A stretch of DNA of 41,107 nucleotides. Origin: Clostridia bacterium (lineage in GTDB: Bacteria; Bacillota; Clostridia; Oscillospirales; CAG-272). The DNA lies in the NCBI GenBank assembly GCA_017463865.1, contig JAFTOI010000014.1, positions 1 through 41,107 of the forward strand, in the 5' to 3' direction. The position numbers were made by a program, and so were the translations under genes. Under the pieces are notes generated by a model. That model had not been told where the DNA came from. It made no database searches and saw nothing but the letters and a program-made list of their open reading frames with translations. Positions 1 to 41,107 of this stretch are shown here, one piece after another. Every line of letters starts with the position of its first letter. Position 1 is the stretch's first letter.

Positions 1-203
1 CTTGTCATAGGGTAACTGCGCCCTTGGCGCACCCATATCCCCTTTTTCGGGGGATTGATACAGGGATAAATCGTTATCTTTGCACTTTTAGGCTTTGTCC
101 TCTATTGTCCGCTTGTTTTTGAGTGGTTTTTAGAGGTGGCCTATAATTTATATAATTTTTAGCAAAAAGCAAATGGGTATCGCAAAAAATTCCTCCGCCC
201 CAC
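1..203. other. Intergenic stretch at window edge, no gene seen
   Basis: AT-richer than the rest of the window. I see no credible coding region on either strand. Short hairpins occur, for example CCCC/GGGG arms around 39-55, but nothing that can be assigned. It is probably the tail of the intergenic region upstream of the tyrS promoter. Confidence 0.5.
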
Positions 204-231
204 TTGACAAATCGCGGATTTGTGCTATAAT
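204..231 (+). promoter_or_regulatory. Sigma-A promoter of the tyrS T-box transcript
   Basis: The -35 box TTGACA (204-209) and the -10 box TATAAT (226-231) are both perfect and are separated by 16 bp. A TG lies one base upstream of the -10 (extended -10). Transcription should start near 238, which gives a leader of about 320 nt before the tyrS start codon. Confidence 0.9.
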
Positions 232-237
232 AAAAAA

Positions 238-503
238 TACAGGCAATGACGGGAACCAGTAACGCTCGGCCAACCGGACAGAAAGTCGCCGGCTGATGAG
301 AGGCACACGGAATCCGCGCGCGAATACATCCCCGAGCCTCGCACCGAACCGCAATGTCCGCATTGTCCAGTAGGCCGCGCCGGGTGCGCCCGTTACCGCG
401 CAGGGGTATGATCGTACCCGCAGAGCGTGTCTGCGCGAGCAGACGCGGAATAAAGGTGGTACCACGGGTTCTCCCGTCCTTTTCGGACGCGGGGAATTTT
501 TTT
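238..503 (+). promoter_or_regulatory. T-box riboswitch, tyrosine specifier (tyrS leader)
   Basis: The conserved T-box sequence AAAGGTGGTACCACGGG lies at 452-468 and is followed by a terminator hairpin. Upstream, the leader folds into a long stem I that includes an AGUA element near 258. The specifier loop reads GAA-UAC-A with UAC (a tyrosine codon) at 325-327. T-box RNAs bind uncharged tRNA at the specifier and at the T-box bulge; uncharged tRNA-Tyr would stabilise the antiterminator and allow transcription into tyrS. The specifier agrees with the downstream gene, which supports the assignment. Confidence 0.92.
473..503 (+). terminator. T-box leader terminator
   Basis: The arms CCCGTCC and GGACG(C)GGG enclose a short loop and are followed by a run of seven T. 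The left arm overlaps the region needed for the T-box antiterminator, as expected for a transcription-attenuating T-box. Confidence 0.85.
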
Positions 504-561
504 GTTGCCGCCGCTCACATCGAAAAACATAAACTCATATACACATTGGAGGTACAAACCC

Positions 562-1782
562 ATGCAAATCTACGAAGAATTACAAGCCCGCGGCCTGATC
601 GCGCAGGTCACCGACGAGTCCCTGATTCGCGACCTCGTCAATAACGGCAAGGCAGTCTTCTACATCGGCTTCGACTGCACCGCCGACAGCCTCACGGCCG
701 GCCACTTCATGGCGCTGACCCTGATGAAGCGCCTGCAGATGGCGGGCAACAAGCCCATCGCCCTCATCGGCGGCGGCACCACCATGATCGGCGACCCCTC
801 CGGCCGCACCGACATGCGCAAGATGCTGACCCGCGAGGACATCGAGCACAACGCCGAGTGCTTCAAGCGCCAGATGGAGAAATTCATCGAGTTCGGCGAG
901 GGCAAGGCGCAGATGCTCAACAACGCCGACTGGCTGCTCGATCTCAACTATGTCGACATGCTGCGCGAGGTAGGCGCCTGCTTCTCGGTCAACAACATGC
1001 TCCGCGCCGAGTGCTACAAGCAGCGCATGGAGAAGGGGCTCTCCTTCCTCGAATTCAACTACATGATCATGCAGAGCTACGACTTCTACTACCTGTTCAA
1101 GAACCACGGCTGCAACCTGCAGTTCGGCGGCGACGACCAGTGGTCGAACATGCTGGGCGGCACCGAGCTCATCCGCCGCAAGCTGGGCAAGGACGCCAAC
1201 GCCATGACCATCACCCTGCTGACCGACTCGCAGGGCAAGAAGATGGGCAAAACGGCCGGCAACGCCGTCTGGCTCGACCCGAACAAGACCAGCCCCTACG
1301 AGTTCTACCAGTACTGGCGCAACGTCGGCGACGCCGACGTGCTCAAGTGCATCCGCATGCTGACCTTCCTGCCCATCGAGCAGATCCAGGAGATGGACAA
1401 GTGGGAGGGCAGCCAGCTCAACCGCGCCAAGGAGATCCTTGCCTTCGAGCTGACCAAGCTTGTCCACGGTGAGGAGGAGGCCGCCAAGGCCGAGGCCGAT
1501 GCAAAGGCGCTCTTCGCGTCGGGCGGCGCGGGCGATGCCCCCATCGCCACCATTGCCGAGGCCGACCTCGTCGACGGCGGCATGGACATCCTGACCATCC
1601 TCGTCAAGGCCGGGCTCGTCCCGTCCAAGTCGGAGGCCCGCCGCGCCGTCGAGCAGGGCGGCGTCACCGTCGAGGGCGAAAAGGTCACCGATATCAAGAC
1701 GGTCTACGCCGGCGAGACGCTCAAGAACGGCCTCCTCGTCAAGCGCGGCAAGAAGAGCTTCAAGAAGGTCGTGCTGGGGTGA
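562..1782 (+). CDS. tyrS: Tyrosyl-tRNA synthetase
   Basis: Class I aminoacyl-tRNA synthetase of 406 residues that charges tRNA-Tyr in the cytoplasm. The start at 562 is fixed by the ribosome binding site GGAGGT at 548-553; the frame is open further upstream, but that part lies in the T-box leader. The Rossmann catalytic domain carries a HIGH-type motif (SLTAGH, residues 43-48) and the KMSKS-type loop KMGKT at 227-231, the form usual for bacterial TyrRS. The C-terminal S4-like RNA-binding domain covers roughly residues 340-400. Length and motifs match the short bacterial TyrS family. Expression should be induced by tyrosine starvation through the T-box upstream. It is monocistronic, with its own terminator at 2003-2033. 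Confidence 0.97.
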   Translation: MQIYEELQARGLIAQVTDESLIRDLVNNGKAVFYIGFDCTADSLTAGHFMALTLMKRLQMAGNKPIALIGGGTTMIGDPSGRTDMRKMLTREDIEHNAECFKRQMEKFIEFGEGKAQMLNNADWLLDLNYVDMLREVGACFSVNNMLRAECYKQRMEKGLSFLEFNYMIMQSYDFYYLFKNHGCNLQFGGDDQWSNMLGGTELIRRKLGKDANAMTITLLTDSQGKKMGKTAGNAVWLDPNKTSPYEFYQYWRNVGDADVLKCIRMLTFLPIEQIQEMDKWEGSQLNRAKEILAFELTKLVHGEEEAAKAEADAKALFASGGAGDAPIATIAEADLVDGGMDILTILVKAGLVPSKSEARRAVEQGGVTVEGEKVTDIKTVYAGETLKNGLLVKRGKKSFKKVVLG

Positions 1783-1841
1783 TTCGCCGACAGGCGCGTC
1801 AGCGTGAGGTTGGGTGACAGAGGGATAGGCTTTCGGTAAGC

Positions 1842-1976
1842 TTTTCGCCCTCCCGGGCGAGGCGGGGGAAGGACCATCTCAGACGCCGAGAGTTCCCGAC
1901 TTGGCTTGCACAAGTCACGAGGTTGCTTAACCAACCTCGCCCCCTAACCCCCCCGCCACCCCCCATCTCCTTGGCT
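1842..1976 (-). repeat. RF1 dispersed repeat, degenerate copy A
   Basis: It shares blocks with copies at 2045-2166, 16514-16643 and 20403-20530: a GC-rich hairpin, the conserved loop sequence ACCATCTCAGACGCC, and the end block CATCTCCTTGGCT. The middle is longer and holds a different hairpin (CGAGGTTG/CAACCTCG, 1918-1939). The block that is CACCTCCTTGG in the intact copies is altered here. Strand is given as the strand on which the element carries its AAGGAG-type sequence. It lies head-to-head with copy B across the tyrS terminator. Confidence 0.75.
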
Positions 1977-2002
1977 CCCCGCGCGAGTCTTTCGTAAAAT
2001 AA

Positions 2003-2033
2003 GCCCCGAAACATTCGTTTCGGGGCAATTTTT
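2003..2033 (+). terminator. Terminator of tyrS
   Basis: Perfect 9-bp stem GCCCCGAAA / TTTCGGGGC with a 6-nt loop, followed by AATTTTT. It is the first clear rho-independent terminator after tyrS and lies about 220 bp downstream of the stop codon. Confidence 0.85.
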
Positions 2034-2044
2034 GTATGTGACGC

Positions 2045-2166
2045 TGGGACTTCGGCGCAGCCAAGGAGGTGGGGTGGGTGAATGCCCGCGTCAGCGGGCA
2101 GAGGGCGGGGAGGAAACTTCGGCGTCTGAGATGGTGCCTCCCCGCCCTCTCGCGCGGGAGCGCGAA
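2045..2166 (+). repeat. RF1 dispersed repeat, copy B
   Basis: Intact copy of the approximately 125-bp RF1 element. On the plus strand, in order: GACTTCGGC; AGCCAAGGAGGTGGGG with a perfect Shine-Dalgarno at 2063-2070; a variable hairpin (TGCCCGC/GCGGGCA, 2084-2101); a 12-bp stem (AGGGCGGGGAGG/CCTCCCCGCCCT) whose loop holds CTTCGGCGTCTGAGATGG; and a terminal CGCGC/GCGCG hairpin. An open frame starts at GTG 2078, with 8 nt between Shine-Dalgarno and start, and runs to 2251. The next gene on the same strand starts at 2448. Confidence 0.88.
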
Positions 2167-2348
2167 CAGCCCCGCAGAAACCAAACCGGCTTGTTCCAAA
2201 AATTTCCATCAACCACCCCGCATAACCGCCGCGGAGCGGCACATACTATGACCACGGCAATCGACGCAGGCGGCGGTTCGCAGCAAGCATTTCTGATTGC
2301 CGGCCGCGCAGGCTCGGCGCAAGTGCGACCGTTGTCTGCAGCGAAGAG

Positions 2349-2379
2349 ACACGGGCGGGATCTCCGTCCGTGTTTTTTT
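2349..2379 (+). terminator. Terminator upstream of the 2448 gene
   Basis: A 10-bp stem (ACACGGGCGG / CCGTCCGTGT, one G-T pair) followed by seven T. It lies upstream of the next promoter, so it would stop read-through from copy B of the RF1 repeat or from tyrS. Confidence 0.75.
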
Positions 2380-2391
2380 GCGGGTAGGGGC

Positions 2392-2420
2392 TTTACTTTT
2401 GCCCGGGTACGCGGTATAAT
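2392..2420 (+). promoter_or_regulatory. Sigma-A promoter
   Basis: -35 TTTACT (2392-2397), 17-bp spacer, -10 TATAAT (2415-2420). The ribosome binding site GGAGG at 2436-2440 follows, so the 5' leader is only about 20 nt. Confidence 0.8.
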
Positions 2421-2447
2421 GAAGAAAAAGTCTTCGGAGGTATCCCT

Positions 2448-3251
2448 ATGGCCTACAATCCCGTTTCCCTCGACACCCTCTGCGCCGCGCTGGCCGGCGC
2501 GATGGGCATCGATCCGCCCGCACAGGTTGCTCCCGCCAACGAGGCGCTGACCGCCTATGTCGACGCCGCGTTCGGCGGCGCCCGCGCCGATCGTATCTTC
2601 ATGTACAACCCCGACGCCGTGGCCGAATGGGTCTGGCGCAAATACCCCGCCTTCTGCCGCGAGCTGCCCGCCCACAGCGAGCTGGAGCTGCCCATGTGCA
2701 CCGTCATGCCCTCGGTGACGCCGGTCTGCTTCGGCACCATGTACACCGGCGCACAGCCCGCCGTCCACGGCATCCGGAAGTACGAAAAGCCGGTCATTCG
2801 GATCGACACCCTCTTCGATGCCCTCATCCGCGCAGGGAAGAAGTGCGCCATCGTGGCTGACAATAAGTGCAGTATGGGTAAGATCTTCCTCGAGCGGGAG
2901 ATGGACTATTTCCTCTGCGACACCATCGCCGAGGTCAACGCCAAGGCGGCCGAGCTGATCCTGCGCGATGAGTACGACTTCCTCGCCGTCTACAACGGCA
3001 ACTATGACTCCTGCATGCACAAGGTCGGCCCCGAGGATCCGCTGGCGCTGGCCGAACTGCGCACCAACGTCCATGCCTTCGCCATGTTCAGCGAGCTGAT
3101 CAAGGCCCACTGGGGCACGCACAATACCCTCGTCGGCTTCGCCATGGATCACGGCTGCCACGAGATCGACGGCCCCTGCGGCTCGCATGGGCTGGACATG
3201 GAGGAGGACCTCAACATCGTTCACCTGTACAAGGCCTACCCAGCGAAGTGA
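2448..3251 (+). CDS. Alkaline-phosphatase-superfamily protein, function unknown
   Basis: A 267-residue cytoplasmic protein without signal peptide. The segment PSVTPVCFGTMYTG (about residues 87-100) resembles the nucleophile region of the nucleotide pyrophosphatase/phosphodiesterase and alkaline phosphatase fold, where a Ser or Thr followed by Pro is the nucleophile. Near the C-terminus, MDHGCHEIDGPCGSHG supplies the Asp-His and downstream His pattern expected of the second metal site. It is shorter than secreted alkaline phosphatases and lacks their crown and signal regions. The substrate cannot be inferred. It has its own promoter and a strong terminator at 3273, so it is probably monocistronic. 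Many uncharacterised clostridial genes share this fold. Confidence 0.7.
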   Translation: MAYNPVSLDTLCAALAGAMGIDPPAQVAPANEALTAYVDAAFGGARADRIFMYNPDAVAEWVWRKYPAFCRELPAHSELELPMCTVMPSVTPVCFGTMYTGAQPAVHGIRKYEKPVIRIDTLFDALIRAGKKCAIVADNKCSMGKIFLEREMDYFLCDTIAEVNAKAAELILRDEYDFLAVYNGNYDSCMHKVGPEDPLALAELRTNVHAFAMFSELIKAHWGTHNTLVGFAMDHGCHEIDGPCGSHGLDMEEDLNIVHLYKAYPAK

Positions 3252-3272
3252 GCCTGCGGAGCGCCTCGCCCG

Positions 3273-3303
3273 GCGCGTCAGACGAAAGTCTGACGCGCTT
3301 TTT
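3273..3303 (+). terminator. Rho-independent terminator
   Basis: Perfect 11-bp stem GCGCGTCAGAC / GTCTGACGCGC closed by a GAAA tetraloop and followed by TTTTT, 21 bp after the stop codon of the phosphatase-like gene. Confidence 0.95.
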
Positions 3304-3316
3304 GTGCGCTTCTCTG

Positions 3317-3345
3317 TTGATTTACCGCGCTGGTTGTGATATAAT
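3317..3345 (+). promoter_or_regulatory. Sigma-A promoter of the epimerase-SdpI-CapA genes
   Basis: -35 TTGATT (3317-3322), 17-bp spacer, -10 TATAAT (3340-3345), about 40 bp upstream of the epimerase start codon. Confidence 0.85.
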
Positions 3346-3386
3346 AGTACCAATGATCGGGCAACGCCCGCACAATGGAGGCTATT

Positions 3387-4268
3387 ATGCTGTATTCGAT
3401 TCAAAACGAACACCTGAAGATCACCGTCAACGACATGGGCGCTGAGCTGTGGTCGATCATCCACCGCGATGCTGAGTACCTCTGGCAGGGCGACTCCACC
3501 TATTGGAGCGGCCGTGCCTACAACCTCTTCCCCATCTGCGGCCGCCTCACCGAGGGCAAGTACACCTGGCAGGGCAAGACCTACGAGATGAACCTCCACG
3601 GCTTCGCCCGCAAGTCGCAGTACACCATGGTCGCGCAGACCGAAAACTCGCTCACCTTCCGCCTCGAGACCTCCGAGAAGACCCTCGCCGTCTACCCCTT
3701 CGACTTCTGCCTTGACCTCACCTACACCCTCGAAGGCAAGACCATCCGCACCACCTTCGACATCACCAACCGCGGCGCTCAGGGCATGCCCTTCGCCATC
3801 GGCGCACACCCCGGCTTCAACCTGCCCCTCGGCGGCGACGGCTGCTTCGAGGACTGGAAGCTGGAGTTTGCCTGCAAGAAGGACAACGTCCGCCGCTTTA
3901 TCCTCAGCGACACCTGCTACCTGACCCGCAACGACAGCGTTCCCTTCGAGCACATCGTCGACGGCAAGGTCATCCCGCTGCGCCACAACCTCTTCGACAA
4001 CGACGCTTTCTTCCTCGAGAACGTCTGCAAGACCGTCACCCTCTGCTCTGACAAGAGCGACCGCTCGGTCACCGTCTCCTACCCCGACATGCAGTACCTC
4101 GGCGTCTGGCACGCGCCCAAGACCGAGGCGCCCTACGTCTGCATCGAGCCCTGGTACTCGCTGCCCGCCTACGACGGCGAGATCGACGACATGGCCACCA
4201 AGCGCGACATGATGGTGCTTGACGGCGGCAAATCCTTCAATAGCAGCTTCACCATCACGGTGGCGTAA
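3387..4268 (+). CDS. Aldose 1-epimerase family protein (galactose-mutarotase-like)
   Basis: A 293-residue protein of the beta-sandwich mutarotase family, close to the LacX/YphB-type branch. The family interconverts alpha and beta anomers of hexoses or acts on sugar phosphates. Recognisable features are the N-terminal strand with MGAELWSI, the NLFPICGRL segment, NLHGFARKSQY with the conserved His-Gly, and the GAHPGFNLPL motif holding the family catalytic His. Start 3387 is preferred to the in-frame ATG at 3375, because GGAGG at 3377-3381 sits 5 nt before 3387. No galactose operon genes surround it, so the substrate is open. An SdpI-like gene follows 29 nt downstream. Confidence 0.88.
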   Translation: MLYSIQNEHLKITVNDMGAELWSIIHRDAEYLWQGDSTYWSGRAYNLFPICGRLTEGKYTWQGKTYEMNLHGFARKSQYTMVAQTENSLTFRLETSEKTLAVYPFDFCLDLTYTLEGKTIRTTFDITNRGAQGMPFAIGAHPGFNLPLGGDGCFEDWKLEFACKKDNVRRFILSDTCYLTRNDSVPFEHIVDGKVIPLRHNLFDNDAFFLENVCKTVTLCSDKSDRSVTVSYPDMQYLGVWHAPKTEAPYVCIEPWYSLPAYDGEIDDMATKRDMMVLDGGKSFNSSFTITVA

Positions 4269-4297
4269 ATTTCCATGCCCCAAAAGGAGGTTTCGCT

Positions 4298-4675
4298 ATG
4301 CTCTTCTGGCTTTATATGTTCGGCATTGACCTCCTCATCCCGCTGACCATGGTAGGCTTCGGGCGCAGATTCATGGCCGGCGGCCCGCAGGAGATCAACG
4401 ATCTTTTCGGTTACCGCACCCACATGTCCCGTCTCAATCGCGACACCTGGGACTTTGCTCACCGTGTCTGCGGTCGGTTCTGGTTTATCGCGGGGCTGAT
4501 CCTGCTCCCGCTGTCGGTGATCCCCCTGTTGGCTGTGCTGGGCGGCGACACTGACACGGTGGGCTATGCGGGGCTGGCCGTCTGTCTGGTGCAGCTGATC
4601 CCTCTGCTGGCTGTTGTCCCGGTGACCGAATCCGCCCTGCGCAAGACCTTTGACGAAAACGGCATACGCAAATAA
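4298..4675 (+). CDS. SdpI-family membrane protein
   Basis: A 125-residue integral membrane protein with hydrophobic segments near residues 2-20, 62-82 and 88-110. Between the first two it carries INDLFGYRT and NRDTWDFAH (residues 33-55), the signature of the SdpI/YhfL family. SdpI of Bacillus subtilis is the immunity protein against the SdpC toxin and signals through SdpR. No SdpC or SdpR homologue is nearby, so an immunity role is not supported here. The ribosome binding site is GGAGGT at 4285-4290. It shares a presumed transcript with the epimerase before it and the CapA gene after it. Confidence 0.7.
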   Translation: MLFWLYMFGIDLLIPLTMVGFGRRFMAGGPQEINDLFGYRTHMSRLNRDTWDFAHRVCGRFWFIAGLILLPLSVIPLLAVLGGDTDTVGYAGLAVCLVQLIPLLAVVPVTESALRKTFDENGIRK

Positions 4676-4697
4676 TCCACAAAAGGAGGTGCTACCG

Positions 4698-5909
4698 CTG
4701 AAACGCATTTTTGCGCTATCGCTCACCCTTCTCCTCATCCTCTGCGGCTGCGCCGACTTTGCAGCCCCAAGCGCAGATCCGCTGGCGGCCGTTGAGTCCA
4801 TCGCCGCCCCGACCGATACCGAGGCCGCGCTGGAGGCCGTCGAGCCGCTGCCCGACGAGATCACCCGCGTCTCCTTCGCCGCCATCGGCGACAACCTCGT
4901 CCACCCCTGCATCTATATCGACGCGAAAAACCGCGCTGTCGCGGGCGGTCGTGCCTATAACTTCAAGCCCCCTTACGCCGACATTCTGCCCATCATCCAG
5001 GCCGCCGACTATGCCTTCATCAACCAGGAGACCCCCATGGCTGGCGCGCAGTTCGGCTACTCGGGCTACCCCTACTTCAACTCTCCGCAGGACCTCGGCT
5101 ATGACCTCGTCGAAATGGGCTTCGACATCATCGGCCTGGCCAATAACCATATGCTCGATCAGGGCGCGGCCGGCTACCAGGGCACCATCGACTTCGTCAA
5201 GACGCTGGATGTGACCACCATCGGCGCGTATGAGAACGTCGACGACTACAACGACATCCGCATCCTCGAAAAGGACGGCTTCACCATCGCCCTCCTTGCT
5301 TACACCTACGGCACCAACTTCATCACCCTGCCCGCGTCGTCCACCCTCTACGTCCCCTACATCAGCGACGAAGAGATCACCCGGCAGGTCGGCGAAGCGC
5401 AGGCAAAGGCTGACGCCGTGATCGTCTCGATCCACTGGGGTGTCGACAATGCCGACGTGCCCGACGCGGAGCAGAAGCGCCTCGCCCAGCTGATGGCCGA
5501 CCTGGGGGTCAACGTCATCCTCGGACACCACTCCCACACCGTCCAGCCCATCGTCGAGCTGACCGGCAAGGGCGGCAATCAGACGCTGTGCATCTACTCG
5601 CTGGGCAACATCATCTCGGGCATGGCCGAGCCGAAGAATATGCTGGGCGGCGTCTTTGGGTTCGAGCTGGTCAAGACCAACGGCGTCGTGACCTACGAGA
5701 CGGTCAGCTTCACCCCTACCGTCTATCACTTCGGCCCCAGCTACTACAACGGCCACATCTACCTGCTTGAGGACTACACCGCCGAGCTGCATGCGACCCA
5801 CGGCACATGGCACACCTACGGCAACTATTCCACGCTGAACGACATGTACAGCATCCTCTGGCGCGCCATCGACAACCAGTATCTCCCCAAAGCCGTGCAA
5901 AAGAAATGA
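4698..5909 (+). CDS. CapA/PGA_cap-family lipoprotein, probable CTG start
   Basis: A 403-residue secreted lipoprotein. The N-terminus KRIFALSLTLLLILCGC is a type II signal peptide ending in an LCGC lipobox. The rest is a metallophosphatase-like CapA fold: AAIGDNLVH, INQETP, GLANNHMLDQG, SIHWG, and LGHHSHTVQPI followed by SLGN near the C-terminus. CapA/PgsA proteins act in poly-gamma-glutamate or capsule production, but most clostridial members are orphans like this one. The start is unusual. AAAAGGAGG (4681-4689) sits 8 nt before CTG 4698, and the signal peptide begins exactly there. The in-frame GTG at 4689 overlaps the ribosome binding site, and the in-frame ATG at 4650 lies inside the SdpI-like gene. 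Family confident, start moderately so. Confidence 0.88.
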   Translation: MKRIFALSLTLLLILCGCADFAAPSADPLAAVESIAAPTDTEAALEAVEPLPDEITRVSFAAIGDNLVHPCIYIDAKNRAVAGGRAYNFKPPYADILPIIQAADYAFINQETPMAGAQFGYSGYPYFNSPQDLGYDLVEMGFDIIGLANNHMLDQGAAGYQGTIDFVKTLDVTTIGAYENVDDYNDIRILEKDGFTIALLAYTYGTNFITLPASSTLYVPYISDEEITRQVGEAQAKADAVIVSIHWGVDNADVPDAEQKRLAQLMADLGVNVILGHHSHTVQPIVELTGKGGNQTLCIYSLGNIISGMAEPKNMLGGVFGFELVKTNGVVTYETVSFTPTVYHFGPSYYNGHIYLLEDYTAELHATHGTWHTYGNYSTLNDMYSILWRAIDNQYLPKAVQKK

Positions 5910-5981
5910 GGCGGTGAGCGAGGACACCTCATTCAGTCAAGCAAAACAGCAATATTTGTCCAAAAAATACCGATTTATGAC

Positions 5982-6010
5982 TTGTATATGCGCATAATTT
6001 GTCCTATAAT
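5982..6010 (+). promoter_or_regulatory. Sigma-A promoter of the Gfo/Idh gene
   Basis: -35 TTGTAT (5982-5987), 17-bp spacer, -10 TATAAT (6005-6010), giving a leader of about 50 nt. Confidence 0.75.
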
Positions 6011-6067
6011 ACAGTCAAGTACATTACGCGCGGTCGCGCACCGCGTCAGCAACACGAGGTAATCATC

Positions 6068-7126
6068 ATGAAAAAGAACGCAGTAGTCATCGGTTACGGC
6101 GGCATGGGCGGCTGGCACACCCGCTATCTCCGCGAAAGCGACGTCGTCAATCTGCTCGGCGTCTACGATATCAACCCGGCGCGCAACGCCGCCGCCGAGG
6201 AAGCCGGCATCCACGCCTACCCCTCGTGGGAGGCTGTCCTCGCCGACCCCGCCGTCGATTTTGTCACCATCGCCACCCCCAACGAGTGGCATAAGCCCCT
6301 CGCCATTCAGGCCATGGAGGCCGGCAAAAACGTTGTGTCCGAGAAGCCCGTCACCCTCTCCTCGGCCGATCTGCAGGAGATGATCGACGCTTCGGTCCGC
6401 ACCGGCAAGCTCTTCACCACCCACCAGAACCGCCGCTGGGACATTGACTACCTCATGATGAAGTCGATCTACCACAGCGGTGACCTCGGCGATGTCTTCA
6501 CCGTCGAGTCGCGCTACCACGGCTCCCGCGGCATCCCCGGCGACTGGCGCGGCAAGAAGGAGCACGGCGGCGGCATGATCTACGACTGGGGCGTCCACCT
6601 CATCGACCAGATGCTGGGCATCGTCGATGACCGCAAGATCACCGGCGTTTACTGCCGCTGCGACCACCTCACCAACGATGAGGTCGACGACGGCTTCAAG
6701 CTCGACCTCTTCTTCGAGGGCGGCTGCGTCGCCCACATCGAGGTCGGCACCCGCCACTTCATCTCCATGCCCCGCTTCTTCATGGCCGGCATGAACGGCA
6801 CCGCCATTGTCAACGACTGGCGCGACAAGGCCCACGTCGTCCTCTGCCAGACCTGGGAGGAGCACGACGTCAAGCCGGTTGTCACCGCCGCCGGCCTGAC
6901 TAAGACCATGGCTCCCCGCGACGAGAAGACCACCGTCTCCTACGACATCGAGCGCCCCGCGTCCGACGTCCACGACTACTACCGCAACCTCGTCCGTGCC
7001 ATCGACGGCCTCGAGCCCCAGATCGTCACCCACAAGCAGCTGATGCGCGTGATGAAGGTCATGGAAGCCGCCTTCGCCTCCGACGCCGCCGGCAAGCCCA
7101 TTGAATTTGAAGATAATTATATGTGA
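6068..7126 (+). CDS. Gfo/Idh/MocA-family NAD(P)-dependent oxidoreductase
   Basis: A 352-residue cytoplasmic sugar or cyclitol dehydrogenase-type protein. The N-terminal Rossmann fold begins VVIGYGGMGGWH (residues 6-17). The conserved EKP motif, whose Lys serves catalysis and cofactor binding, is at 92-94. The C-terminal substrate domain holds HQNRRWDIDY and DWGVHLIDQM with the family His. Start 6068 follows CGAGGT at 6055-6060. The family oxidises diverse polyols, amino sugars and inositols, and nothing nearby identifies the substrate. It is separated from the U32 gene by an array of hairpin repeats. Confidence 0.9.
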   Translation: MKKNAVVIGYGGMGGWHTRYLRESDVVNLLGVYDINPARNAAAEEAGIHAYPSWEAVLADPAVDFVTIATPNEWHKPLAIQAMEAGKNVVSEKPVTLSSADLQEMIDASVRTGKLFTTHQNRRWDIDYLMMKSIYHSGDLGDVFTVESRYHGSRGIPGDWRGKKEHGGGMIYDWGVHLIDQMLGIVDDRKITGVYCRCDHLTNDEVDDGFKLDLFFEGGCVAHIEVGTRHFISMPRFFMAGMNGTAIVNDWRDKAHVVLCQTWEEHDVKPVVTAAGLTKTMAPRDEKTTVSYDIERPASDVHDYYRNLVRAIDGLEPQIVTHKQLMRVMKVMEAAFASDAAGKPIEFEDNYM

Positions 7127-7132
7127 AAGTTC

Positions 7133-7293
7133 GCGGGGGAAGGAGGAGCCTTTTGAAAAAGGCTCCTCCTTCCCCCGCCCCCCCATCCTCCGCGAAAACT
7201 TTCAAGCAATTTTCTTTTTGGAAGTTTTCGCGGGGGTTCGGGGACGCCTTTTTCAAAAGGCGCCCCCGACGGGGTTTGGGGCAGAGCCCCAAG
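7133..7293. repeat. RF2 hairpin-repeat array
   Basis: Four inverted repeats in tandem between two co-directed genes: a perfect 22-bp arm pair (7133-7154 with 7157-7178), a 12-bp pair CCGCGAAAACTT/AAGTTTTCGCGG (7190-7201 with 7222-7233), a GGGG..CGCC/GGCG..CCCC pair with TTTTT/AAAA at its tip (about 7241-7268), and TTGGGGC/GCCCCAA (about 7276-7293). The combination of a TTGGGGC-loop-GCCCCAA unit with a longer stem ending TTTT-loop-AAAA recurs at 41041-41095, and a similar pair at 16789-16845. It could terminate the upstream gene; otherwise its role is unknown. Confidence 0.8.
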
Positions 7294-7311
7294 GTCTTTA
7301 GGAGGTTGATT

Positions 7312-8535
7312 ATGCCAGAACTGCTTTCCCCTGCGGGGAATTTTGAAAAGCTCAAGGCCGCCATCCGCTACGGTGCGGATGCCGTCTACTGCGCCGGACA
7401 GGCCTTCGGCATGCGCGCGTCGGCGGGCAACTTCACCCTCGACGAGCTGGCCGAGGCGGCCGAGTACGTCCACGCCCGCGGCCGGCGCATGCATATCACC
7501 GTCAACACCATGCCCCGCGATGCCGACTATCCCCGCCTGCGCGAGTACCTGACCGCTCTGCGCGAGGTGAAGCCCGACGCCCTCATTGTCGCCGACCTCG
7601 GCGTCATGGCCGAGGTGCGCCGCATCCTGCCCGACGTCGAGCTGCACGTCTCGACCCAGGCGTCGGCCGTCTCGGCCGCCGCCTGCGCCGCCTACGCATC
7701 GCTCGGTGCCTCCCGCGTCGTGCTGGCCCGTGAGCTGATGCTCGATGAGATCAAGGCCATCCGCGCGGAGCTCGACCGGCTGGCGCCTGCCGTGTCGCTG
7801 GAGACCTTCATCCACGGCTCCATGTGCATCTCCTACAGCGGCCGCTGCGGCCTGTCCTACGCGCTCACCGGCCGCGACGCCAACCGCGGCGCCTGCACCC
7901 AGCCCTGCCGCTGGAACTATGCCATCGTCGAGGAAAAGCGCCCCGACGAGCCGATGCCCATCGAGTCGGGGGCTGATGGAACCTTCATCTTCTCGTCCAA
8001 GGATATGTGCATGATCGAGCACATCCCCGAGCTGCTCTCGGCCGGCATCGACTCCTTCAAGATCGAGGGCCGCATGAAGAGTGCCTACTATACCGCAGTC
8101 GTCACCAACGCCTACCGCATGGCCATCGACGCCTACATGGCTGATCCGAAGGGTTACCGCTATGACCCCGCCTGGCTGCGTGAGCTGGAGAGCGTCTCCC
8201 ACCGCGAGTACTGCACCGGCTACTTCTTCGACGACCCCGCTGTCGTCGACCACCGCTGCACCCAGCCCGGCTACCTCCGCGAGAAGGCCTACCTCGCCAC
8301 CGTCCGCGACTACGACCCCGCCACCGGCATCGCGACCTTTATCCAGCACAACAAAGCCGCCCGCGGCGATACGGTCGAACTCCTCACCCCCGGCAAAGTC
8401 GGCCAGCCCTTCACCCTCGGCACCCTGTGGGATGAGGAAGGCAACGAGATCGACGCCACCCCCCACCCGCTGATGATCTACCGCACGCGGGTGCCGTTCG
8501 AAGTCAAGCCCGACGACATCCTGCGGGCGGGATAA
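7312..8535 (+). CDS. U32-family peptidase / tRNA hydroxylation protein TrhP-like
   Basis: A 407-residue protein beginning with the diagnostic MPELLSPAGNFEKLKAAIRY and GADAVYCAG. Around residues 168-205 lie HGSMCISYSGRCGLS and GACTQPCRW, which supply the conserved cysteines of the family's iron-sulfur site. KIEGRMKS, typical of the family, follows. Members YrrO/TrhP make 5-hydroxyuridine at position 34 of certain tRNAs; others were annotated as collagenase-like proteases. The length fits YrrO/TrhP rather than the larger RlhA type. Start 7312 is set by GGAGGT at 7301-7306; the frame is open upstream, but that part is the repeat array. Biochemical role inferred from family only. Confidence 0.9.
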   Translation: MPELLSPAGNFEKLKAAIRYGADAVYCAGQAFGMRASAGNFTLDELAEAAEYVHARGRRMHITVNTMPRDADYPRLREYLTALREVKPDALIVADLGVMAEVRRILPDVELHVSTQASAVSAAACAAYASLGASRVVLARELMLDEIKAIRAELDRLAPAVSLETFIHGSMCISYSGRCGLSYALTGRDANRGACTQPCRWNYAIVEEKRPDEPMPIESGADGTFIFSSKDMCMIEHIPELLSAGIDSFKIEGRMKSAYYTAVVTNAYRMAIDAYMADPKGYRYDPAWLRELESVSHREYCTGYFFDDPAVVDHRCTQPGYLREKAYLATVRDYDPATGIATFIQHNKAARGDTVELLTPGKVGQPFTLGTLWDEEGNEIDATPHPLMIYRTRVPFEVKPDDILRAG

Positions 8536-8555
8536 GCGAAAAATCCATCATGCAA

Positions 8556-8583
8556 AAGGGGCGCACCCACGGGTGCGCCCCTT
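8556..8583. terminator. Terminator between convergent genes
   Basis: A 13-bp stem AAGGGGCGCACCC / GGGTGCGCCCCTT with a very short loop, followed by GATTTT on the plus strand. It lies between the convergent U32 and tyrA genes and may serve both. Confidence 0.8.
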
Positions 8584-8607
8584 GATTTTGATGCGTGCAA
8601 ACCACAC

Positions 8608-9474
8608 TCACTCCGCACTTTCCTTGCACCGCTTGCCCTCTTCGAGCAGACGGCACAGTTCCTCCGCGTCGCCCCGCTCCATCGCGCCGCGGTACTCGCC
8701 CAGGGCGGCAATGATGCAGTCGAGCTCGCGCAGCAGATTGTCACGGTTGTCGAGAAACAGCTCCGTCCACATTGGCGCGTTCAGATACGCCACACGGGTC
8801 AGATCCTTGTAGCTGCCCGCCGAGTAGCCCTTGTGCGCCTGCGCGGTCGGGCTCTTGACGTAGGCGTTCGACACCACATGCGCCAGCTGCGAGGTGTAGG
8901 CGATCATGGCGTCGTGATGCTCGGCCGTGCAGACGGTAACAACACCGAACGACAGCGGCGCAAGCAGCGTCCGCGCCCGCGCGATGGCCGCCTCGGCCGT
9001 CGATTCGTCCATTCCCTCGGGGGGCGAGATAATCATCGACGCATTGTGGAAGAGATCCGCCCGCCCCGCACCGAAGCCCGAGAAATGGCTGCCCGCCATC
9101 GGGTGCCCGCCGAGGAAAGTGAAGCCGTGCGCCTGCGCAATGGCGTGGCAGGCCGCACAGACCGAACGCTTGACGCCGCAGGTGTCAATCACCATCGTGT
9201 CCTTGTCAAGCCGGGACGCCAGCGCTTCCAGTGTGGCGATGGCCGCGCCGGGGTAAACGGCCAGAAAGATGCAGTCAAACCGCCCGCCCTCATCGAGATA
9301 GGCGTCAAGCAGCCCGTCGGCTGCCCCGCACGACATCGCGACCTGACAGACGTCCTCCGACAGATCGCGGACATAGACCCGGTGCCCCGCCTCGCGATAA
9401 GCCCGCGCCATCGACCCGCCGATCAGGCCCAGGCCGACGATACCGATGGTGAATTTCTGCTCAGTTTGCTGCAT
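8608..9474 (-). CDS. tyrA: Prephenate dehydrogenase
   Basis: A 288-residue enzyme that oxidatively decarboxylates prephenate to 4-hydroxyphenylpyruvate in tyrosine synthesis, normally with NAD+. The Rossmann motif GIVGLGLIGGS is at residues 11-21. The catalytic His is in GGHPMAGSHFSG (122-133). The C-terminal helical domain holds AYTSQLAHVVSNAY. There is no fused chorismate mutase and no ACT domain, so allosteric tyrosine control through ACT is not expected. Start 9474 follows GGAGGG at 9483-9488; the 33 in-frame codons upstream run over the promoter. It lies 7 kb from tyrS, but a separate promoter with an inverted repeat drives it. Confidence 0.95.
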   Translation of the reverse strand: MQQTEQKFTIGIVGLGLIGGSMARAYREAGHRVYVRDLSEDVCQVAMSCGAADGLLDAYLDEGGRFDCIFLAVYPGAAIATLEALASRLDKDTMVIDTCGVKRSVCAACHAIAQAHGFTFLGGHPMAGSHFSGFGAGRADLFHNASMIISPPEGMDESTAEAAIARARTLLAPLSFGVVTVCTAEHHDAMIAYTSQLAHVVSNAYVKSPTAQAHKGYSAGSYKDLTRVAYLNAPMWTELFLDNRDNLLRELDCIIAALGEYRGAMERGDAEELCRLLEEGKRCKESAE

Positions 9475-9520
9475 GATGTGATCCCTCCATGAAAAATACG
9501 CAATCCAAACAATGAAAATG

Positions 9521-9573
9521 CGCCGAATTATGGCATATACGCATAGTATACCACAATTCGGCGCGGCTGTCAA
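9521..9573 (-). promoter_or_regulatory. tyrA promoter with candidate operator
   Basis: On the minus strand: -35 TTGACA (plus-strand 9568-9573), 17-bp spacer, -10 TATACT (9545-9550). An inverted repeat brackets the -10 and the start site: CGCCGAATTATGG (9521-9533) and CCACAATTCGGCG (9551-9563), 12 of 13 positions paired. The right arm lies inside the promoter spacer and upstream of the likely start site, so the repeat can act only as a DNA site and not as an RNA hairpin. Promoter strongly supported; operator role inferred. Confidence 0.8.
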
Positions 9574-9576
9574 GCG

Positions 9577-10665
9577 TTAGATCACCTCAAGTGCCTCGCG
9601 GTCGCCCAGCGGCGCGAGCGGCTTGTGCGGCAGCGTCTGATACCAGTACGCCACCGACGCGATGTCGCTCTGCTGCGCCAGATAGCGTCGTTCGGCCCGC
9701 CAGCCAAGGTCTTGGATGGTCACGCGCAGCCCCTTCTCAAACCGGATCGGGTCGGTGATGTGCCAGCGGTACATGCCAAACCGCGTCTGCGAGCGGTAGA
9801 GCCCGTCGGGACGGATGACCTGCGGCAGCCCCGAGTAAGGCGTGCTGAAGGCCGTGTAGCCCTCGCCCGGCACGTCAAAATTGTACGCGCCGCAGAAATA
9901 ATCCTCGGTGCCTGTGCCGCAGATGGTCGGAAACTCGTCATCGTCGTCCATGAAAAACTTGATCTCGCCCTCACCCCACCAGCCGCAGTTGTTGACCTGC
10001 CAGGCCAGATAGGTGCCGACGTACTGCCCCTTGCCCTCGATGCCGTCGATGATGGTGTGGACAGCACCGACAGTCGGATTGGAGCGGCGGAAGGACGCGC
10101 AGAAATAGGCACAGTCTTCCTCGACGGGAGCGAGCGCGTAGTCGACCTGATAGTACAGCGTCAGCGTCTCAGGGTTGCGGTTCTCCATCGTGATGCGCGC
10201 GCGGGTGCGGAAGGGCATCGTCCAGTAGCAGTTGAACCCCCGCGCCGGATTGGCGCAGACGGCCAGCGAATTCACATGCGCATACTCATTCCAGCCGTTC
10301 GCGAAGAAGTCGCCCATCGGCACCTCAACACTCGGGTATTCCATATCATCCCAGTAAATACGGAAGATGAAGTCGCGCCAGACATCCTTCCCTTTGAGGC
10401 GGCCCGCCGTCATCCAGATGTGCTGGATCGCGCCGGGCCCGGCGATGTCGGCCAGCGTCGTCTCCTCGCCGCTGGCGAGGACGAGATACGGATTGACCTT
10501 CCAGCCCTGCCCCATCTCGCGGGCAGCGCGGTCGATCTCAATGCCGTCGGCCGACATGCCGCCCTTGCCCGGCTCGCCGGTCGGATTTTCGGCGGAGATG
10601 GAGCGTGTCTTGGCGTTCGAGAGCAGATGCAGGGTGGCCATCGAGTTGTAAAGTCCGTTGAACAT
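9577..10665 (-). CDS. GH172 (DUF2961) glycoside hydrolase-like protein
   Basis: A 362-residue protein without signal peptide. It matches the DUF2961 family, reclassified as GH172 after difructose dianhydride I synthase/hydrolase and related fructo- and arabinofuranosidases were described. Seen motifs are GPGAIQHIWMT near residue 76, WGEGEIKFF near 230, and CGTGTEDYF at 249-257. In the family, glutamates in segments of this kind act as catalytic pair; Glu232 or Glu234 and Glu254 are candidates here. Start 10665 follows GGAGGT. No sugar transporter or other carbohydrate gene is adjacent, so the substrate is unknown. It probably acts in the cytoplasm. It lies downstream of dnaI by 57 bp and may be transcribed with it. 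Confidence 0.85.
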   Translation of the reverse strand: MFNGLYNSMATLHLLSNAKTRSISAENPTGEPGKGGMSADGIEIDRAAREMGQGWKVNPYLVLASGEETTLADIAGPGAIQHIWMTAGRLKGKDVWRDFIFRIYWDDMEYPSVEVPMGDFFANGWNEYAHVNSLAVCANPARGFNCYWTMPFRTRARITMENRNPETLTLYYQVDYALAPVEEDCAYFCASFRRSNPTVGAVHTIIDGIEGKGQYVGTYLAWQVNNCGWWGEGEIKFFMDDDDEFPTICGTGTEDYFCGAYNFDVPGEGYTAFSTPYSGLPQVIRPDGLYRSQTRFGMYRWHITDPIRFEKGLRVTIQDLGWRAERRYLAQQSDIASVAYWYQTLPHKPLAPLGDREALEVI

Positions 10666-10722
10666 TGGTGTACCTCCGGTATTTTCAGTGAAAGCAGTTG
10701 GATCGATGCTTTCCCCTTTTCC

Positions 10723-11700
10723 TCATTTGCGCAGCTTCTGCGCCCGTACATCCACACCCACGAAAACCAGCGGCTGGTATTCGCCGAGGATGCGGCTGGT
10801 GATGCGGTCCCAGTAGCGCTCGCGGAGCTCCTTCTGGGTCAGGTTGGTGCTGATGATCGTCGACAGGCCGCGGTTGAGACGGGTGTTGATGAGATTGTAC
10901 AGCACCGACACCGTGAACTGGTTGGTGATCTCGGTGCCGAGGTCGTCGACAATGAGCAGATCACAGTCGGCGTAGCGGTCGAGCGACGCCGTGACTCCCT
11001 CGTCACGGCCGCTCTTGAAGCGGTCGTACTCGTAGTCGGCCATCATCCCAACCGCCGTGACGTAGCAGACGTCGTAGCCGCGCTCGATCACCACCCGCGC
11101 CACGGCACTGGACAGATGCGTCTTGCCCAGCCCCGTCCCGCCGAACAGCGCCAGATTGCGCCCCTGCCCCGCGCGGAAATCGTGCGCAAAGCGGTAGAGC
11201 GTGTCGTAGTTGCGCTGCATCGTCGCGTAGTGCTCGGGCTTCTGCCGGTAGTAGTCGAGCGAAAAGTTCTCAAAGGTCTGCGTCTCGATCAGCTGTCCCA
11301 GCCCCGAGCTCTCGAAGCCCGCTAAGATCAGCGCCCGGCGCATGCAGTCGCACATCTTCGTGTCCACATACCCCGTGTCGCCGCACCGCTCACATGCGTA
11401 ATGTACCTCGGTGTAGTCAGCCGGGTAGCCGTTCGCGACCAGCAGGTCGCGGCGGCTCGCCTGCAGGGTCTCGTTCTGCTCGCGCAGTTCTGCCAGACGC
11501 TCGACCGCCCCAGGCCCGCCGCCCACTGCCGTCCGCAGCAGCTCGACGCCCGTGTCCCGCATCGCGCGGTCGATCTCGGCCACCTCGGGCAGGCGCGCGG
11601 CCACCTCCGCACGCCGGCGGTCAGCCTCGGCGCGCGCCCGCAGATACTTGGTCTCGTATTCTTCCTTGATCCTGCGGAAATTCTCGCGGTTGTAGCCCAT
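10723..11700 (-). CDS. dnaI: DnaI/DnaC-like helicase loader ATPase
   Basis: A 325-residue AAA+ ATPase, the presumed loader that places the replicative helicase DnaC/DnaB on DNA. The N-terminal third is helical and charged. A zinc-binding motif follows with Cys103, Cys106, Cys117 and Cys119 (CERCGDTG and CDC). Walker A is GGTGLGKTH (187-195), Walker B LLIVDDLG (248-255), sensor I STNLT, and the arginine-finger region RITSRI. Cysteine spacing and length agree with clostridial DnaI-like proteins. It follows dnaD by 14 nt and rex by one gene, forming a likely rex-dnaD-dnaI operon. IstB-type transposition ATPases share the fold but lack this zinc motif and this context. Confidence 0.88.
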   Translation of the reverse strand: MGYNRENFRRIKEEYETKYLRARAEADRRRAEVAARLPEVAEIDRAMRDTGVELLRTAVGGGPGAVERLAELREQNETLQASRRDLLVANGYPADYTEVHYACERCGDTGYVDTKMCDCMRRALILAGFESSGLGQLIETQTFENFSLDYYRQKPEHYATMQRNYDTLYRFAHDFRAGQGRNLALFGGTGLGKTHLSSAVARVVIERGYDVCYVTAVGMMADYEYDRFKSGRDEGVTASLDRYADCDLLIVDDLGTEITNQFTVSVLYNLINTRLNRGLSTIISTNLTQKELRERYWDRITSRILGEYQPLVFVGVDVRAQKLRK

Positions 11701-11714
11701 ATCCGCGCCCCCTC

Positions 11715-12683
11715 TCAGCTGTAGCTGCGCCGCAGCGCATCTTCAAAGAATTCGTCGGTGTCAAAGCTCGACGCCGTGCCGTTCTCGCTCTTGCTCTTGG
11801 CGCGCGCCGCGCTGTCGGCGTCGATCTTCTCCAGCGTGTCGATCCCCTCGCTGTGCCAGCGGGTCAGGATCGAGTCGGCATAGGGGACCGACGCCTTGCC
11901 GATGGCGTCGACCGTCATCTCGTAGGCCCGGGTCACGATCTCGACGCCGTAATGATACTCGTCGATCCAGCGGGTGAATGCCGCCTTCTCCTTGGCCGTC
12001 AGCGTCCGCCCCTCAGCCCCGAACAGCTTCCGCAGCTGACCACGCAGCGCCTCGGTCTCCTCCCGGCGGAGCAGATACCCATTCAGCGCCGCCGCGTCGC
12101 GGATGCCTTCGTCACAAAGCCCGATGGCCATTTTCTCGGCGTAGCGCATCGACTTTTTATCCTTCGCGGCGCACCAGGCCAGCAGGATGAGGATGTACTC
12201 CTCCTCAAGCGACAGATAGTCCATCATTCCCAGCACGATGTTGACCTCCATCGTCGTGAACATCTTGCCGAAGGTCTGCTGTGCCGCATCGACCAGCGAC
12301 TTCGCCTCGGCGCGGCTCTCGAGGAGCGTCGTCAGCTGCTCGGTCGTGTAGTGGGGCAACGCTGTCTCGTGCTCCAGCTTCTTCTCGGGCTGCGGCGCGT
12401 GGGCCGCCGGCTGAGCGGCCGGCTCGGCCTGCTCCTCCCCCTCAACGTCGATCACGCCCGCCCCCTGCCAGAAGCTCAGCGCCCGGTCGAGCTCCGCGCG
12501 GGTAACCCCCGCGGCCGCCGCCGCGCGGTCGGCCTCAGCGGCGTAATTATCGCGCAGACGCGCGTCACCCGCCAGCACGAACAGCAGGCAGAGGTCGTTC
12601 TTGGTCGCCTTCTTTGCCCGATCAAGCAAAGGGCGCAGGGGCAGAACGACCACGTCCTGCCCATAGTTAAAGGTCAGCTTCAT
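11715..12683 (-). CDS. dnaD: DnaD-domain primosome protein
   Basis: A 322-residue protein of the DnaD/DnaB (Gram-positive) family that remodels DNA and helps load helicase at initiation and restart. Residues 1-80 look like the winged-helix DDBH1 domain. A Pro/Ala/Glu-rich linker covers about 82-105. Two helical DDBH2 (DnaB_2) segments follow, near 110-185 and 215-295. The second ends in PYADSILTRWHSEGI, the YxxxIxxxWxxxG-type motif that binds single-stranded DNA in this family. It sits 14 nt upstream of dnaI, as primosome genes often do in Clostridia. The ribosome binding site is weak (AAGGA), so translation may be coupled to rex, which ends 12 nt before. Confidence 0.85.
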   Translation of the reverse strand: MKLTFNYGQDVVVLPLRPLLDRAKKATKNDLCLLFVLAGDARLRDNYAAEADRAAAAAGVTRAELDRALSFWQGAGVIDVEGEEQAEPAAQPAAHAPQPEKKLEHETALPHYTTEQLTTLLESRAEAKSLVDAAQQTFGKMFTTMEVNIVLGMMDYLSLEEEYILILLAWCAAKDKKSMRYAEKMAIGLCDEGIRDAAALNGYLLRREETEALRGQLRKLFGAEGRTLTAKEKAAFTRWIDEYHYGVEIVTRAYEMTVDAIGKASVPYADSILTRWHSEGIDTLEKIDADSAARAKSKSENGTASSFDTDEFFEDALRRSYS

Positions 12684-12695
12684 GTAAATGTATCC

Positions 12696-13403
12696 TTATT
12701 TTTCTTCATTCTGCATCAGATTCAGCTCGTAGCAGAGCGTCATCAGCGAGTCGCCCAGATGCACGTTCTCGATGCGCACGTCGTATTCGTCCAGCTCCAG
12801 CTCTCGGCCGGTGAAGTTCCACAGGCCGTGTACCCCCGATTTTGCCAGCCGCAGTGCGGCCTCGGCGGCGCATTCCTTGGGCAGGGTCAGCACCGCAATA
12901 TCGGTGGGGTTGGCGGCAAGGTAGTCCTCCAGCGCGTCCATCGACAGCACCGGCAGCTCGCCTACCGTCTGGCCGATCAGCGCCGGATCGACGTCGAACA
13001 TGGCCGTCGGCACCACGCCGCGCTTGGCGAACATCGAGTTTCTGCCCAGCGCCCGCCCCAGGTTGCCCGCGCCGACGATGACGGCCCGGAAGCGGCGGTT
13101 GACGCCCAGAATCTCGCTGATCTTGACGTAGAGATATTTCACATTGTAGCCGTAGCCCTGCTGGCCGAAGCCGCCGAAGCAGTTGAAATCCTGCCGGATC
13201 TGCGACGCGGTGACGCGCATCATGCGGGACAGCTCGCTGGAGCTGATGCGCAGCTTGTCCTGCCGGATCAGCTCGCGCAGATAGCGATAGTAGCGGGGAA
13301 GGCGTTTAATGACGGCGGGGGAGACCCCCTGCCGCGCGGTGGCTGCCGCGTCATCGTCGGGCTGCGCGGCGGTGTCGAGGTAAGTCTGGTCGAAATCGTT
13401 CAC
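12696..13403 (-). CDS. rex: Redox-sensing transcriptional repressor Rex
   Basis: A 235-residue dimeric repressor that senses the NADH/NAD+ ratio and in Clostridia controls fermentation, hydrogen and C4 pathways. The N-terminal winged helix covers about residues 28-80 (VIKRLPRYYRYLRELI, then SSSELSRMM and SQIRQDFNCFG, a Rex hallmark). The NAD(H) Rossmann domain holds VIVGAGNLGRAL at 108-119. A 26-residue acidic N-terminal tail is an addition to the usual core. The start is GTG at 13403 with GGAGGT 5 nt upstream; the frame stays open for 194 codons further, but that part lies in the DnaA-box region. First gene of rex-dnaD-dnaI. The fermentative operon at 24.7 kb is a plausible target, although I found no clear Rex site there. 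Confidence 0.95.
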   Translation of the reverse strand: MNDFDQTYLDTAAQPDDDAAATARQGVSPAVIKRLPRYYRYLRELIRQDKLRISSSELSRMMRVTASQIRQDFNCFGGFGQQGYGYNVKYLYVKISEILGVNRRFRAVIVGAGNLGRALGRNSMFAKRGVVPTAMFDVDPALIGQTVGELPVLSMDALEDYLAANPTDIAVLTLPKECAAEAALRLAKSGVHGLWNFTGRELELDEYDVRIENVHLGDSLMTLCYELNLMQNEEK

Positions 13404-13511
13404 GGGGAACCTCCAAGTCGGGTAATGATTCACGATTGAGCATGCCCTTTCGGCATTTTGTCCAATCCCCATTTTCGGGCGTTTTTCCCGGTGATGGAGA
13501 TGATCGCCGTG

Positions 13512-13684
13512 TTTTCCACAGGGGAAAAACGGCGGAGTTTTCCACAATATCAACAGGGTTTTCCACAGAACGCCTGAAAATATTGGACTTTTTCGGTGGA
13601 TTTCGGGGGACAAGCTGCGGAAAACTCCGGTATTTCCACAGACGCCGCACGTTTTCCACACCTTGTGGAAAACGGTGTGGGAAA
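13512..13684. promoter_or_regulatory. DnaA-box cluster between tsaD and rex
   Basis: Five exact matches to the DnaA-box consensus TTWTNCACA: TTTTCCACA on the plus strand at 13512, 13538, 13559 and 13652, and on the minus strand at 13664-13672. Two more sites have one mismatch, at 13632-13640 and at 13676-13684 (minus). Several are about 20-26 bp apart, close to two helical turns. The pair at 13652/13664 forms a palindrome with a 3-bp centre. It lies in the 379-bp gap between tsaD and the rex-dnaD-dnaI operon. No AT-rich unwinding region and no dnaA or dnaN is near, so a DnaA-binding regulatory cluster is favoured over a replication origin. Confidence 0.8.
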
Positions 13685-13782
13685 ACCTCGGCCAGCACCA
13701 GAATCTGGAAAAACGGTGAAACTGCCGAATTTGCGGGAAAGACGAAAAATTTGCCCGAAACCCCTTGACAAAAAAGATGGGA

Positions 13783-14826
13783 TCAGTCGCAGGCCGAGGC
13801 GTTGAGGGAAGTGTCGCCACGTACGCCGGCCAGATATTCGTAGTAAGCCTGCGCGCCCACCATGGCGGCGTTGTCGCCGCAGAGCGAGATGGGCGGCATG
13901 CAGAGCCGCGCCCCGCGCCCCACGCAGAGCGTCTCAAGACCTGCGCGCAGATGCGAGTTCGCCGCCACACCGCCGGCCAGCACAAGGGTCTTCGTGCCGG
14001 TCTGCTTCAGCGCCATCCCTGTCTTTTTGACGATGGCGCGCACGATCGTGTCGGTGTAGGACGCGGCGAGGTCAGCCGCACGGCCCGGCTCGAGCGCGTC
14101 GGGAGAAACCGCAATCGGCGTCCCCCGCTGCGCCTCACCATTGAGATAGTTCAGCGCGGCAGTCTTCAGCCCGCTGAAGGAGAAGTCGAGATTGTCGCCC
14201 GGCAGGGCAGGGGAGGGCAGTTTGACAGCTGTCCCATCGCCCAGCGCCGCCAGCTTGTCCATCGCCGCACCGCCCGGATAGGGCAGGCCGATGACCCGGC
14301 CGACCTTGTCAAAGGCCTCGCCGGCCGCGTCGTCGCGTGTACCGCCGAGGAGGCGGTAGTCGGTGTAGTCGTCGACGGCGTAGATGGTCGTGTGCCCGCC
14401 CGAGACGACCAGCGCCAGGAAGGGCGGTTCAAGGTCGGGGTGAGCCAGCAGCGCCGCCGCGACATGCGCGCGGATGTGGTTGACCGGCACCAGCGGGATG
14501 TTGTTGGCGTAAGCCAGCGACTTGGCAAAGTTGACGCCCACCAGCAGCGCACCGATCAGGCCGGGCGAGGCCGTGACCCCCACCGCGCCGATGTCGCTGA
14601 GTGCACAGCCGGCCTCGGCCAGCGCGTCACGGGTCAGTGACGTGATGGCCTCGATGTGCGCGCGGCTGGCTATTTCAGGAACAACACCGCCGTAGAGCCG
14701 ATGAACGGCGATCTGCGACGCGACCAGGTTGGAACGGATGATTCGCCCCCCGTTCTCCATCTCCAGCACCGCCGCTGAGGTCTCGTCACAGGAGCTTTCA
14801 AGAGCAAGAATTAACAATTTAGTCAC
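13783..14826 (-). CDS. tsaD: tRNA threonylcarbamoyltransferase TsaD (Kae1/Gcp)
   Basis: A 347-residue ASKHA-fold protein that transfers the threonylcarbamoyl group to A37 of ANN-decoding tRNAs (t6A), working with TsaB and TsaE. The N-terminus LALESSCDETSAAV (7-20) is diagnostic. Metal-binding His117 and His121 lie in NHIRAH, followed by VSGGHT (141-146), DDAAGEAFDKVG, LAGGVAAN and SLCGDNAAM. Length is normal. It overlaps the rimI stop by 4 nt (ATGA-type), so the two are translationally coupled. tsaB and tsaE are not in this window. Confidence 0.97.
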   Translation of the reverse strand: MTKLLILALESSCDETSAAVLEMENGGRIIRSNLVASQIAVHRLYGGVVPEIASRAHIEAITSLTRDALAEAGCALSDIGAVGVTASPGLIGALLVGVNFAKSLAYANNIPLVPVNHIRAHVAAALLAHPDLEPPFLALVVSGGHTTIYAVDDYTDYRLLGGTRDDAAGEAFDKVGRVIGLPYPGGAAMDKLAALGDGTAVKLPSPALPGDNLDFSFSGLKTAALNYLNGEAQRGTPIAVSPDALEPGRAADLAASYTDTIVRAIVKKTGMALKQTGTKTLVLAGGVAANSHLRAGLETLCVGRGARLCMPPISLCGDNAAMVGAQAYYEYLAGVRGDTSLNASACD

Positions 14827-15287
14827 ACCTTTCTGTCGGGAAATCCGCAGTGAAGCGCATATTCGCGCGCATCCTCGTCGCCGTAGAAGCGGGGGCGCGT
14901 GCCCTGCCGCGCAAAGCCGAGCGATTCGTACAGCGCCTGTGCCGCGCGGTTGGATTCGCGCACATCGAGGTAGACGGTCAGTGCCCCGTCGTCGGGACAG
15001 AGCATGGCGAGCATCCCCTCGAGCAGCGCCCGGCCGAGCCCCTGCCGCCGCGCCGCCGGCGCGACGGCAATGCGGGTGATCTCGGCCTCAGCCGGCAGGC
15101 TGTTCCCGGCCGGGATGTACATCCAGCCCACATAGCCGACGATCACCCCATCCTGCTCGGCACAAAGCCCGCCGTAGGGCGCGCCGAGCAGCATCCCCAG
15201 CCCCGTTTCGTTCCACGGATCGGGGAAGCAGGCCGCCTCAAGCGCCGCCAGCGCTGGAATATCCCCCCGTTCGACCGGCCGGATCAT
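14823..15287 (-). CDS. rimI: Ribosomal protein S18-alanine N-acetyltransferase RimI
   Basis: A 154-residue GNAT acetyltransferase. The acetyl-CoA loop is RRQGLGRALL (80-89), preceded by the ITRIAVAP strand and followed by YLDVRESNRAAQALYESLGF, a typical RimI C-terminal motif. RimI acetylates the N-terminus of ribosomal protein S18 in enteric bacteria. In Firmicutes the gene commonly travels with tsaB-tsaD, as here beside tsaD, which supports the name. It overlaps both neighbours by 4 nt, so lipoprotein, rimI and tsaD form one tightly coupled unit. Confidence 0.92.
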   Translation of the reverse strand: MIRPVERGDIPALAALEAACFPDPWNETGLGMLLGAPYGGLCAEQDGVIVGYVGWMYIPAGNSLPAEAEITRIAVAPAARRQGLGRALLEGMLAMLCPDDGALTVYLDVRESNRAAQALYESLGFARQGTRPRFYGDEDAREYALHCGFPDRKV

Positions 15288-15952
15288 GCCGATTGCCCGG
15301 TCGTCTCGGCGGCAGTCGTCTCGGTGATGATCTTGCCGTCGATGTGCTCGCGCAGCAGGTCACCGATCTCGACACAGCGGCGGGACTCGCGGTCATAGAG
15401 ATAGCGCGCGTCGCCGTAGTCGACGTAGACGAGGTTGTAGTAGAGCCCCGGATAGTCGGGCGACTCAAACTTGAAGCGCAGGTCGGCATTGGGTGTCTTC
15501 GCCGGGTAAGGGACCGACTCGCCTTCCATGAAGACGCGCACCACCTCGTCGATCTCAGCCTGATCGGTCACGGTCGAGAACTCCCAGACCGAGTTGCTCT
15601 GCACGCACATGTGGATGGTGTCAGGCGCAAATCCGGCCAGATCGGGCAGCGTAATGTCCGATGCAACGAACATCGAGCTGGCCCCCGAATATTCCTCGGT
15701 CAGATAGTCGGTCGGATCAAGCCCCTCCACCTCGTAGAGCACGACCTCGATCGAGCCCGACTTGAAGGAGGCATAGGCGTCCCCGATCGCCTGCGGCTCG
15801 TAGCACATCGGCGCGATGGCGTAGGCGACGCCGTTCTCGGCGTCGTGGTACAGCCCGCCCTCCGCCTTGAGCGGAATGGTCGACGAGCAGGCGGTCAGCG
15901 TAAAGGTCAGAGCCAGAGCGGTCGCGGCAATGGTTTTGCAGATGTGTTTCAT
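15284..15952 (-). CDS. Lipoprotein of unknown function
   Basis: A 222-residue protein with a type II signal peptide: a short basic start, ALALTFTL, then lipobox LTAC with the lipidated Cys at about residue 22. The mature part is acidic and I recognise no domain. It has GLYYNLVYVDYGDARYLYDR near residue 170 and ends in TTAAETTGQ, a Thr/Ala tail seen in other surface proteins of this window. It is exported and membrane-anchored by lipid, but its gene is coupled to rimI and tsaD by a 4-nt overlap, an odd partnership with no functional explanation visible. Confidence 0.8.
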   Translation of the reverse strand: MKHICKTIAATALALTFTLTACSSTIPLKAEGGLYHDAENGVAYAIAPMCYEPQAIGDAYASFKSGSIEVVLYEVEGLDPTDYLTEEYSGASSMFVASDITLPDLAGFAPDTIHMCVQSNSVWEFSTVTDQAEIDEVVRVFMEGESVPYPAKTPNADLRFKFESPDYPGLYYNLVYVDYGDARYLYDRESRRCVEIGDLLREHIDGKIITETTAAETTGQSA

Positions 15953-15972
15953 TTACGCAGCCTTTCTTTGGT

Positions 15973-16461
15973 TTAATAGCCGAACTTGCCCGAGAGACTG
16001 TCGTCGTCGGTGATCCAGTCGGCGGTGGGGATGATGCGGTATTCGGTGGGGGTATCGCGGATGATGACCGTCTCGATGCCGGCGTTGAGGATCTGCTTTT
16101 TGCACATCATGCAGGAGCAGGTGTCGGGTACCAGCTCGCCGTCGGTGGGCAGAATGCAGGTCATGTAGAGCGTCGCGCCCAGCATCTGTTCGCGGGGGGC
16201 GGCGATGATGGCGTTGGCCTCGGCGTGTACCGAGCGGCAAAGCTCGTAGCGTTCGCCGCGCGGGATCTTCAGCTCCTCGCGCATGCACCAGCCGAGGTCG
16301 CAGCAATTTTTGCGCCCGCGGGGCGCGCCGTTGTAGCCGGTCGAGACGATGACGTCGTTTTTGACAATGATGGCGCCGAAGGCTTTGCGCAGGCAGGTCG
16401 AGCGTTCGGCGACTGTCTGCGCGATGTCGAGGTAGTAGTTGATTTTGCTGATGCGTTCCAT
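15973..16461 (-). CDS. dCMP deaminase (ComEB-type)
   Basis: A 162-residue zinc deaminase that converts dCMP to dUMP for thymidylate synthesis. Zinc ligands are His79 in VHAEANAI, with the proton-shuttling Glu81, plus Cys117 and Cys120 in CSCMMC. GYNGAPRG (42-49) and the N-terminal helix are typical of the dCMP deaminase/ComEB family. The start at 16461 matches family length, but its ribosome binding site is poor (AAAGG about 15 nt or more away). The reading frame stays open for 52 codons upstream and enters an RF1 repeat, where GTG 16608 has a perfect AAGGAGG. An N-terminally extended form from there is possible. Confidence 0.9.
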   Translation of the reverse strand: MERISKINYYLDIAQTVAERSTCLRKAFGAIIVKNDVIVSTGYNGAPRGRKNCCDLGWCMREELKIPRGERYELCRSVHAEANAIIAAPREQMLGATLYMTCILPTDGELVPDTCSCMMCKKQILNAGIETVIIRDTPTEYRIIPTADWITDDDSLSGKFGY

Positions 16462-16513
16462 GGTATGTTTGTGTAACCTTTCAGTTGTTTGATTAGATAT
16501 TGTGCTGATCGGG

Positions 16514-16643
16514 TTTTTTCGCGCTCCCGCGCGAAGGGCGGGGAGGGACCATCTCAGACGCCGAAGTTCCCTCCCCGCCCTCTTGCCGCCCGCAGGGCGG
16601 CAATTCACCCACCCCACCTCCTTGGCTGAGCCGAAGTTCCCTT
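16514..16643 (-). repeat. RF1 dispersed repeat, copy C
   Basis: Intact copy. Plus-strand order: CGCGC/GCGCG hairpin, 12-bp stem AGGGCGGGGAGG/CCTCCCCGCCCT with the conserved loop ACCATCTCAGACGCCGAA, variable hairpin GCCGCCC/GGGCGGC (16585-16601), then CACCCACCCCACCTCCTTGG. On the minus strand this last block is a Shine-Dalgarno AAGGAGGT followed by GTG 8 nt away. The frame then continues without a stop into the dCMP deaminase gene. The remaining sequence between 16644 and 16788 holds only a small GCCGGC hairpin and no gene. Confidence 0.88.
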
Positions 16644-16788
16644 AACTGATGTAACTTGGTGAACTGACCGGTCGCCGGCTCGGCCGGCTGCCGACTGATG
16701 CGCAGGTGCGAGCTGTGATGTGTCGCCACCCTAAGCCGGGTCGGCGGGAAGTCTTGTCAAGACATTTGCCAGAAAGCTTTTGGGGATT

Positions 16789-16845
16789 CCTAAGGGCCTT
16801 TTCTCGAAAAGGCCCTTAGGTGGGGGTCAGGGGGCAACGCCCCCT
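16789..16845. repeat. RF2 hairpin pair, also likely galU terminator
   Basis: Perfect 14-bp stem CCTAAGGGCCTTTT / AAAAGGCCCTTAGG (16789-16802 with 16807-16820), then AGGGGGC/GCCCCCT (16829-16845). It has the same layout as the elements at 7241-7293 and 41041-41095. It starts one base beyond the galU stop codon, so it may stop galU transcription, though no long U tract follows. Confidence 0.75.
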
Positions 16846-16846
16846 C

Positions 16847-17728
16847 TCACAGCTTTGCCGCAAACTCCCGCAAAAACGCCCGGAACTCTGCGCCGATTTC
16901 GGGGTGGACGGCGGCGCGGGTCACGTTGGCCATCATGAGGCCGAGCTTGGAGCCCAGGTCGAAGCGTTCTCCTTCGAAGTCGACGGCGGTCATGCCGTCG
17001 CGGCGGGCGAGGGTGCGCATGGCGTCGGTCAGCTGGATCTCGCCGCCGGCGCCGGGCGGGGTCTGGCCGAGGATGTCGAAGATGTCCGGCGGCAGCAGGA
17101 CGCGGCCGAGGATGGACAGGTTCGTCCAGATCTGCTCGGGGCGAGGCTTCTCGATCATGTCGGTGACGTGCCAGTCGCGGTCGCTGCCCGGGATCGGCTC
17201 GGCCTTGAGCGAGCAGTATTTGCACACCAGCTCGTCCGGCACCGCCTTCACCGCCGCCGCGCCCAGACCGTAGCGGGCGTAGGCGTCCATCAGCTGCTTG
17301 GTCGCCGGCACCTCCGAGAAGATGATGTCGTCGCCGTACATCACCACGAAGGGGTCGTCCCCCACAAAGGCGCGCGCGCAGGCCACCGCGTGGCCAAGCC
17401 CGCGGGTTTCCTTCTGGCGGATGAAGCTGATGTTCGCGGCGTTGCAGATGGCGTGCAGCTCGTCCACCAGCGCCGACTTGCCCGAGGCCAGCAGCTTCTG
17501 GTCGTACTCGGGGGAGTAGTCGAAGTAATCCTCGATGGCTCCCTTGCCGCGGCCGGTGATGATGAGGATGTCGGTGATCCCGCTGGCCACCGCCTCCTCC
17601 ACGAGGTAGGACAGCGCCGGGCGGTCGACAATGGGCAGCATTTCCTTCGGCACCGCTTTCGCGATGGGCAGCATGCGCGTGCCAAGTCCGGCAGCAGGAA
17701 TGACGGCTTTCGTGATGGGCTTTGACAT
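16847..17728 (-). CDS. galU: UTP-glucose-1-phosphate uridylyltransferase
   Basis: A 293-residue nucleotidyltransferase that makes UDP-glucose for cell-envelope polysaccharide. The N-terminal signature KAVIPAAGLGTRMLPIAKAV (7-26) with KEMLPIVDRPALSY is that of GalU/GtaB. Downstream are FVVMYGDDI with the metal-binding Asp, VTDMIEKP with the substrate-binding Lys, LSILGRVLLPPDIF, and GGEIQLTDAM. Start 17728 follows GGAGGT at 17734-17739 with 5-nt spacing; an in-frame ATG 11 codons upstream has no ribosome binding site. Monocistronic with its own promoter. Confidence 0.95.
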   Translation of the reverse strand: MSKPITKAVIPAAGLGTRMLPIAKAVPKEMLPIVDRPALSYLVEEAVASGITDILIITGRGKGAIEDYFDYSPEYDQKLLASGKSALVDELHAICNAANISFIRQKETRGLGHAVACARAFVGDDPFVVMYGDDIIFSEVPATKQLMDAYARYGLGAAAVKAVPDELVCKYCSLKAEPIPGSDRDWHVTDMIEKPRPEQIWTNLSILGRVLLPPDIFDILGQTPPGAGGEIQLTDAMRTLARRDGMTAVDFEGERFDLGSKLGLMMANVTRAAVHPEIGAEFRAFLREFAAKL

Positions 17729-17766
17729 GGTAAACCTCCCCAGATTCGCAGTTTTCGTCAATGTAT

Positions 17767-17795
17767 ATTATACCGCCAATACCGCGAGAAATCAA
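17767..17795 (-). promoter_or_regulatory. Sigma-A promoter of galU
   Basis: On the minus strand: -35 TTGATT (plus-strand 17790-17795), 17-bp spacer, -10 TATAAT (17767-17772), about 40 bp from the start codon. Confidence 0.85.
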
Positions 17796-17867
17796 GAGGT
17801 TTGGCGAGATTTTGTCGACGGTTACTGTGTTTTTTACAATTTACTGCAAAACTGTTACAAAAGCAAT

Positions 17868-18012
17868 GGGACACCTCATCCGTCAGCCCTACGGGCTGAC
17901 ACCTTCCCCTCAAGGGGAAGGCTACAACGCACAGCGAGCCTAATAAGCCTTCCCCTTGGGCTGAGCGGAGCTCAGCTGGAAGGCTGTCGCGCAGCGACGG
18001 ATGAGGTGTCCC
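17868..18012. repeat. 145-bp MITE-like element with 17-bp terminal inverted repeats
   Basis: Perfect terminal inverted repeats of 17 bp: GGGACACCTCATCCGTC (17868-17884) and GACGGATGAGGTGTCCC (17996-18012). Internally it holds GTCAGCCC/GGGCTGAC, CCTTCCCC/GGGGAAGG and AGCTGAGC-type palindromes, so the whole element folds on itself. It encodes no protein. Elements starting CACCTCATCCGTC with CCTTCCCCT..AGGGGAAGG are widespread in Clostridia genomes as far as I recall. No target duplication is obvious. Confidence 0.88.
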
Positions 18013-18100
18013 GCGCGGATGCGCGGAAACCCTGTTCAACGAAAATCTGTTAGATTTCGACAAAATCAAACGAATATCTTGATCGCTAAACGGTTCGCCG

Positions 18101-18173
18101 TGTCATCCTGAGCAAAGCGAAGGATCTTTTCCTCCGCCAAAGATTCTTCGTCGCTTCGCTCCTCAGAATGACA
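18101..18173. repeat. Palindromic repeat, TGTCATCCTGAG type
   Basis: Imperfect inverted repeat with arms TGTCATCCTGAGC..GCGAAGGATC and GATTCTTCG..GCTTCGCTC..TCAGAATGACA. This is a familiar bacterial interspersed palindrome with no coding capacity. It sits next to the 145-bp element in the 538-bp gap between galU and the serpin gene; apart from these two repeats, the galU promoter and the serpin terminator, I see nothing else in that gap. Confidence 0.85.
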
Positions 18174-18228
18174 GGGGGCGTTTGTACGCAGAACTTTGCG
18201 AATGTTTTACTTCAAAATTTTATATATA

Positions 18229-18262
18229 AACCGGCCTGTGCGGGAGCCCGCACAGGCCGGTT
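18229..18262 (-). terminator. Terminator of the sigma-serpin transcript
   Basis: A 16-bp stem AACCGGCCTGTGCGGG / CCCGCACAGGCCGGTT starting 4 bp beyond the serpin stop codon. On the minus strand it is followed by TTTATATATAAAATTTT, a U-rich tail. Confidence 0.92.
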
Positions 18263-18266
18263 GGGG

Positions 18267-19823
18267 TTATGGCTGCTCGACGACGCCTGCGAAGAGCGTC
18301 GCGCCGGTATCGGAGGTGATGACGAAGATGAAGGGACGGTCGAGAATGAAGTCGATGGGCTCTCCCAATCTTGCGCTGGTGGCAGTGACCATAAGCATGG
18401 TGTAGGCTGCAGCCTCACAGCCCTCCTCGTCCACCTTGACCCGGGCGGCGTGCTTGACCTGGGACAGATACAGCTGGTCGGCCAGCGCAGCATCGTCGGT
18501 GATGGGGGAGAAATCGGCGGTGCGGTCACTGAACAGCTCATCCAGCCCCAGCGCGGACAGGCCCTCGTTGAGGGTGAGATCGGCGGTGATGTCGAATTTC
18601 GGCATCGCGATGTCAACATAGGTGTGGGTGCGGCTCGGCCACTGGTTCAGGTCAATGGTGTCAATCAGGGCGTAGAGCGAGTCGCCGGCCAGCAGGTCAT
18701 CGGTGGTGACCCCCTCGTCGGGCAGGATCAGCCACATCATGCCCTGGCTCAGCCCCTTGCGCACTGCGCCAAAACCTTCGCCGCGGAGGTAGGTGCTCCA
18801 CTCCCGCTGGCTCATGAAGGGGACGGTCAGGTCACCCGCCGCCGCGTGGAAGGTGCGGTCGGCGGTGGCTGACGTTTGGAATTCGTCGTCCCACTTTGAC
18901 TGATAGTAGATGGTCGTCGCCAGCCCAAGCACTGTGTCGGGATCGAAGGAGAGGCTGCTCACCTGCTCGGTCAGCAGGCCGCCGGTGTTGGCGTTGAGCC
19001 AGTCGCGCAGGGCGGTGTTCATTGCGTCGCTGCCCATCACGCCCCGGAAGGAGGCGGCGTAGTGGTGCTTGGCCAGCCGGTCGAGGGTATCGGCGCGGTA
19101 GGGGAGGCCGTCGGCCAGCCAGAGGGAGGCGGCGAGACGGGTGGTGCTCTCGCCGTCGTCGACGTAGTTGGCTGTCCAGATCGACGCGACCCGCTCGCGC
19201 AGGGTGTCGGCGCTGTCGGCGCCGAGCAGATCGAGCAGGGCGGCGCGGCTGGTGGTGTCGGTCGCCTCGGTGAGCATGGCGAGGGCGAGGTAAAGGTTGA
19301 GGGGGGAGATGACGCGGTTCTGGCCGGCGGTCTCGTCGGTGGAGATCAGGAACTGCCGCATCAGCGCCGCCGATGCCTCGTCGAGGCCGGTGTCATAGCC
19401 GGCAGGCTGGTTCTGGCGGGCGAGCTTATCCTCACGCCAGGCGGAGTAGGCTTCGCTGAAGCCGTCGAGGGTCTCGCCGTTGGCGCCGAGGTATTGGAGC
19501 GGGTACTGCGTCATGGTCGGGTAGGCGACCTCGGTCAGCTGCAGGGGGAGCATGCCCTCGAAGGTCTCGGTTTCCGTGGGGGTGGCGGTATCGGCGGGGG
19601 CGGCGGTCGTTTCGGCGGGGGTATCCAGCGGCGGGGCGGTGGTGATGTCCTCACTGCGCCGGGCGAAGGCTGCGCCGGCCGCAGCTGCGGTGAAAAGCAG
19701 GACGGCGGCGGTGGCAAGCGCGATAGCGCGGCGGGGGGCGGTGGGTTTCTTCTTCGCCAGCACCCGGCCGCGCAGGGTGTCGGACAGGTGGATGTCTTCG
19801 TTTGCTTGTTTGTATCGTTTCAT
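18267..19823 (-). CDS. Membrane-anchored serpin with anti-sigma-like N-terminus
   Basis: A 518-residue protein. Residues 1-31 are cytoplasmic and basic; MKRYKQANEDIHLSDTLRGR resembles the start of clostridial anti-sigma factors of the RsiV/DUF4179 kind. Residues 33-54 form one membrane segment, 58-88 a Thr/Ala/Pro-rich linker, and the rest a full serpin fold outside. The inhibitory hinge is intact: EEGCEAAAYT at 466-475 (P17-P8; P14 is Cys), with P1 near Thr482. The C-terminal signature DRPFIFVI is present. Serpins trap serine or cysteine proteases irreversibly. Start 19823 is set by GGAGGT at 19828-19833. The gene follows an ECF sigma gene by 12 bp, exactly where an anti-sigma gene would be. 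Fold is certain; signalling role is inferred. Confidence 0.92.
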   Translation of the reverse strand: MKRYKQANEDIHLSDTLRGRVLAKKKPTAPRRAIALATAAVLLFTAAAAGAAFARRSEDITTAPPLDTPAETTAAPADTATPTETETFEGMLPLQLTEVAYPTMTQYPLQYLGANGETLDGFSEAYSAWREDKLARQNQPAGYDTGLDEASAALMRQFLISTDETAGQNRVISPLNLYLALAMLTEATDTTSRAALLDLLGADSADTLRERVASIWTANYVDDGESTTRLAASLWLADGLPYRADTLDRLAKHHYAASFRGVMGSDAMNTALRDWLNANTGGLLTEQVSSLSFDPDTVLGLATTIYYQSKWDDEFQTSATADRTFHAAAGDLTVPFMSQREWSTYLRGEGFGAVRKGLSQGMMWLILPDEGVTTDDLLAGDSLYALIDTIDLNQWPSRTHTYVDIAMPKFDITADLTLNEGLSALGLDELFSDRTADFSPITDDAALADQLYLSQVKHAARVKVDEEGCEAAAYTMLMVTATSARLGEPIDFILDRPFIFVITSDTGATLFAGVVEQP

Positions 19824-19835
19824 GCGAACCTCCAA

Positions 19836-20306
19836 TCAGAGCTCCACGTCCCGCAGGGCTTCTTTGAGCTTGGCGCGGGCGCGGTGGAGCTGGGCTTTGA
19901 CGGTACCCTCGGCGCAGCCGAGGTGGGCGGCGATCTCGGCGACCGAGAAGCCCTCGTAATAGTGCAGGTGCACCACGGTGCGGTATTTGGGCGGCAGCGC
20001 CAGCACGGCGGCGTAGACCTCGCGGTTTTCTTCCCGCACGCCGAGGTCGGCGGCGATCTCCAGCGGCAGCACGCGGCGCCGCCAGGGGGCGGTCAGTGCG
20101 CTTTTGGTGCGGTTGATCGTGCAGCGGATCAGCCATGCGCGGCGGTGCTCGTCGCTCTCGAAGTCGTTCTCGTGGCGGAAGTAGCGGAGGAAGACCTCCT
20201 GAAAGACGTCCTCGGCGTCGGGGACGCTGGCCATGCGGGCCAGTGCGAGCCGCCAGACCATGTCGCCGAACCGGGCGACGGCGTCCTCTCGTTTGTCGTG
20301 TTCCAT
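19836..20306 (-). CDS. ECF-type RNA polymerase sigma factor
   Basis: A 156-residue sigma-70 family protein with only regions 2 and 4. Region 2 holds DAEDVFQEVFLRYFRH (about 31-46), the core-binding and -10-recognition helices. Region 4 holds LPPKYRTVVHLHYYEGFSVAEIAAHLGCAEGTVK in two runs, with the helix-turn-helix that reads the -35. ECF factors are normally held by a membrane anti-sigma encoded next to them; here that position is taken by the serpin fusion. An RF1 repeat (copy D) lies just upstream, and its open frame ends 7 nt before this ATG. A weak ribosome binding site (TGAGG) precedes the start. Confidence 0.93.
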   Translation of the reverse strand: MEHDKREDAVARFGDMVWRLALARMASVPDAEDVFQEVFLRYFRHENDFESDEHRRAWLIRCTINRTKSALTAPWRRRVLPLEIAADLGVREENREVYAAVLALPPKYRTVVHLHYYEGFSVAEIAAHLGCAEGTVKAQLHRARAKLKEALRDVEL

Positions 20307-20360
20307 GTCAGCCTCACTTTCTGTCCGGGGGCACCCCGGTTGTACGCGCGTTCGATTGGA

Positions 20361-20387
20361 ATACCCTGTGGGGCGGGAAAAGGTTGC
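20361..20387 (-). promoter_or_regulatory. Candidate ECF-type autoregulatory promoter
   Basis: On the minus strand, GCAACCTTTT (plus-strand 20378-20387) resembles the AAC-containing -35 element common to ECF promoters. GTAT follows 17 bp after the AACC. It lies 55-80 bp upstream of the sigma gene. The match is short and the factor's own consensus is unknown, so this is only a candidate. Confidence 0.3.
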
Positions 20388-20402
20388 GCGGGGTGGGAAT
20401 TT

Positions 20403-20530
20403 TTTTCGCGCTCCCGCGCGATAGGGCGGGGAGGGACCATCTCAGACGCCGAAGTTCCTTCCCCGCCCTCGGAGGTCGCCGCGGCGACCTCCTCACCCAC
20501 CCCACCTCCTTGGCTCGCCGAAGTTCCTGC
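20403..20530 (-). repeat. RF1 dispersed repeat, copy D
   Basis: Intact copy with the same block order as copies B and C. The variable hairpin here is GGTCGCC/GGCGACC (20473-20489) with a different sequence but the same position and size. On the minus strand the Shine-Dalgarno AAGGAGGT leads to GTG, and an open frame continues through the repeat, ending at TGA 20314-20316, just before the ECF sigma start at 20306. Confidence 0.88.
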
Positions 20531-20549
20531 TCGGTCAAAGAAGCAAAGC

Positions 20550-20570
20550 AGCACCTGCGGGGCAGGTGCT
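20550..20570 (-). terminator. Hairpin downstream of the beta-propeller-like gene
   Basis: A 9-bp stem AGCACCTGC / GCAGGTGCT with a 3-nt loop, 9 bp beyond the stop codon at 20580. The minus-strand tail GCTTTGCTTCTTT is only moderately U-rich, so it is a probable rather than certain terminator. Confidence 0.6.
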
Positions 20571-20579
20571 GTTGGGGGA

Positions 20580-21368
20580 TCATTTCAGCTTGGGGGTAAG
20601 GCGGTAGATGATGGGCTGAGCGGTGCCGCAGACAGCGAGGATGTCGCCGTTTACGATGCTGAGGTTTTCGGGTTCTTTGACGCCGACGTCGAACTCGATC
20701 AGGCCCCGGAAATTGCCGTCCCAGTCGTAGACGGCGATCTCGTTCTGGAAGTCGTCGGCGTCCTTGTGTTTGCCGTCCCAGAGGATGAAGTAGATGAGGT
20801 TGGCATCGGCGCAGACGCCCTGTTTGGTGTAGCGCGCGGTCAGGGTGGTGCCGCGGCAGATGCGGTCGTCGAGGGGGCAGAAGTCGGCGTCGAGAAAGCG
20901 GTAGTCCCACGAGCCCGACAGGCCGACGACGTAGGCGTCGCGGGCGGCGCAGTAGTCGATGCAATAGATGGGGAAGGGCAGTTCGACGGTGCCGGTGGGG
21001 GCGAGGGTGTCGGCGTCGAGCAGGGTCAGGCGGGTTGGGTGGGGCTTATTGTGGCAGACGATGACGCGGTGGTGGTGCGGGTCGTAGGTCATGTCGTTGG
21101 CGTGGTGCAGGCGCAGGGGCTCGCTCTGCGCAGCCGTCTCGCCGGTGGCGAGGTCGACCTTGACGATGATGGTGTAGTTGTCCTCCTGCCCCGACGCGAG
21201 ATCGTAGTGCATCAGAGTCTGGTAGTAGTACCGCTCGCCGTCCGAGCAGCCGCCCTGGAAGCCGCGCAGGCCGGGGGCGGGGTAGTCGATCGTCCGCAGT
21301 GCCTCGGCGTCGGTGGTGATCACGTCGGCGCGGGCGAGCAGGTCGAGCGCTTTTTCACAATTTTTCAT
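20580..21368 (-). CDS. Beta-propeller-like protein of unknown function
   Basis: A 262-residue protein without signal peptide. It contains repeated strand-turn units with aspartates, such as KVDLATGET, LLDADTLAPTG, FLDADFCPLD and VYDWDGNF, which suggest a small beta-propeller of the NHL/WD-like kind. HHANDMTYDPHHHRV is rich in His and may bind metal. Start 21368 is preferred because it begins 5 nt after the stop of the preceding lipoprotein gene, implying translational coupling; the longer open frame runs inside that gene. I do not recognise the family. Confidence 0.65.
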   Translation of the reverse strand: MKNCEKALDLLARADVITTDAEALRTIDYPAPGLRGFQGGCSDGERYYYQTLMHYDLASGQEDNYTIIVKVDLATGETAAQSEPLRLHHANDMTYDPHHHRVIVCHNKPHPTRLTLLDADTLAPTGTVELPFPIYCIDYCAARDAYVVGLSGSWDYRFLDADFCPLDDRICRGTTLTARYTKQGVCADANLIYFILWDGKHKDADDFQNEIAVYDWDGNFRGLIEFDVGVKEPENLSIVNGDILAVCGTAQPIIYRLTPKLK

Positions 21369-21373
21369 GATTT

Positions 21374-22327
21374 TCACCCCAGCGTCGGAATGACAGCGTT
21401 GTCCTCGACAGGCGAGAGGGTGCAGACCAGGTTCAGGAGCGACGCGCCGGTGGGATCCTTGACGCCGCGCATATACAGGCTGCCGTTTTTGGCCGGTGCG
21501 GTGACGTGAACCGTCCACGGGGTCTTGTTCGCGCCTTTGCGGGTGACCGAGCAGAGGATGGTGCCGTCGGCGAGCCCGTCGGCGGCGGTGGGGATGGCGT
21601 AGTCACCGATCCAGATGTTGGGCACCTGGCCGTCGACCTCGATGCGCGCGAACATGCGGCCGTTCTCGCGGAAGGCCAGCGTGACGTCGTAGGTCAGCTT
21701 GCCGTCCGAGAAGACGCTGGTCCACATACCGATGATGCCGGCCTCACGGGCGGCGGCAGCGTCGAATTTGAGCGGGCTGGCCGCCGGTGCGGGTGCGTCG
21801 GTGCGGGTGAAGGCCATGTCGATGTCGTTGTCCTCGATCAGCGCCGTGCCGCTGGTGTGGTCGCAGAGTTCAACGCCGTTCGCCGTCACGGCCAGCGTGT
21901 AGGCGGCGGGATCGCCGATCACGCTGCCGCCCAGATCCTCGGCCGAGAACTGCGTGATCCGCACGCGGGTCTCGGTCAGGCCCTGCTTCTCAAATTCGCC
22001 GGGGTTGACCGGCTCGATGACGAGCCCCCAGTAGCTGACCGTGCCGTCGGCTGCCTTGCGGCTCATTTCGCCGTACTGGACGCCGCCGAGGTTGAACAGC
22101 TCGAGCGTTGCGTCGCCGAAGGTGTAGCAGCCGGTCAGCGCCTCGGCAAAGGTGGGCGCGTCGGGGGCGATGGTCGTCTCGGGTGCGGCGGTCGTTTCGA
22201 CGGGGGCGGCCGTCGTTTCGGGGGCGGCGGTGGTCTCGGTATCGCCTGCGCCGCCGCAGCCCGTCAGGGCGAGGGCGAGGACGAGGGCGGCGAGGCGGGA
22301 AAGGTAAAGGGGATGGTTAGTGTGCAT
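21374..22327 (-). CDS. Lipoprotein with TTAAP-rich linker, unknown function
   Basis: A 317-residue exported lipoprotein. The signal peptide ends at lipobox LTGC (Cys about residue 24). A Thr/Ala/Pro linker with repeated TTAAPE units covers about residues 31-57 and probably spans the cell wall. The remainder seems to contain two related beta-rich modules: GCYTFGDATLELFNLGGVQYG in the first, and GMWTSVFSDGKLTYDVTLAF, then FRENGRMFARIEV, in the second. I know no function. GGAGG precedes the start. Its stop is 5 nt before the next gene, so the two products may work together across the membrane. Confidence 0.75.
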   Translation of the reverse strand: MHTNHPLYLSRLAALVLALALTGCGGAGDTETTAAPETTAAPVETTAAPETTIAPDAPTFAEALTGCYTFGDATLELFNLGGVQYGEMSRKAADGTVSYWGLVIEPVNPGEFEKQGLTETRVRITQFSAEDLGGSVIGDPAAYTLAVTANGVELCDHTSGTALIEDNDIDMAFTRTDAPAPAASPLKFDAAAAREAGIIGMWTSVFSDGKLTYDVTLAFRENGRMFARIEVDGQVPNIWIGDYAIPTAADGLADGTILCSVTRKGANKTPWTVHVTAPAKNGSLYMRGVKDPTGASLLNLVCTLSPVEDNAVIPTLG

Positions 22328-22360
22328 GGGGATTCCTCCTGTATCGTAATAAATGAATGC

Positions 22361-22383
22361 GGCACCCGACGCAGTCGGGTGCC
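22361..22383 (-). terminator. Candidate terminator hairpin downstream of rny
   Basis: Perfect 10-bp stem GGCACCCGAC / GTCGGGTGCC with a GCA loop, between the rny stop and the next minus-strand gene. The minus-strand tail GCATTCATTTATTA is U-rich but not a clean run. It lies 110 bp beyond the rny stop. Confidence 0.55.
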
Positions 22384-22494
22384 GACTTGACGCATTTCAT
22401 CAATCTATCTCAGGCGGCGGTGCCGCGTCGAGTTCGTCGGGATTTTATGTAAAATCTATGATGACGCTTGTGCAATGCGTGTGGGTGGGACGAT

Positions 22495-24039
22495 TTACTT
22501 GGCGTAGTCGACGGCGCGGCTCTCGCGGATGAGGTTGATCTTGATCTGGCCGGGGTATTCGAGCTCGGTCTCGATCTTCTTGGCGATGTCGCGGGCGATG
22601 AGCTTCATGCCCTCGTCGTTGACCACCTCGGGCTTGACCATGATGCGGATCTCACGGCCGGCCTGGATGGCGTAGGCTTTTTCGACGCCCTCGAAGCTGC
22701 GGGAGATGTCCTCCAGCTTCTGCAGGCGCTTGATGTAGTTCTCGAGATCCTCGCGGCGGGCGCCGGGACGGGCGGCCGAGATAGCGTCGGCGGCCTGGAC
22801 GATGACGGCCACGATGGTGCGGGGCTCGACGTCGTTGTGGTGCGCCTCGATGGCGTGGATGACTTCCTTGTTTTCTTTGTACTTGCGGGCGATGTCGACA
22901 CCGATCTGGACGTGCGAGCCGTCGATCTCCTGGGTCATCGCCTTGCCGATGTCATGCAGCAGGCCTGCGCGCTTGGCCAGCGTGCTGTCGACGCCCAGCT
23001 CGTCGGCGATGATGCCGGCCAGGTAGGCGACCTCGGTGGAATGCTTGAGCATGTTCTGCCCGTAACTGGTGCGGAACTTGAGGCGGCCGAGCAGCTTGAC
23101 CAGCTCGCCGTTGAGACCGTGGATGCCGACCTCGAAGGTGGCGCGCTCGCCGGCCTGCTTGATGACGGCATCGACCTCGCGACGGGCCTTCTCGACCATT
23201 TCCTCGATGCGGGTGGGGTGGATGCGGCCGTCCGAGATCAGCTTCTCGAGGGCGATGCGGGCGACCTCGCGGCGGATGGGATCGAAGCCCGAGATGGTGA
23301 TGGCTTCGGGGGTATCGTCGATGATGAGCTCCATGCCGGTCAGGGTTTCGAAGGTCCGGATGTTGCGGCCCTCGCGGCCGATAATGCGGCCCTTCATCTC
23401 ATCGTTGGGCAGCGGGACGACCGAGATGGTGGTCTCGGCGACGTGGTCTGCCGCACAGCGCTGGATGGCCAGCGAGATGATGTTGCGCGCCTTGGCGTCG
23501 GCGTCCTCCTTGAACTGGGACTCGAGCTCGTCGAGGCGTTGAGCCAGCTCGTGCTTGACCTCCGACTCGACGCGGGAGATCAGCTCCTCCTTGGCCTGCT
23601 CGGCCGTGACGCCCGAGAGCTTTTCCAGCGTCTCGGTGTGCTGGCGGAGGACTTCCTCGATCTGCTGGCGCAGATTTTCATTTTCCTGGATCTTCTTCGA
23701 CAGCTGCTCGTCCTTGCGTTCGAGCTGCTCGGTTTTGCGGTCAAGGGTCTCTTCCTTCTGGGTGATGCGACGCTCGAGGCGGGAGACCTCGTTGCGCCGA
23801 TCCTTGATCTCGCGATCAGCTTCATTCTTGGCGCGAAGGATCTCTTCCTTCGCTTCGACCAGCGACTCTTTCTTCTTCGCTTCCGCGTCGCGAGCCGCGT
23901 CTTCTACAATCTTCTTAGCCTGCTCTTCAGCCGAGCCGATCTCCTTTTCCGCGACGCGCTTACGATACGCGATGCCGCAGAAGAAGGCGATCGGTGCGAC
24001 GACGATGAGAGCAAGCAATGCACCGATAAGATATTGCAT
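22495..24039 (-). CDS. rny: Ribonuclease Y
   Basis: A 514-residue membrane-tethered endoribonuclease that initiates mRNA decay in Firmicutes. A single N-terminal membrane helix covers residues 3-24. A long charged coiled coil follows, from about 28 to 190. The KH domain has [12 protein letters not shown] at 217-228, and the HD domain has the metal-binding LLHDIGKA at 360-367 and [10 protein letters not shown] further on. Length is normal. AAGGAGGT precedes the ATG at the expected distance. Monocistronic with a strong promoter. Confidence 0.97.
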
Positions 24040-24118
24040 ACAGCACCTCCTTGGGAAAAATATTTGCCTGTATTCGTTTATATGATGACATTACGCCTAT
24101 TTTAGAATACATATAATT

Positions 24119-24147
24119 ATTGTACACAAAAAAGGATGCTCTGTCAA
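24119..24147 (-). promoter_or_regulatory. Sigma-A promoter of rny
   Basis: On the minus strand: -35 TTGACA (plus-strand 24142-24147), 17-bp spacer, -10 TACAAT (24119-24124), leader about 75 nt. Confidence 0.88.
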
Positions 24148-24356
24148 GTGCTTTAGCTTGATTTCTACCGAAAACTGCAAAAAAAGAGCCAACCGGCGGT
24201 TAGCTCTTGGCAGGGGTCTTCTCGGCGGTGTCGTTCAATCGTGCAATTGTCAAGGGTATGATGATAAATCTGGAGTAATTCTGGGAAAAGGATCAAATTT
24301 TTTTACATGGACCCTGCGGGGCGGGGGAGGGGAATTCGCGCGATCGGACTATCGTA

Positions 24357-24430
24357 GGGACGGCAGCTGGCGTCCCAGGGGCAAATGGATCTGTGTGTTC
24401 GGGAACGGACGAGCAATGCTCGCCCCTGCG
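24357..24430. repeat. Palindromic repeat, CGAGCAATGCTCG type
   Basis: Folded intergenic repeat: GGGACG/CGTCCC (24357-24376) flanked inward by CAGGGGC/GCCCCTG (24377-24383 with 24422-24428), with CGAGCAATGCTCG at 24410-24422. No coding capacity. It lies in the 724-bp gap between the divergent rny and dehydrogenase genes. That gap also holds the rny promoter, two promoter candidates for the plus strand, and an AT-rich stretch from 24490 to 24760. Confidence 0.75.
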
Positions 24431-24489
24431 GCGGGGTTTGCTGCATTTGCCTGCAAAATTCCGCTCGGGATCGCCGGCGGGAAAAAACT

Positions 24490-24530
24490 TTGATAATTAT
24501 ATCATTGTAACGTAATTATGATATTATAAT
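24490..24530 (+). promoter_or_regulatory. Candidate second promoter with CRP/FNR-like site
   Basis: TATAAT at 24525-24530 lacks a good -35 box. The near-palindrome TTGAT-AATTAT-ATCAT at 24490-24505 is centred about 39 bp upstream of the expected start site, close to where class II CRP/FNR-type activators bind. Suggestive only. Confidence 0.35.
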
Positions 24531-24647
24531 ATTCCCTATTGGGGCAATTTTCATGGAAATTCGTCATGAACAATCAACAATACCGCCAAAATGACCATGC
24601 ACAGATAAATTTTCTATGGGCAAAGAGAGGATTTTGTCAAAGACGTC

Positions 24648-24676
24648 TTGCATTTTAGTGACGTTTGATGTATAAT
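24648..24676 (+). promoter_or_regulatory. Sigma-A promoter of the dehydrogenase gene
   Basis: -35 TTGCAT (24648-24653), 17-bp spacer, -10 TATAAT (24671-24676), then a leader of about 80 nt. GACGT occurs twice, just upstream of the -35 (24642-24646) and in the spacer (24660-24664); the spacing is compatible with a small operator, but this is unproven. Confidence 0.85.
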
Positions 24677-24763
24677 TATCATGTCGCAGTGGGAGAAGTG
24701 CGCCCAGCGGCAGAATACACTGTTCCCAATTTTATTATTTTAATATAGGAAAGGTGATTAACC

Positions 24764-25876
24764 ATGGCAAAAACCAACATTGTCGATTGGACAACAATTA
24801 CCAACTTCGTAATCGACTCCTTCGTCGGTTACGGCATTCCGCGTGAGGATGCGATCATCTGTGCGGATGTTCTGCTGGAGAGTGACAAGCGCGGCATCGA
24901 GTCGCACGGTGTCAACCGCTTCAAGCCGGTCTACCTCGACCGCATCAAGGCCGGTATCCAGAACCCTGTGACCAACTTCGAGATCGTCAAGGAGACTGAG
25001 ACCACCGCGGTTGTCGACGGCCACGACGGCATGGGTCAGGTCATCGGCTACAAGTCGATGCAGATGGCCATTGACAAGGCAAAGAAGTACGGTATGGGTA
25101 TGGTCGTTGTCCGCAACTCCTGCCACTACGGTATTGCCGGCTACTATACCTCCATGGCTGCCAAGCAGGGCTGTGTTGGCCTGACCGGCACCAATGCCCG
25201 CCCCACGGTTGCGCCCACCTTTGGTGTCGAGGGTATGTTCGGTACTAACCCCCTCACCCTCGGTGTTCCCACTGATGAGGCATTCGACTTCAACTTTGAC
25301 GGTGCTACCTCTACCTATCAGAACGGTAAGCTTGAGTACTACGCCCGCATCGGCAAGGATGCTCCCGCAGGCGCACTCGTTGGCCTTGACGGTCAGGCAT
25401 ACGTCGGTTCTGCGGACGACGCACTCAAGACGATGGCACGCGGTGAGGCTGCACTTTGCACCCTCGGCGGCCCCGGCGAAGAGGGCGCAGGCTACAAGGG
25501 CTACGGCTACGCAATGTTCGTTGAGCTGCTTTCCGCTGCACTTCAGGACGGCAACTACGGTAAGGCTCTGACTGGCAAGGGTGAGAATGGCGAGAAGGTT
25601 CCCTTCCATCTGGGTCACTTCTTCATCGCTATCGACACCGATCACTTCCTTGGCGAGGATGCTTGCCGCAAGAAGGCAGGCGAGATCATTCGCGAAGTCC
25701 GCTCGGCAAAGAAGGCTCCCGGTGCTGAGCGAATCTACACCGCAGGCGAGAAGGAATACGAAGTCCGTCTTGCCCGCGAGTCCGGTGTGCCGATCAATGA
25801 GTCTGTCCAGAAGGAGATCGTTGCTGTTCGCGACGAGCTGGGTCTGACCCAGTACAAGTTCCCCTGGGAGGACTGA
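24764..25876 (+). CDS. Ldh2-family malate/L-lactate-type dehydrogenase
   Basis: A 370-residue NAD(P)-dependent 2-hydroxyacid dehydrogenase of the Ldh2/MDG family, unrelated in fold to classical malate dehydrogenase. Family motifs are KRGIESHGVNRF (residues 44-55), NSCHYGIAGYY (about 117-127) with the catalytic His, GTNPLTLGVPT, and GYKGYGYAMFVELL. Members use malate, lactate, sulfolactate or ureidoglycolate. The next genes carry fumarase and fumarate reductase, so malate/oxaloacetate is the likely pair. Codon choice is biased to GGT, GTT and CGT more than in neighbouring genes, suggesting high expression. AGGAAAGG precedes the ATG. A terminator-like hairpin separates it from hdrB; partial read-through would link the two. 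Confidence 0.9.
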   Translation: MAKTNIVDWTTITNFVIDSFVGYGIPREDAIICADVLLESDKRGIESHGVNRFKPVYLDRIKAGIQNPVTNFEIVKETETTAVVDGHDGMGQVIGYKSMQMAIDKAKKYGMGMVVVRNSCHYGIAGYYTSMAAKQGCVGLTGTNARPTVAPTFGVEGMFGTNPLTLGVPTDEAFDFNFDGATSTYQNGKLEYYARIGKDAPAGALVGLDGQAYVGSADDALKTMARGEAALCTLGGPGEEGAGYKGYGYAMFVELLSAALQDGNYGKALTGKGENGEKVPFHLGHFFIAIDTDHFLGEDACRKKAGEIIREVRSAKKAPGAERIYTAGEKEYEVRLARESGVPINESVQKEIVAVRDELGLTQYKFPWED

Positions 25877-25931
25877 TTTCTGTCGGACGTGCGCGGCGCT
25901 GCCCGTTTGCTGCCGTGCATAGAACAATAGG

Positions 25932-25961
25932 AAACGGGTGGCCTGCGGTCGCCCGTTTTCA
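25932..25961 (+). terminator. Possibly leaky terminator after the dehydrogenase gene
   Basis: An 11-bp stem AAACGGGTGGC / GTCGCCCGTTT with two G-T pairs, ending in TTTT. I see no clear promoter between it and hdrB at 26062, so partial read-through is likely. Confidence 0.65.
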
Positions 25962-25971
25962 ACAAACAAAT

Positions 25972-25996
25972 GCCGGGGAGATATCCGCTCCCCGGC
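25972..25996 (+). other. Second hairpin in the dehydrogenase-hdrB gap
   Basis: Perfect 9-bp stem GCCGGGGAG / CTCCCCGGC with a 7-nt loop and no U tract. A further weak stem (CCCC..GTGC/GCAC..GGGG) covers about 25999-26034. These could be mRNA processing or stability structures at the 5' end of the hdr mRNA. Confidence 0.55.
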
Positions 25997-26061
25997 TATC
26001 CCCGCGAGGTGCCGGAATGTGCACCGCGCTGGGGCACAAAACGTGACGAAAGGATAGCAGT

Positions 26062-26853
26062 ATGAAGTACAGTTATTATCCGGGGTGCACGCTGAAGACC
26101 AAGGCGAAGGCGCTTGACGCCTACGCCCGCGCTTCGGCCAAGGCCCTGGGCTTCGAGCTGGAAGAGATCAAGGACTGGCAGTGCTGCGGCGGCGTTTATC
26201 CGCTGGGCGCTGACGAGATCGCGACCAAGCTCTCCTCGGTACGCGCGCTGGCTGACGCCCGCGACCACGGCCAGGAGCTGGTCACCCTCTGCTCGGCTTG
26301 CCACCATGTCATCAAGCGGGTCAACGACGACATGAAGAATGTCGACGACATCCGCACCCGCGCAAACAACTACATGCAGCTCGACACCCCCTACGCCGGC
26401 GAGACCAACGTGCTCCACTTCCTCGAGGTGCTGCGCGACCGCGTCGGCTTTGATGAGCTGAAGAAGAAGGTTGTCAATCCGCTCTCGGGCAAGAAGATCG
26501 GCGCCTACTACGGCTGCCTGCTTCTCCGTCCCAGCGAGATCATGACCTTCGACGATCCCGAGAATCCGAAGATTCTCGAGGATTTCATCCGCGCCATCGG
26601 TGCGGAGCCGGTCGTGTACCCCTACCGCAACGAGTGCTGCGGCGGCTACATCTCGCTCAAGGAGAAGGAGATGGCCGGCCGCATGACCGACACCATCCAG
26701 GCGAGCGCATCGGGCTTCGGTGCCGAGATGCTGATCACGGCATGTCCGCTCTGCCAGTACAACCTGAACCAGACCGTCGACGGCCTGCCGGTGCTTTATT
26801 TCACCGAGCTGCTGGCTGAGGCGCTGGGCGTCAAAGAGGAGGCCATGGCATGA
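26062..26853 (+). CDS. hdrB: Heterodisulfide reductase subunit B homologue (HdrB)
   Basis: A 263-residue protein with two complete CCG domains, each binding a non-cubane [4Fe-4S] cluster in characterised HdrB. Domain 1 uses Cys9, Cys41-Cys42, Cys77 and Cys80; domain 2 uses Cys152, Cys192-Cys193, Cys228 and Cys231. The spacing fits the family pattern. In methanogens HdrB cleaves the CoM-CoB heterodisulfide. In bacteria lacking these thiols the acceptor is usually unknown, often a DsrC-like protein. No DsrC gene is in this operon, and a soluble fumarate reductase follows, so delivery to fumarate is a candidate role. The stop overlaps hdrC (ATGA). Confidence 0.95.
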   Translation: MKYSYYPGCTLKTKAKALDAYARASAKALGFELEEIKDWQCCGGVYPLGADEIATKLSSVRALADARDHGQELVTLCSACHHVIKRVNDDMKNVDDIRTRANNYMQLDTPYAGETNVLHFLEVLRDRVGFDELKKKVVNPLSGKKIGAYYGCLLLRPSEIMTFDDPENPKILEDFIRAIGAEPVVYPYRNECCGGYISLKEKEMAGRMTDTIQASASGFGAEMLITACPLCQYNLNQTVDGLPVLYFTELLAEALGVKEEAMA

Positions 26854-27248
26854 GCAACGTCTCCAAGATCGAAAAGCAGGCCGCTCTCATTCGTGAGATC
26901 AGCGGCGTCAATCCCTACAAATGTATGAAGTGCGGCAAATGCTCGGCAACCTGCCCCGCATTTGACGAGATGGACATCAAGCCCCATCAGTTCGTTTCCT
27001 ATGTCCAGGAGGGCAACATCGCGGCGCTGGCTGAGTCGAAGTCGCTGTGGAAGTGCCTGTCCTGCTTCGCCTGCGTCGAGCGCTGCCCCCGCGATGTCAA
27101 GCCGGCAAAGCTCATCGACGCCGCTCGCCAGATTGTCGAGCGCGAAAAGGGCGGCGACTACCTGATGGCCGACGAGATCCCCACGCTGCTTGATCCCGAG
27201 CTGCCGCAGCAGCTTCTGGTCAGCGCATTCAGAAGATACAGGAGGTAA
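26850..27248 (+). CDS. hdrC: Heterodisulfide reductase subunit C homologue (HdrC)
   Basis: A 132-residue electron-transfer subunit with two [4Fe-4S] ferredoxin sites: Cys25, 28, 31, 35 and Cys69, 72, 75, 79. It links HdrA to HdrB. No membrane segment, so this is the soluble HdrABC type rather than the membrane HdrDE type. It overlaps hdrB by 4 nt and carries the ribosome binding site for hdrA across its own stop codon. Confidence 0.95.
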   Translation: MSNVSKIEKQAALIREISGVNPYKCMKCGKCSATCPAFDEMDIKPHQFVSYVQEGNIAALAESKSLWKCLSCFACVERCPRDVKPAKLIDAARQIVEREKGGDYLMADEIPTLLDPELPQQLLVSAFRRYRR

Positions 27249-27253
27249 GCGGC

Positions 27254-29242
27254 GTGCAGAGAATTGGTGTTTTTGTCTGTCATTGCGGCTCGAACATTGC
27301 CGCAACGGTAGACGTCAAGAAAGTCGTGGAAATGGCCGCGCGTGAGCCCGGCGTCGTCCACGCAGAGGATTACCAGTACATGTGCTCCGAGGCGGGCCAG
27401 GCGAAGATCGCCGCCGCCATCGCCGAGAAGAAGCTGACCGGCATCGTGGTCTGCTCCTGCTCGCCGCGTATGCACGAGGCCACTTTCCGTAAGTGTGCCG
27501 AGCGCGCGGGGCTCAATCCCTACATGGTGGAAATCGCCAACATCCGTGAGCACTGCTCGTGGATCCATAAGAATATGGAAGAGGCAACCGAGAAGGCGGT
27601 CATCCTTGCCCGCGCTGCGATTGCCAAGGTCAACCTCAACGCCCCGCTGAAGCCGGGCGAGAGCCGCGTCACCAAGCGTGCGCTGGTCATCGGCGGCGGT
27701 ATCGCCGGTATCCAGTCGGCGCTTGACATCGCTGACGCCGGCTACGAGGTCGACATCGTCGAGAAGACCCCCTCCATCGGCGGCCGCATGGCACAGCTCG
27801 ATAAGACCTTCCCGACCCTCGACTGCTCGGCTTGTATCCTTACCCCGAAGATGGTTGAGGCGGCCGCGCATGAGAAGATCAACATTTATACGTACAGCGA
27901 AGTGGAGAAGATCTCCGGCTTCGTCGGCGACTTCACCGTCGACATCCGCAAGAAGGCACGCAGCATCGACGCCAACAAGTGTACCGGCTGCGGCGCATGC
28001 CAGGAGAAGTGTCCCTCCAAGAAGAGCCTGAGCGAGTTCAACCGCGGTCTGAACACCCGTTCGGCCATCTACACCCCCTTCGCACAGGCCATCCCGAACG
28101 TTCCGGTCATCGACCGTGAGGCCTGCATCAAGTTTAAGACCGGCAAGTGCGGTATCTGCTCTAAGGTATGTGCCGCCGGCGCCGTTGACTACGAGCAGAA
28201 GGATGAGATCTTCACCGAGAAGTACGGCGCAATCGTCGTGGCCACCGGCTTTGATACCATCAAGCTCGACAAGTACGACGAGTACGCCTACAACCAGTCC
28301 AAGGACGTCATCACCTCGCTCGAGCTCGAGCGCGTCATGAACGCCGCCGGCCCGACCAAGGGTCATCTGGAGCGCCTCTCGGACGGCAAGCACCCCGAGC
28401 ACATCGTGTTCGTGCAGTGCGTCGGCTCCCGCTGCTCGGACGAGCGCGGCAAGCCCTACTGCTCCAAGATCTGCTGCATGTACACCGCAAAGCATGCGAT
28501 GCTCATCCGCGACAAGTACCCGGATGTCAAGGTCACCGTCTTCTACATCGACGTGCGTACCCCCGGTAAGAACTTCGATGAGTTCTATCGCCGCGCAGTC
28601 GAGGAGTACGGCGTCAACTACATCAAGGGCCAGGTCGGTAAGGTTGCGCCCCAGCCCGACGGCAGCCTGCTCGTTCAGGCGTCCGACCTGCTGGACAACA
28701 AGCAGATCAAGATGAAGGCTGACATGGTCGTCCTCGCGACCGCCATCGAGCCCGATCCGTCGGTCCGCCCGCTGGCTACCATGCTGACCGCCAGCATCGA
28801 CACCAACAACTTCCTCACCGAGGCTCACCCGAAGCTTCGTCCCGTCGAGTCCCCGACCGCCGGTATCTTCCTCTCCGGTGTCTGCCAGGGTCCGAAGGAT
28901 ATCCCCGAGACGGTCGCTCAGGCCGGCGCCGCTGCCGTCAAGGCAATCGGCCTGCTGGCCAAGGATAAGCTGACCACCAACCCCTGCACCGCAAAGGCAG
29001 ACGAGCTGCTCTGCAACGGCTGCTCGACCTGTGCCAATGTTTGTCCCTACGGTGCGATCTCCTATGAGGTCAAGCTCATCAACGACCACGGTGTCCGTGA
29101 GGATCGCCGCATCGCCGTTGTCAACAATGCCCTCTGCCAGGGCTGCGGTGCTTGTACCGTCGCCTGCCCGTCGGGTGCGATGGACCTGCAGGGCTTCTCG
29201 AACAGACAGATCATCGCGGAGGTGGATGCAATATGCCGTTAA
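27254..29242 (+). CDS. hdrA: Heterodisulfide reductase subunit A homologue (HdrA), bifurcating flavoprotein
   Basis: A 662-residue FAD and iron-sulfur protein, the flavin-bifurcating core of HdrABC complexes. It starts at GTG 27254 with GGAGG 8 nt upstream. The N-terminal domain has VCHCG (Cys9, Cys11) and VVCSCSPRMHE. The FAD fold carries LVIGGGIAGIQSALD (144-158) and a GGRMAQLDKTFPTLDCSAC stretch. An inserted ferredoxin-like region has clusters at Cys243-253 and Cys291-306. Two more [4Fe-4S] sites lie at the C-terminus, near 587-600 and 626-640. In known complexes HdrA splits electron pairs between ferredoxin and HdrB. All essential cysteine groups appear present and no selenocysteine is needed. 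Confidence 0.95.
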   Translation: MQRIGVFVCHCGSNIAATVDVKKVVEMAAREPGVVHAEDYQYMCSEAGQAKIAAAIAEKKLTGIVVCSCSPRMHEATFRKCAERAGLNPYMVEIANIREHCSWIHKNMEEATEKAVILARAAIAKVNLNAPLKPGESRVTKRALVIGGGIAGIQSALDIADAGYEVDIVEKTPSIGGRMAQLDKTFPTLDCSACILTPKMVEAAAHEKINIYTYSEVEKISGFVGDFTVDIRKKARSIDANKCTGCGACQEKCPSKKSLSEFNRGLNTRSAIYTPFAQAIPNVPVIDREACIKFKTGKCGICSKVCAAGAVDYEQKDEIFTEKYGAIVVATGFDTIKLDKYDEYAYNQSKDVITSLELERVMNAAGPTKGHLERLSDGKHPEHIVFVQCVGSRCSDERGKPYCSKICCMYTAKHAMLIRDKYPDVKVTVFYIDVRTPGKNFDEFYRRAVEEYGVNYIKGQVGKVAPQPDGSLLVQASDLLDNKQIKMKADMVVLATAIEPDPSVRPLATMLTASIDTNNFLTEAHPKLRPVESPTAGIFLSGVCQGPKDIPETVAQAGAAAVKAIGLLAKDKLTTNPCTAKADELLCNGCSTCANVCPYGAISYEVKLINDHGVREDRRIAVVNNALCQGCGACTVACPSGAMDLQGFSNRQIIAEVDAICR

Positions 29243-29679
29243 ACGAAAAGACCGGGGAATTCACCCCCAAAATCGTCGCCTTCTGCTGCAACTGGTGCAG
29301 CTATGCGGGCGCAGACCTCGCGGGCTCGAGCCGCCTGGCCTACCCGGCTGAGGTAAAGATCATCCGCGTGCCCTGCTCCTGCCGCGTCAACCCCATGTTC
29401 ATCCTCCGTGCCTTTGAGAAGGGCGCGGACGGCGTCATCCTCTGCGGCTGCCACCCCGGCGACTGCCACTACAGCACCGGCAACTACTACGCACGCCGCC
29501 GCATGACGCTGCTCTTCTCGATGCTCGACTACATCGGCGTTGAGAAAGGCCGTACCCGCGTCGAGTGGGTATCTGCCGCTGAGGGCGTGAAGTTCTCGAC
29601 CACCATGAACGAGTTCGCGGCCAAGATCCATGAGCTGGGCCCGAACGTGAGACTGGAGGACCTGAGATGCAAGAACTGA
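29233..29679 (+). CDS. flxD: FlxD/MvhD-type electron-transfer subunit
   Basis: A 148-residue [2Fe-2S] protein of the MvhD/FlxD family that passes electrons into HdrA. The cysteines are Cys18-Cys19-x2-Cys22 (FCCNWCSYAGAD), Cys48 and Cys50 (PCSCR), and Cys71, Cys73, Cys78 (CGCHPGDCHY). The start ATG 29233 lies 10 nt inside hdrA, preceded by GGAGGTGG. In methanogens MvhD ties hydrogenase to Hdr; in bacteria with FlxABCD it ties an NADH-oxidising module to Hdr. The next three genes are that module. Confidence 0.94.
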   Translation: MPLNEKTGEFTPKIVAFCCNWCSYAGADLAGSSRLAYPAEVKIIRVPCSCRVNPMFILRAFEKGADGVILCGCHPGDCHYSTGNYYARRRMTLLFSMLDYIGVEKGRTRVEWVSAAEGVKFSTTMNEFAAKIHELGPNVRLEDLRCKN

Positions 29680-30644
29680 TCAACCGCGCAAAAGAACTGC
29701 TGGCTGACGGCACCGTCGTCCGCGTGCTGGGCTGGCGCAAAGGCGATATGGACTACAACCCTGAGGTCGCCTACTTCAACTCGGCCGAGGAGCTGGACAA
29801 CTTTGTCTACGACGGCTTCTGCGGCGCGAACCTGTCCAAATACATGATCGAGGCGTCCAAGCTGGAGGGCAAGACTCTGGTCTTCCTCAAGCCCTGCGAC
29901 ACCTACAGCTTCAACCAGCTGCTCTGCGAGCACCGTGTTGACCGCGACAAAGCCTACATCATCGGTGTCGGCTGCCGCGGCAAGCTGGATATCGAAAAGG
30001 TCAAGGCCCAGGGCATCAGCGGTATCACCGCTGTCTCGGGCACCGAGCTCGATGGCCCCGATTCCATCAAGGTAAGCACTATCTACGGTGACTTCGACGT
30101 CGCGTACACCGACGCCATGCTCGAGCGCTGTCATGTCTGCAAGGGCAAGGAGCACAAGATCTACGACGAGCTGATCGGCGAGTCGAAGGATACCCACGAC
30201 ATGGACCGCATGGCAGCCGTTGCCGCCATCGAGGCCATGAGCCCGACCGAGAAGTTCGCTTACTTCCAGGCTGAGCTGTCCAAGTGCATCCGCTGCAACG
30301 CATGCCGCAACGTATGCCCCGCCTGCTCCTGCCGCAAGTGCGTCTTCGACAGCACTAAGTTCGACTCCCAGCAGAAGGCCAACGTCGACTCCTTCGAGGA
30401 GAAGATGTTCCACATCATCCGCGCCTTCCACGTCGCAGGCCGCTGTACCGACTGCGGCGAATGCAGCCGCGTCTGCCCGCAGGGCATTCCGCTGCACCTC
30501 TTCAACCGCAAGTTCATCAAGGACATCGACGAGCTGTACGGCAAGTACCAGGCCGGTGAGACCGCAGATCAGCGCGCTCCCCTGGTCAACTTCACCTTCG
30601 GCGACGCCGAGCCCAGCATCGTCAATGAGAGGGGGTCGAAATAA
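29667..30644 (+). CDS. flxC: FlxC-like iron-sulfur protein
   Basis: A 325-residue soluble protein of the 4Fe-4S dicluster type found in FlxBC and hydrogenase beta/sulfite-reductase A subunits. Clusters: Cys207, 210, 213, 217 (CIRCNACRNVCP) and Cys260, 263, 266, 270 (CTDCGECSRVCP). Extra cysteines PACSCRKC (218-225) and ERCHVCKG (154-160) could hold another centre. The N-terminal half has LKPCDTYSFNQLL, a CoF420-hydrogenase/FrhB-like feature. It overlaps flxD by 13 nt and flxB by one nt. It would move electrons between FlxA and FlxD. Confidence 0.85.
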   Translation: MQELINRAKELLADGTVVRVLGWRKGDMDYNPEVAYFNSAEELDNFVYDGFCGANLSKYMIEASKLEGKTLVFLKPCDTYSFNQLLCEHRVDRDKAYIIGVGCRGKLDIEKVKAQGISGITAVSGTELDGPDSIKVSTIYGDFDVAYTDAMLERCHVCKGKEHKIYDELIGESKDTHDMDRMAAVAAIEAMSPTEKFAYFQAELSKCIRCNACRNVCPACSCRKCVFDSTKFDSQQKANVDSFEEKMFHIIRAFHVAGRCTDCGECSRVCPQGIPLHLFNRKFIKDIDELYGKYQAGETADQRAPLVNFTFGDAEPSIVNERGSK

Positions 30645-31699
30645 TGGCCATGATGAAGATCACCCGCGACGCTCTGCCGGCACTCTATGCCCGCATCGCC
30701 GCTGAGCAGAGTCTGATCCTGCCCGTCAAGACGGCCGGCCAGACCAACTTCGGCCTCTGGAACGAGACCGCCGACGTCGACCTGTACGCCCTCAAGACCG
30801 TCAAGTCGGCAAAGGACGCCTTCTTCCCCCAGAGCGAGACCCTCTACACCTGTACCACCGAGGATAAGAAGATCACCATCACCCCCGAGAAGCTGACCGA
30901 CGAGCAGTTCGTCGTCTTCGGCATCAAGGCCTGCGACGTGCAGGGCATCAAGGTGCTGGATAAGGTCTTCCTCTCCGCTCCCGTTGATTCCTTCTACGCT
31001 GCCCGCCGCGCCCACGGCACCATCGTTGCCATGGCCTGCTCGGCACCCAGCGAGTCCTGCTTCTGCCATGCCTTCGGCATTGATCCCACCGAGCCCGCTG
31101 ACGCTGACGTCGTCATCTGGCCGGTTGGCGACACCCTCTGCTGGAAGGCCATGACCGAGAAGGGCGAAGCCCTGACCGCGCTCGCCGGCGACCTCCTCAC
31201 CGCGGCTGACGCTGCCGATGAGACCGCGCTCGAGAACGCGAAGGCCTTCACCAAGTCTGTCATGCAGAAGCTCCCCTATGCCAACCTCACCCTCGAGGGC
31301 TGGGGCGCCGACAAGACCGACGAGAAGTTCAACTCTCCCGTCTGGGACGACCTGTACAAGGGCTGCCTTGCCTGCGGCACCTGCACCTTCGTCTGCCCCA
31401 CCTGCCAGTGCTACGACATCAAGGACTACAACACCGGTAAGGGCGTCCAGCGCTATCGCTGCTGGGACAGCTGCATGTACTCCGACTTCACCATGATGGC
31501 GCACGGCAACAACCGTAATTCTCAGATGCAGCGCTTCCGTCAGCGCTTCATGCATAAGCTGGTCTACTTCCCGACCAACAACGATGGCATGTTCTCCTGC
31601 GTCGGCTGCGGCCGCTGCGTCGACAAGTGCCCGGCGTCGCTGAACATCGTCAAGGTCATCCGTGCCTTCCAGAAAGCTGAAAAGGGGGAAACGAAATGA
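30644..31699 (+). CDS. flxB: FlxB-like iron-sulfur protein (hydrogenase beta / sulfite reductase A type)
   Basis: A 351-residue protein similar to subunit A of anaerobic sulfite reductase and to the HydB subunit of sulfhydrogenase. Two [4Fe-4S] sites: Cys241, 244, 247, 251 (CLACGTCTFVCP) followed by CQCYD, and Cys319, 322, 325, 329 (CVGCGRCVDKCP). IKACDVQGI near residue 94 and SESCFC near 137 are shared with the family. It occurs in Flx sets immediately before FlxA, as here. Start ATG 30644 shares a base with the flxC stop; the stop overlaps flxA by 4 nt. Confidence 0.88.
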   Translation: MAMMKITRDALPALYARIAAEQSLILPVKTAGQTNFGLWNETADVDLYALKTVKSAKDAFFPQSETLYTCTTEDKKITITPEKLTDEQFVVFGIKACDVQGIKVLDKVFLSAPVDSFYAARRAHGTIVAMACSAPSESCFCHAFGIDPTEPADADVVIWPVGDTLCWKAMTEKGEALTALAGDLLTAADAADETALENAKAFTKSVMQKLPYANLTLEGWGADKTDEKFNSPVWDDLYKGCLACGTCTFVCPTCQCYDIKDYNTGKGVQRYRCWDSCMYSDFTMMAHGNNRNSQMQRFRQRFMHKLVYFPTNNDGMFSCVGCGRCVDKCPASLNIVKVIRAFQKAEKGETK

Positions 31700-32556
31700 G
31701 CGAATGCACCTGCCACTGCCATGACAATTACACCCTTGACACCCTGATCCCCATGGTGGGCGTCATCACCGACATCCGCGATGAGACCCCCGATGTCAAG
31801 ACCTTCCGCGTCAACGCGCCCGAGGGCGGCAAGCTCTTCGAGCACATGCCCGGTCAGTGCGCCATGCTCTGCGCGCCGGGTGTGAGCGAGGCGATGTTCT
31901 CTATCACCTCCTCTCCGACGAATAAGGAATACCAGGAATTCAGCATCAAGAAGTGCGGCGAGCTGACCGACTACCTGCACAGCCTGCAGGTCGGCGATCA
32001 GATCACCGTCCGCGGCCCCTACGGCAACCACTTCCCGGTCGAGACCGAGCTGAAGGGCAAGAATCTGCTCTTCATCGCCGGCGGTATCGGCCTGGCTCCT
32101 CTCCGTTCGGTCATCAACTATGTCCTCGACAACCGCGCCGATTATGGCCGCGTCGACATCCTCTACGGCTCCCGCTCGGCTGACGATCTCGTTCAGCGCA
32201 AGGAGATCGAGGAGGTCTGGTCGAAGACCGAGGGCGTCAACGTCCACCTGACCATCGACCGCGAGCAGGAGGGCTGGGACGGCCACGTCGGCTTCGTTCC
32301 CGCTTACCTCAAGGAGCTGAACTTCCAGAATGACTGCATCGCTCTGCTGTGCGGTCCTCCGATCATGATCAAGTTCTGTCTCGCAGCCCTCAAGGAGATG
32401 GGCTTCTCGACCGAGCAGGTCTACACCACCCTCGAGCTGCGCATGAAGTGCGGCGTGGGTAAGTGCGGCCGCTGCAACATCGGTTCCAAGTACGTCTGCA
32501 AGGACGGCCCCGTCTTCCGCTTTGACGAGGTCGACGAGCTGCCGCCCGAGTATTGA
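31696..32556 (+). CDS. flxA: FlxA-like FAD/NAD(P)-binding oxidoreductase
   Basis: A 286-residue NADH-oxidising flavoprotein of the ferredoxin reductase/PyrK/sulfhydrogenase-gamma type. The FAD domain has AMFSITSSP (67-75). The nucleotide site has IAGGIGLAPLRSVI (127-140) and LLCGPPIMI (217-225). A C-terminal [2Fe-2S] loop uses Cys252, 257, 260 and 268 (CGVGKCGRC..VC). A Cys/His-rich tip ECTCHCHD (residues 3-10) is not typical. It would bring NADH electrons into FlxBC, FlxD and HdrA. Last gene of the overlapping hdr-flx set; an 88-bp gap follows. Confidence 0.92.
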   Translation: MSECTCHCHDNYTLDTLIPMVGVITDIRDETPDVKTFRVNAPEGGKLFEHMPGQCAMLCAPGVSEAMFSITSSPTNKEYQEFSIKKCGELTDYLHSLQVGDQITVRGPYGNHFPVETELKGKNLLFIAGGIGLAPLRSVINYVLDNRADYGRVDILYGSRSADDLVQRKEIEEVWSKTEGVNVHLTIDREQEGWDGHVGFVPAYLKELNFQNDCIALLCGPPIMIKFCLAALKEMGFSTEQVYTTLELRMKCGVGKCGRCNIGSKYVCKDGPVFRFDEVDELPPEY

Positions 32557-32593
32557 TCGCGGCGAATCTGTCCCGTATACATGATTTTGTGCC

Positions 32594-32613
32594 CCCGCCG
32601 CCCGCGCGGCGGG
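32594..32613 (+). other. Intercistronic hairpin between flxA and frdB
   Basis: Perfect 8-bp GC stem CCCGCCGC / GCGGCGGG with a 4-nt loop in the only sizeable gap of the hdr-flx-frd run. There is no U tract, so it is not a terminator. It could set relative expression by protecting one half of the mRNA. Confidence 0.5.
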
Positions 32614-32644
32614 ACGGCAACGATTGAATAAGGAGTACCATCTA

Positions 32645-33319
32645 ATGGAATCAATGGTGAATATCTACCTGTACGGCAAAAAGTACAGCGTACCCGCCGA
32701 CCTGACCATCATGACTGCGATGGAATACGCCGGCTATACCCTCAAGCGCGGATGCGGCTGCCGCCACGGCTTCTGCGGCGCATGTGCCACCATCTACCGC
32801 ATCAAGGGCAAGAATGAGCTCAAGACCTGCCTCGCCTGCCAGACCCAGGTCGAGGAGGGCATGTACATCGCGACCATCCCCTTCTATCCCACCGACAAGC
32901 GCATCTACGACATCAACGACATCAAGCCCACCGAGCAGATCATGATGGAGCTCTACCCCGAGATCTATTCCTGCATCGGCTGCAACGCCTGCACCAAGGC
33001 CTGCCCGCAGGGCATCAATGTCATGCAGTACATCGCCTACGCACAGCGCGGCGACTTCAAGGCCTGCGCTGACGAGTCCTTCGACTGCGTCGGCTGCGGC
33101 TGCTGCGCGACCCGCTGCCCCGCCGGCATCTCGCATCCCATGGTGGGCGAGCTGGCCCGCCGCCTCAACGGCAAGTACCTCGCACCCGAGACCGAGCACC
33201 TGCGTGAGCGTGTCGAGGAGATCCGTCACGGTGCATACGACGCCCTCATCGAGCAGATCATGGGCAAGCCGATCACCGAGATGAAAGAGCTCTACAACAC
33301 CCGCGAGATCGAGAAATAA
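32645..33319 (+). CDS. frdB: Soluble fumarate reductase/succinate dehydrogenase iron-sulfur subunit
   Basis: A 224-residue partner of the flavoprotein downstream. The N-terminal plant-type [2Fe-2S] domain uses Cys39, 44, 47 and 62 (CGCRHGFCGAC). Two [4Fe-4S] sites follow: Cys110, 113, 116, 120 (CIGCNACTKACP) and Cys148, 151, 154, 158 (CVGCGCCATRCP). The standard SdhB [3Fe-4S] and quinone-site pattern is absent. So is the C-terminal CCG domain found in methanogen TfrB (thiol:fumarate reductase), but a separate HdrB with CCG domains is encoded in the same run. Start 32645 has AGGAG 9 nt upstream. No membrane anchor gene is present. Confidence 0.9.
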   Translation: MESMVNIYLYGKKYSVPADLTIMTAMEYAGYTLKRGCGCRHGFCGACATIYRIKGKNELKTCLACQTQVEEGMYIATIPFYPTDKRIYDINDIKPTEQIMMELYPEIYSCIGCNACTKACPQGINVMQYIAYAQRGDFKACADESFDCVGCGCCATRCPAGISHPMVGELARRLNGKYLAPETEHLRERVEEIRHGAYDALIEQIMGKPITEMKELYNTREIEK

Positions 33320-33331
33320 GGAGGGAAAACA

Positions 33332-34936
33332 ATGCTTACACCTGAAATGCTTGAATCTATCAAAAAGGTAGAGGCTACCCGCGCCGCGCGCATGGGCGTT
33401 GAGCCCCGCCGCATGACGGCTGACGAGAAGGACGCCCTCCTCAAGGAGTTCCACCCCGACTATCGTGCCGCAGGCTTTGCTGAGATCCAGGTCGGCCCCA
33501 ACAAGGGCGAGAAGGCTCCGCTTGAGCTGAGCAACCTGATCCACTCCAACTCCCGCCTCTACGGCAAGAACATCGACCTCGACAAGGTCGAGTACGACGT
33601 TGACGTCCTCGTCATCGGTGCCGGCGGCGCAGGCTGCTCGGCTGCCATCGAGGCACATGAGGCCGGCGCGAATGTGATGATCGTCACCAAGCTCCGTATC
33701 GGTGACGCCAATACCATGATGGCTGAGGGCGGTATCCAGGCTGCCGACAAGCCCAACGACTCGCCTGTCCAGCACTACATCGACGCCTTCGGCGGCGGCC
33801 ACTTCGCCGCTCGTCCCGAGCTGCTCCGCCGCCTTGTCATGGAGGCGCCCGACGCCATCAACTGGCTCGGCGACCTCGGTGTTATGTTCGACAAGCAGAC
33901 CGACGGCACCATGGTCACCACCCACGGCGGCGGTACCTCCCGCAAGCGTATGCACGCCTGCAAGGACTACACCGGTGCTGAGATCATGCGTACCCTCCGC
34001 GATGAGGTCATCAACCGTCAGATCCCCGTGGTCGAGTTCACCTCGGCTGTCGAGCTGATCAAGGACTCCAATGGCCGCGTCGCAGGTGCCGTTCTCCAGA
34101 ACATGGAGACCGATGATTACCTCGTCGCTCGTGCAAAGACTGTCGTTATCGCCACCGGCGGTGCGGGCCGCCTGCACTACCAGGGCTTCCCGACCTCCAA
34201 CCACTACGGCGCTACCGCTGACGGTCTGGTCATGGGCTACCGCGCAGGCGCACCCCTGCTCTATCAGGACACCATCCAGTACCACCCGACCGGTGCTGCT
34301 TTCCCGTCCCAGATCTTCGGTGCACTGGTCACCGAGAAGGTCCGTTCGATCGGCGCAATGCTGGTCAACGTCGACGGTGAGGCCTTCATGCACCCGCTGG
34401 AGACCCGCGACGTGTCGGCTGCATCCATCATCCGTGAGTGCACCGCACGCGGCAAGGGCGTTCCGACGCCCGGCGGCGGCATGGGCATCTGGCTCGACAC
34501 GCCCATGATCGAGATGCTCCACGGCGAGGGCACCATCGAGAAGAGAATCCCCGCGATGATGCGTATGTACATGAACTACGGCATCGACATGCGCACCACG
34601 CCTATCCTGATCTACCCGACCCTGCACTACCAGAACGGTGGTCTGGAGATCGGCGGCGAGGGCTTCACCAAGGCCATCGACAACCTGCTGGTTGCCGGTG
34701 AGGCTGTCGGTGGTATCCACGGCCGCAACCGTCTGATGGGCAACTCGCTGCTCGACATCATCGTCTTCGGTCGTCAGGCCGGTAAGGCAGCTGCTGCCCG
34801 TGCCAAGGAAGTTGAGCTGGGCAAGATGACCCTGTCTCACATTGACGATTACGCCAAGATGCTCTCCGACGCCGGCATCGACACCGGCGATGTCTCGCCG
34901 CTGCTCCTGCCCAGATACGCCCGTCACGAGAGATAA
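33332..34936 (+). CDS. frdA: Fumarate reductase flavoprotein subunit
   Basis: A 534-residue catalytic subunit reducing fumarate to succinate. The FAD motif VIGAGGAGCSAAIEA begins only near residue 94; the first 88 residues are an N-terminal extension not present in ordinary FrdA. Active-site elements are all seen: YHPTG, VTEKVRS, TLHYQNGG and HGRNRLMGNS. In the segment that carries the covalent FAD-His in membrane FrdA, the sequence is DANTMMAEGG with Asn127 in the His position, so FAD is probably bound non-covalently, as in L-aspartate oxidase. Aspartate oxidase itself is unlikely, since frdB is adjacent and no nadA or nadC is near. GGAGGG precedes the ATG. Confidence 0.92.
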   Translation: MLTPEMLESIKKVEATRAARMGVEPRRMTADEKDALLKEFHPDYRAAGFAEIQVGPNKGEKAPLELSNLIHSNSRLYGKNIDLDKVEYDVDVLVIGAGGAGCSAAIEAHEAGANVMIVTKLRIGDANTMMAEGGIQAADKPNDSPVQHYIDAFGGGHFAARPELLRRLVMEAPDAINWLGDLGVMFDKQTDGTMVTTHGGGTSRKRMHACKDYTGAEIMRTLRDEVINRQIPVVEFTSAVELIKDSNGRVAGAVLQNMETDDYLVARAKTVVIATGGAGRLHYQGFPTSNHYGATADGLVMGYRAGAPLLYQDTIQYHPTGAAFPSQIFGALVTEKVRSIGAMLVNVDGEAFMHPLETRDVSAASIIRECTARGKGVPTPGGGMGIWLDTPMIEMLHGEGTIEKRIPAMMRMYMNYGIDMRTTPILIYPTLHYQNGGLEIGGEGFTKAIDNLLVAGEAVGGIHGRNRLMGNSLLDIIVFGRQAGKAAAARAKEVELGKMTLSHIDDYAKMLSDAGIDTGDVSPLLLPRYARHER

Positions 34937-34954
34937 GAGAGGGACGGATAGACA

Positions 34955-36268
34955 ATGGAGTTTATTGCAAACCTGATCAATCCCGGTTCGGCAGCCGTTG
35001 TGCTGATGGGTGCGTTTTTCATCACCTTCCTCGGCTACTGTCTGGGCAGAATTTCGATCAAGGGCGTTTCCCTCGGAACGGCAGGCGTCTTCCTGATGGC
35101 ACTGCTGTTCGGCTACCTTTTCACGATCCCCGGCCTGCAGAACATTCCGGTTCTCGCTAAGTTCTATATCGCAGATGCGTCTGCATCTGCGATAGACTCG
35201 TACGGCTTTATCGGAGACATCGGTCTTGTGCTTTTCGTGACCTCGGTCGGCTCGATCGCGGGCCCGAACTTCTTCCGCGATCTGAAGAAGAACGCAAAGA
35301 CCTATCTCCCCATGGGCGTGATCATCATCGTGATCGGTTCGCTTGCGGCAGCCGCATTCGCAGCCATCCCCGGCATCGGCTCGGCTTTCGCGAGTGGTGT
35401 CCTCTCGGGCGCACTCACCTCGACCCCTGCTTTCTCCGCTGCAAAGGAGATCGCGGGTGACCAGGCGGCAATGGTTTCGCTCGGTCAGGCAATCACCTAT
35501 CCCTTCGGCGTCGTAGGCGTCGTTCTCTTCGTGCAGATCATGCCCAAGCTTCTCAAGGCAGACATGGCAAAGGAAAGAGCGCTCATTGCCGTTTCCTCCA
35601 AGCCCAAGGCCCAAAAGGCCGTTGATGCCGAGGCTGCCGCAGATGCCTGCGATATGCCCGCAGAAGAAACCGACACCAAGAAGCGCTTTGATATCGACGG
35701 CTTCGGCCTCGCTGCGTTCGGCATTGCTGTGGTGCTCGGTATTCTGCTCGGCTCGATCAAGATCCCGCTCACCGGCGCGGGCTATGACGGCTCCTGCTTC
35801 TCGCTGGGTATGACCGGCGGTCCGCTGATCATGGCGCTCATTCTGGCGCACTTCGGCCATATCGGTCCGCTCAACATGAGAATCAACACGAACCTGCTCA
35901 AGATCTTCCGTGAGTTCGGTCTGGTCCTCTTCCTGCTCGGCGCAGGTGTTGAGGGCGGCGTTCAGCTCGTCGAACAGATCCAGAACTCGCAGTACGGCCT
36001 CATGATCGTTCTTTACGGTTTCGTGGCAGGTGTGATCATTACCATCATTCCCATGGTGGTCGGTTACATCTTTGCGCGAAAGATCTGCAAGCTTCCCCTG
36101 CTCAACACCCTTGGTTCGATCACCGGCGGCATGACTTCGACGCCCGCACTCGGTACCCTGATCTCGGTTGCCGAGACCGACGATGTTGCAGGCGCCTATG
36201 CATCGACCTATCCGATCGCACTTGTGCTGATCGTGTTCGCTTGCCAGATCATTGGTATTGTAATTTAA
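34955..36268 (+). CDS. AspT/YidE-type (AAE family) carrier
   Basis: A 437-residue integral membrane protein with about 10 to 11 hydrophobic helices in two related halves. Each half carries the family motif: LSGALTSTPAF (150-160) and ITGGMTSTPALG near 395-408. The AAE family includes the aspartate:alanine exchanger AspT and succinate carriers. Typical members have TrkA_C (RCK) domains between the halves; here only a hydrophilic loop of about 35 residues (205-240) is left. Position between fumarate reductase and fumarase suggests exchange of succinate for malate, fumarate or aspartate. The ribosome binding site is AGAGAGG, weaker than elsewhere in the operon. Confidence 0.85.
   Translation: MEFIANLINPGSAAVVLMGAFFITFLGYCLGRISIKGVSLGTAGVFLMALLFGYLFTIPGLQNIPVLAKFYIADASASAIDSYGFIGDIGLVLFVTSVGSIAGPNFFRDLKKNAKTYLPMGVIIIVIGSLAAAAFAAIPGIGSAFASGVLSGALTSTPAFSAAKEIAGDQAAMVSLGQAITYPFGVVGVVLFVQIMPKLLKADMAKERALIAVSSKPKAQKAVDAEAAADACDMPAEETDTKKRFDIDGFGLAAFGIAVVLGILLGSIKIPLTGAGYDGSCFSLGMTGGPLIMALILAHFGHIGPLNMRINTNLLKIFREFGLVLFLLGAGVEGGVQLVEQIQNSQYGLMIVLYGFVAGVIITIIPMVVGYIFARKICKLPLLNTLGSITGGMTSTPALGTLISVAETDDVAGAYASTYPIALVLIVFACQIIGIVI
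35167..35194 (+). other. Perfect 12-bp inverted repeat inside the carrier gene
   Basis: TATCGCAGATGC / GCATCTGCGATA with a GTCT loop, inside the codons for residues 71-80 of the carrier (YIADASASAI). It is a strong mRNA hairpin in coding sequence. Confidence 0.8.
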
Positions 36269-36292
36269 TTTAATTTTAGGAGGAATGTCACA

Positions 36293-37135
36293 ATGCGTGA
36301 GATTCAAACCCAGCAGATCATCGATGTGATCGAAAAGCTTTGCATCGATGCCAACAACCATCTGCCTGAGGATGTCAAGTGCGCCATCAAGAACTGCCGC
36401 GCCTGCGAGGACGGCCAGATCGCCTGCGGCGTGCTCGACAACATCATCGAGAACTTCGAGATCGCAGACAACGAGAATCTGCCCATCTGCCAGGACACCG
36501 GCATGGCATGCGTGTTCCTTGAGATCGGCCAGGATGTGCACATCGTCGGCGGCGACCTGACCGAAGCCATCAACGAGGGCGTGCGCCGCGGCTACAAGAA
36601 CGGCTACCTGCGCAAGTCTGTCGTGGCTGACCCGGTTCGCCGCGGCAACACCGGCGACAACACCCCTGCCATGATCTACACCGAGATTGTTCCCGGTGAC
36701 AAGATCAAGATCACCCTTGGTCCGAAGGGCTTCGGCAGCGAGAACATGAGCGCTGTCCGTATGTTCAAGCCCTCCGCTGGTCTGCAGGGCATCAAGGACT
36801 TCATCATCGAGACGGTCGAGGCTGCCGGCCCCAACCCCTGCCCGCCCATCGTCATCGGCGTCGGCATCGGCGGCACCTTCGACAAGGCTGCCCTGCTTGC
36901 CAAGAAGGCCATCATGCGTCCCCTCGACACCTCCAACCCCGATCCGTACTACGCTGACCTCGAGAAGGAAATGCTCGAGAAGGTCAACCAGCTCGGCATC
37001 GGCCCCCAGGGCTTCGGCGGCAAGACCACCGCTATCGGCCTGAACATTGAGGTTCTGCCCACCCACATCGCAGGTATGCCGTGCGCAATCAACATCAACT
37101 GCCACGTTACCCGCCACAAGACGGAGGTAATCTAA
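36293..37135 (+). CDS. fumA: Class I fumarate hydratase, alpha subunit
   Basis: A 280-residue oxygen-sensitive [4Fe-4S] hydratase subunit interconverting malate and fumarate with the beta subunit. Cluster ligands are Cys66 (CQDTGMA), Cys183 (NPCPPIVIG) and Cys270 (CHVTRH at the C-terminus). GSENMSAVRMFKPSAG is typical of the family. Two-subunit enzymes of this type also include L-tartrate dehydratase; fumarase is preferred because fumarate reductase is encoded in the same run. AGGAGG lies upstream. The last codons hold the ribosome binding site of the beta gene. Confidence 0.92.
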   Translation: MREIQTQQIIDVIEKLCIDANNHLPEDVKCAIKNCRACEDGQIACGVLDNIIENFEIADNENLPICQDTGMACVFLEIGQDVHIVGGDLTEAINEGVRRGYKNGYLRKSVVADPVRRGNTGDNTPAMIYTEIVPGDKIKITLGPKGFGSENMSAVRMFKPSAGLQGIKDFIIETVEAAGPNPCPPIVIGVGIGGTFDKAALLAKKAIMRPLDTSNPDPYYADLEKEMLEKVNQLGIGPQGFGGKTTAIGLNIEVLPTHIAGMPCAININCHVTRHKTEVI

Positions 37136-37136
37136 C

Positions 37137-37697
37137 ATGGAAAAGAAGAGAGTAACCCTCCCCCTCACCGAGGAGCTTGCGAAGACCCTGAAGGCCGGCG
37201 ACGAAGTTCTGCTGACCGGTACCATCTACACCTCGCGCGACGCTGGTCACAAGCGCATGTGCGAGGCTCTCGCCCGCGGCGAGAAGCTGCCCTTCAACCC
37301 CGAGAATGCGACCATCTACTACGTTGGCCCGACCCCTGCTAAGCCGGGTCAGGTCATCGGTTCGGCAGGCCCCACCACCTCCGGCCGTATGGACGCATAC
37401 GCACCGACCATGATGAGTGTCGGCGCTCGCGGTATGATCGGTAAGGGCGCACGCCTCCCCGAGGTCGTTGACGCCATGAAGAAGTACAGCGGCGTTTACT
37501 TTGGTGCCATTGGCGGTGCAGGCGCACTGCTCGCTCGCTGCATCAAGAAGTGCGAGCTGGTCGCCTACGAGGATCTGGGCGCCGAGGCGCTGCGCGAGCT
37601 GTACGTTGAGGATATGCCGCTGGTTGTCATCATCGACAGCGAGGGCAACAACCTCTACGAGCTTGGCCGTCAGGATTATCTGGCATCCAAGAAGTAA
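37137..37697 (+). CDS. fumB: Class I fumarate hydratase, beta subunit
   Basis: A 186-residue partner of the alpha subunit, equivalent to the C-terminal domain of single-chain class I fumarases. Motifs are TGTIYTSRDAGHKR near residue 28, SAGPTTSGRMD, and MIGKGAR. It starts one base after the alpha stop with GGAGGT at 37123-37128. Last gene of the operon and followed by a clear terminator. The symbol is used for beta subunit and does not imply orthology to the E. coli FumB isozyme. Confidence 0.92.
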   Translation: MEKKRVTLPLTEELAKTLKAGDEVLLTGTIYTSRDAGHKRMCEALARGEKLPFNPENATIYYVGPTPAKPGQVIGSAGPTTSGRMDAYAPTMMSVGARGMIGKGARLPEVVDAMKKYSGVYFGAIGGAGALLARCIKKCELVAYEDLGAEALRELYVEDMPLVVIIDSEGNNLYELGRQDYLASKK

Positions 37698-37703
37698 AAA
37701 AAG

Positions 37704-37730
37704 AAAGGGAGCTGCAAAGCTCCCTTTTCT
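37704..37730 (+). terminator. Terminator of the hdr-flx-frd-fum operon
   Basis: Perfect 10-bp stem AAAGGGAGCT / AGCTCCCTTT with a GCAA loop, followed by TCTGTTGT. It begins 6 bp after the fumarase beta stop codon. Confidence 0.9.
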
Positions 37731-37738
37731 GTTGTGAA

Positions 37739-37771
37739 AACCGCCTCCGCACGCAAGTGCGGGGGCGGTTT
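37739..37771 (-). terminator. Terminator of the PASTA receptor gene, probably bidirectional
   Basis: A 14-bp stem AACCGCCTCCGCAC / GTGCGGGGGCGGTT with a GCAA loop, 9 bp beyond the receptor stop codon. On the minus strand it ends in TTTTCAC. It lies between convergent genes and can also back up the operon terminator. Confidence 0.85.
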
Positions 37772-37779
37772 GTACGTAT

Positions 37780-40700
37780 TTACCCAATCGTCTTAACCGT
37801 CAGCCCATTTGCCTTCGCATAGTCATGCGCCGGCGAGCCGCTCGGCACATACAGCGTCAGCGCCGAGCAGTAGCGGAAGGCTCGCGCGCCGATCTGCGTC
37901 AGGCCGGCGGGGAGGTAGGCTGCCTCGAGCGCGTAGCAGCGCTCGAAGGCGGCTTCGCCGATGCTGGTGACGCTGGCCGGGATATCGACACTGCGCAGGA
38001 CGCCGCAGGAGGCGAAGGCGCGGGCGCCGATCGAGCGCAGCGAGGCCGGCAGGCTGACAGTGGTCAGGTGCGGACAGCCCTCGAAGGCCGACGCGCCGAT
38101 CGAGGTGACGGTGGCGGGCAGGCGGATCGAGGTGATCGCCTTGCCGGAGAAGGCTGAGTCGGCGATGGCGGTGACGGCCAGGCCGTTGATGCGGTCGGGC
38201 ACGACGACATTGGCGTCGTCTCCGCGATAGGCGGTGATGATGCAGCCGCTGCCCGAGACGGTGGTGGTGAAGTCGCTGTTCGACGCGCTGACGTTGACGT
38301 AGCACTGCGCCGATTCGCTGCCCGCCGTGACGGTGATGAGCGCCTGGCCGACCGCGTTGGCGGTGACTTTGCCGTCGCCGTCGACGGTGGCGACCTTGCT
38401 GTCAGACGAGCGATAGCTCAGCGCGCGGCCCTGCGCGCCGCTGATCTGGAGCGTCACCGTCTCGGCGAAGCCGAGGTGCAGGTCGCCCATGGGCAGGCTC
38501 AGCTTGGACGCGGCTGAATCGCGGGTGGCGACGGTGAGGGTGACGGTCTCGCCGGCGGCGAGCGCCGTCCCGGCGGCGGGGCTGGTCGAGAGGACGCCGG
38601 TGGTGTTGGCAGTCTGGTAAACGATGGCAGGGACATAGCCCTGTCCGCGCAGAATGGCGGCGGCGGTGGTTTCGTCCATGCCGGTGAGGCTGGGCACGGT
38701 CAGCGAGCCGCCGAGGCTGATGTAGAGGGTCAGTTCGGCGCGCGGGCCGACGGCGGTGCCGGCCGCGATGGACTGGGCGTAGACGGTGTCTTTTTCGGCC
38801 GTCGATGCGGCGGACTGCCAGCTGACGTGGGTCATCTCGTTGTCGGTGACGAATTTCTCGGCCTCGGCGCGGGTCATGCCGACGAAATTGGGCAGGGTGA
38901 TGGCGCGCTGGCCGAGCGAGACGGTGAGGGTGACCGTCGTGCCGACGTCGACCTTCGCGTTGGCGGCGGTGCTCTGCGCGAGGACAAGGCCGGCGGCGGC
39001 GGTGTCGTCGTAGCGGGTCGTGATGGCGGCGGCCAGATTGCGCTCAGCCAGCGCCTGTTCGGCGGCGGTCTGGGTCTGGCCCACCAGCGACGGGACAGTG
39101 GTCTGTTCGCGGCCGAGCGAGACGGTCAGCGAAACGGTCGTCCCGGCCGGCACCGATGCGCCGGCGGCGATGCTCTGCGAGATGATCTGTCCGGCGGCGA
39201 CGGAGTCGCTGTAGGCCTCGGTCTTGCTGTAGACGACTCCCAGCCCGGTCAGGGCGGCGGTGGCCTCGTCGTAGGTTTTGCCGGTGAGGGCCGGCATCTT
39301 CGGGGTGGGCGCGGCCGTCGTGACGGGGGCCGCAGTCGTGGTGGGAGCGGCAGTCGTTGCCAGCGCCGCGGTGGTGGACGGAGCTGTGGTTGTGGCCGGT
39401 TCATCCGTCGTGGTGGGGGATGTAGTCGTGGTATTGTCGGTGGTGACGGCGTCGGTGGTGATCGGCGCATTGGTCTCGGGTGCGTCGGTGGTGGTGCGAT
39501 CCACGGTGCCGGAGGTCTCGGTCGAGCCCGGCTTGGCGTCGTCGCCGCCGATGCCGGTCAGGGCGTTGATCCCCCAGACGATGCCGCCGAAGAGGAGCAG
39601 CAGCGCGAGGATCGCGGCCAGCACGAGCAGCAGGCGCTTGGTGCCCTCGCCCTCCTCGGGCTCGTCGGTGTAGTAGTCGTCCTCGTCGGGCGCGTCAGGC
39701 GCGACGGGATCGGGCGCGGGTGACGGTGGAGGCGTCGGCGCGGCCATCGGCTGGCTCTGCGCCGCGCGGATGGCGGCGCTGTTGGCGGCGTAGCCGCCTG
39801 CGTAGCCGCCCGCATAGGAGCCGGCGGCGTAAGCGCCGGCGGAGGGGCGTGCGGGTGTGGGTGCGGGTGCCGGCGGGATAACGGCGACGGCGTCGTTCTC
39901 CTCGTTTTCGCCCGGCATGGGCGCGGCCGGTGCCGTCATCGGCATGCCGGCAGGCTCGGCCGGCTCGCCGCTGCGGAGGGGAAGGATCTCGTAGATGGTC
40001 TCAGTCGCCGGCAGGACGACGTAGTCGTCCTTTTCGTCGAGCAAACAGTCGCGCAGGTCGTCAGCGAAGGCCGCCGCCGATGGATAGCGCCGCTTGGGGT
40101 CGAGCGCGCAGGCGCGGTTGAGCATCGTCGCGACGTTTTCGTCAGCGTTGGCGGGCGGCGGGAGGATATCGTCTTCGCTCCGCTGCAAAATCGCGCGGCG
40201 GATGGCCAATTCGTCCGCGTCTGCGCGGCCAAGGAAGGGGATGCAGCGGTTGTTGAAGAGCGAGTACAGCACGATGCCGAGGGCGTACAGGTCGGTGCCC
40301 GCCGACATGGCAGCATCTTCCTGCAGCTCAGGCGCCATGTACTGGAGCGAGTCGAAGCTGACGCTGTCCAGCGCCTGCCCCAGCAGGCGCTCCTCCGCGA
40401 AGTCGGCGACGCAGACGGTGCCGTCGGGCGCGACGAAGAGGTTCGAGGGCTTGAGGTTGCCGTGGAGGACGCCGACCTCGCCCGCCGCCTCGAGGGCCGC
40501 GCAGGTGGCGAGGCCGAGGTTGAGGATGTCGTTGGCGGTGATGTCGTGCGCCGGTGCGAAGTCATCGAAGATGGTAAGCGGCTCGCACCGCACGAGCAGG
40601 ATCAGCTCGCCCGAGCGCCCCTCGACGAGGCGGCGGTCCTCAATGGCCATGATGGAGGGTACATCGAGCCGGCGGAGGCGGTCGATCTGCGCGACGATGC

Positions 40701-40935
40701 CGCGCATGGCGCTCTCGAGCCGGGCACGGATCTCGCCGTCGTCGAGCCCATCCTCGCGCAGGGCGGCGAGGTCGGCCTCGCTGCCGGGCAGGCGGATAAT
40801 CTTGATGCGGCAGGATGAGCCGTCGGTGTCGGTCGCGGCGTAGGTAGCGGCATAGCTGCCGCGGCCGAGCTCACGGTCAAGGGTGATCCCGCGAAGCAGT
40901 GCGGTGTATTCTCGGTTGGCTTGTTCGATTGTCAT
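37780..40935 (-). CDS. PASTA-domain receptor (pseudo)kinase with Ig-like and BspA leucine-rich repeats
   Basis: A 1051-residue membrane protein. Residues 1-300 are a PknB/Stk-like kinase fold with G-loop GRGSYA (24-29), Lys45 and YMAPEL (199-204). The catalytic loop reads HGNLKPSN (158-165): the HRD Asp is Asn160. The DFG motif is DFA (178-180). Activity is therefore doubtful. A Pro/Ala-rich stretch follows, then one membrane helix (434-455), a Thr-rich linker (471-546) and four PASTA domains (547-607, 613-675, 680-741, 745-803), which bind peptidoglycan or lipid II in PrkC/PknB. A BIG2-like domain (about 808-882) and BspA-type leucine-rich repeats (about 890-1030) end the protein. This tail is not found in ordinary PrkC. 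No PrpC phosphatase gene is adjacent. GGAGG precedes the ATG. Confidence 0.9.
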   Translation of the reverse strand: MTIEQANREYTALLRGITLDRELGRGSYAATYAATDTDGSSCRIKIIRLPGSEADLAALREDGLDDGEIRARLESAMRGIVAQIDRLRRLDVPSIMAIEDRRLVEGRSGELILLVRCEPLTIFDDFAPAHDITANDILNLGLATCAALEAAGEVGVLHGNLKPSNLFVAPDGTVCVADFAEERLLGQALDSVSFDSLQYMAPELQEDAAMSAGTDLYALGIVLYSLFNNRCIPFLGRADADELAIRRAILQRSEDDILPPPANADENVATMLNRACALDPKRRYPSAAAFADDLRDCLLDEKDDYVVLPATETIYEILPLRSGEPAEPAGMPMTAPAAPMPGENEENDAVAVIPPAPAPTPARPSAGAYAAGSYAGGYAGGYAANSAAIRAAQSQPMAAPTPPPSPAPDPVAPDAPDEDDYYTDEPEEGEGTKRLLLVLAAILALLLLFGGIVWGINALTGIGGDDAKPGSTETSGTVDRTTTDAPETNAPITTDAVTTDNTTTTSPTTTDEPATTTAPSTTAALATTAAPTTTAAPVTTAAPTPKMPALTGKTYDEATAALTGLGVVYSKTEAYSDSVAAGQIISQSIAAGASVPAGTTVSLTVSLGREQTTVPSLVGQTQTAAEQALAERNLAAAITTRYDDTAAAGLVLAQSTAANAKVDVGTTVTLTVSLGQRAITLPNFVGMTRAEAEKFVTDNEMTHVSWQSAASTAEKDTVYAQSIAAGTAVGPRAELTLYISLGGSLTVPSLTGMDETTAAAILRGQGYVPAIVYQTANTTGVLSTSPAAGTALAAGETVTLTVATRDSAASKLSLPMGDLHLGFAETVTLQISGAQGRALSYRSSDSKVATVDGDGKVTANAVGQALITVTAGSESAQCYVNVSASNSDFTTTVSGSGCIITAYRGDDANVVVPDRINGLAVTAIADSAFSGKAITSIRLPATVTSIGASAFEGCPHLTTVSLPASLRSIGARAFASCGVLRSVDIPASVTSIGEAAFERCYALEAAYLPAGLTQIGARAFRYCSALTLYVPSGSPAHDYAKANGLTVKTIG

Positions 40936-40968
40936 GGGTGGCCTCCCGTTAGTTTAGATATTCATCTA

Positions 40969-40997
40969 ATTATACCATATCGCGCAGGATTTGTCAT
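40969..40997 (-). promoter_or_regulatory. Sigma-A promoter of the PASTA receptor gene
   Basis: On the minus strand: -35 ATGACA (plus-strand 40992-40997, one mismatch), 17-bp spacer, -10 TATAAT (40969-40974). A small inverted repeat TTAGAT/ATCTAA (40954-40969) touches the -10 and covers the start site. Confidence 0.75.
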
Positions 40998-41040
40998 CTG
41001 TTTTTTCTTGGATTTTTGACAAAATTTTTGCGGGGAGACC

Positions 41041-41095
41041 TTGGGGCGCCGCCCCAAACCCCGCTTAGGGGACTTTTCGGGAAAAGTCCCCTAAG
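41041..41095. repeat. RF2 hairpin pair at window end
   Basis: TTGGGGC/GCCCCAA (41041-41057) followed by a perfect 14-bp stem CTTAGGGGACTTTT / AAAAGTCCCCTAAG (41064-41095). It has the same layout as the elements at 7241-7293 and 16789-16845. The element may continue past the window. Confidence 0.8.
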
Positions 41096-41107
41096 AACCT
41101 TCAAAAG

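Follow-up and report, generated by a model that had tools for sequence, protein, structure and literature searches.

Crotonyl-CoA, caffeyl-CoA and disulfides serve as high-potential acceptors in flavin-based bifurcation, and several known systems resemble in part the locus considered here, a gene cluster in a 41,107-nt stretch of clostridial DNA (the whole of which is called the window below). FlxABCD-HdrABC of Desulfovibrio vulgaris, from the work of Ramos in 2015, is said to have a disulfide as acceptor, thought to be DsrC; it has the same seven-subunit input part as the window cluster, and FrdAB is absent there. In methanogens, the thiol:fumarate reductase TfrAB has a soluble FrdA-like subunit, and CCG clusters in a domain fused within TfrB feed the FrdB-like protein, whereas in the window HdrB is a separate protein. 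SdhABE, the 8-methylmenaquinol:fumarate reductase, has an HdrB-like protein by a FrdAB pair and is quinol-fed and membrane-attached; in contrast, 16/17 of the frd-carrying genomes surveyed, the window's included, have no UbiA homologue above the cut-off, and it is distant hdrCB-frdBA clusters, rather than the window cluster, that look closer to SdhABE. The caffeyl-CoA reductase-EtfAB of Acetobacterium woodii, together with Rnf, offers a quinone-free, NADH-fed bifurcation to ferredoxin, but with other enzymes and another acceptor.

The idea of a bifurcating fumarate reductase is already in print, for Pseudoclostridium thermosuccinogenes in 2019–20 and as a hint for tubeworm symbionts in 2019. 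The gene list published for the heat-loving P. thermosuccinogenes (PMC7282089) holds a 'succinate operon' in which genes for fumarase, Flx-Hdr and fumarate reductase are grouped with one for a putative succinate transporter, and that account cites a 2019 preprint (Koendjbiharie and van Kranenburg) in which the fumarate reductase potentially takes part in bifurcation. This parallels the window both in the genes that stand together and in the ferredoxin-coupled fumarate reduction proposed, with the difference that the fumarase lies, by locus tags, at the opposite end of the cluster and that the coupling is assumed there. As the same account has it, the operon was up about 4-fold under CO2 limitation, though not significantly for all subunits; headspace H2 had all but stopped succinate formation in earlier work, a result that the authors consider fitting, while a culture redox potential lowered with Na2S worked the other way from H2, and this they call 'confusing'. 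For tubeworm symbionts and Thioflavicoccus, PMC6315080 describes fumarate reductase genes conserved by Flx-Hdr and suggests a FlxABCD-HdrABC/TfrAB complex; tfrAB and korABCD are interspersed there with flxABCD-hdrABC in a reductive TCA cluster with 2-oxoglutarate:ferredoxin oxidoreductase. No purified or biochemically characterised complex of this composition was found in the open-access literature.

We consider it likely that the window cluster encodes a fumarate reductase of the cytosol that draws on NADH and, by bifurcation, also reduces ferredoxin, from which Rnf conserves the energy. If so, fumarate joins the high-potential acceptors of flavin bifurcation, and ATP yields will have to be revised for common gut bacteria. 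Succinate ranks among the major metabolites of the gut, and how energy could be conserved through fumarate reduction in quinone-less Clostridia has so far been unclear.

Organization and conservation of the locus

The genes hdrBCA-flxDCBA-frdBA-carrier-fumAB occupy positions 26062–37697 of the window, all on the + strand. Family searches and ORF coordinates recover every gene named in an earlier, sequence-only reading of this DNA on that strand, their number being 12 and not the 11 counted there. Adjacent genes of the run overlap by up to 13 nt or stand up to 24 nt apart (the hdrA-flxD overlap is 10 nt), the sole exception being flxA-frdB with +88 nt; that reading had described the genes as mostly overlapping or within 30 nt of each other. 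Translation of frdB could also begin at a TTG at 32624, which would shorten the gap to +67 nt, and for flxD the ATG at 29233 was adopted in place of the TTG upstream at 29152 in the program-made ORF list. The spacing suggests a single transcript; promoter and terminator scans of the window came out near shuffled expectation, and no match to a Rex operator pattern was seen within it.

Two of the earlier assignments at the flanks have to be amended. The Ldh_2-family malate/L-lactate dehydrogenase gene ldh2 (24764–25876, + strand; PF02615), whose product is perhaps an NAD-linked malate dehydrogenase, does lie just upstream (+185 nt to hdrB), but it is a neighbor outside the conserved unit: a homologue was absent at E 1e-5 from 52/52 loci that reach 9 kb or more beyond frdA on its upstream side, and from 9 further regions. 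The gene taken for a C4 carrier (34955–36268) codes for an AspT/YidE-YbjL-type antiporter (PF06826; TIGR01625 over cut-off), not a Dcu or Dct carrier, and perhaps exchanges succinate or another C4 acid; its family includes aspartate:alanine antiporters. The alpha and beta subunits of an Fe-S fumarase follow as fumA (36293–37135; PF05681, NF004885 over cut-off) and fumB (37137–37697; PF05683, NF005310 over cut-off).

The loci fetched were the best 80 of at least 572 confirmed matches (E 1e-3), among which distant flavoproteins may figure. The nine-gene order hdrBCA-flxDCBA-frdBA is intact in all 57 of those whose sequence extends 7.8 kb or more upstream of frdA, which excludes chance; as FrdA is 78–95% identical to that of the window in all 80, the result holds for close relatives. 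Of the 63 loci that run on for 3.5 kb or more downstream, 54 have fumarase after frdA, and no fusion of HdrB with FrdB, or of other genes, occurs among the reading frames of loci L004–L101. The operon is carried by records of Blautia luti (L094), Blautia schinkii (L096), Faecalicatena contorta (L093) and [Clostridium] asparagiforme (L095), which opens a test in named strains. In a survey of 59 related genomes, partly shared with the locus set (L022 is a contig of G002 and L023 of G004), FrdA occurs in 18 and FlxC in 19, in single copy each; all 18 FrdA-positive genomes also have FlxC, one has FlxC without FrdA, at a contig end, and 40 have neither (Fisher p 2.9e-14, kinship ignored). The two genes share a contig, about 3.5 kb apart, in 17/18 pairs, the remaining one being split by contig ends. 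Gut Clostridia commonly carry the cluster, and in those surveyed, as in the relatives of the window, FrdAB is invariably accompanied by Hdr-Flx. The finding that the sequence-only reading had named against itself, frd-fum next to hdr-flx in a single strain, is clearly not what these 57/57 loci and 18/18 relatives display.

Subunits and the predicted electron path

All seven FlxABCD-HdrABC subunits are encoded in the one cluster, FlxB and FlxC being assigned by related families and conserved order, as no model bears either name. FlxA (31696–32556; 286 aa; PF00970, PF00175, PF10418), the NAD(P)H- and FAD-binding entry subunit, would accept a hydride from NADH. Electrons would then be relayed to the FAD of HdrA by FlxB (30644–31699; 351 aa; PF17179), a sulfhydrogenase-beta/AsrA-like Fe-S protein with matches below cut-off to ShyB/HydB/AsrA models; by FlxC (29667–30644; 325 aa; Fer4 families), an Fe-S protein whose C-terminal part matches formate dehydrogenase beta chains, e.g., 7bkb_E; and by FlxD (29233–29679; MvhD/FlpD type; PF02662, 183 bits), which is thought to join FlxABC to HdrA. 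The FAD- and [4Fe-4S]-containing HdrA (27254–29242; 662 aa) is the only full-length HdrA in its assembly (67% complete), matches HdrA of 5odc over its full length (687 bits), shows 90% mean column identity in 14 sequences, and is the predicted bifurcation site: it would split each electron pair, passing one electron to ferredoxin and the other to HdrC (26850–27248; 132 aa; Fer4 dicluster families, HdrC models), whose two [4Fe-4S] sites are accompanied by 8 Cys invariant in 14 sequences. This second electron would travel on through the two non-cubane clusters of HdrB (26062–26853; 263 aa; CCG protein, PF02754), where high-potential electrons are predicted to leave for FrdB, and by way of FrdB reach the non-covalent FAD of FrdA, which would reduce fumarate to succinate. 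In HdrB, both CCG cluster sites are complete (10/10 Cys, invariant in 14 sequences), and all 10 Cys recur in 13/13 HdrB sequences from three cluster types.

FrdB (32645–33319 from an ATG start; 224 aa) combines a [2Fe-2S] region with two CxxCxxCxxxC sets, for two [4Fe-4S] clusters, invariant in 15 sequences. Against the SdhB/FrdB model it scores 30.7 bits (cut-off 88), and its C-terminal half is HdrC-like (hhalign probability 97.1%, largely from the Cys pattern). Family searches found neither a CCG domain (PF02754) nor a membrane domain in it, and among the 13 genes there is no membrane anchor gene, the antiporter being the sole membrane protein recognized. The CCG domains thus do sit in a separate HdrB, and the reductase does lack an anchor and an SdhB-type [3Fe-4S] site, as had been read from the letters. 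The flavoprotein FrdA (33332–34936; 534 aa; PF00890), which bears an N-terminal extension of about 86 aa, keeps the fumarate-site residues H318, R338, H432 and R467, as judged against the E. coli active site, and has Asn127 where quinol:fumarate reductases have the covalent-FAD His (alignment to 1nek; all invariant in 15 sequences). AlphaFold2 models were of low confidence (pLDDT 64.8 for FrdA, 51.7 for FrdB) and uninformative on contacts.

Three family memberships were considered for these proteins and rejected: TfrAB, for want of a CCG fusion in FrdB; quinol:fumarate reductase, there being no anchor, no [3Fe-4S] and no covalent-FAD His; and SdhABE, HdrB reaching 147 bits against the SdhE cut-off of 500, with no UbiA.

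The CCG sites of known Hdr reduce disulfides, and both are kept in this HdrB, while the NCBIfam model closest to FrdA is that of TfrA (324 bits, below its cut-off of 718). These points would suit an indirect coupling, in which HdrABC-FlxABCD bifurcates NADH electrons to ferredoxin and to a dithiol carrier (a DsrC-like protein or small thiol) and the thiol feeds FrdAB, as in methanogens. However, FrdB has no CCG domain to oxidize a thiol, and no thiol carrier is recognized in the twelve-gene run hdrB–fumB, so that we regard this route as unlikely, if worth keeping in mind.

Host context and energetics

In direct bifurcation to FrdAB, as we prefer to read the cluster, the sum would be 2 NADH + oxidized ferredoxin + fumarate -> 2 NAD+ + reduced ferredoxin + succinate. 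With potentials of -320 mV for NADH, -420 to -500 mV for ferredoxin and +30 mV for fumarate, this comes to about -33 to -48 kJ/mol. Rnf would hand the ferredoxin electrons back to NAD+ and pump ions, so that the net reaction, NADH + fumarate -> succinate, would conserve energy without a quinone; fumarate may be supplied by GTP-PEPCK, malate dehydrogenase and FumAB, and the antiporter may export succinate.

The gene content of the hosts is consistent with this scheme. A UbiA-type prenylquinone enzyme, of a family not unique to menaquinone makers, is found above cut-off in 1/17 frd-carrying genomes, with a weak match below it in one more (controls 14/14 positive) and no match in the window's assembly or its eight relatives tested. 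Classical SdhB is above cut-off in 1/17, and PEPCK of either type in 17/17 (G455 by a weak 66-bit match); a classical SdhB-type protein occurs in Blautia luti (G454). RnfC passes its curated cut-off in 14/17 (search at E 0.001) and in 5/5 of a second set of Hdr-Flx-Frd genomes (search at E 1e-40); it falls below the cut-off (246 bits) in the 67% complete assembly of the window, G029 (195 bits) and G051 (228 bits). Functional coupling of FrdAB with Hdr-Flx, quinone independence and a ferredoxin route for energy are well supported.

It might be supposed instead that Flx-Hdr sends both NADH electrons to FrdAB as a plain NADH:fumarate reductase that leaves ferredoxin unreduced. The energetics of Blautia luti, whose locus carries the operon, are drawn so in PMC12773636, in which an 'NADH-dependent fumarate reductase' is assumed, the activity was measured in crude extract with methyl viologen, and the words 'hdr' and 'heterodisulfide' do not occur in the main text. 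As B. luti also has an SdhB-type protein, the published activity is not surely that of this FrdAB, which is a reservation on our preferred reading. Hdr-Flx with an HdrA that matches that of solved Hdr complexes over its full length is costly for a simple NADH oxidase, and Rnf accompanies Hdr-Flx-Frd in the two genome sets just given; we find this alternative improbable.

FrdAB beyond the close relatives

Across the phylum, where 39/39 FrdB matches lie in open frames of 225–320 aa, the partnership is looser. An FlxC match at E 1e-25 lies within about 7 kb of frdB in 6/39 FrdB genomes; seven more have weaker FlxC-like genes beside frdB, and four yield no FlxC at that threshold. A set of 34 distant regions, which leaves out four FrdB genomes (G370, G245, G388, G221), has a co-oriented hdr gene no more than 9 kb away in 17, some with HdrCB alone, and no recognized hdr gene nearby in the other 17, an absence less sure in the few regions ending within 1–3 kb of frdBA (e.g., L137, L138, L157, L167). 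By our reading of the sequences, the neighbors in these hdr-less regions are malic enzyme/methylmalonyl-CoA genes in 8, pyruvate carboxylase in 3, membrane Fe-S/cytochrome-b-like/cytochrome-c-like genes in 5 and none recognized in 1. The notion that FrdAB always goes with Hdr-Flx is thereby rejected phylum-wide, and the 17 regions count against a dedicated partnership. Of the energy-conserving bifurcation put forward in the sequence-only reading, the coupling, quinone independence and ferredoxin route are borne out by the survey, and the bifurcation itself, the HdrB-to-FrdB contact and the stoichiometry are inferred; the idea was already published, and FrdAB is not dedicated to Hdr-Flx.

In the eight distant genomes with frdBA beside putative malic enzyme and/or methylmalonyl-CoA genes, the enzyme could work in either direction, which would suit a reversed use of the cluster, namely succinate oxidation by confurcation with ferredoxin in succinate or propionate breakdown. 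Loss of the covalent-FAD His in E. coli FrdA abolishes succinate oxidation and spares fumarate reduction, and that His is lost here; PEPCK and the gut origin of the window's genome and its relatives speak in the same sense, which makes the reverse direction highly improbable. That FrdA reduces another enoate or oxidizes aspartate, with fumarase and carrier in a separate route, would fit the matches of L-aspartate oxidase models to it (up to 260 bits, below their cut-offs) and the aspartate:alanine antiporters in the carrier family, but it is barely credible, the fumarate-site residues being invariant and fumarase mostly following frdA.

Returning to FrdAB as the acceptor end of a bifurcating system, the same FrdAB adjoins full Hdr-Flx in three clades of FrdBA and in three different gene orders (types II and III with two families each), and a single clade of Hdr-Flx-linked FrdBA is rejected (p-AU 0.00065). 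A wider reading, which we offer tentatively and rate a little short of even, is that FrdAB is a plug-in fumarate-reducing head, fed, wherever the genome offers one, by an iron-sulfur module of HdrB/HdrC type: in genomes without Rnf but with UbiA enzymes this would be quinol-fed HdrCB, and in Rnf-positive ones NADH-fed, bifurcating HdrABC-FlxABCD. The latter might then be the usual way for quinone-less gut Clostridia to form succinate, by a fumarate respiration in the cytosol that was assembled at least three times, and published ATP yields of succinate formation (e.g., in Blautia luti) would be too low. The hdrB gene abuts the frd pair in 9/17 hdr-linked distant regions—just before frdB with only hdrC besides in 5, just after frdA in 4—which favors a transfer from HdrB to FrdB; against it, the gene next to frdB in clusters of the window's type is flxA rather than hdrB.

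Gene order and linkage in close relatives

The window, contig C4 of a 48-contig, 1.91-Mb assembly that is 67% complete, carries on its forward strand at 24764–37697 the genes ldh2, hdrB, hdrC, hdrA, flxD, flxC, flxB, flxA, frdB, frdA, antiporter, fumA and fumB, 13 in all. The sequence-only reading had their content and order right but counted eleven from hdrB to fumB, where there are 12; its C4 carrier was too specific a label for what is a member of the AspT/YidE-YbjL antiporter family.

A FrdA search of genome_contigs yielded at least 572 confirmed related stretches, from which the best 80 (78–95% identical) were kept. Among these best 80, hdrB-hdrC-hdrA-flxD-flxC-flxB-flxA-frdB-frdA lie in this order on one strand in 57/57 loci with 7.8 kb or more of sequence before frdA. 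Fumarase genes come after frdA in 54 of the 63 whose downstream flank reaches 3.5 kb, the remaining nine having the antiporter alone (eight) or neither antiporter nor fumarase (one); ldh2 appears in none of the 52 with at least 9 kb upstream. Record names in the same best 80 span Lachnospiraceae and Oscillospiraceae and include Blautia luti, Blautia schinkii, Faecalicatena contorta and [Clostridium] asparagiforme, and the closest named relatives among the matches listed, recorded as "Clostridia bacterium", come from goat colon (FrdA identity 95%) and roe-deer colon (94%).

Of 59 relatives, counting the window's genome, 18 have FrdA (E 1e-60) and 19 have FlxC (E 1e-25), one copy per genome, and 40 have neither (co-occurrence Fisher p = 2.9e-14, kinship ignored). 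All 18 FrdA genomes have FlxC. In 17 a single contig holds both, roughly 3.5 kb from each other; in the eighteenth (G004) contig ends split the operon. The contig of the nineteenth FlxC genome (G016) stops inside flxB, so that its frd genes may be unassembled; thus, bar this undecided case, no Flx-Hdr set lacking the Frd operon turned up in the 59 genomes. The cluster is real, conserved and widespread in gut Clostridia, and this tight linkage and co-occurrence there are new here.

Cluster types across the phylum

Of 398 genomes spanning the phylum, 39 matched a FrdB profile, and the separation was sharp: every one of the 39 scored E 5.6e-80 or lower, with no other at 1e-25. At 225–320 aa, the matching frames are too short to include a full HdrB. 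FlxC was detected in 139 of the 398 and, at the same FlxC threshold, lies within about 7 kb of FrdB in six of the 39, the window's genome among them. In several genomes (e.g., G136, G219, G451) FlxC-like matches pass through a single TGA, or in other cases a single TAG, perhaps because the profile runs beyond the end of a shorter protein, or perhaps by recoding.

Neighbors were typed in 34 regions from the 38 FrdB genomes other than the window's: full Hdr-Flx stands beside frd in five, hdrC-hdrB-frdB(-frdA) without HdrA or Flx in five, an hdrA-flxD-flxC-like cluster in seven, and no recognized hdr gene nearby in 17. These types count against FrdAB as a dedicated Hdr-Flx subunit. The loci lacking HdrA and Flx (L141, L151, L152, L156, L168), from genomes positive for UbiA (the prenylquinone enzyme family) and negative for RnfC (the marker for the Rnf ion pump), may be a split, quinol-fed counterpart of methylmenaquinol:fumarate reductase; this HdrCB-only variant is new here as a natural contrast. 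The hdrA-flxD-flxC-like-frdBA clusters, with FlxA/B not recognized (L153, L155, L158–L161, L169), are possibly another bifurcating fumarate reductase; most also have a longer hdrA-like gene of about 760–1100 aa, and L155 one 1495-aa frame. At four further loci (L146, L162, L163, L165) frdBA adjoins genes for what look like membrane proteins bearing HdrC-like iron-sulfur motifs; two of these proteins also seem to include a cytochrome-b-like part.

Full Hdr-Flx linkage maps to three clades in a tree built from 52 FrdB+FrdA rows, and a single-clade constraint on these rows was rejected (p-AU 0.00065, quick tree). Three orders are seen: hdrBCA-flxDCBA-frdBA, frdBA-hdrBCA-flxDCBA and hdrCBA-flxDCBA-frdBA. 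The pattern may also reflect one gain and two losses; repeated assembly, likewise new here, is favored because the gene orders differ among the three clades.

Proposed electron path and energy context

The cluster is most likely a quinone-independent bifurcating fumarate reductase, in which Hdr-Flx and FrdAB very probably work together. HdrA aligned full-length to HdrA of the solved complex 5odc (687 bits); FlxA combines domains for NAD(P)H, FAD and iron-sulfur clusters, and FlxD is an MvhD-type protein. The ten HdrB cysteines for two non-cubane sites are all invariant in 14 sequences, and the set is present in 13/13 HdrB drawn from three cluster types.

That HdrB passes electrons directly to FrdB is somewhat better than an even bet. 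There are precedents: TfrB is a CCG domain fused to a FrdB-like part, and SdhE of methylmenaquinol:fumarate reductase is HdrB-like. FrdB itself pairs a [2Fe-2S] region with two sets of four cysteines and has neither CCG domain nor anchor; its C-terminal half is HdrC-like by profile (97.1% probability, mostly cysteine pattern). Among the 17 hdr-linked distant regions, hdrB is present in 15, the other two (L158, L161) being cut short on that side, and it adjoins the frd pair in nine (five just before frdB, four just after frdA), a hint of HdrB-Frd contact. In a rival scheme, a thiol carrier links HdrB to FrdB. The neighbor of frdB is flxA in the window's own type and a flxC-like gene in the hdrA-flxD-flxC-like type.

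The reaction probably reduces ferredoxin by flavin bifurcation. Seventeen frd-positive genomes, a selected subset (nine from the window's taxonomic order, eight via named loci), have RnfC above the cut-off in 14. Those that fall short are the window's own assembly, which is incomplete, G029 with a partial 195-bit match, and G051 with 228 bits against a cut-off of 246. UbiA exceeds its cut-off in one of the 17, with one further weak match below and controls 14/14 positive; this lack of UbiA combined with Rnf presence is new here. In the 34 distant genomes, RnfC and UbiA occur, respectively, in 5/5 and 3/5 of the full type, 0/5 and 5/5 of the hdrCB-frdBA type, 7/7 and 5/7 of the hdrA-flxD type, 7/8 and 5/8 with an apparent malic enzyme, 3/3 and 1/3 with an apparent pyruvate carboxylase, 4/5 and 5/5 of the apparent membrane or cytochrome type, and 0/1 and 1/1 in the remaining genome (G121). 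Thus, within few families, Rnf accompanies the bifurcating-type clusters and the HdrCB-only type goes with a quinone-type enzyme without Rnf; as Rnf is also common in the non-Hdr types, its link to the cluster is weak evidence alone.

This kind of system is so far a proposal, already in print. For Pseudoclostridium thermosuccinogenes, PMC7282089 proposes a bifurcating fumarate reductase and cites an older study in which succinate was nearly abolished by H2, with the opposite effect with Na2S; PMC6315080 describes korABCD and tfrAB genes scattered among flxABCD-hdrABC and raises the possibility of a complex. A search of an open-access library turned up neither a purification nor an enzyme assay for an Hdr-Flx-Frd complex. 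A plain NADH:fumarate reductase is a further rival: PMC12773636 reports 504 mU/mg fumarate reductase in B. luti extract on glucose (methyl viologen assay) and highly transcribed frdAB, and draws NADH as donor, the words "hdr" and "heterodisulfide" being absent from its main text, and the B. luti locus (L094) is hdrBCA-flxDCBA-frdBA-fumAB, although a classical SdhB-type protein is also encoded in that genome.

Reverse flow is a third rival, and the anatomy of FrdA speaks against it. Aligned to E. coli SdhA (1nek), FrdA retains the substrate and acid residues (H318, R338, H432, R467) and has Asn127, invariant in 15 sequences with identity down to 64%, in place of the covalent-FAD histidine. Loss of this histidine in E. 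coli mutants favors fumarate reduction over succinate oxidation, and the replacement would thus favor the same direction here. About 86 residues also extend FrdA at its N-terminus, and a domain-family search did not detect the usual C-terminal domain in it.

Other features of the genomes and window

PEPCK is above the cut-off in all 17 frd-positive genomes, of GTP type in eight (the window's included) and ATP type in nine, the ATP-type call in G455 being a 66-bit match only. In G029 the GTP-type gene (C65:42549–43655) follows closely after the frd genes, with frdA at 44482–46059. The classical SdhB/FrdB model exceeds its cut-off in one of the 17, Blautia luti (G454, the genome of L094), where an SdhB-type iron-sulfur protein (C95:133616–134257, 107 bits) exists besides the Hdr-Flx-Frd operon.

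On the reverse strand of the window, a frame at 12696–13985 with Put_DNA-bind_N and CoA_binding domains resembles a Rex-type redox repressor; a Rex operator pattern had zero matches across the whole window. Adjoining the 3' end of the operon, a single 1051-aa reverse-strand frame (37780–40935) has an odd mix of Ser/Thr kinase, PASTA, Big_2 and BspA-type leucine-rich repeats, and a Serpin-family protein (198 bits) is encoded at 18267–19835, also on the reverse strand.
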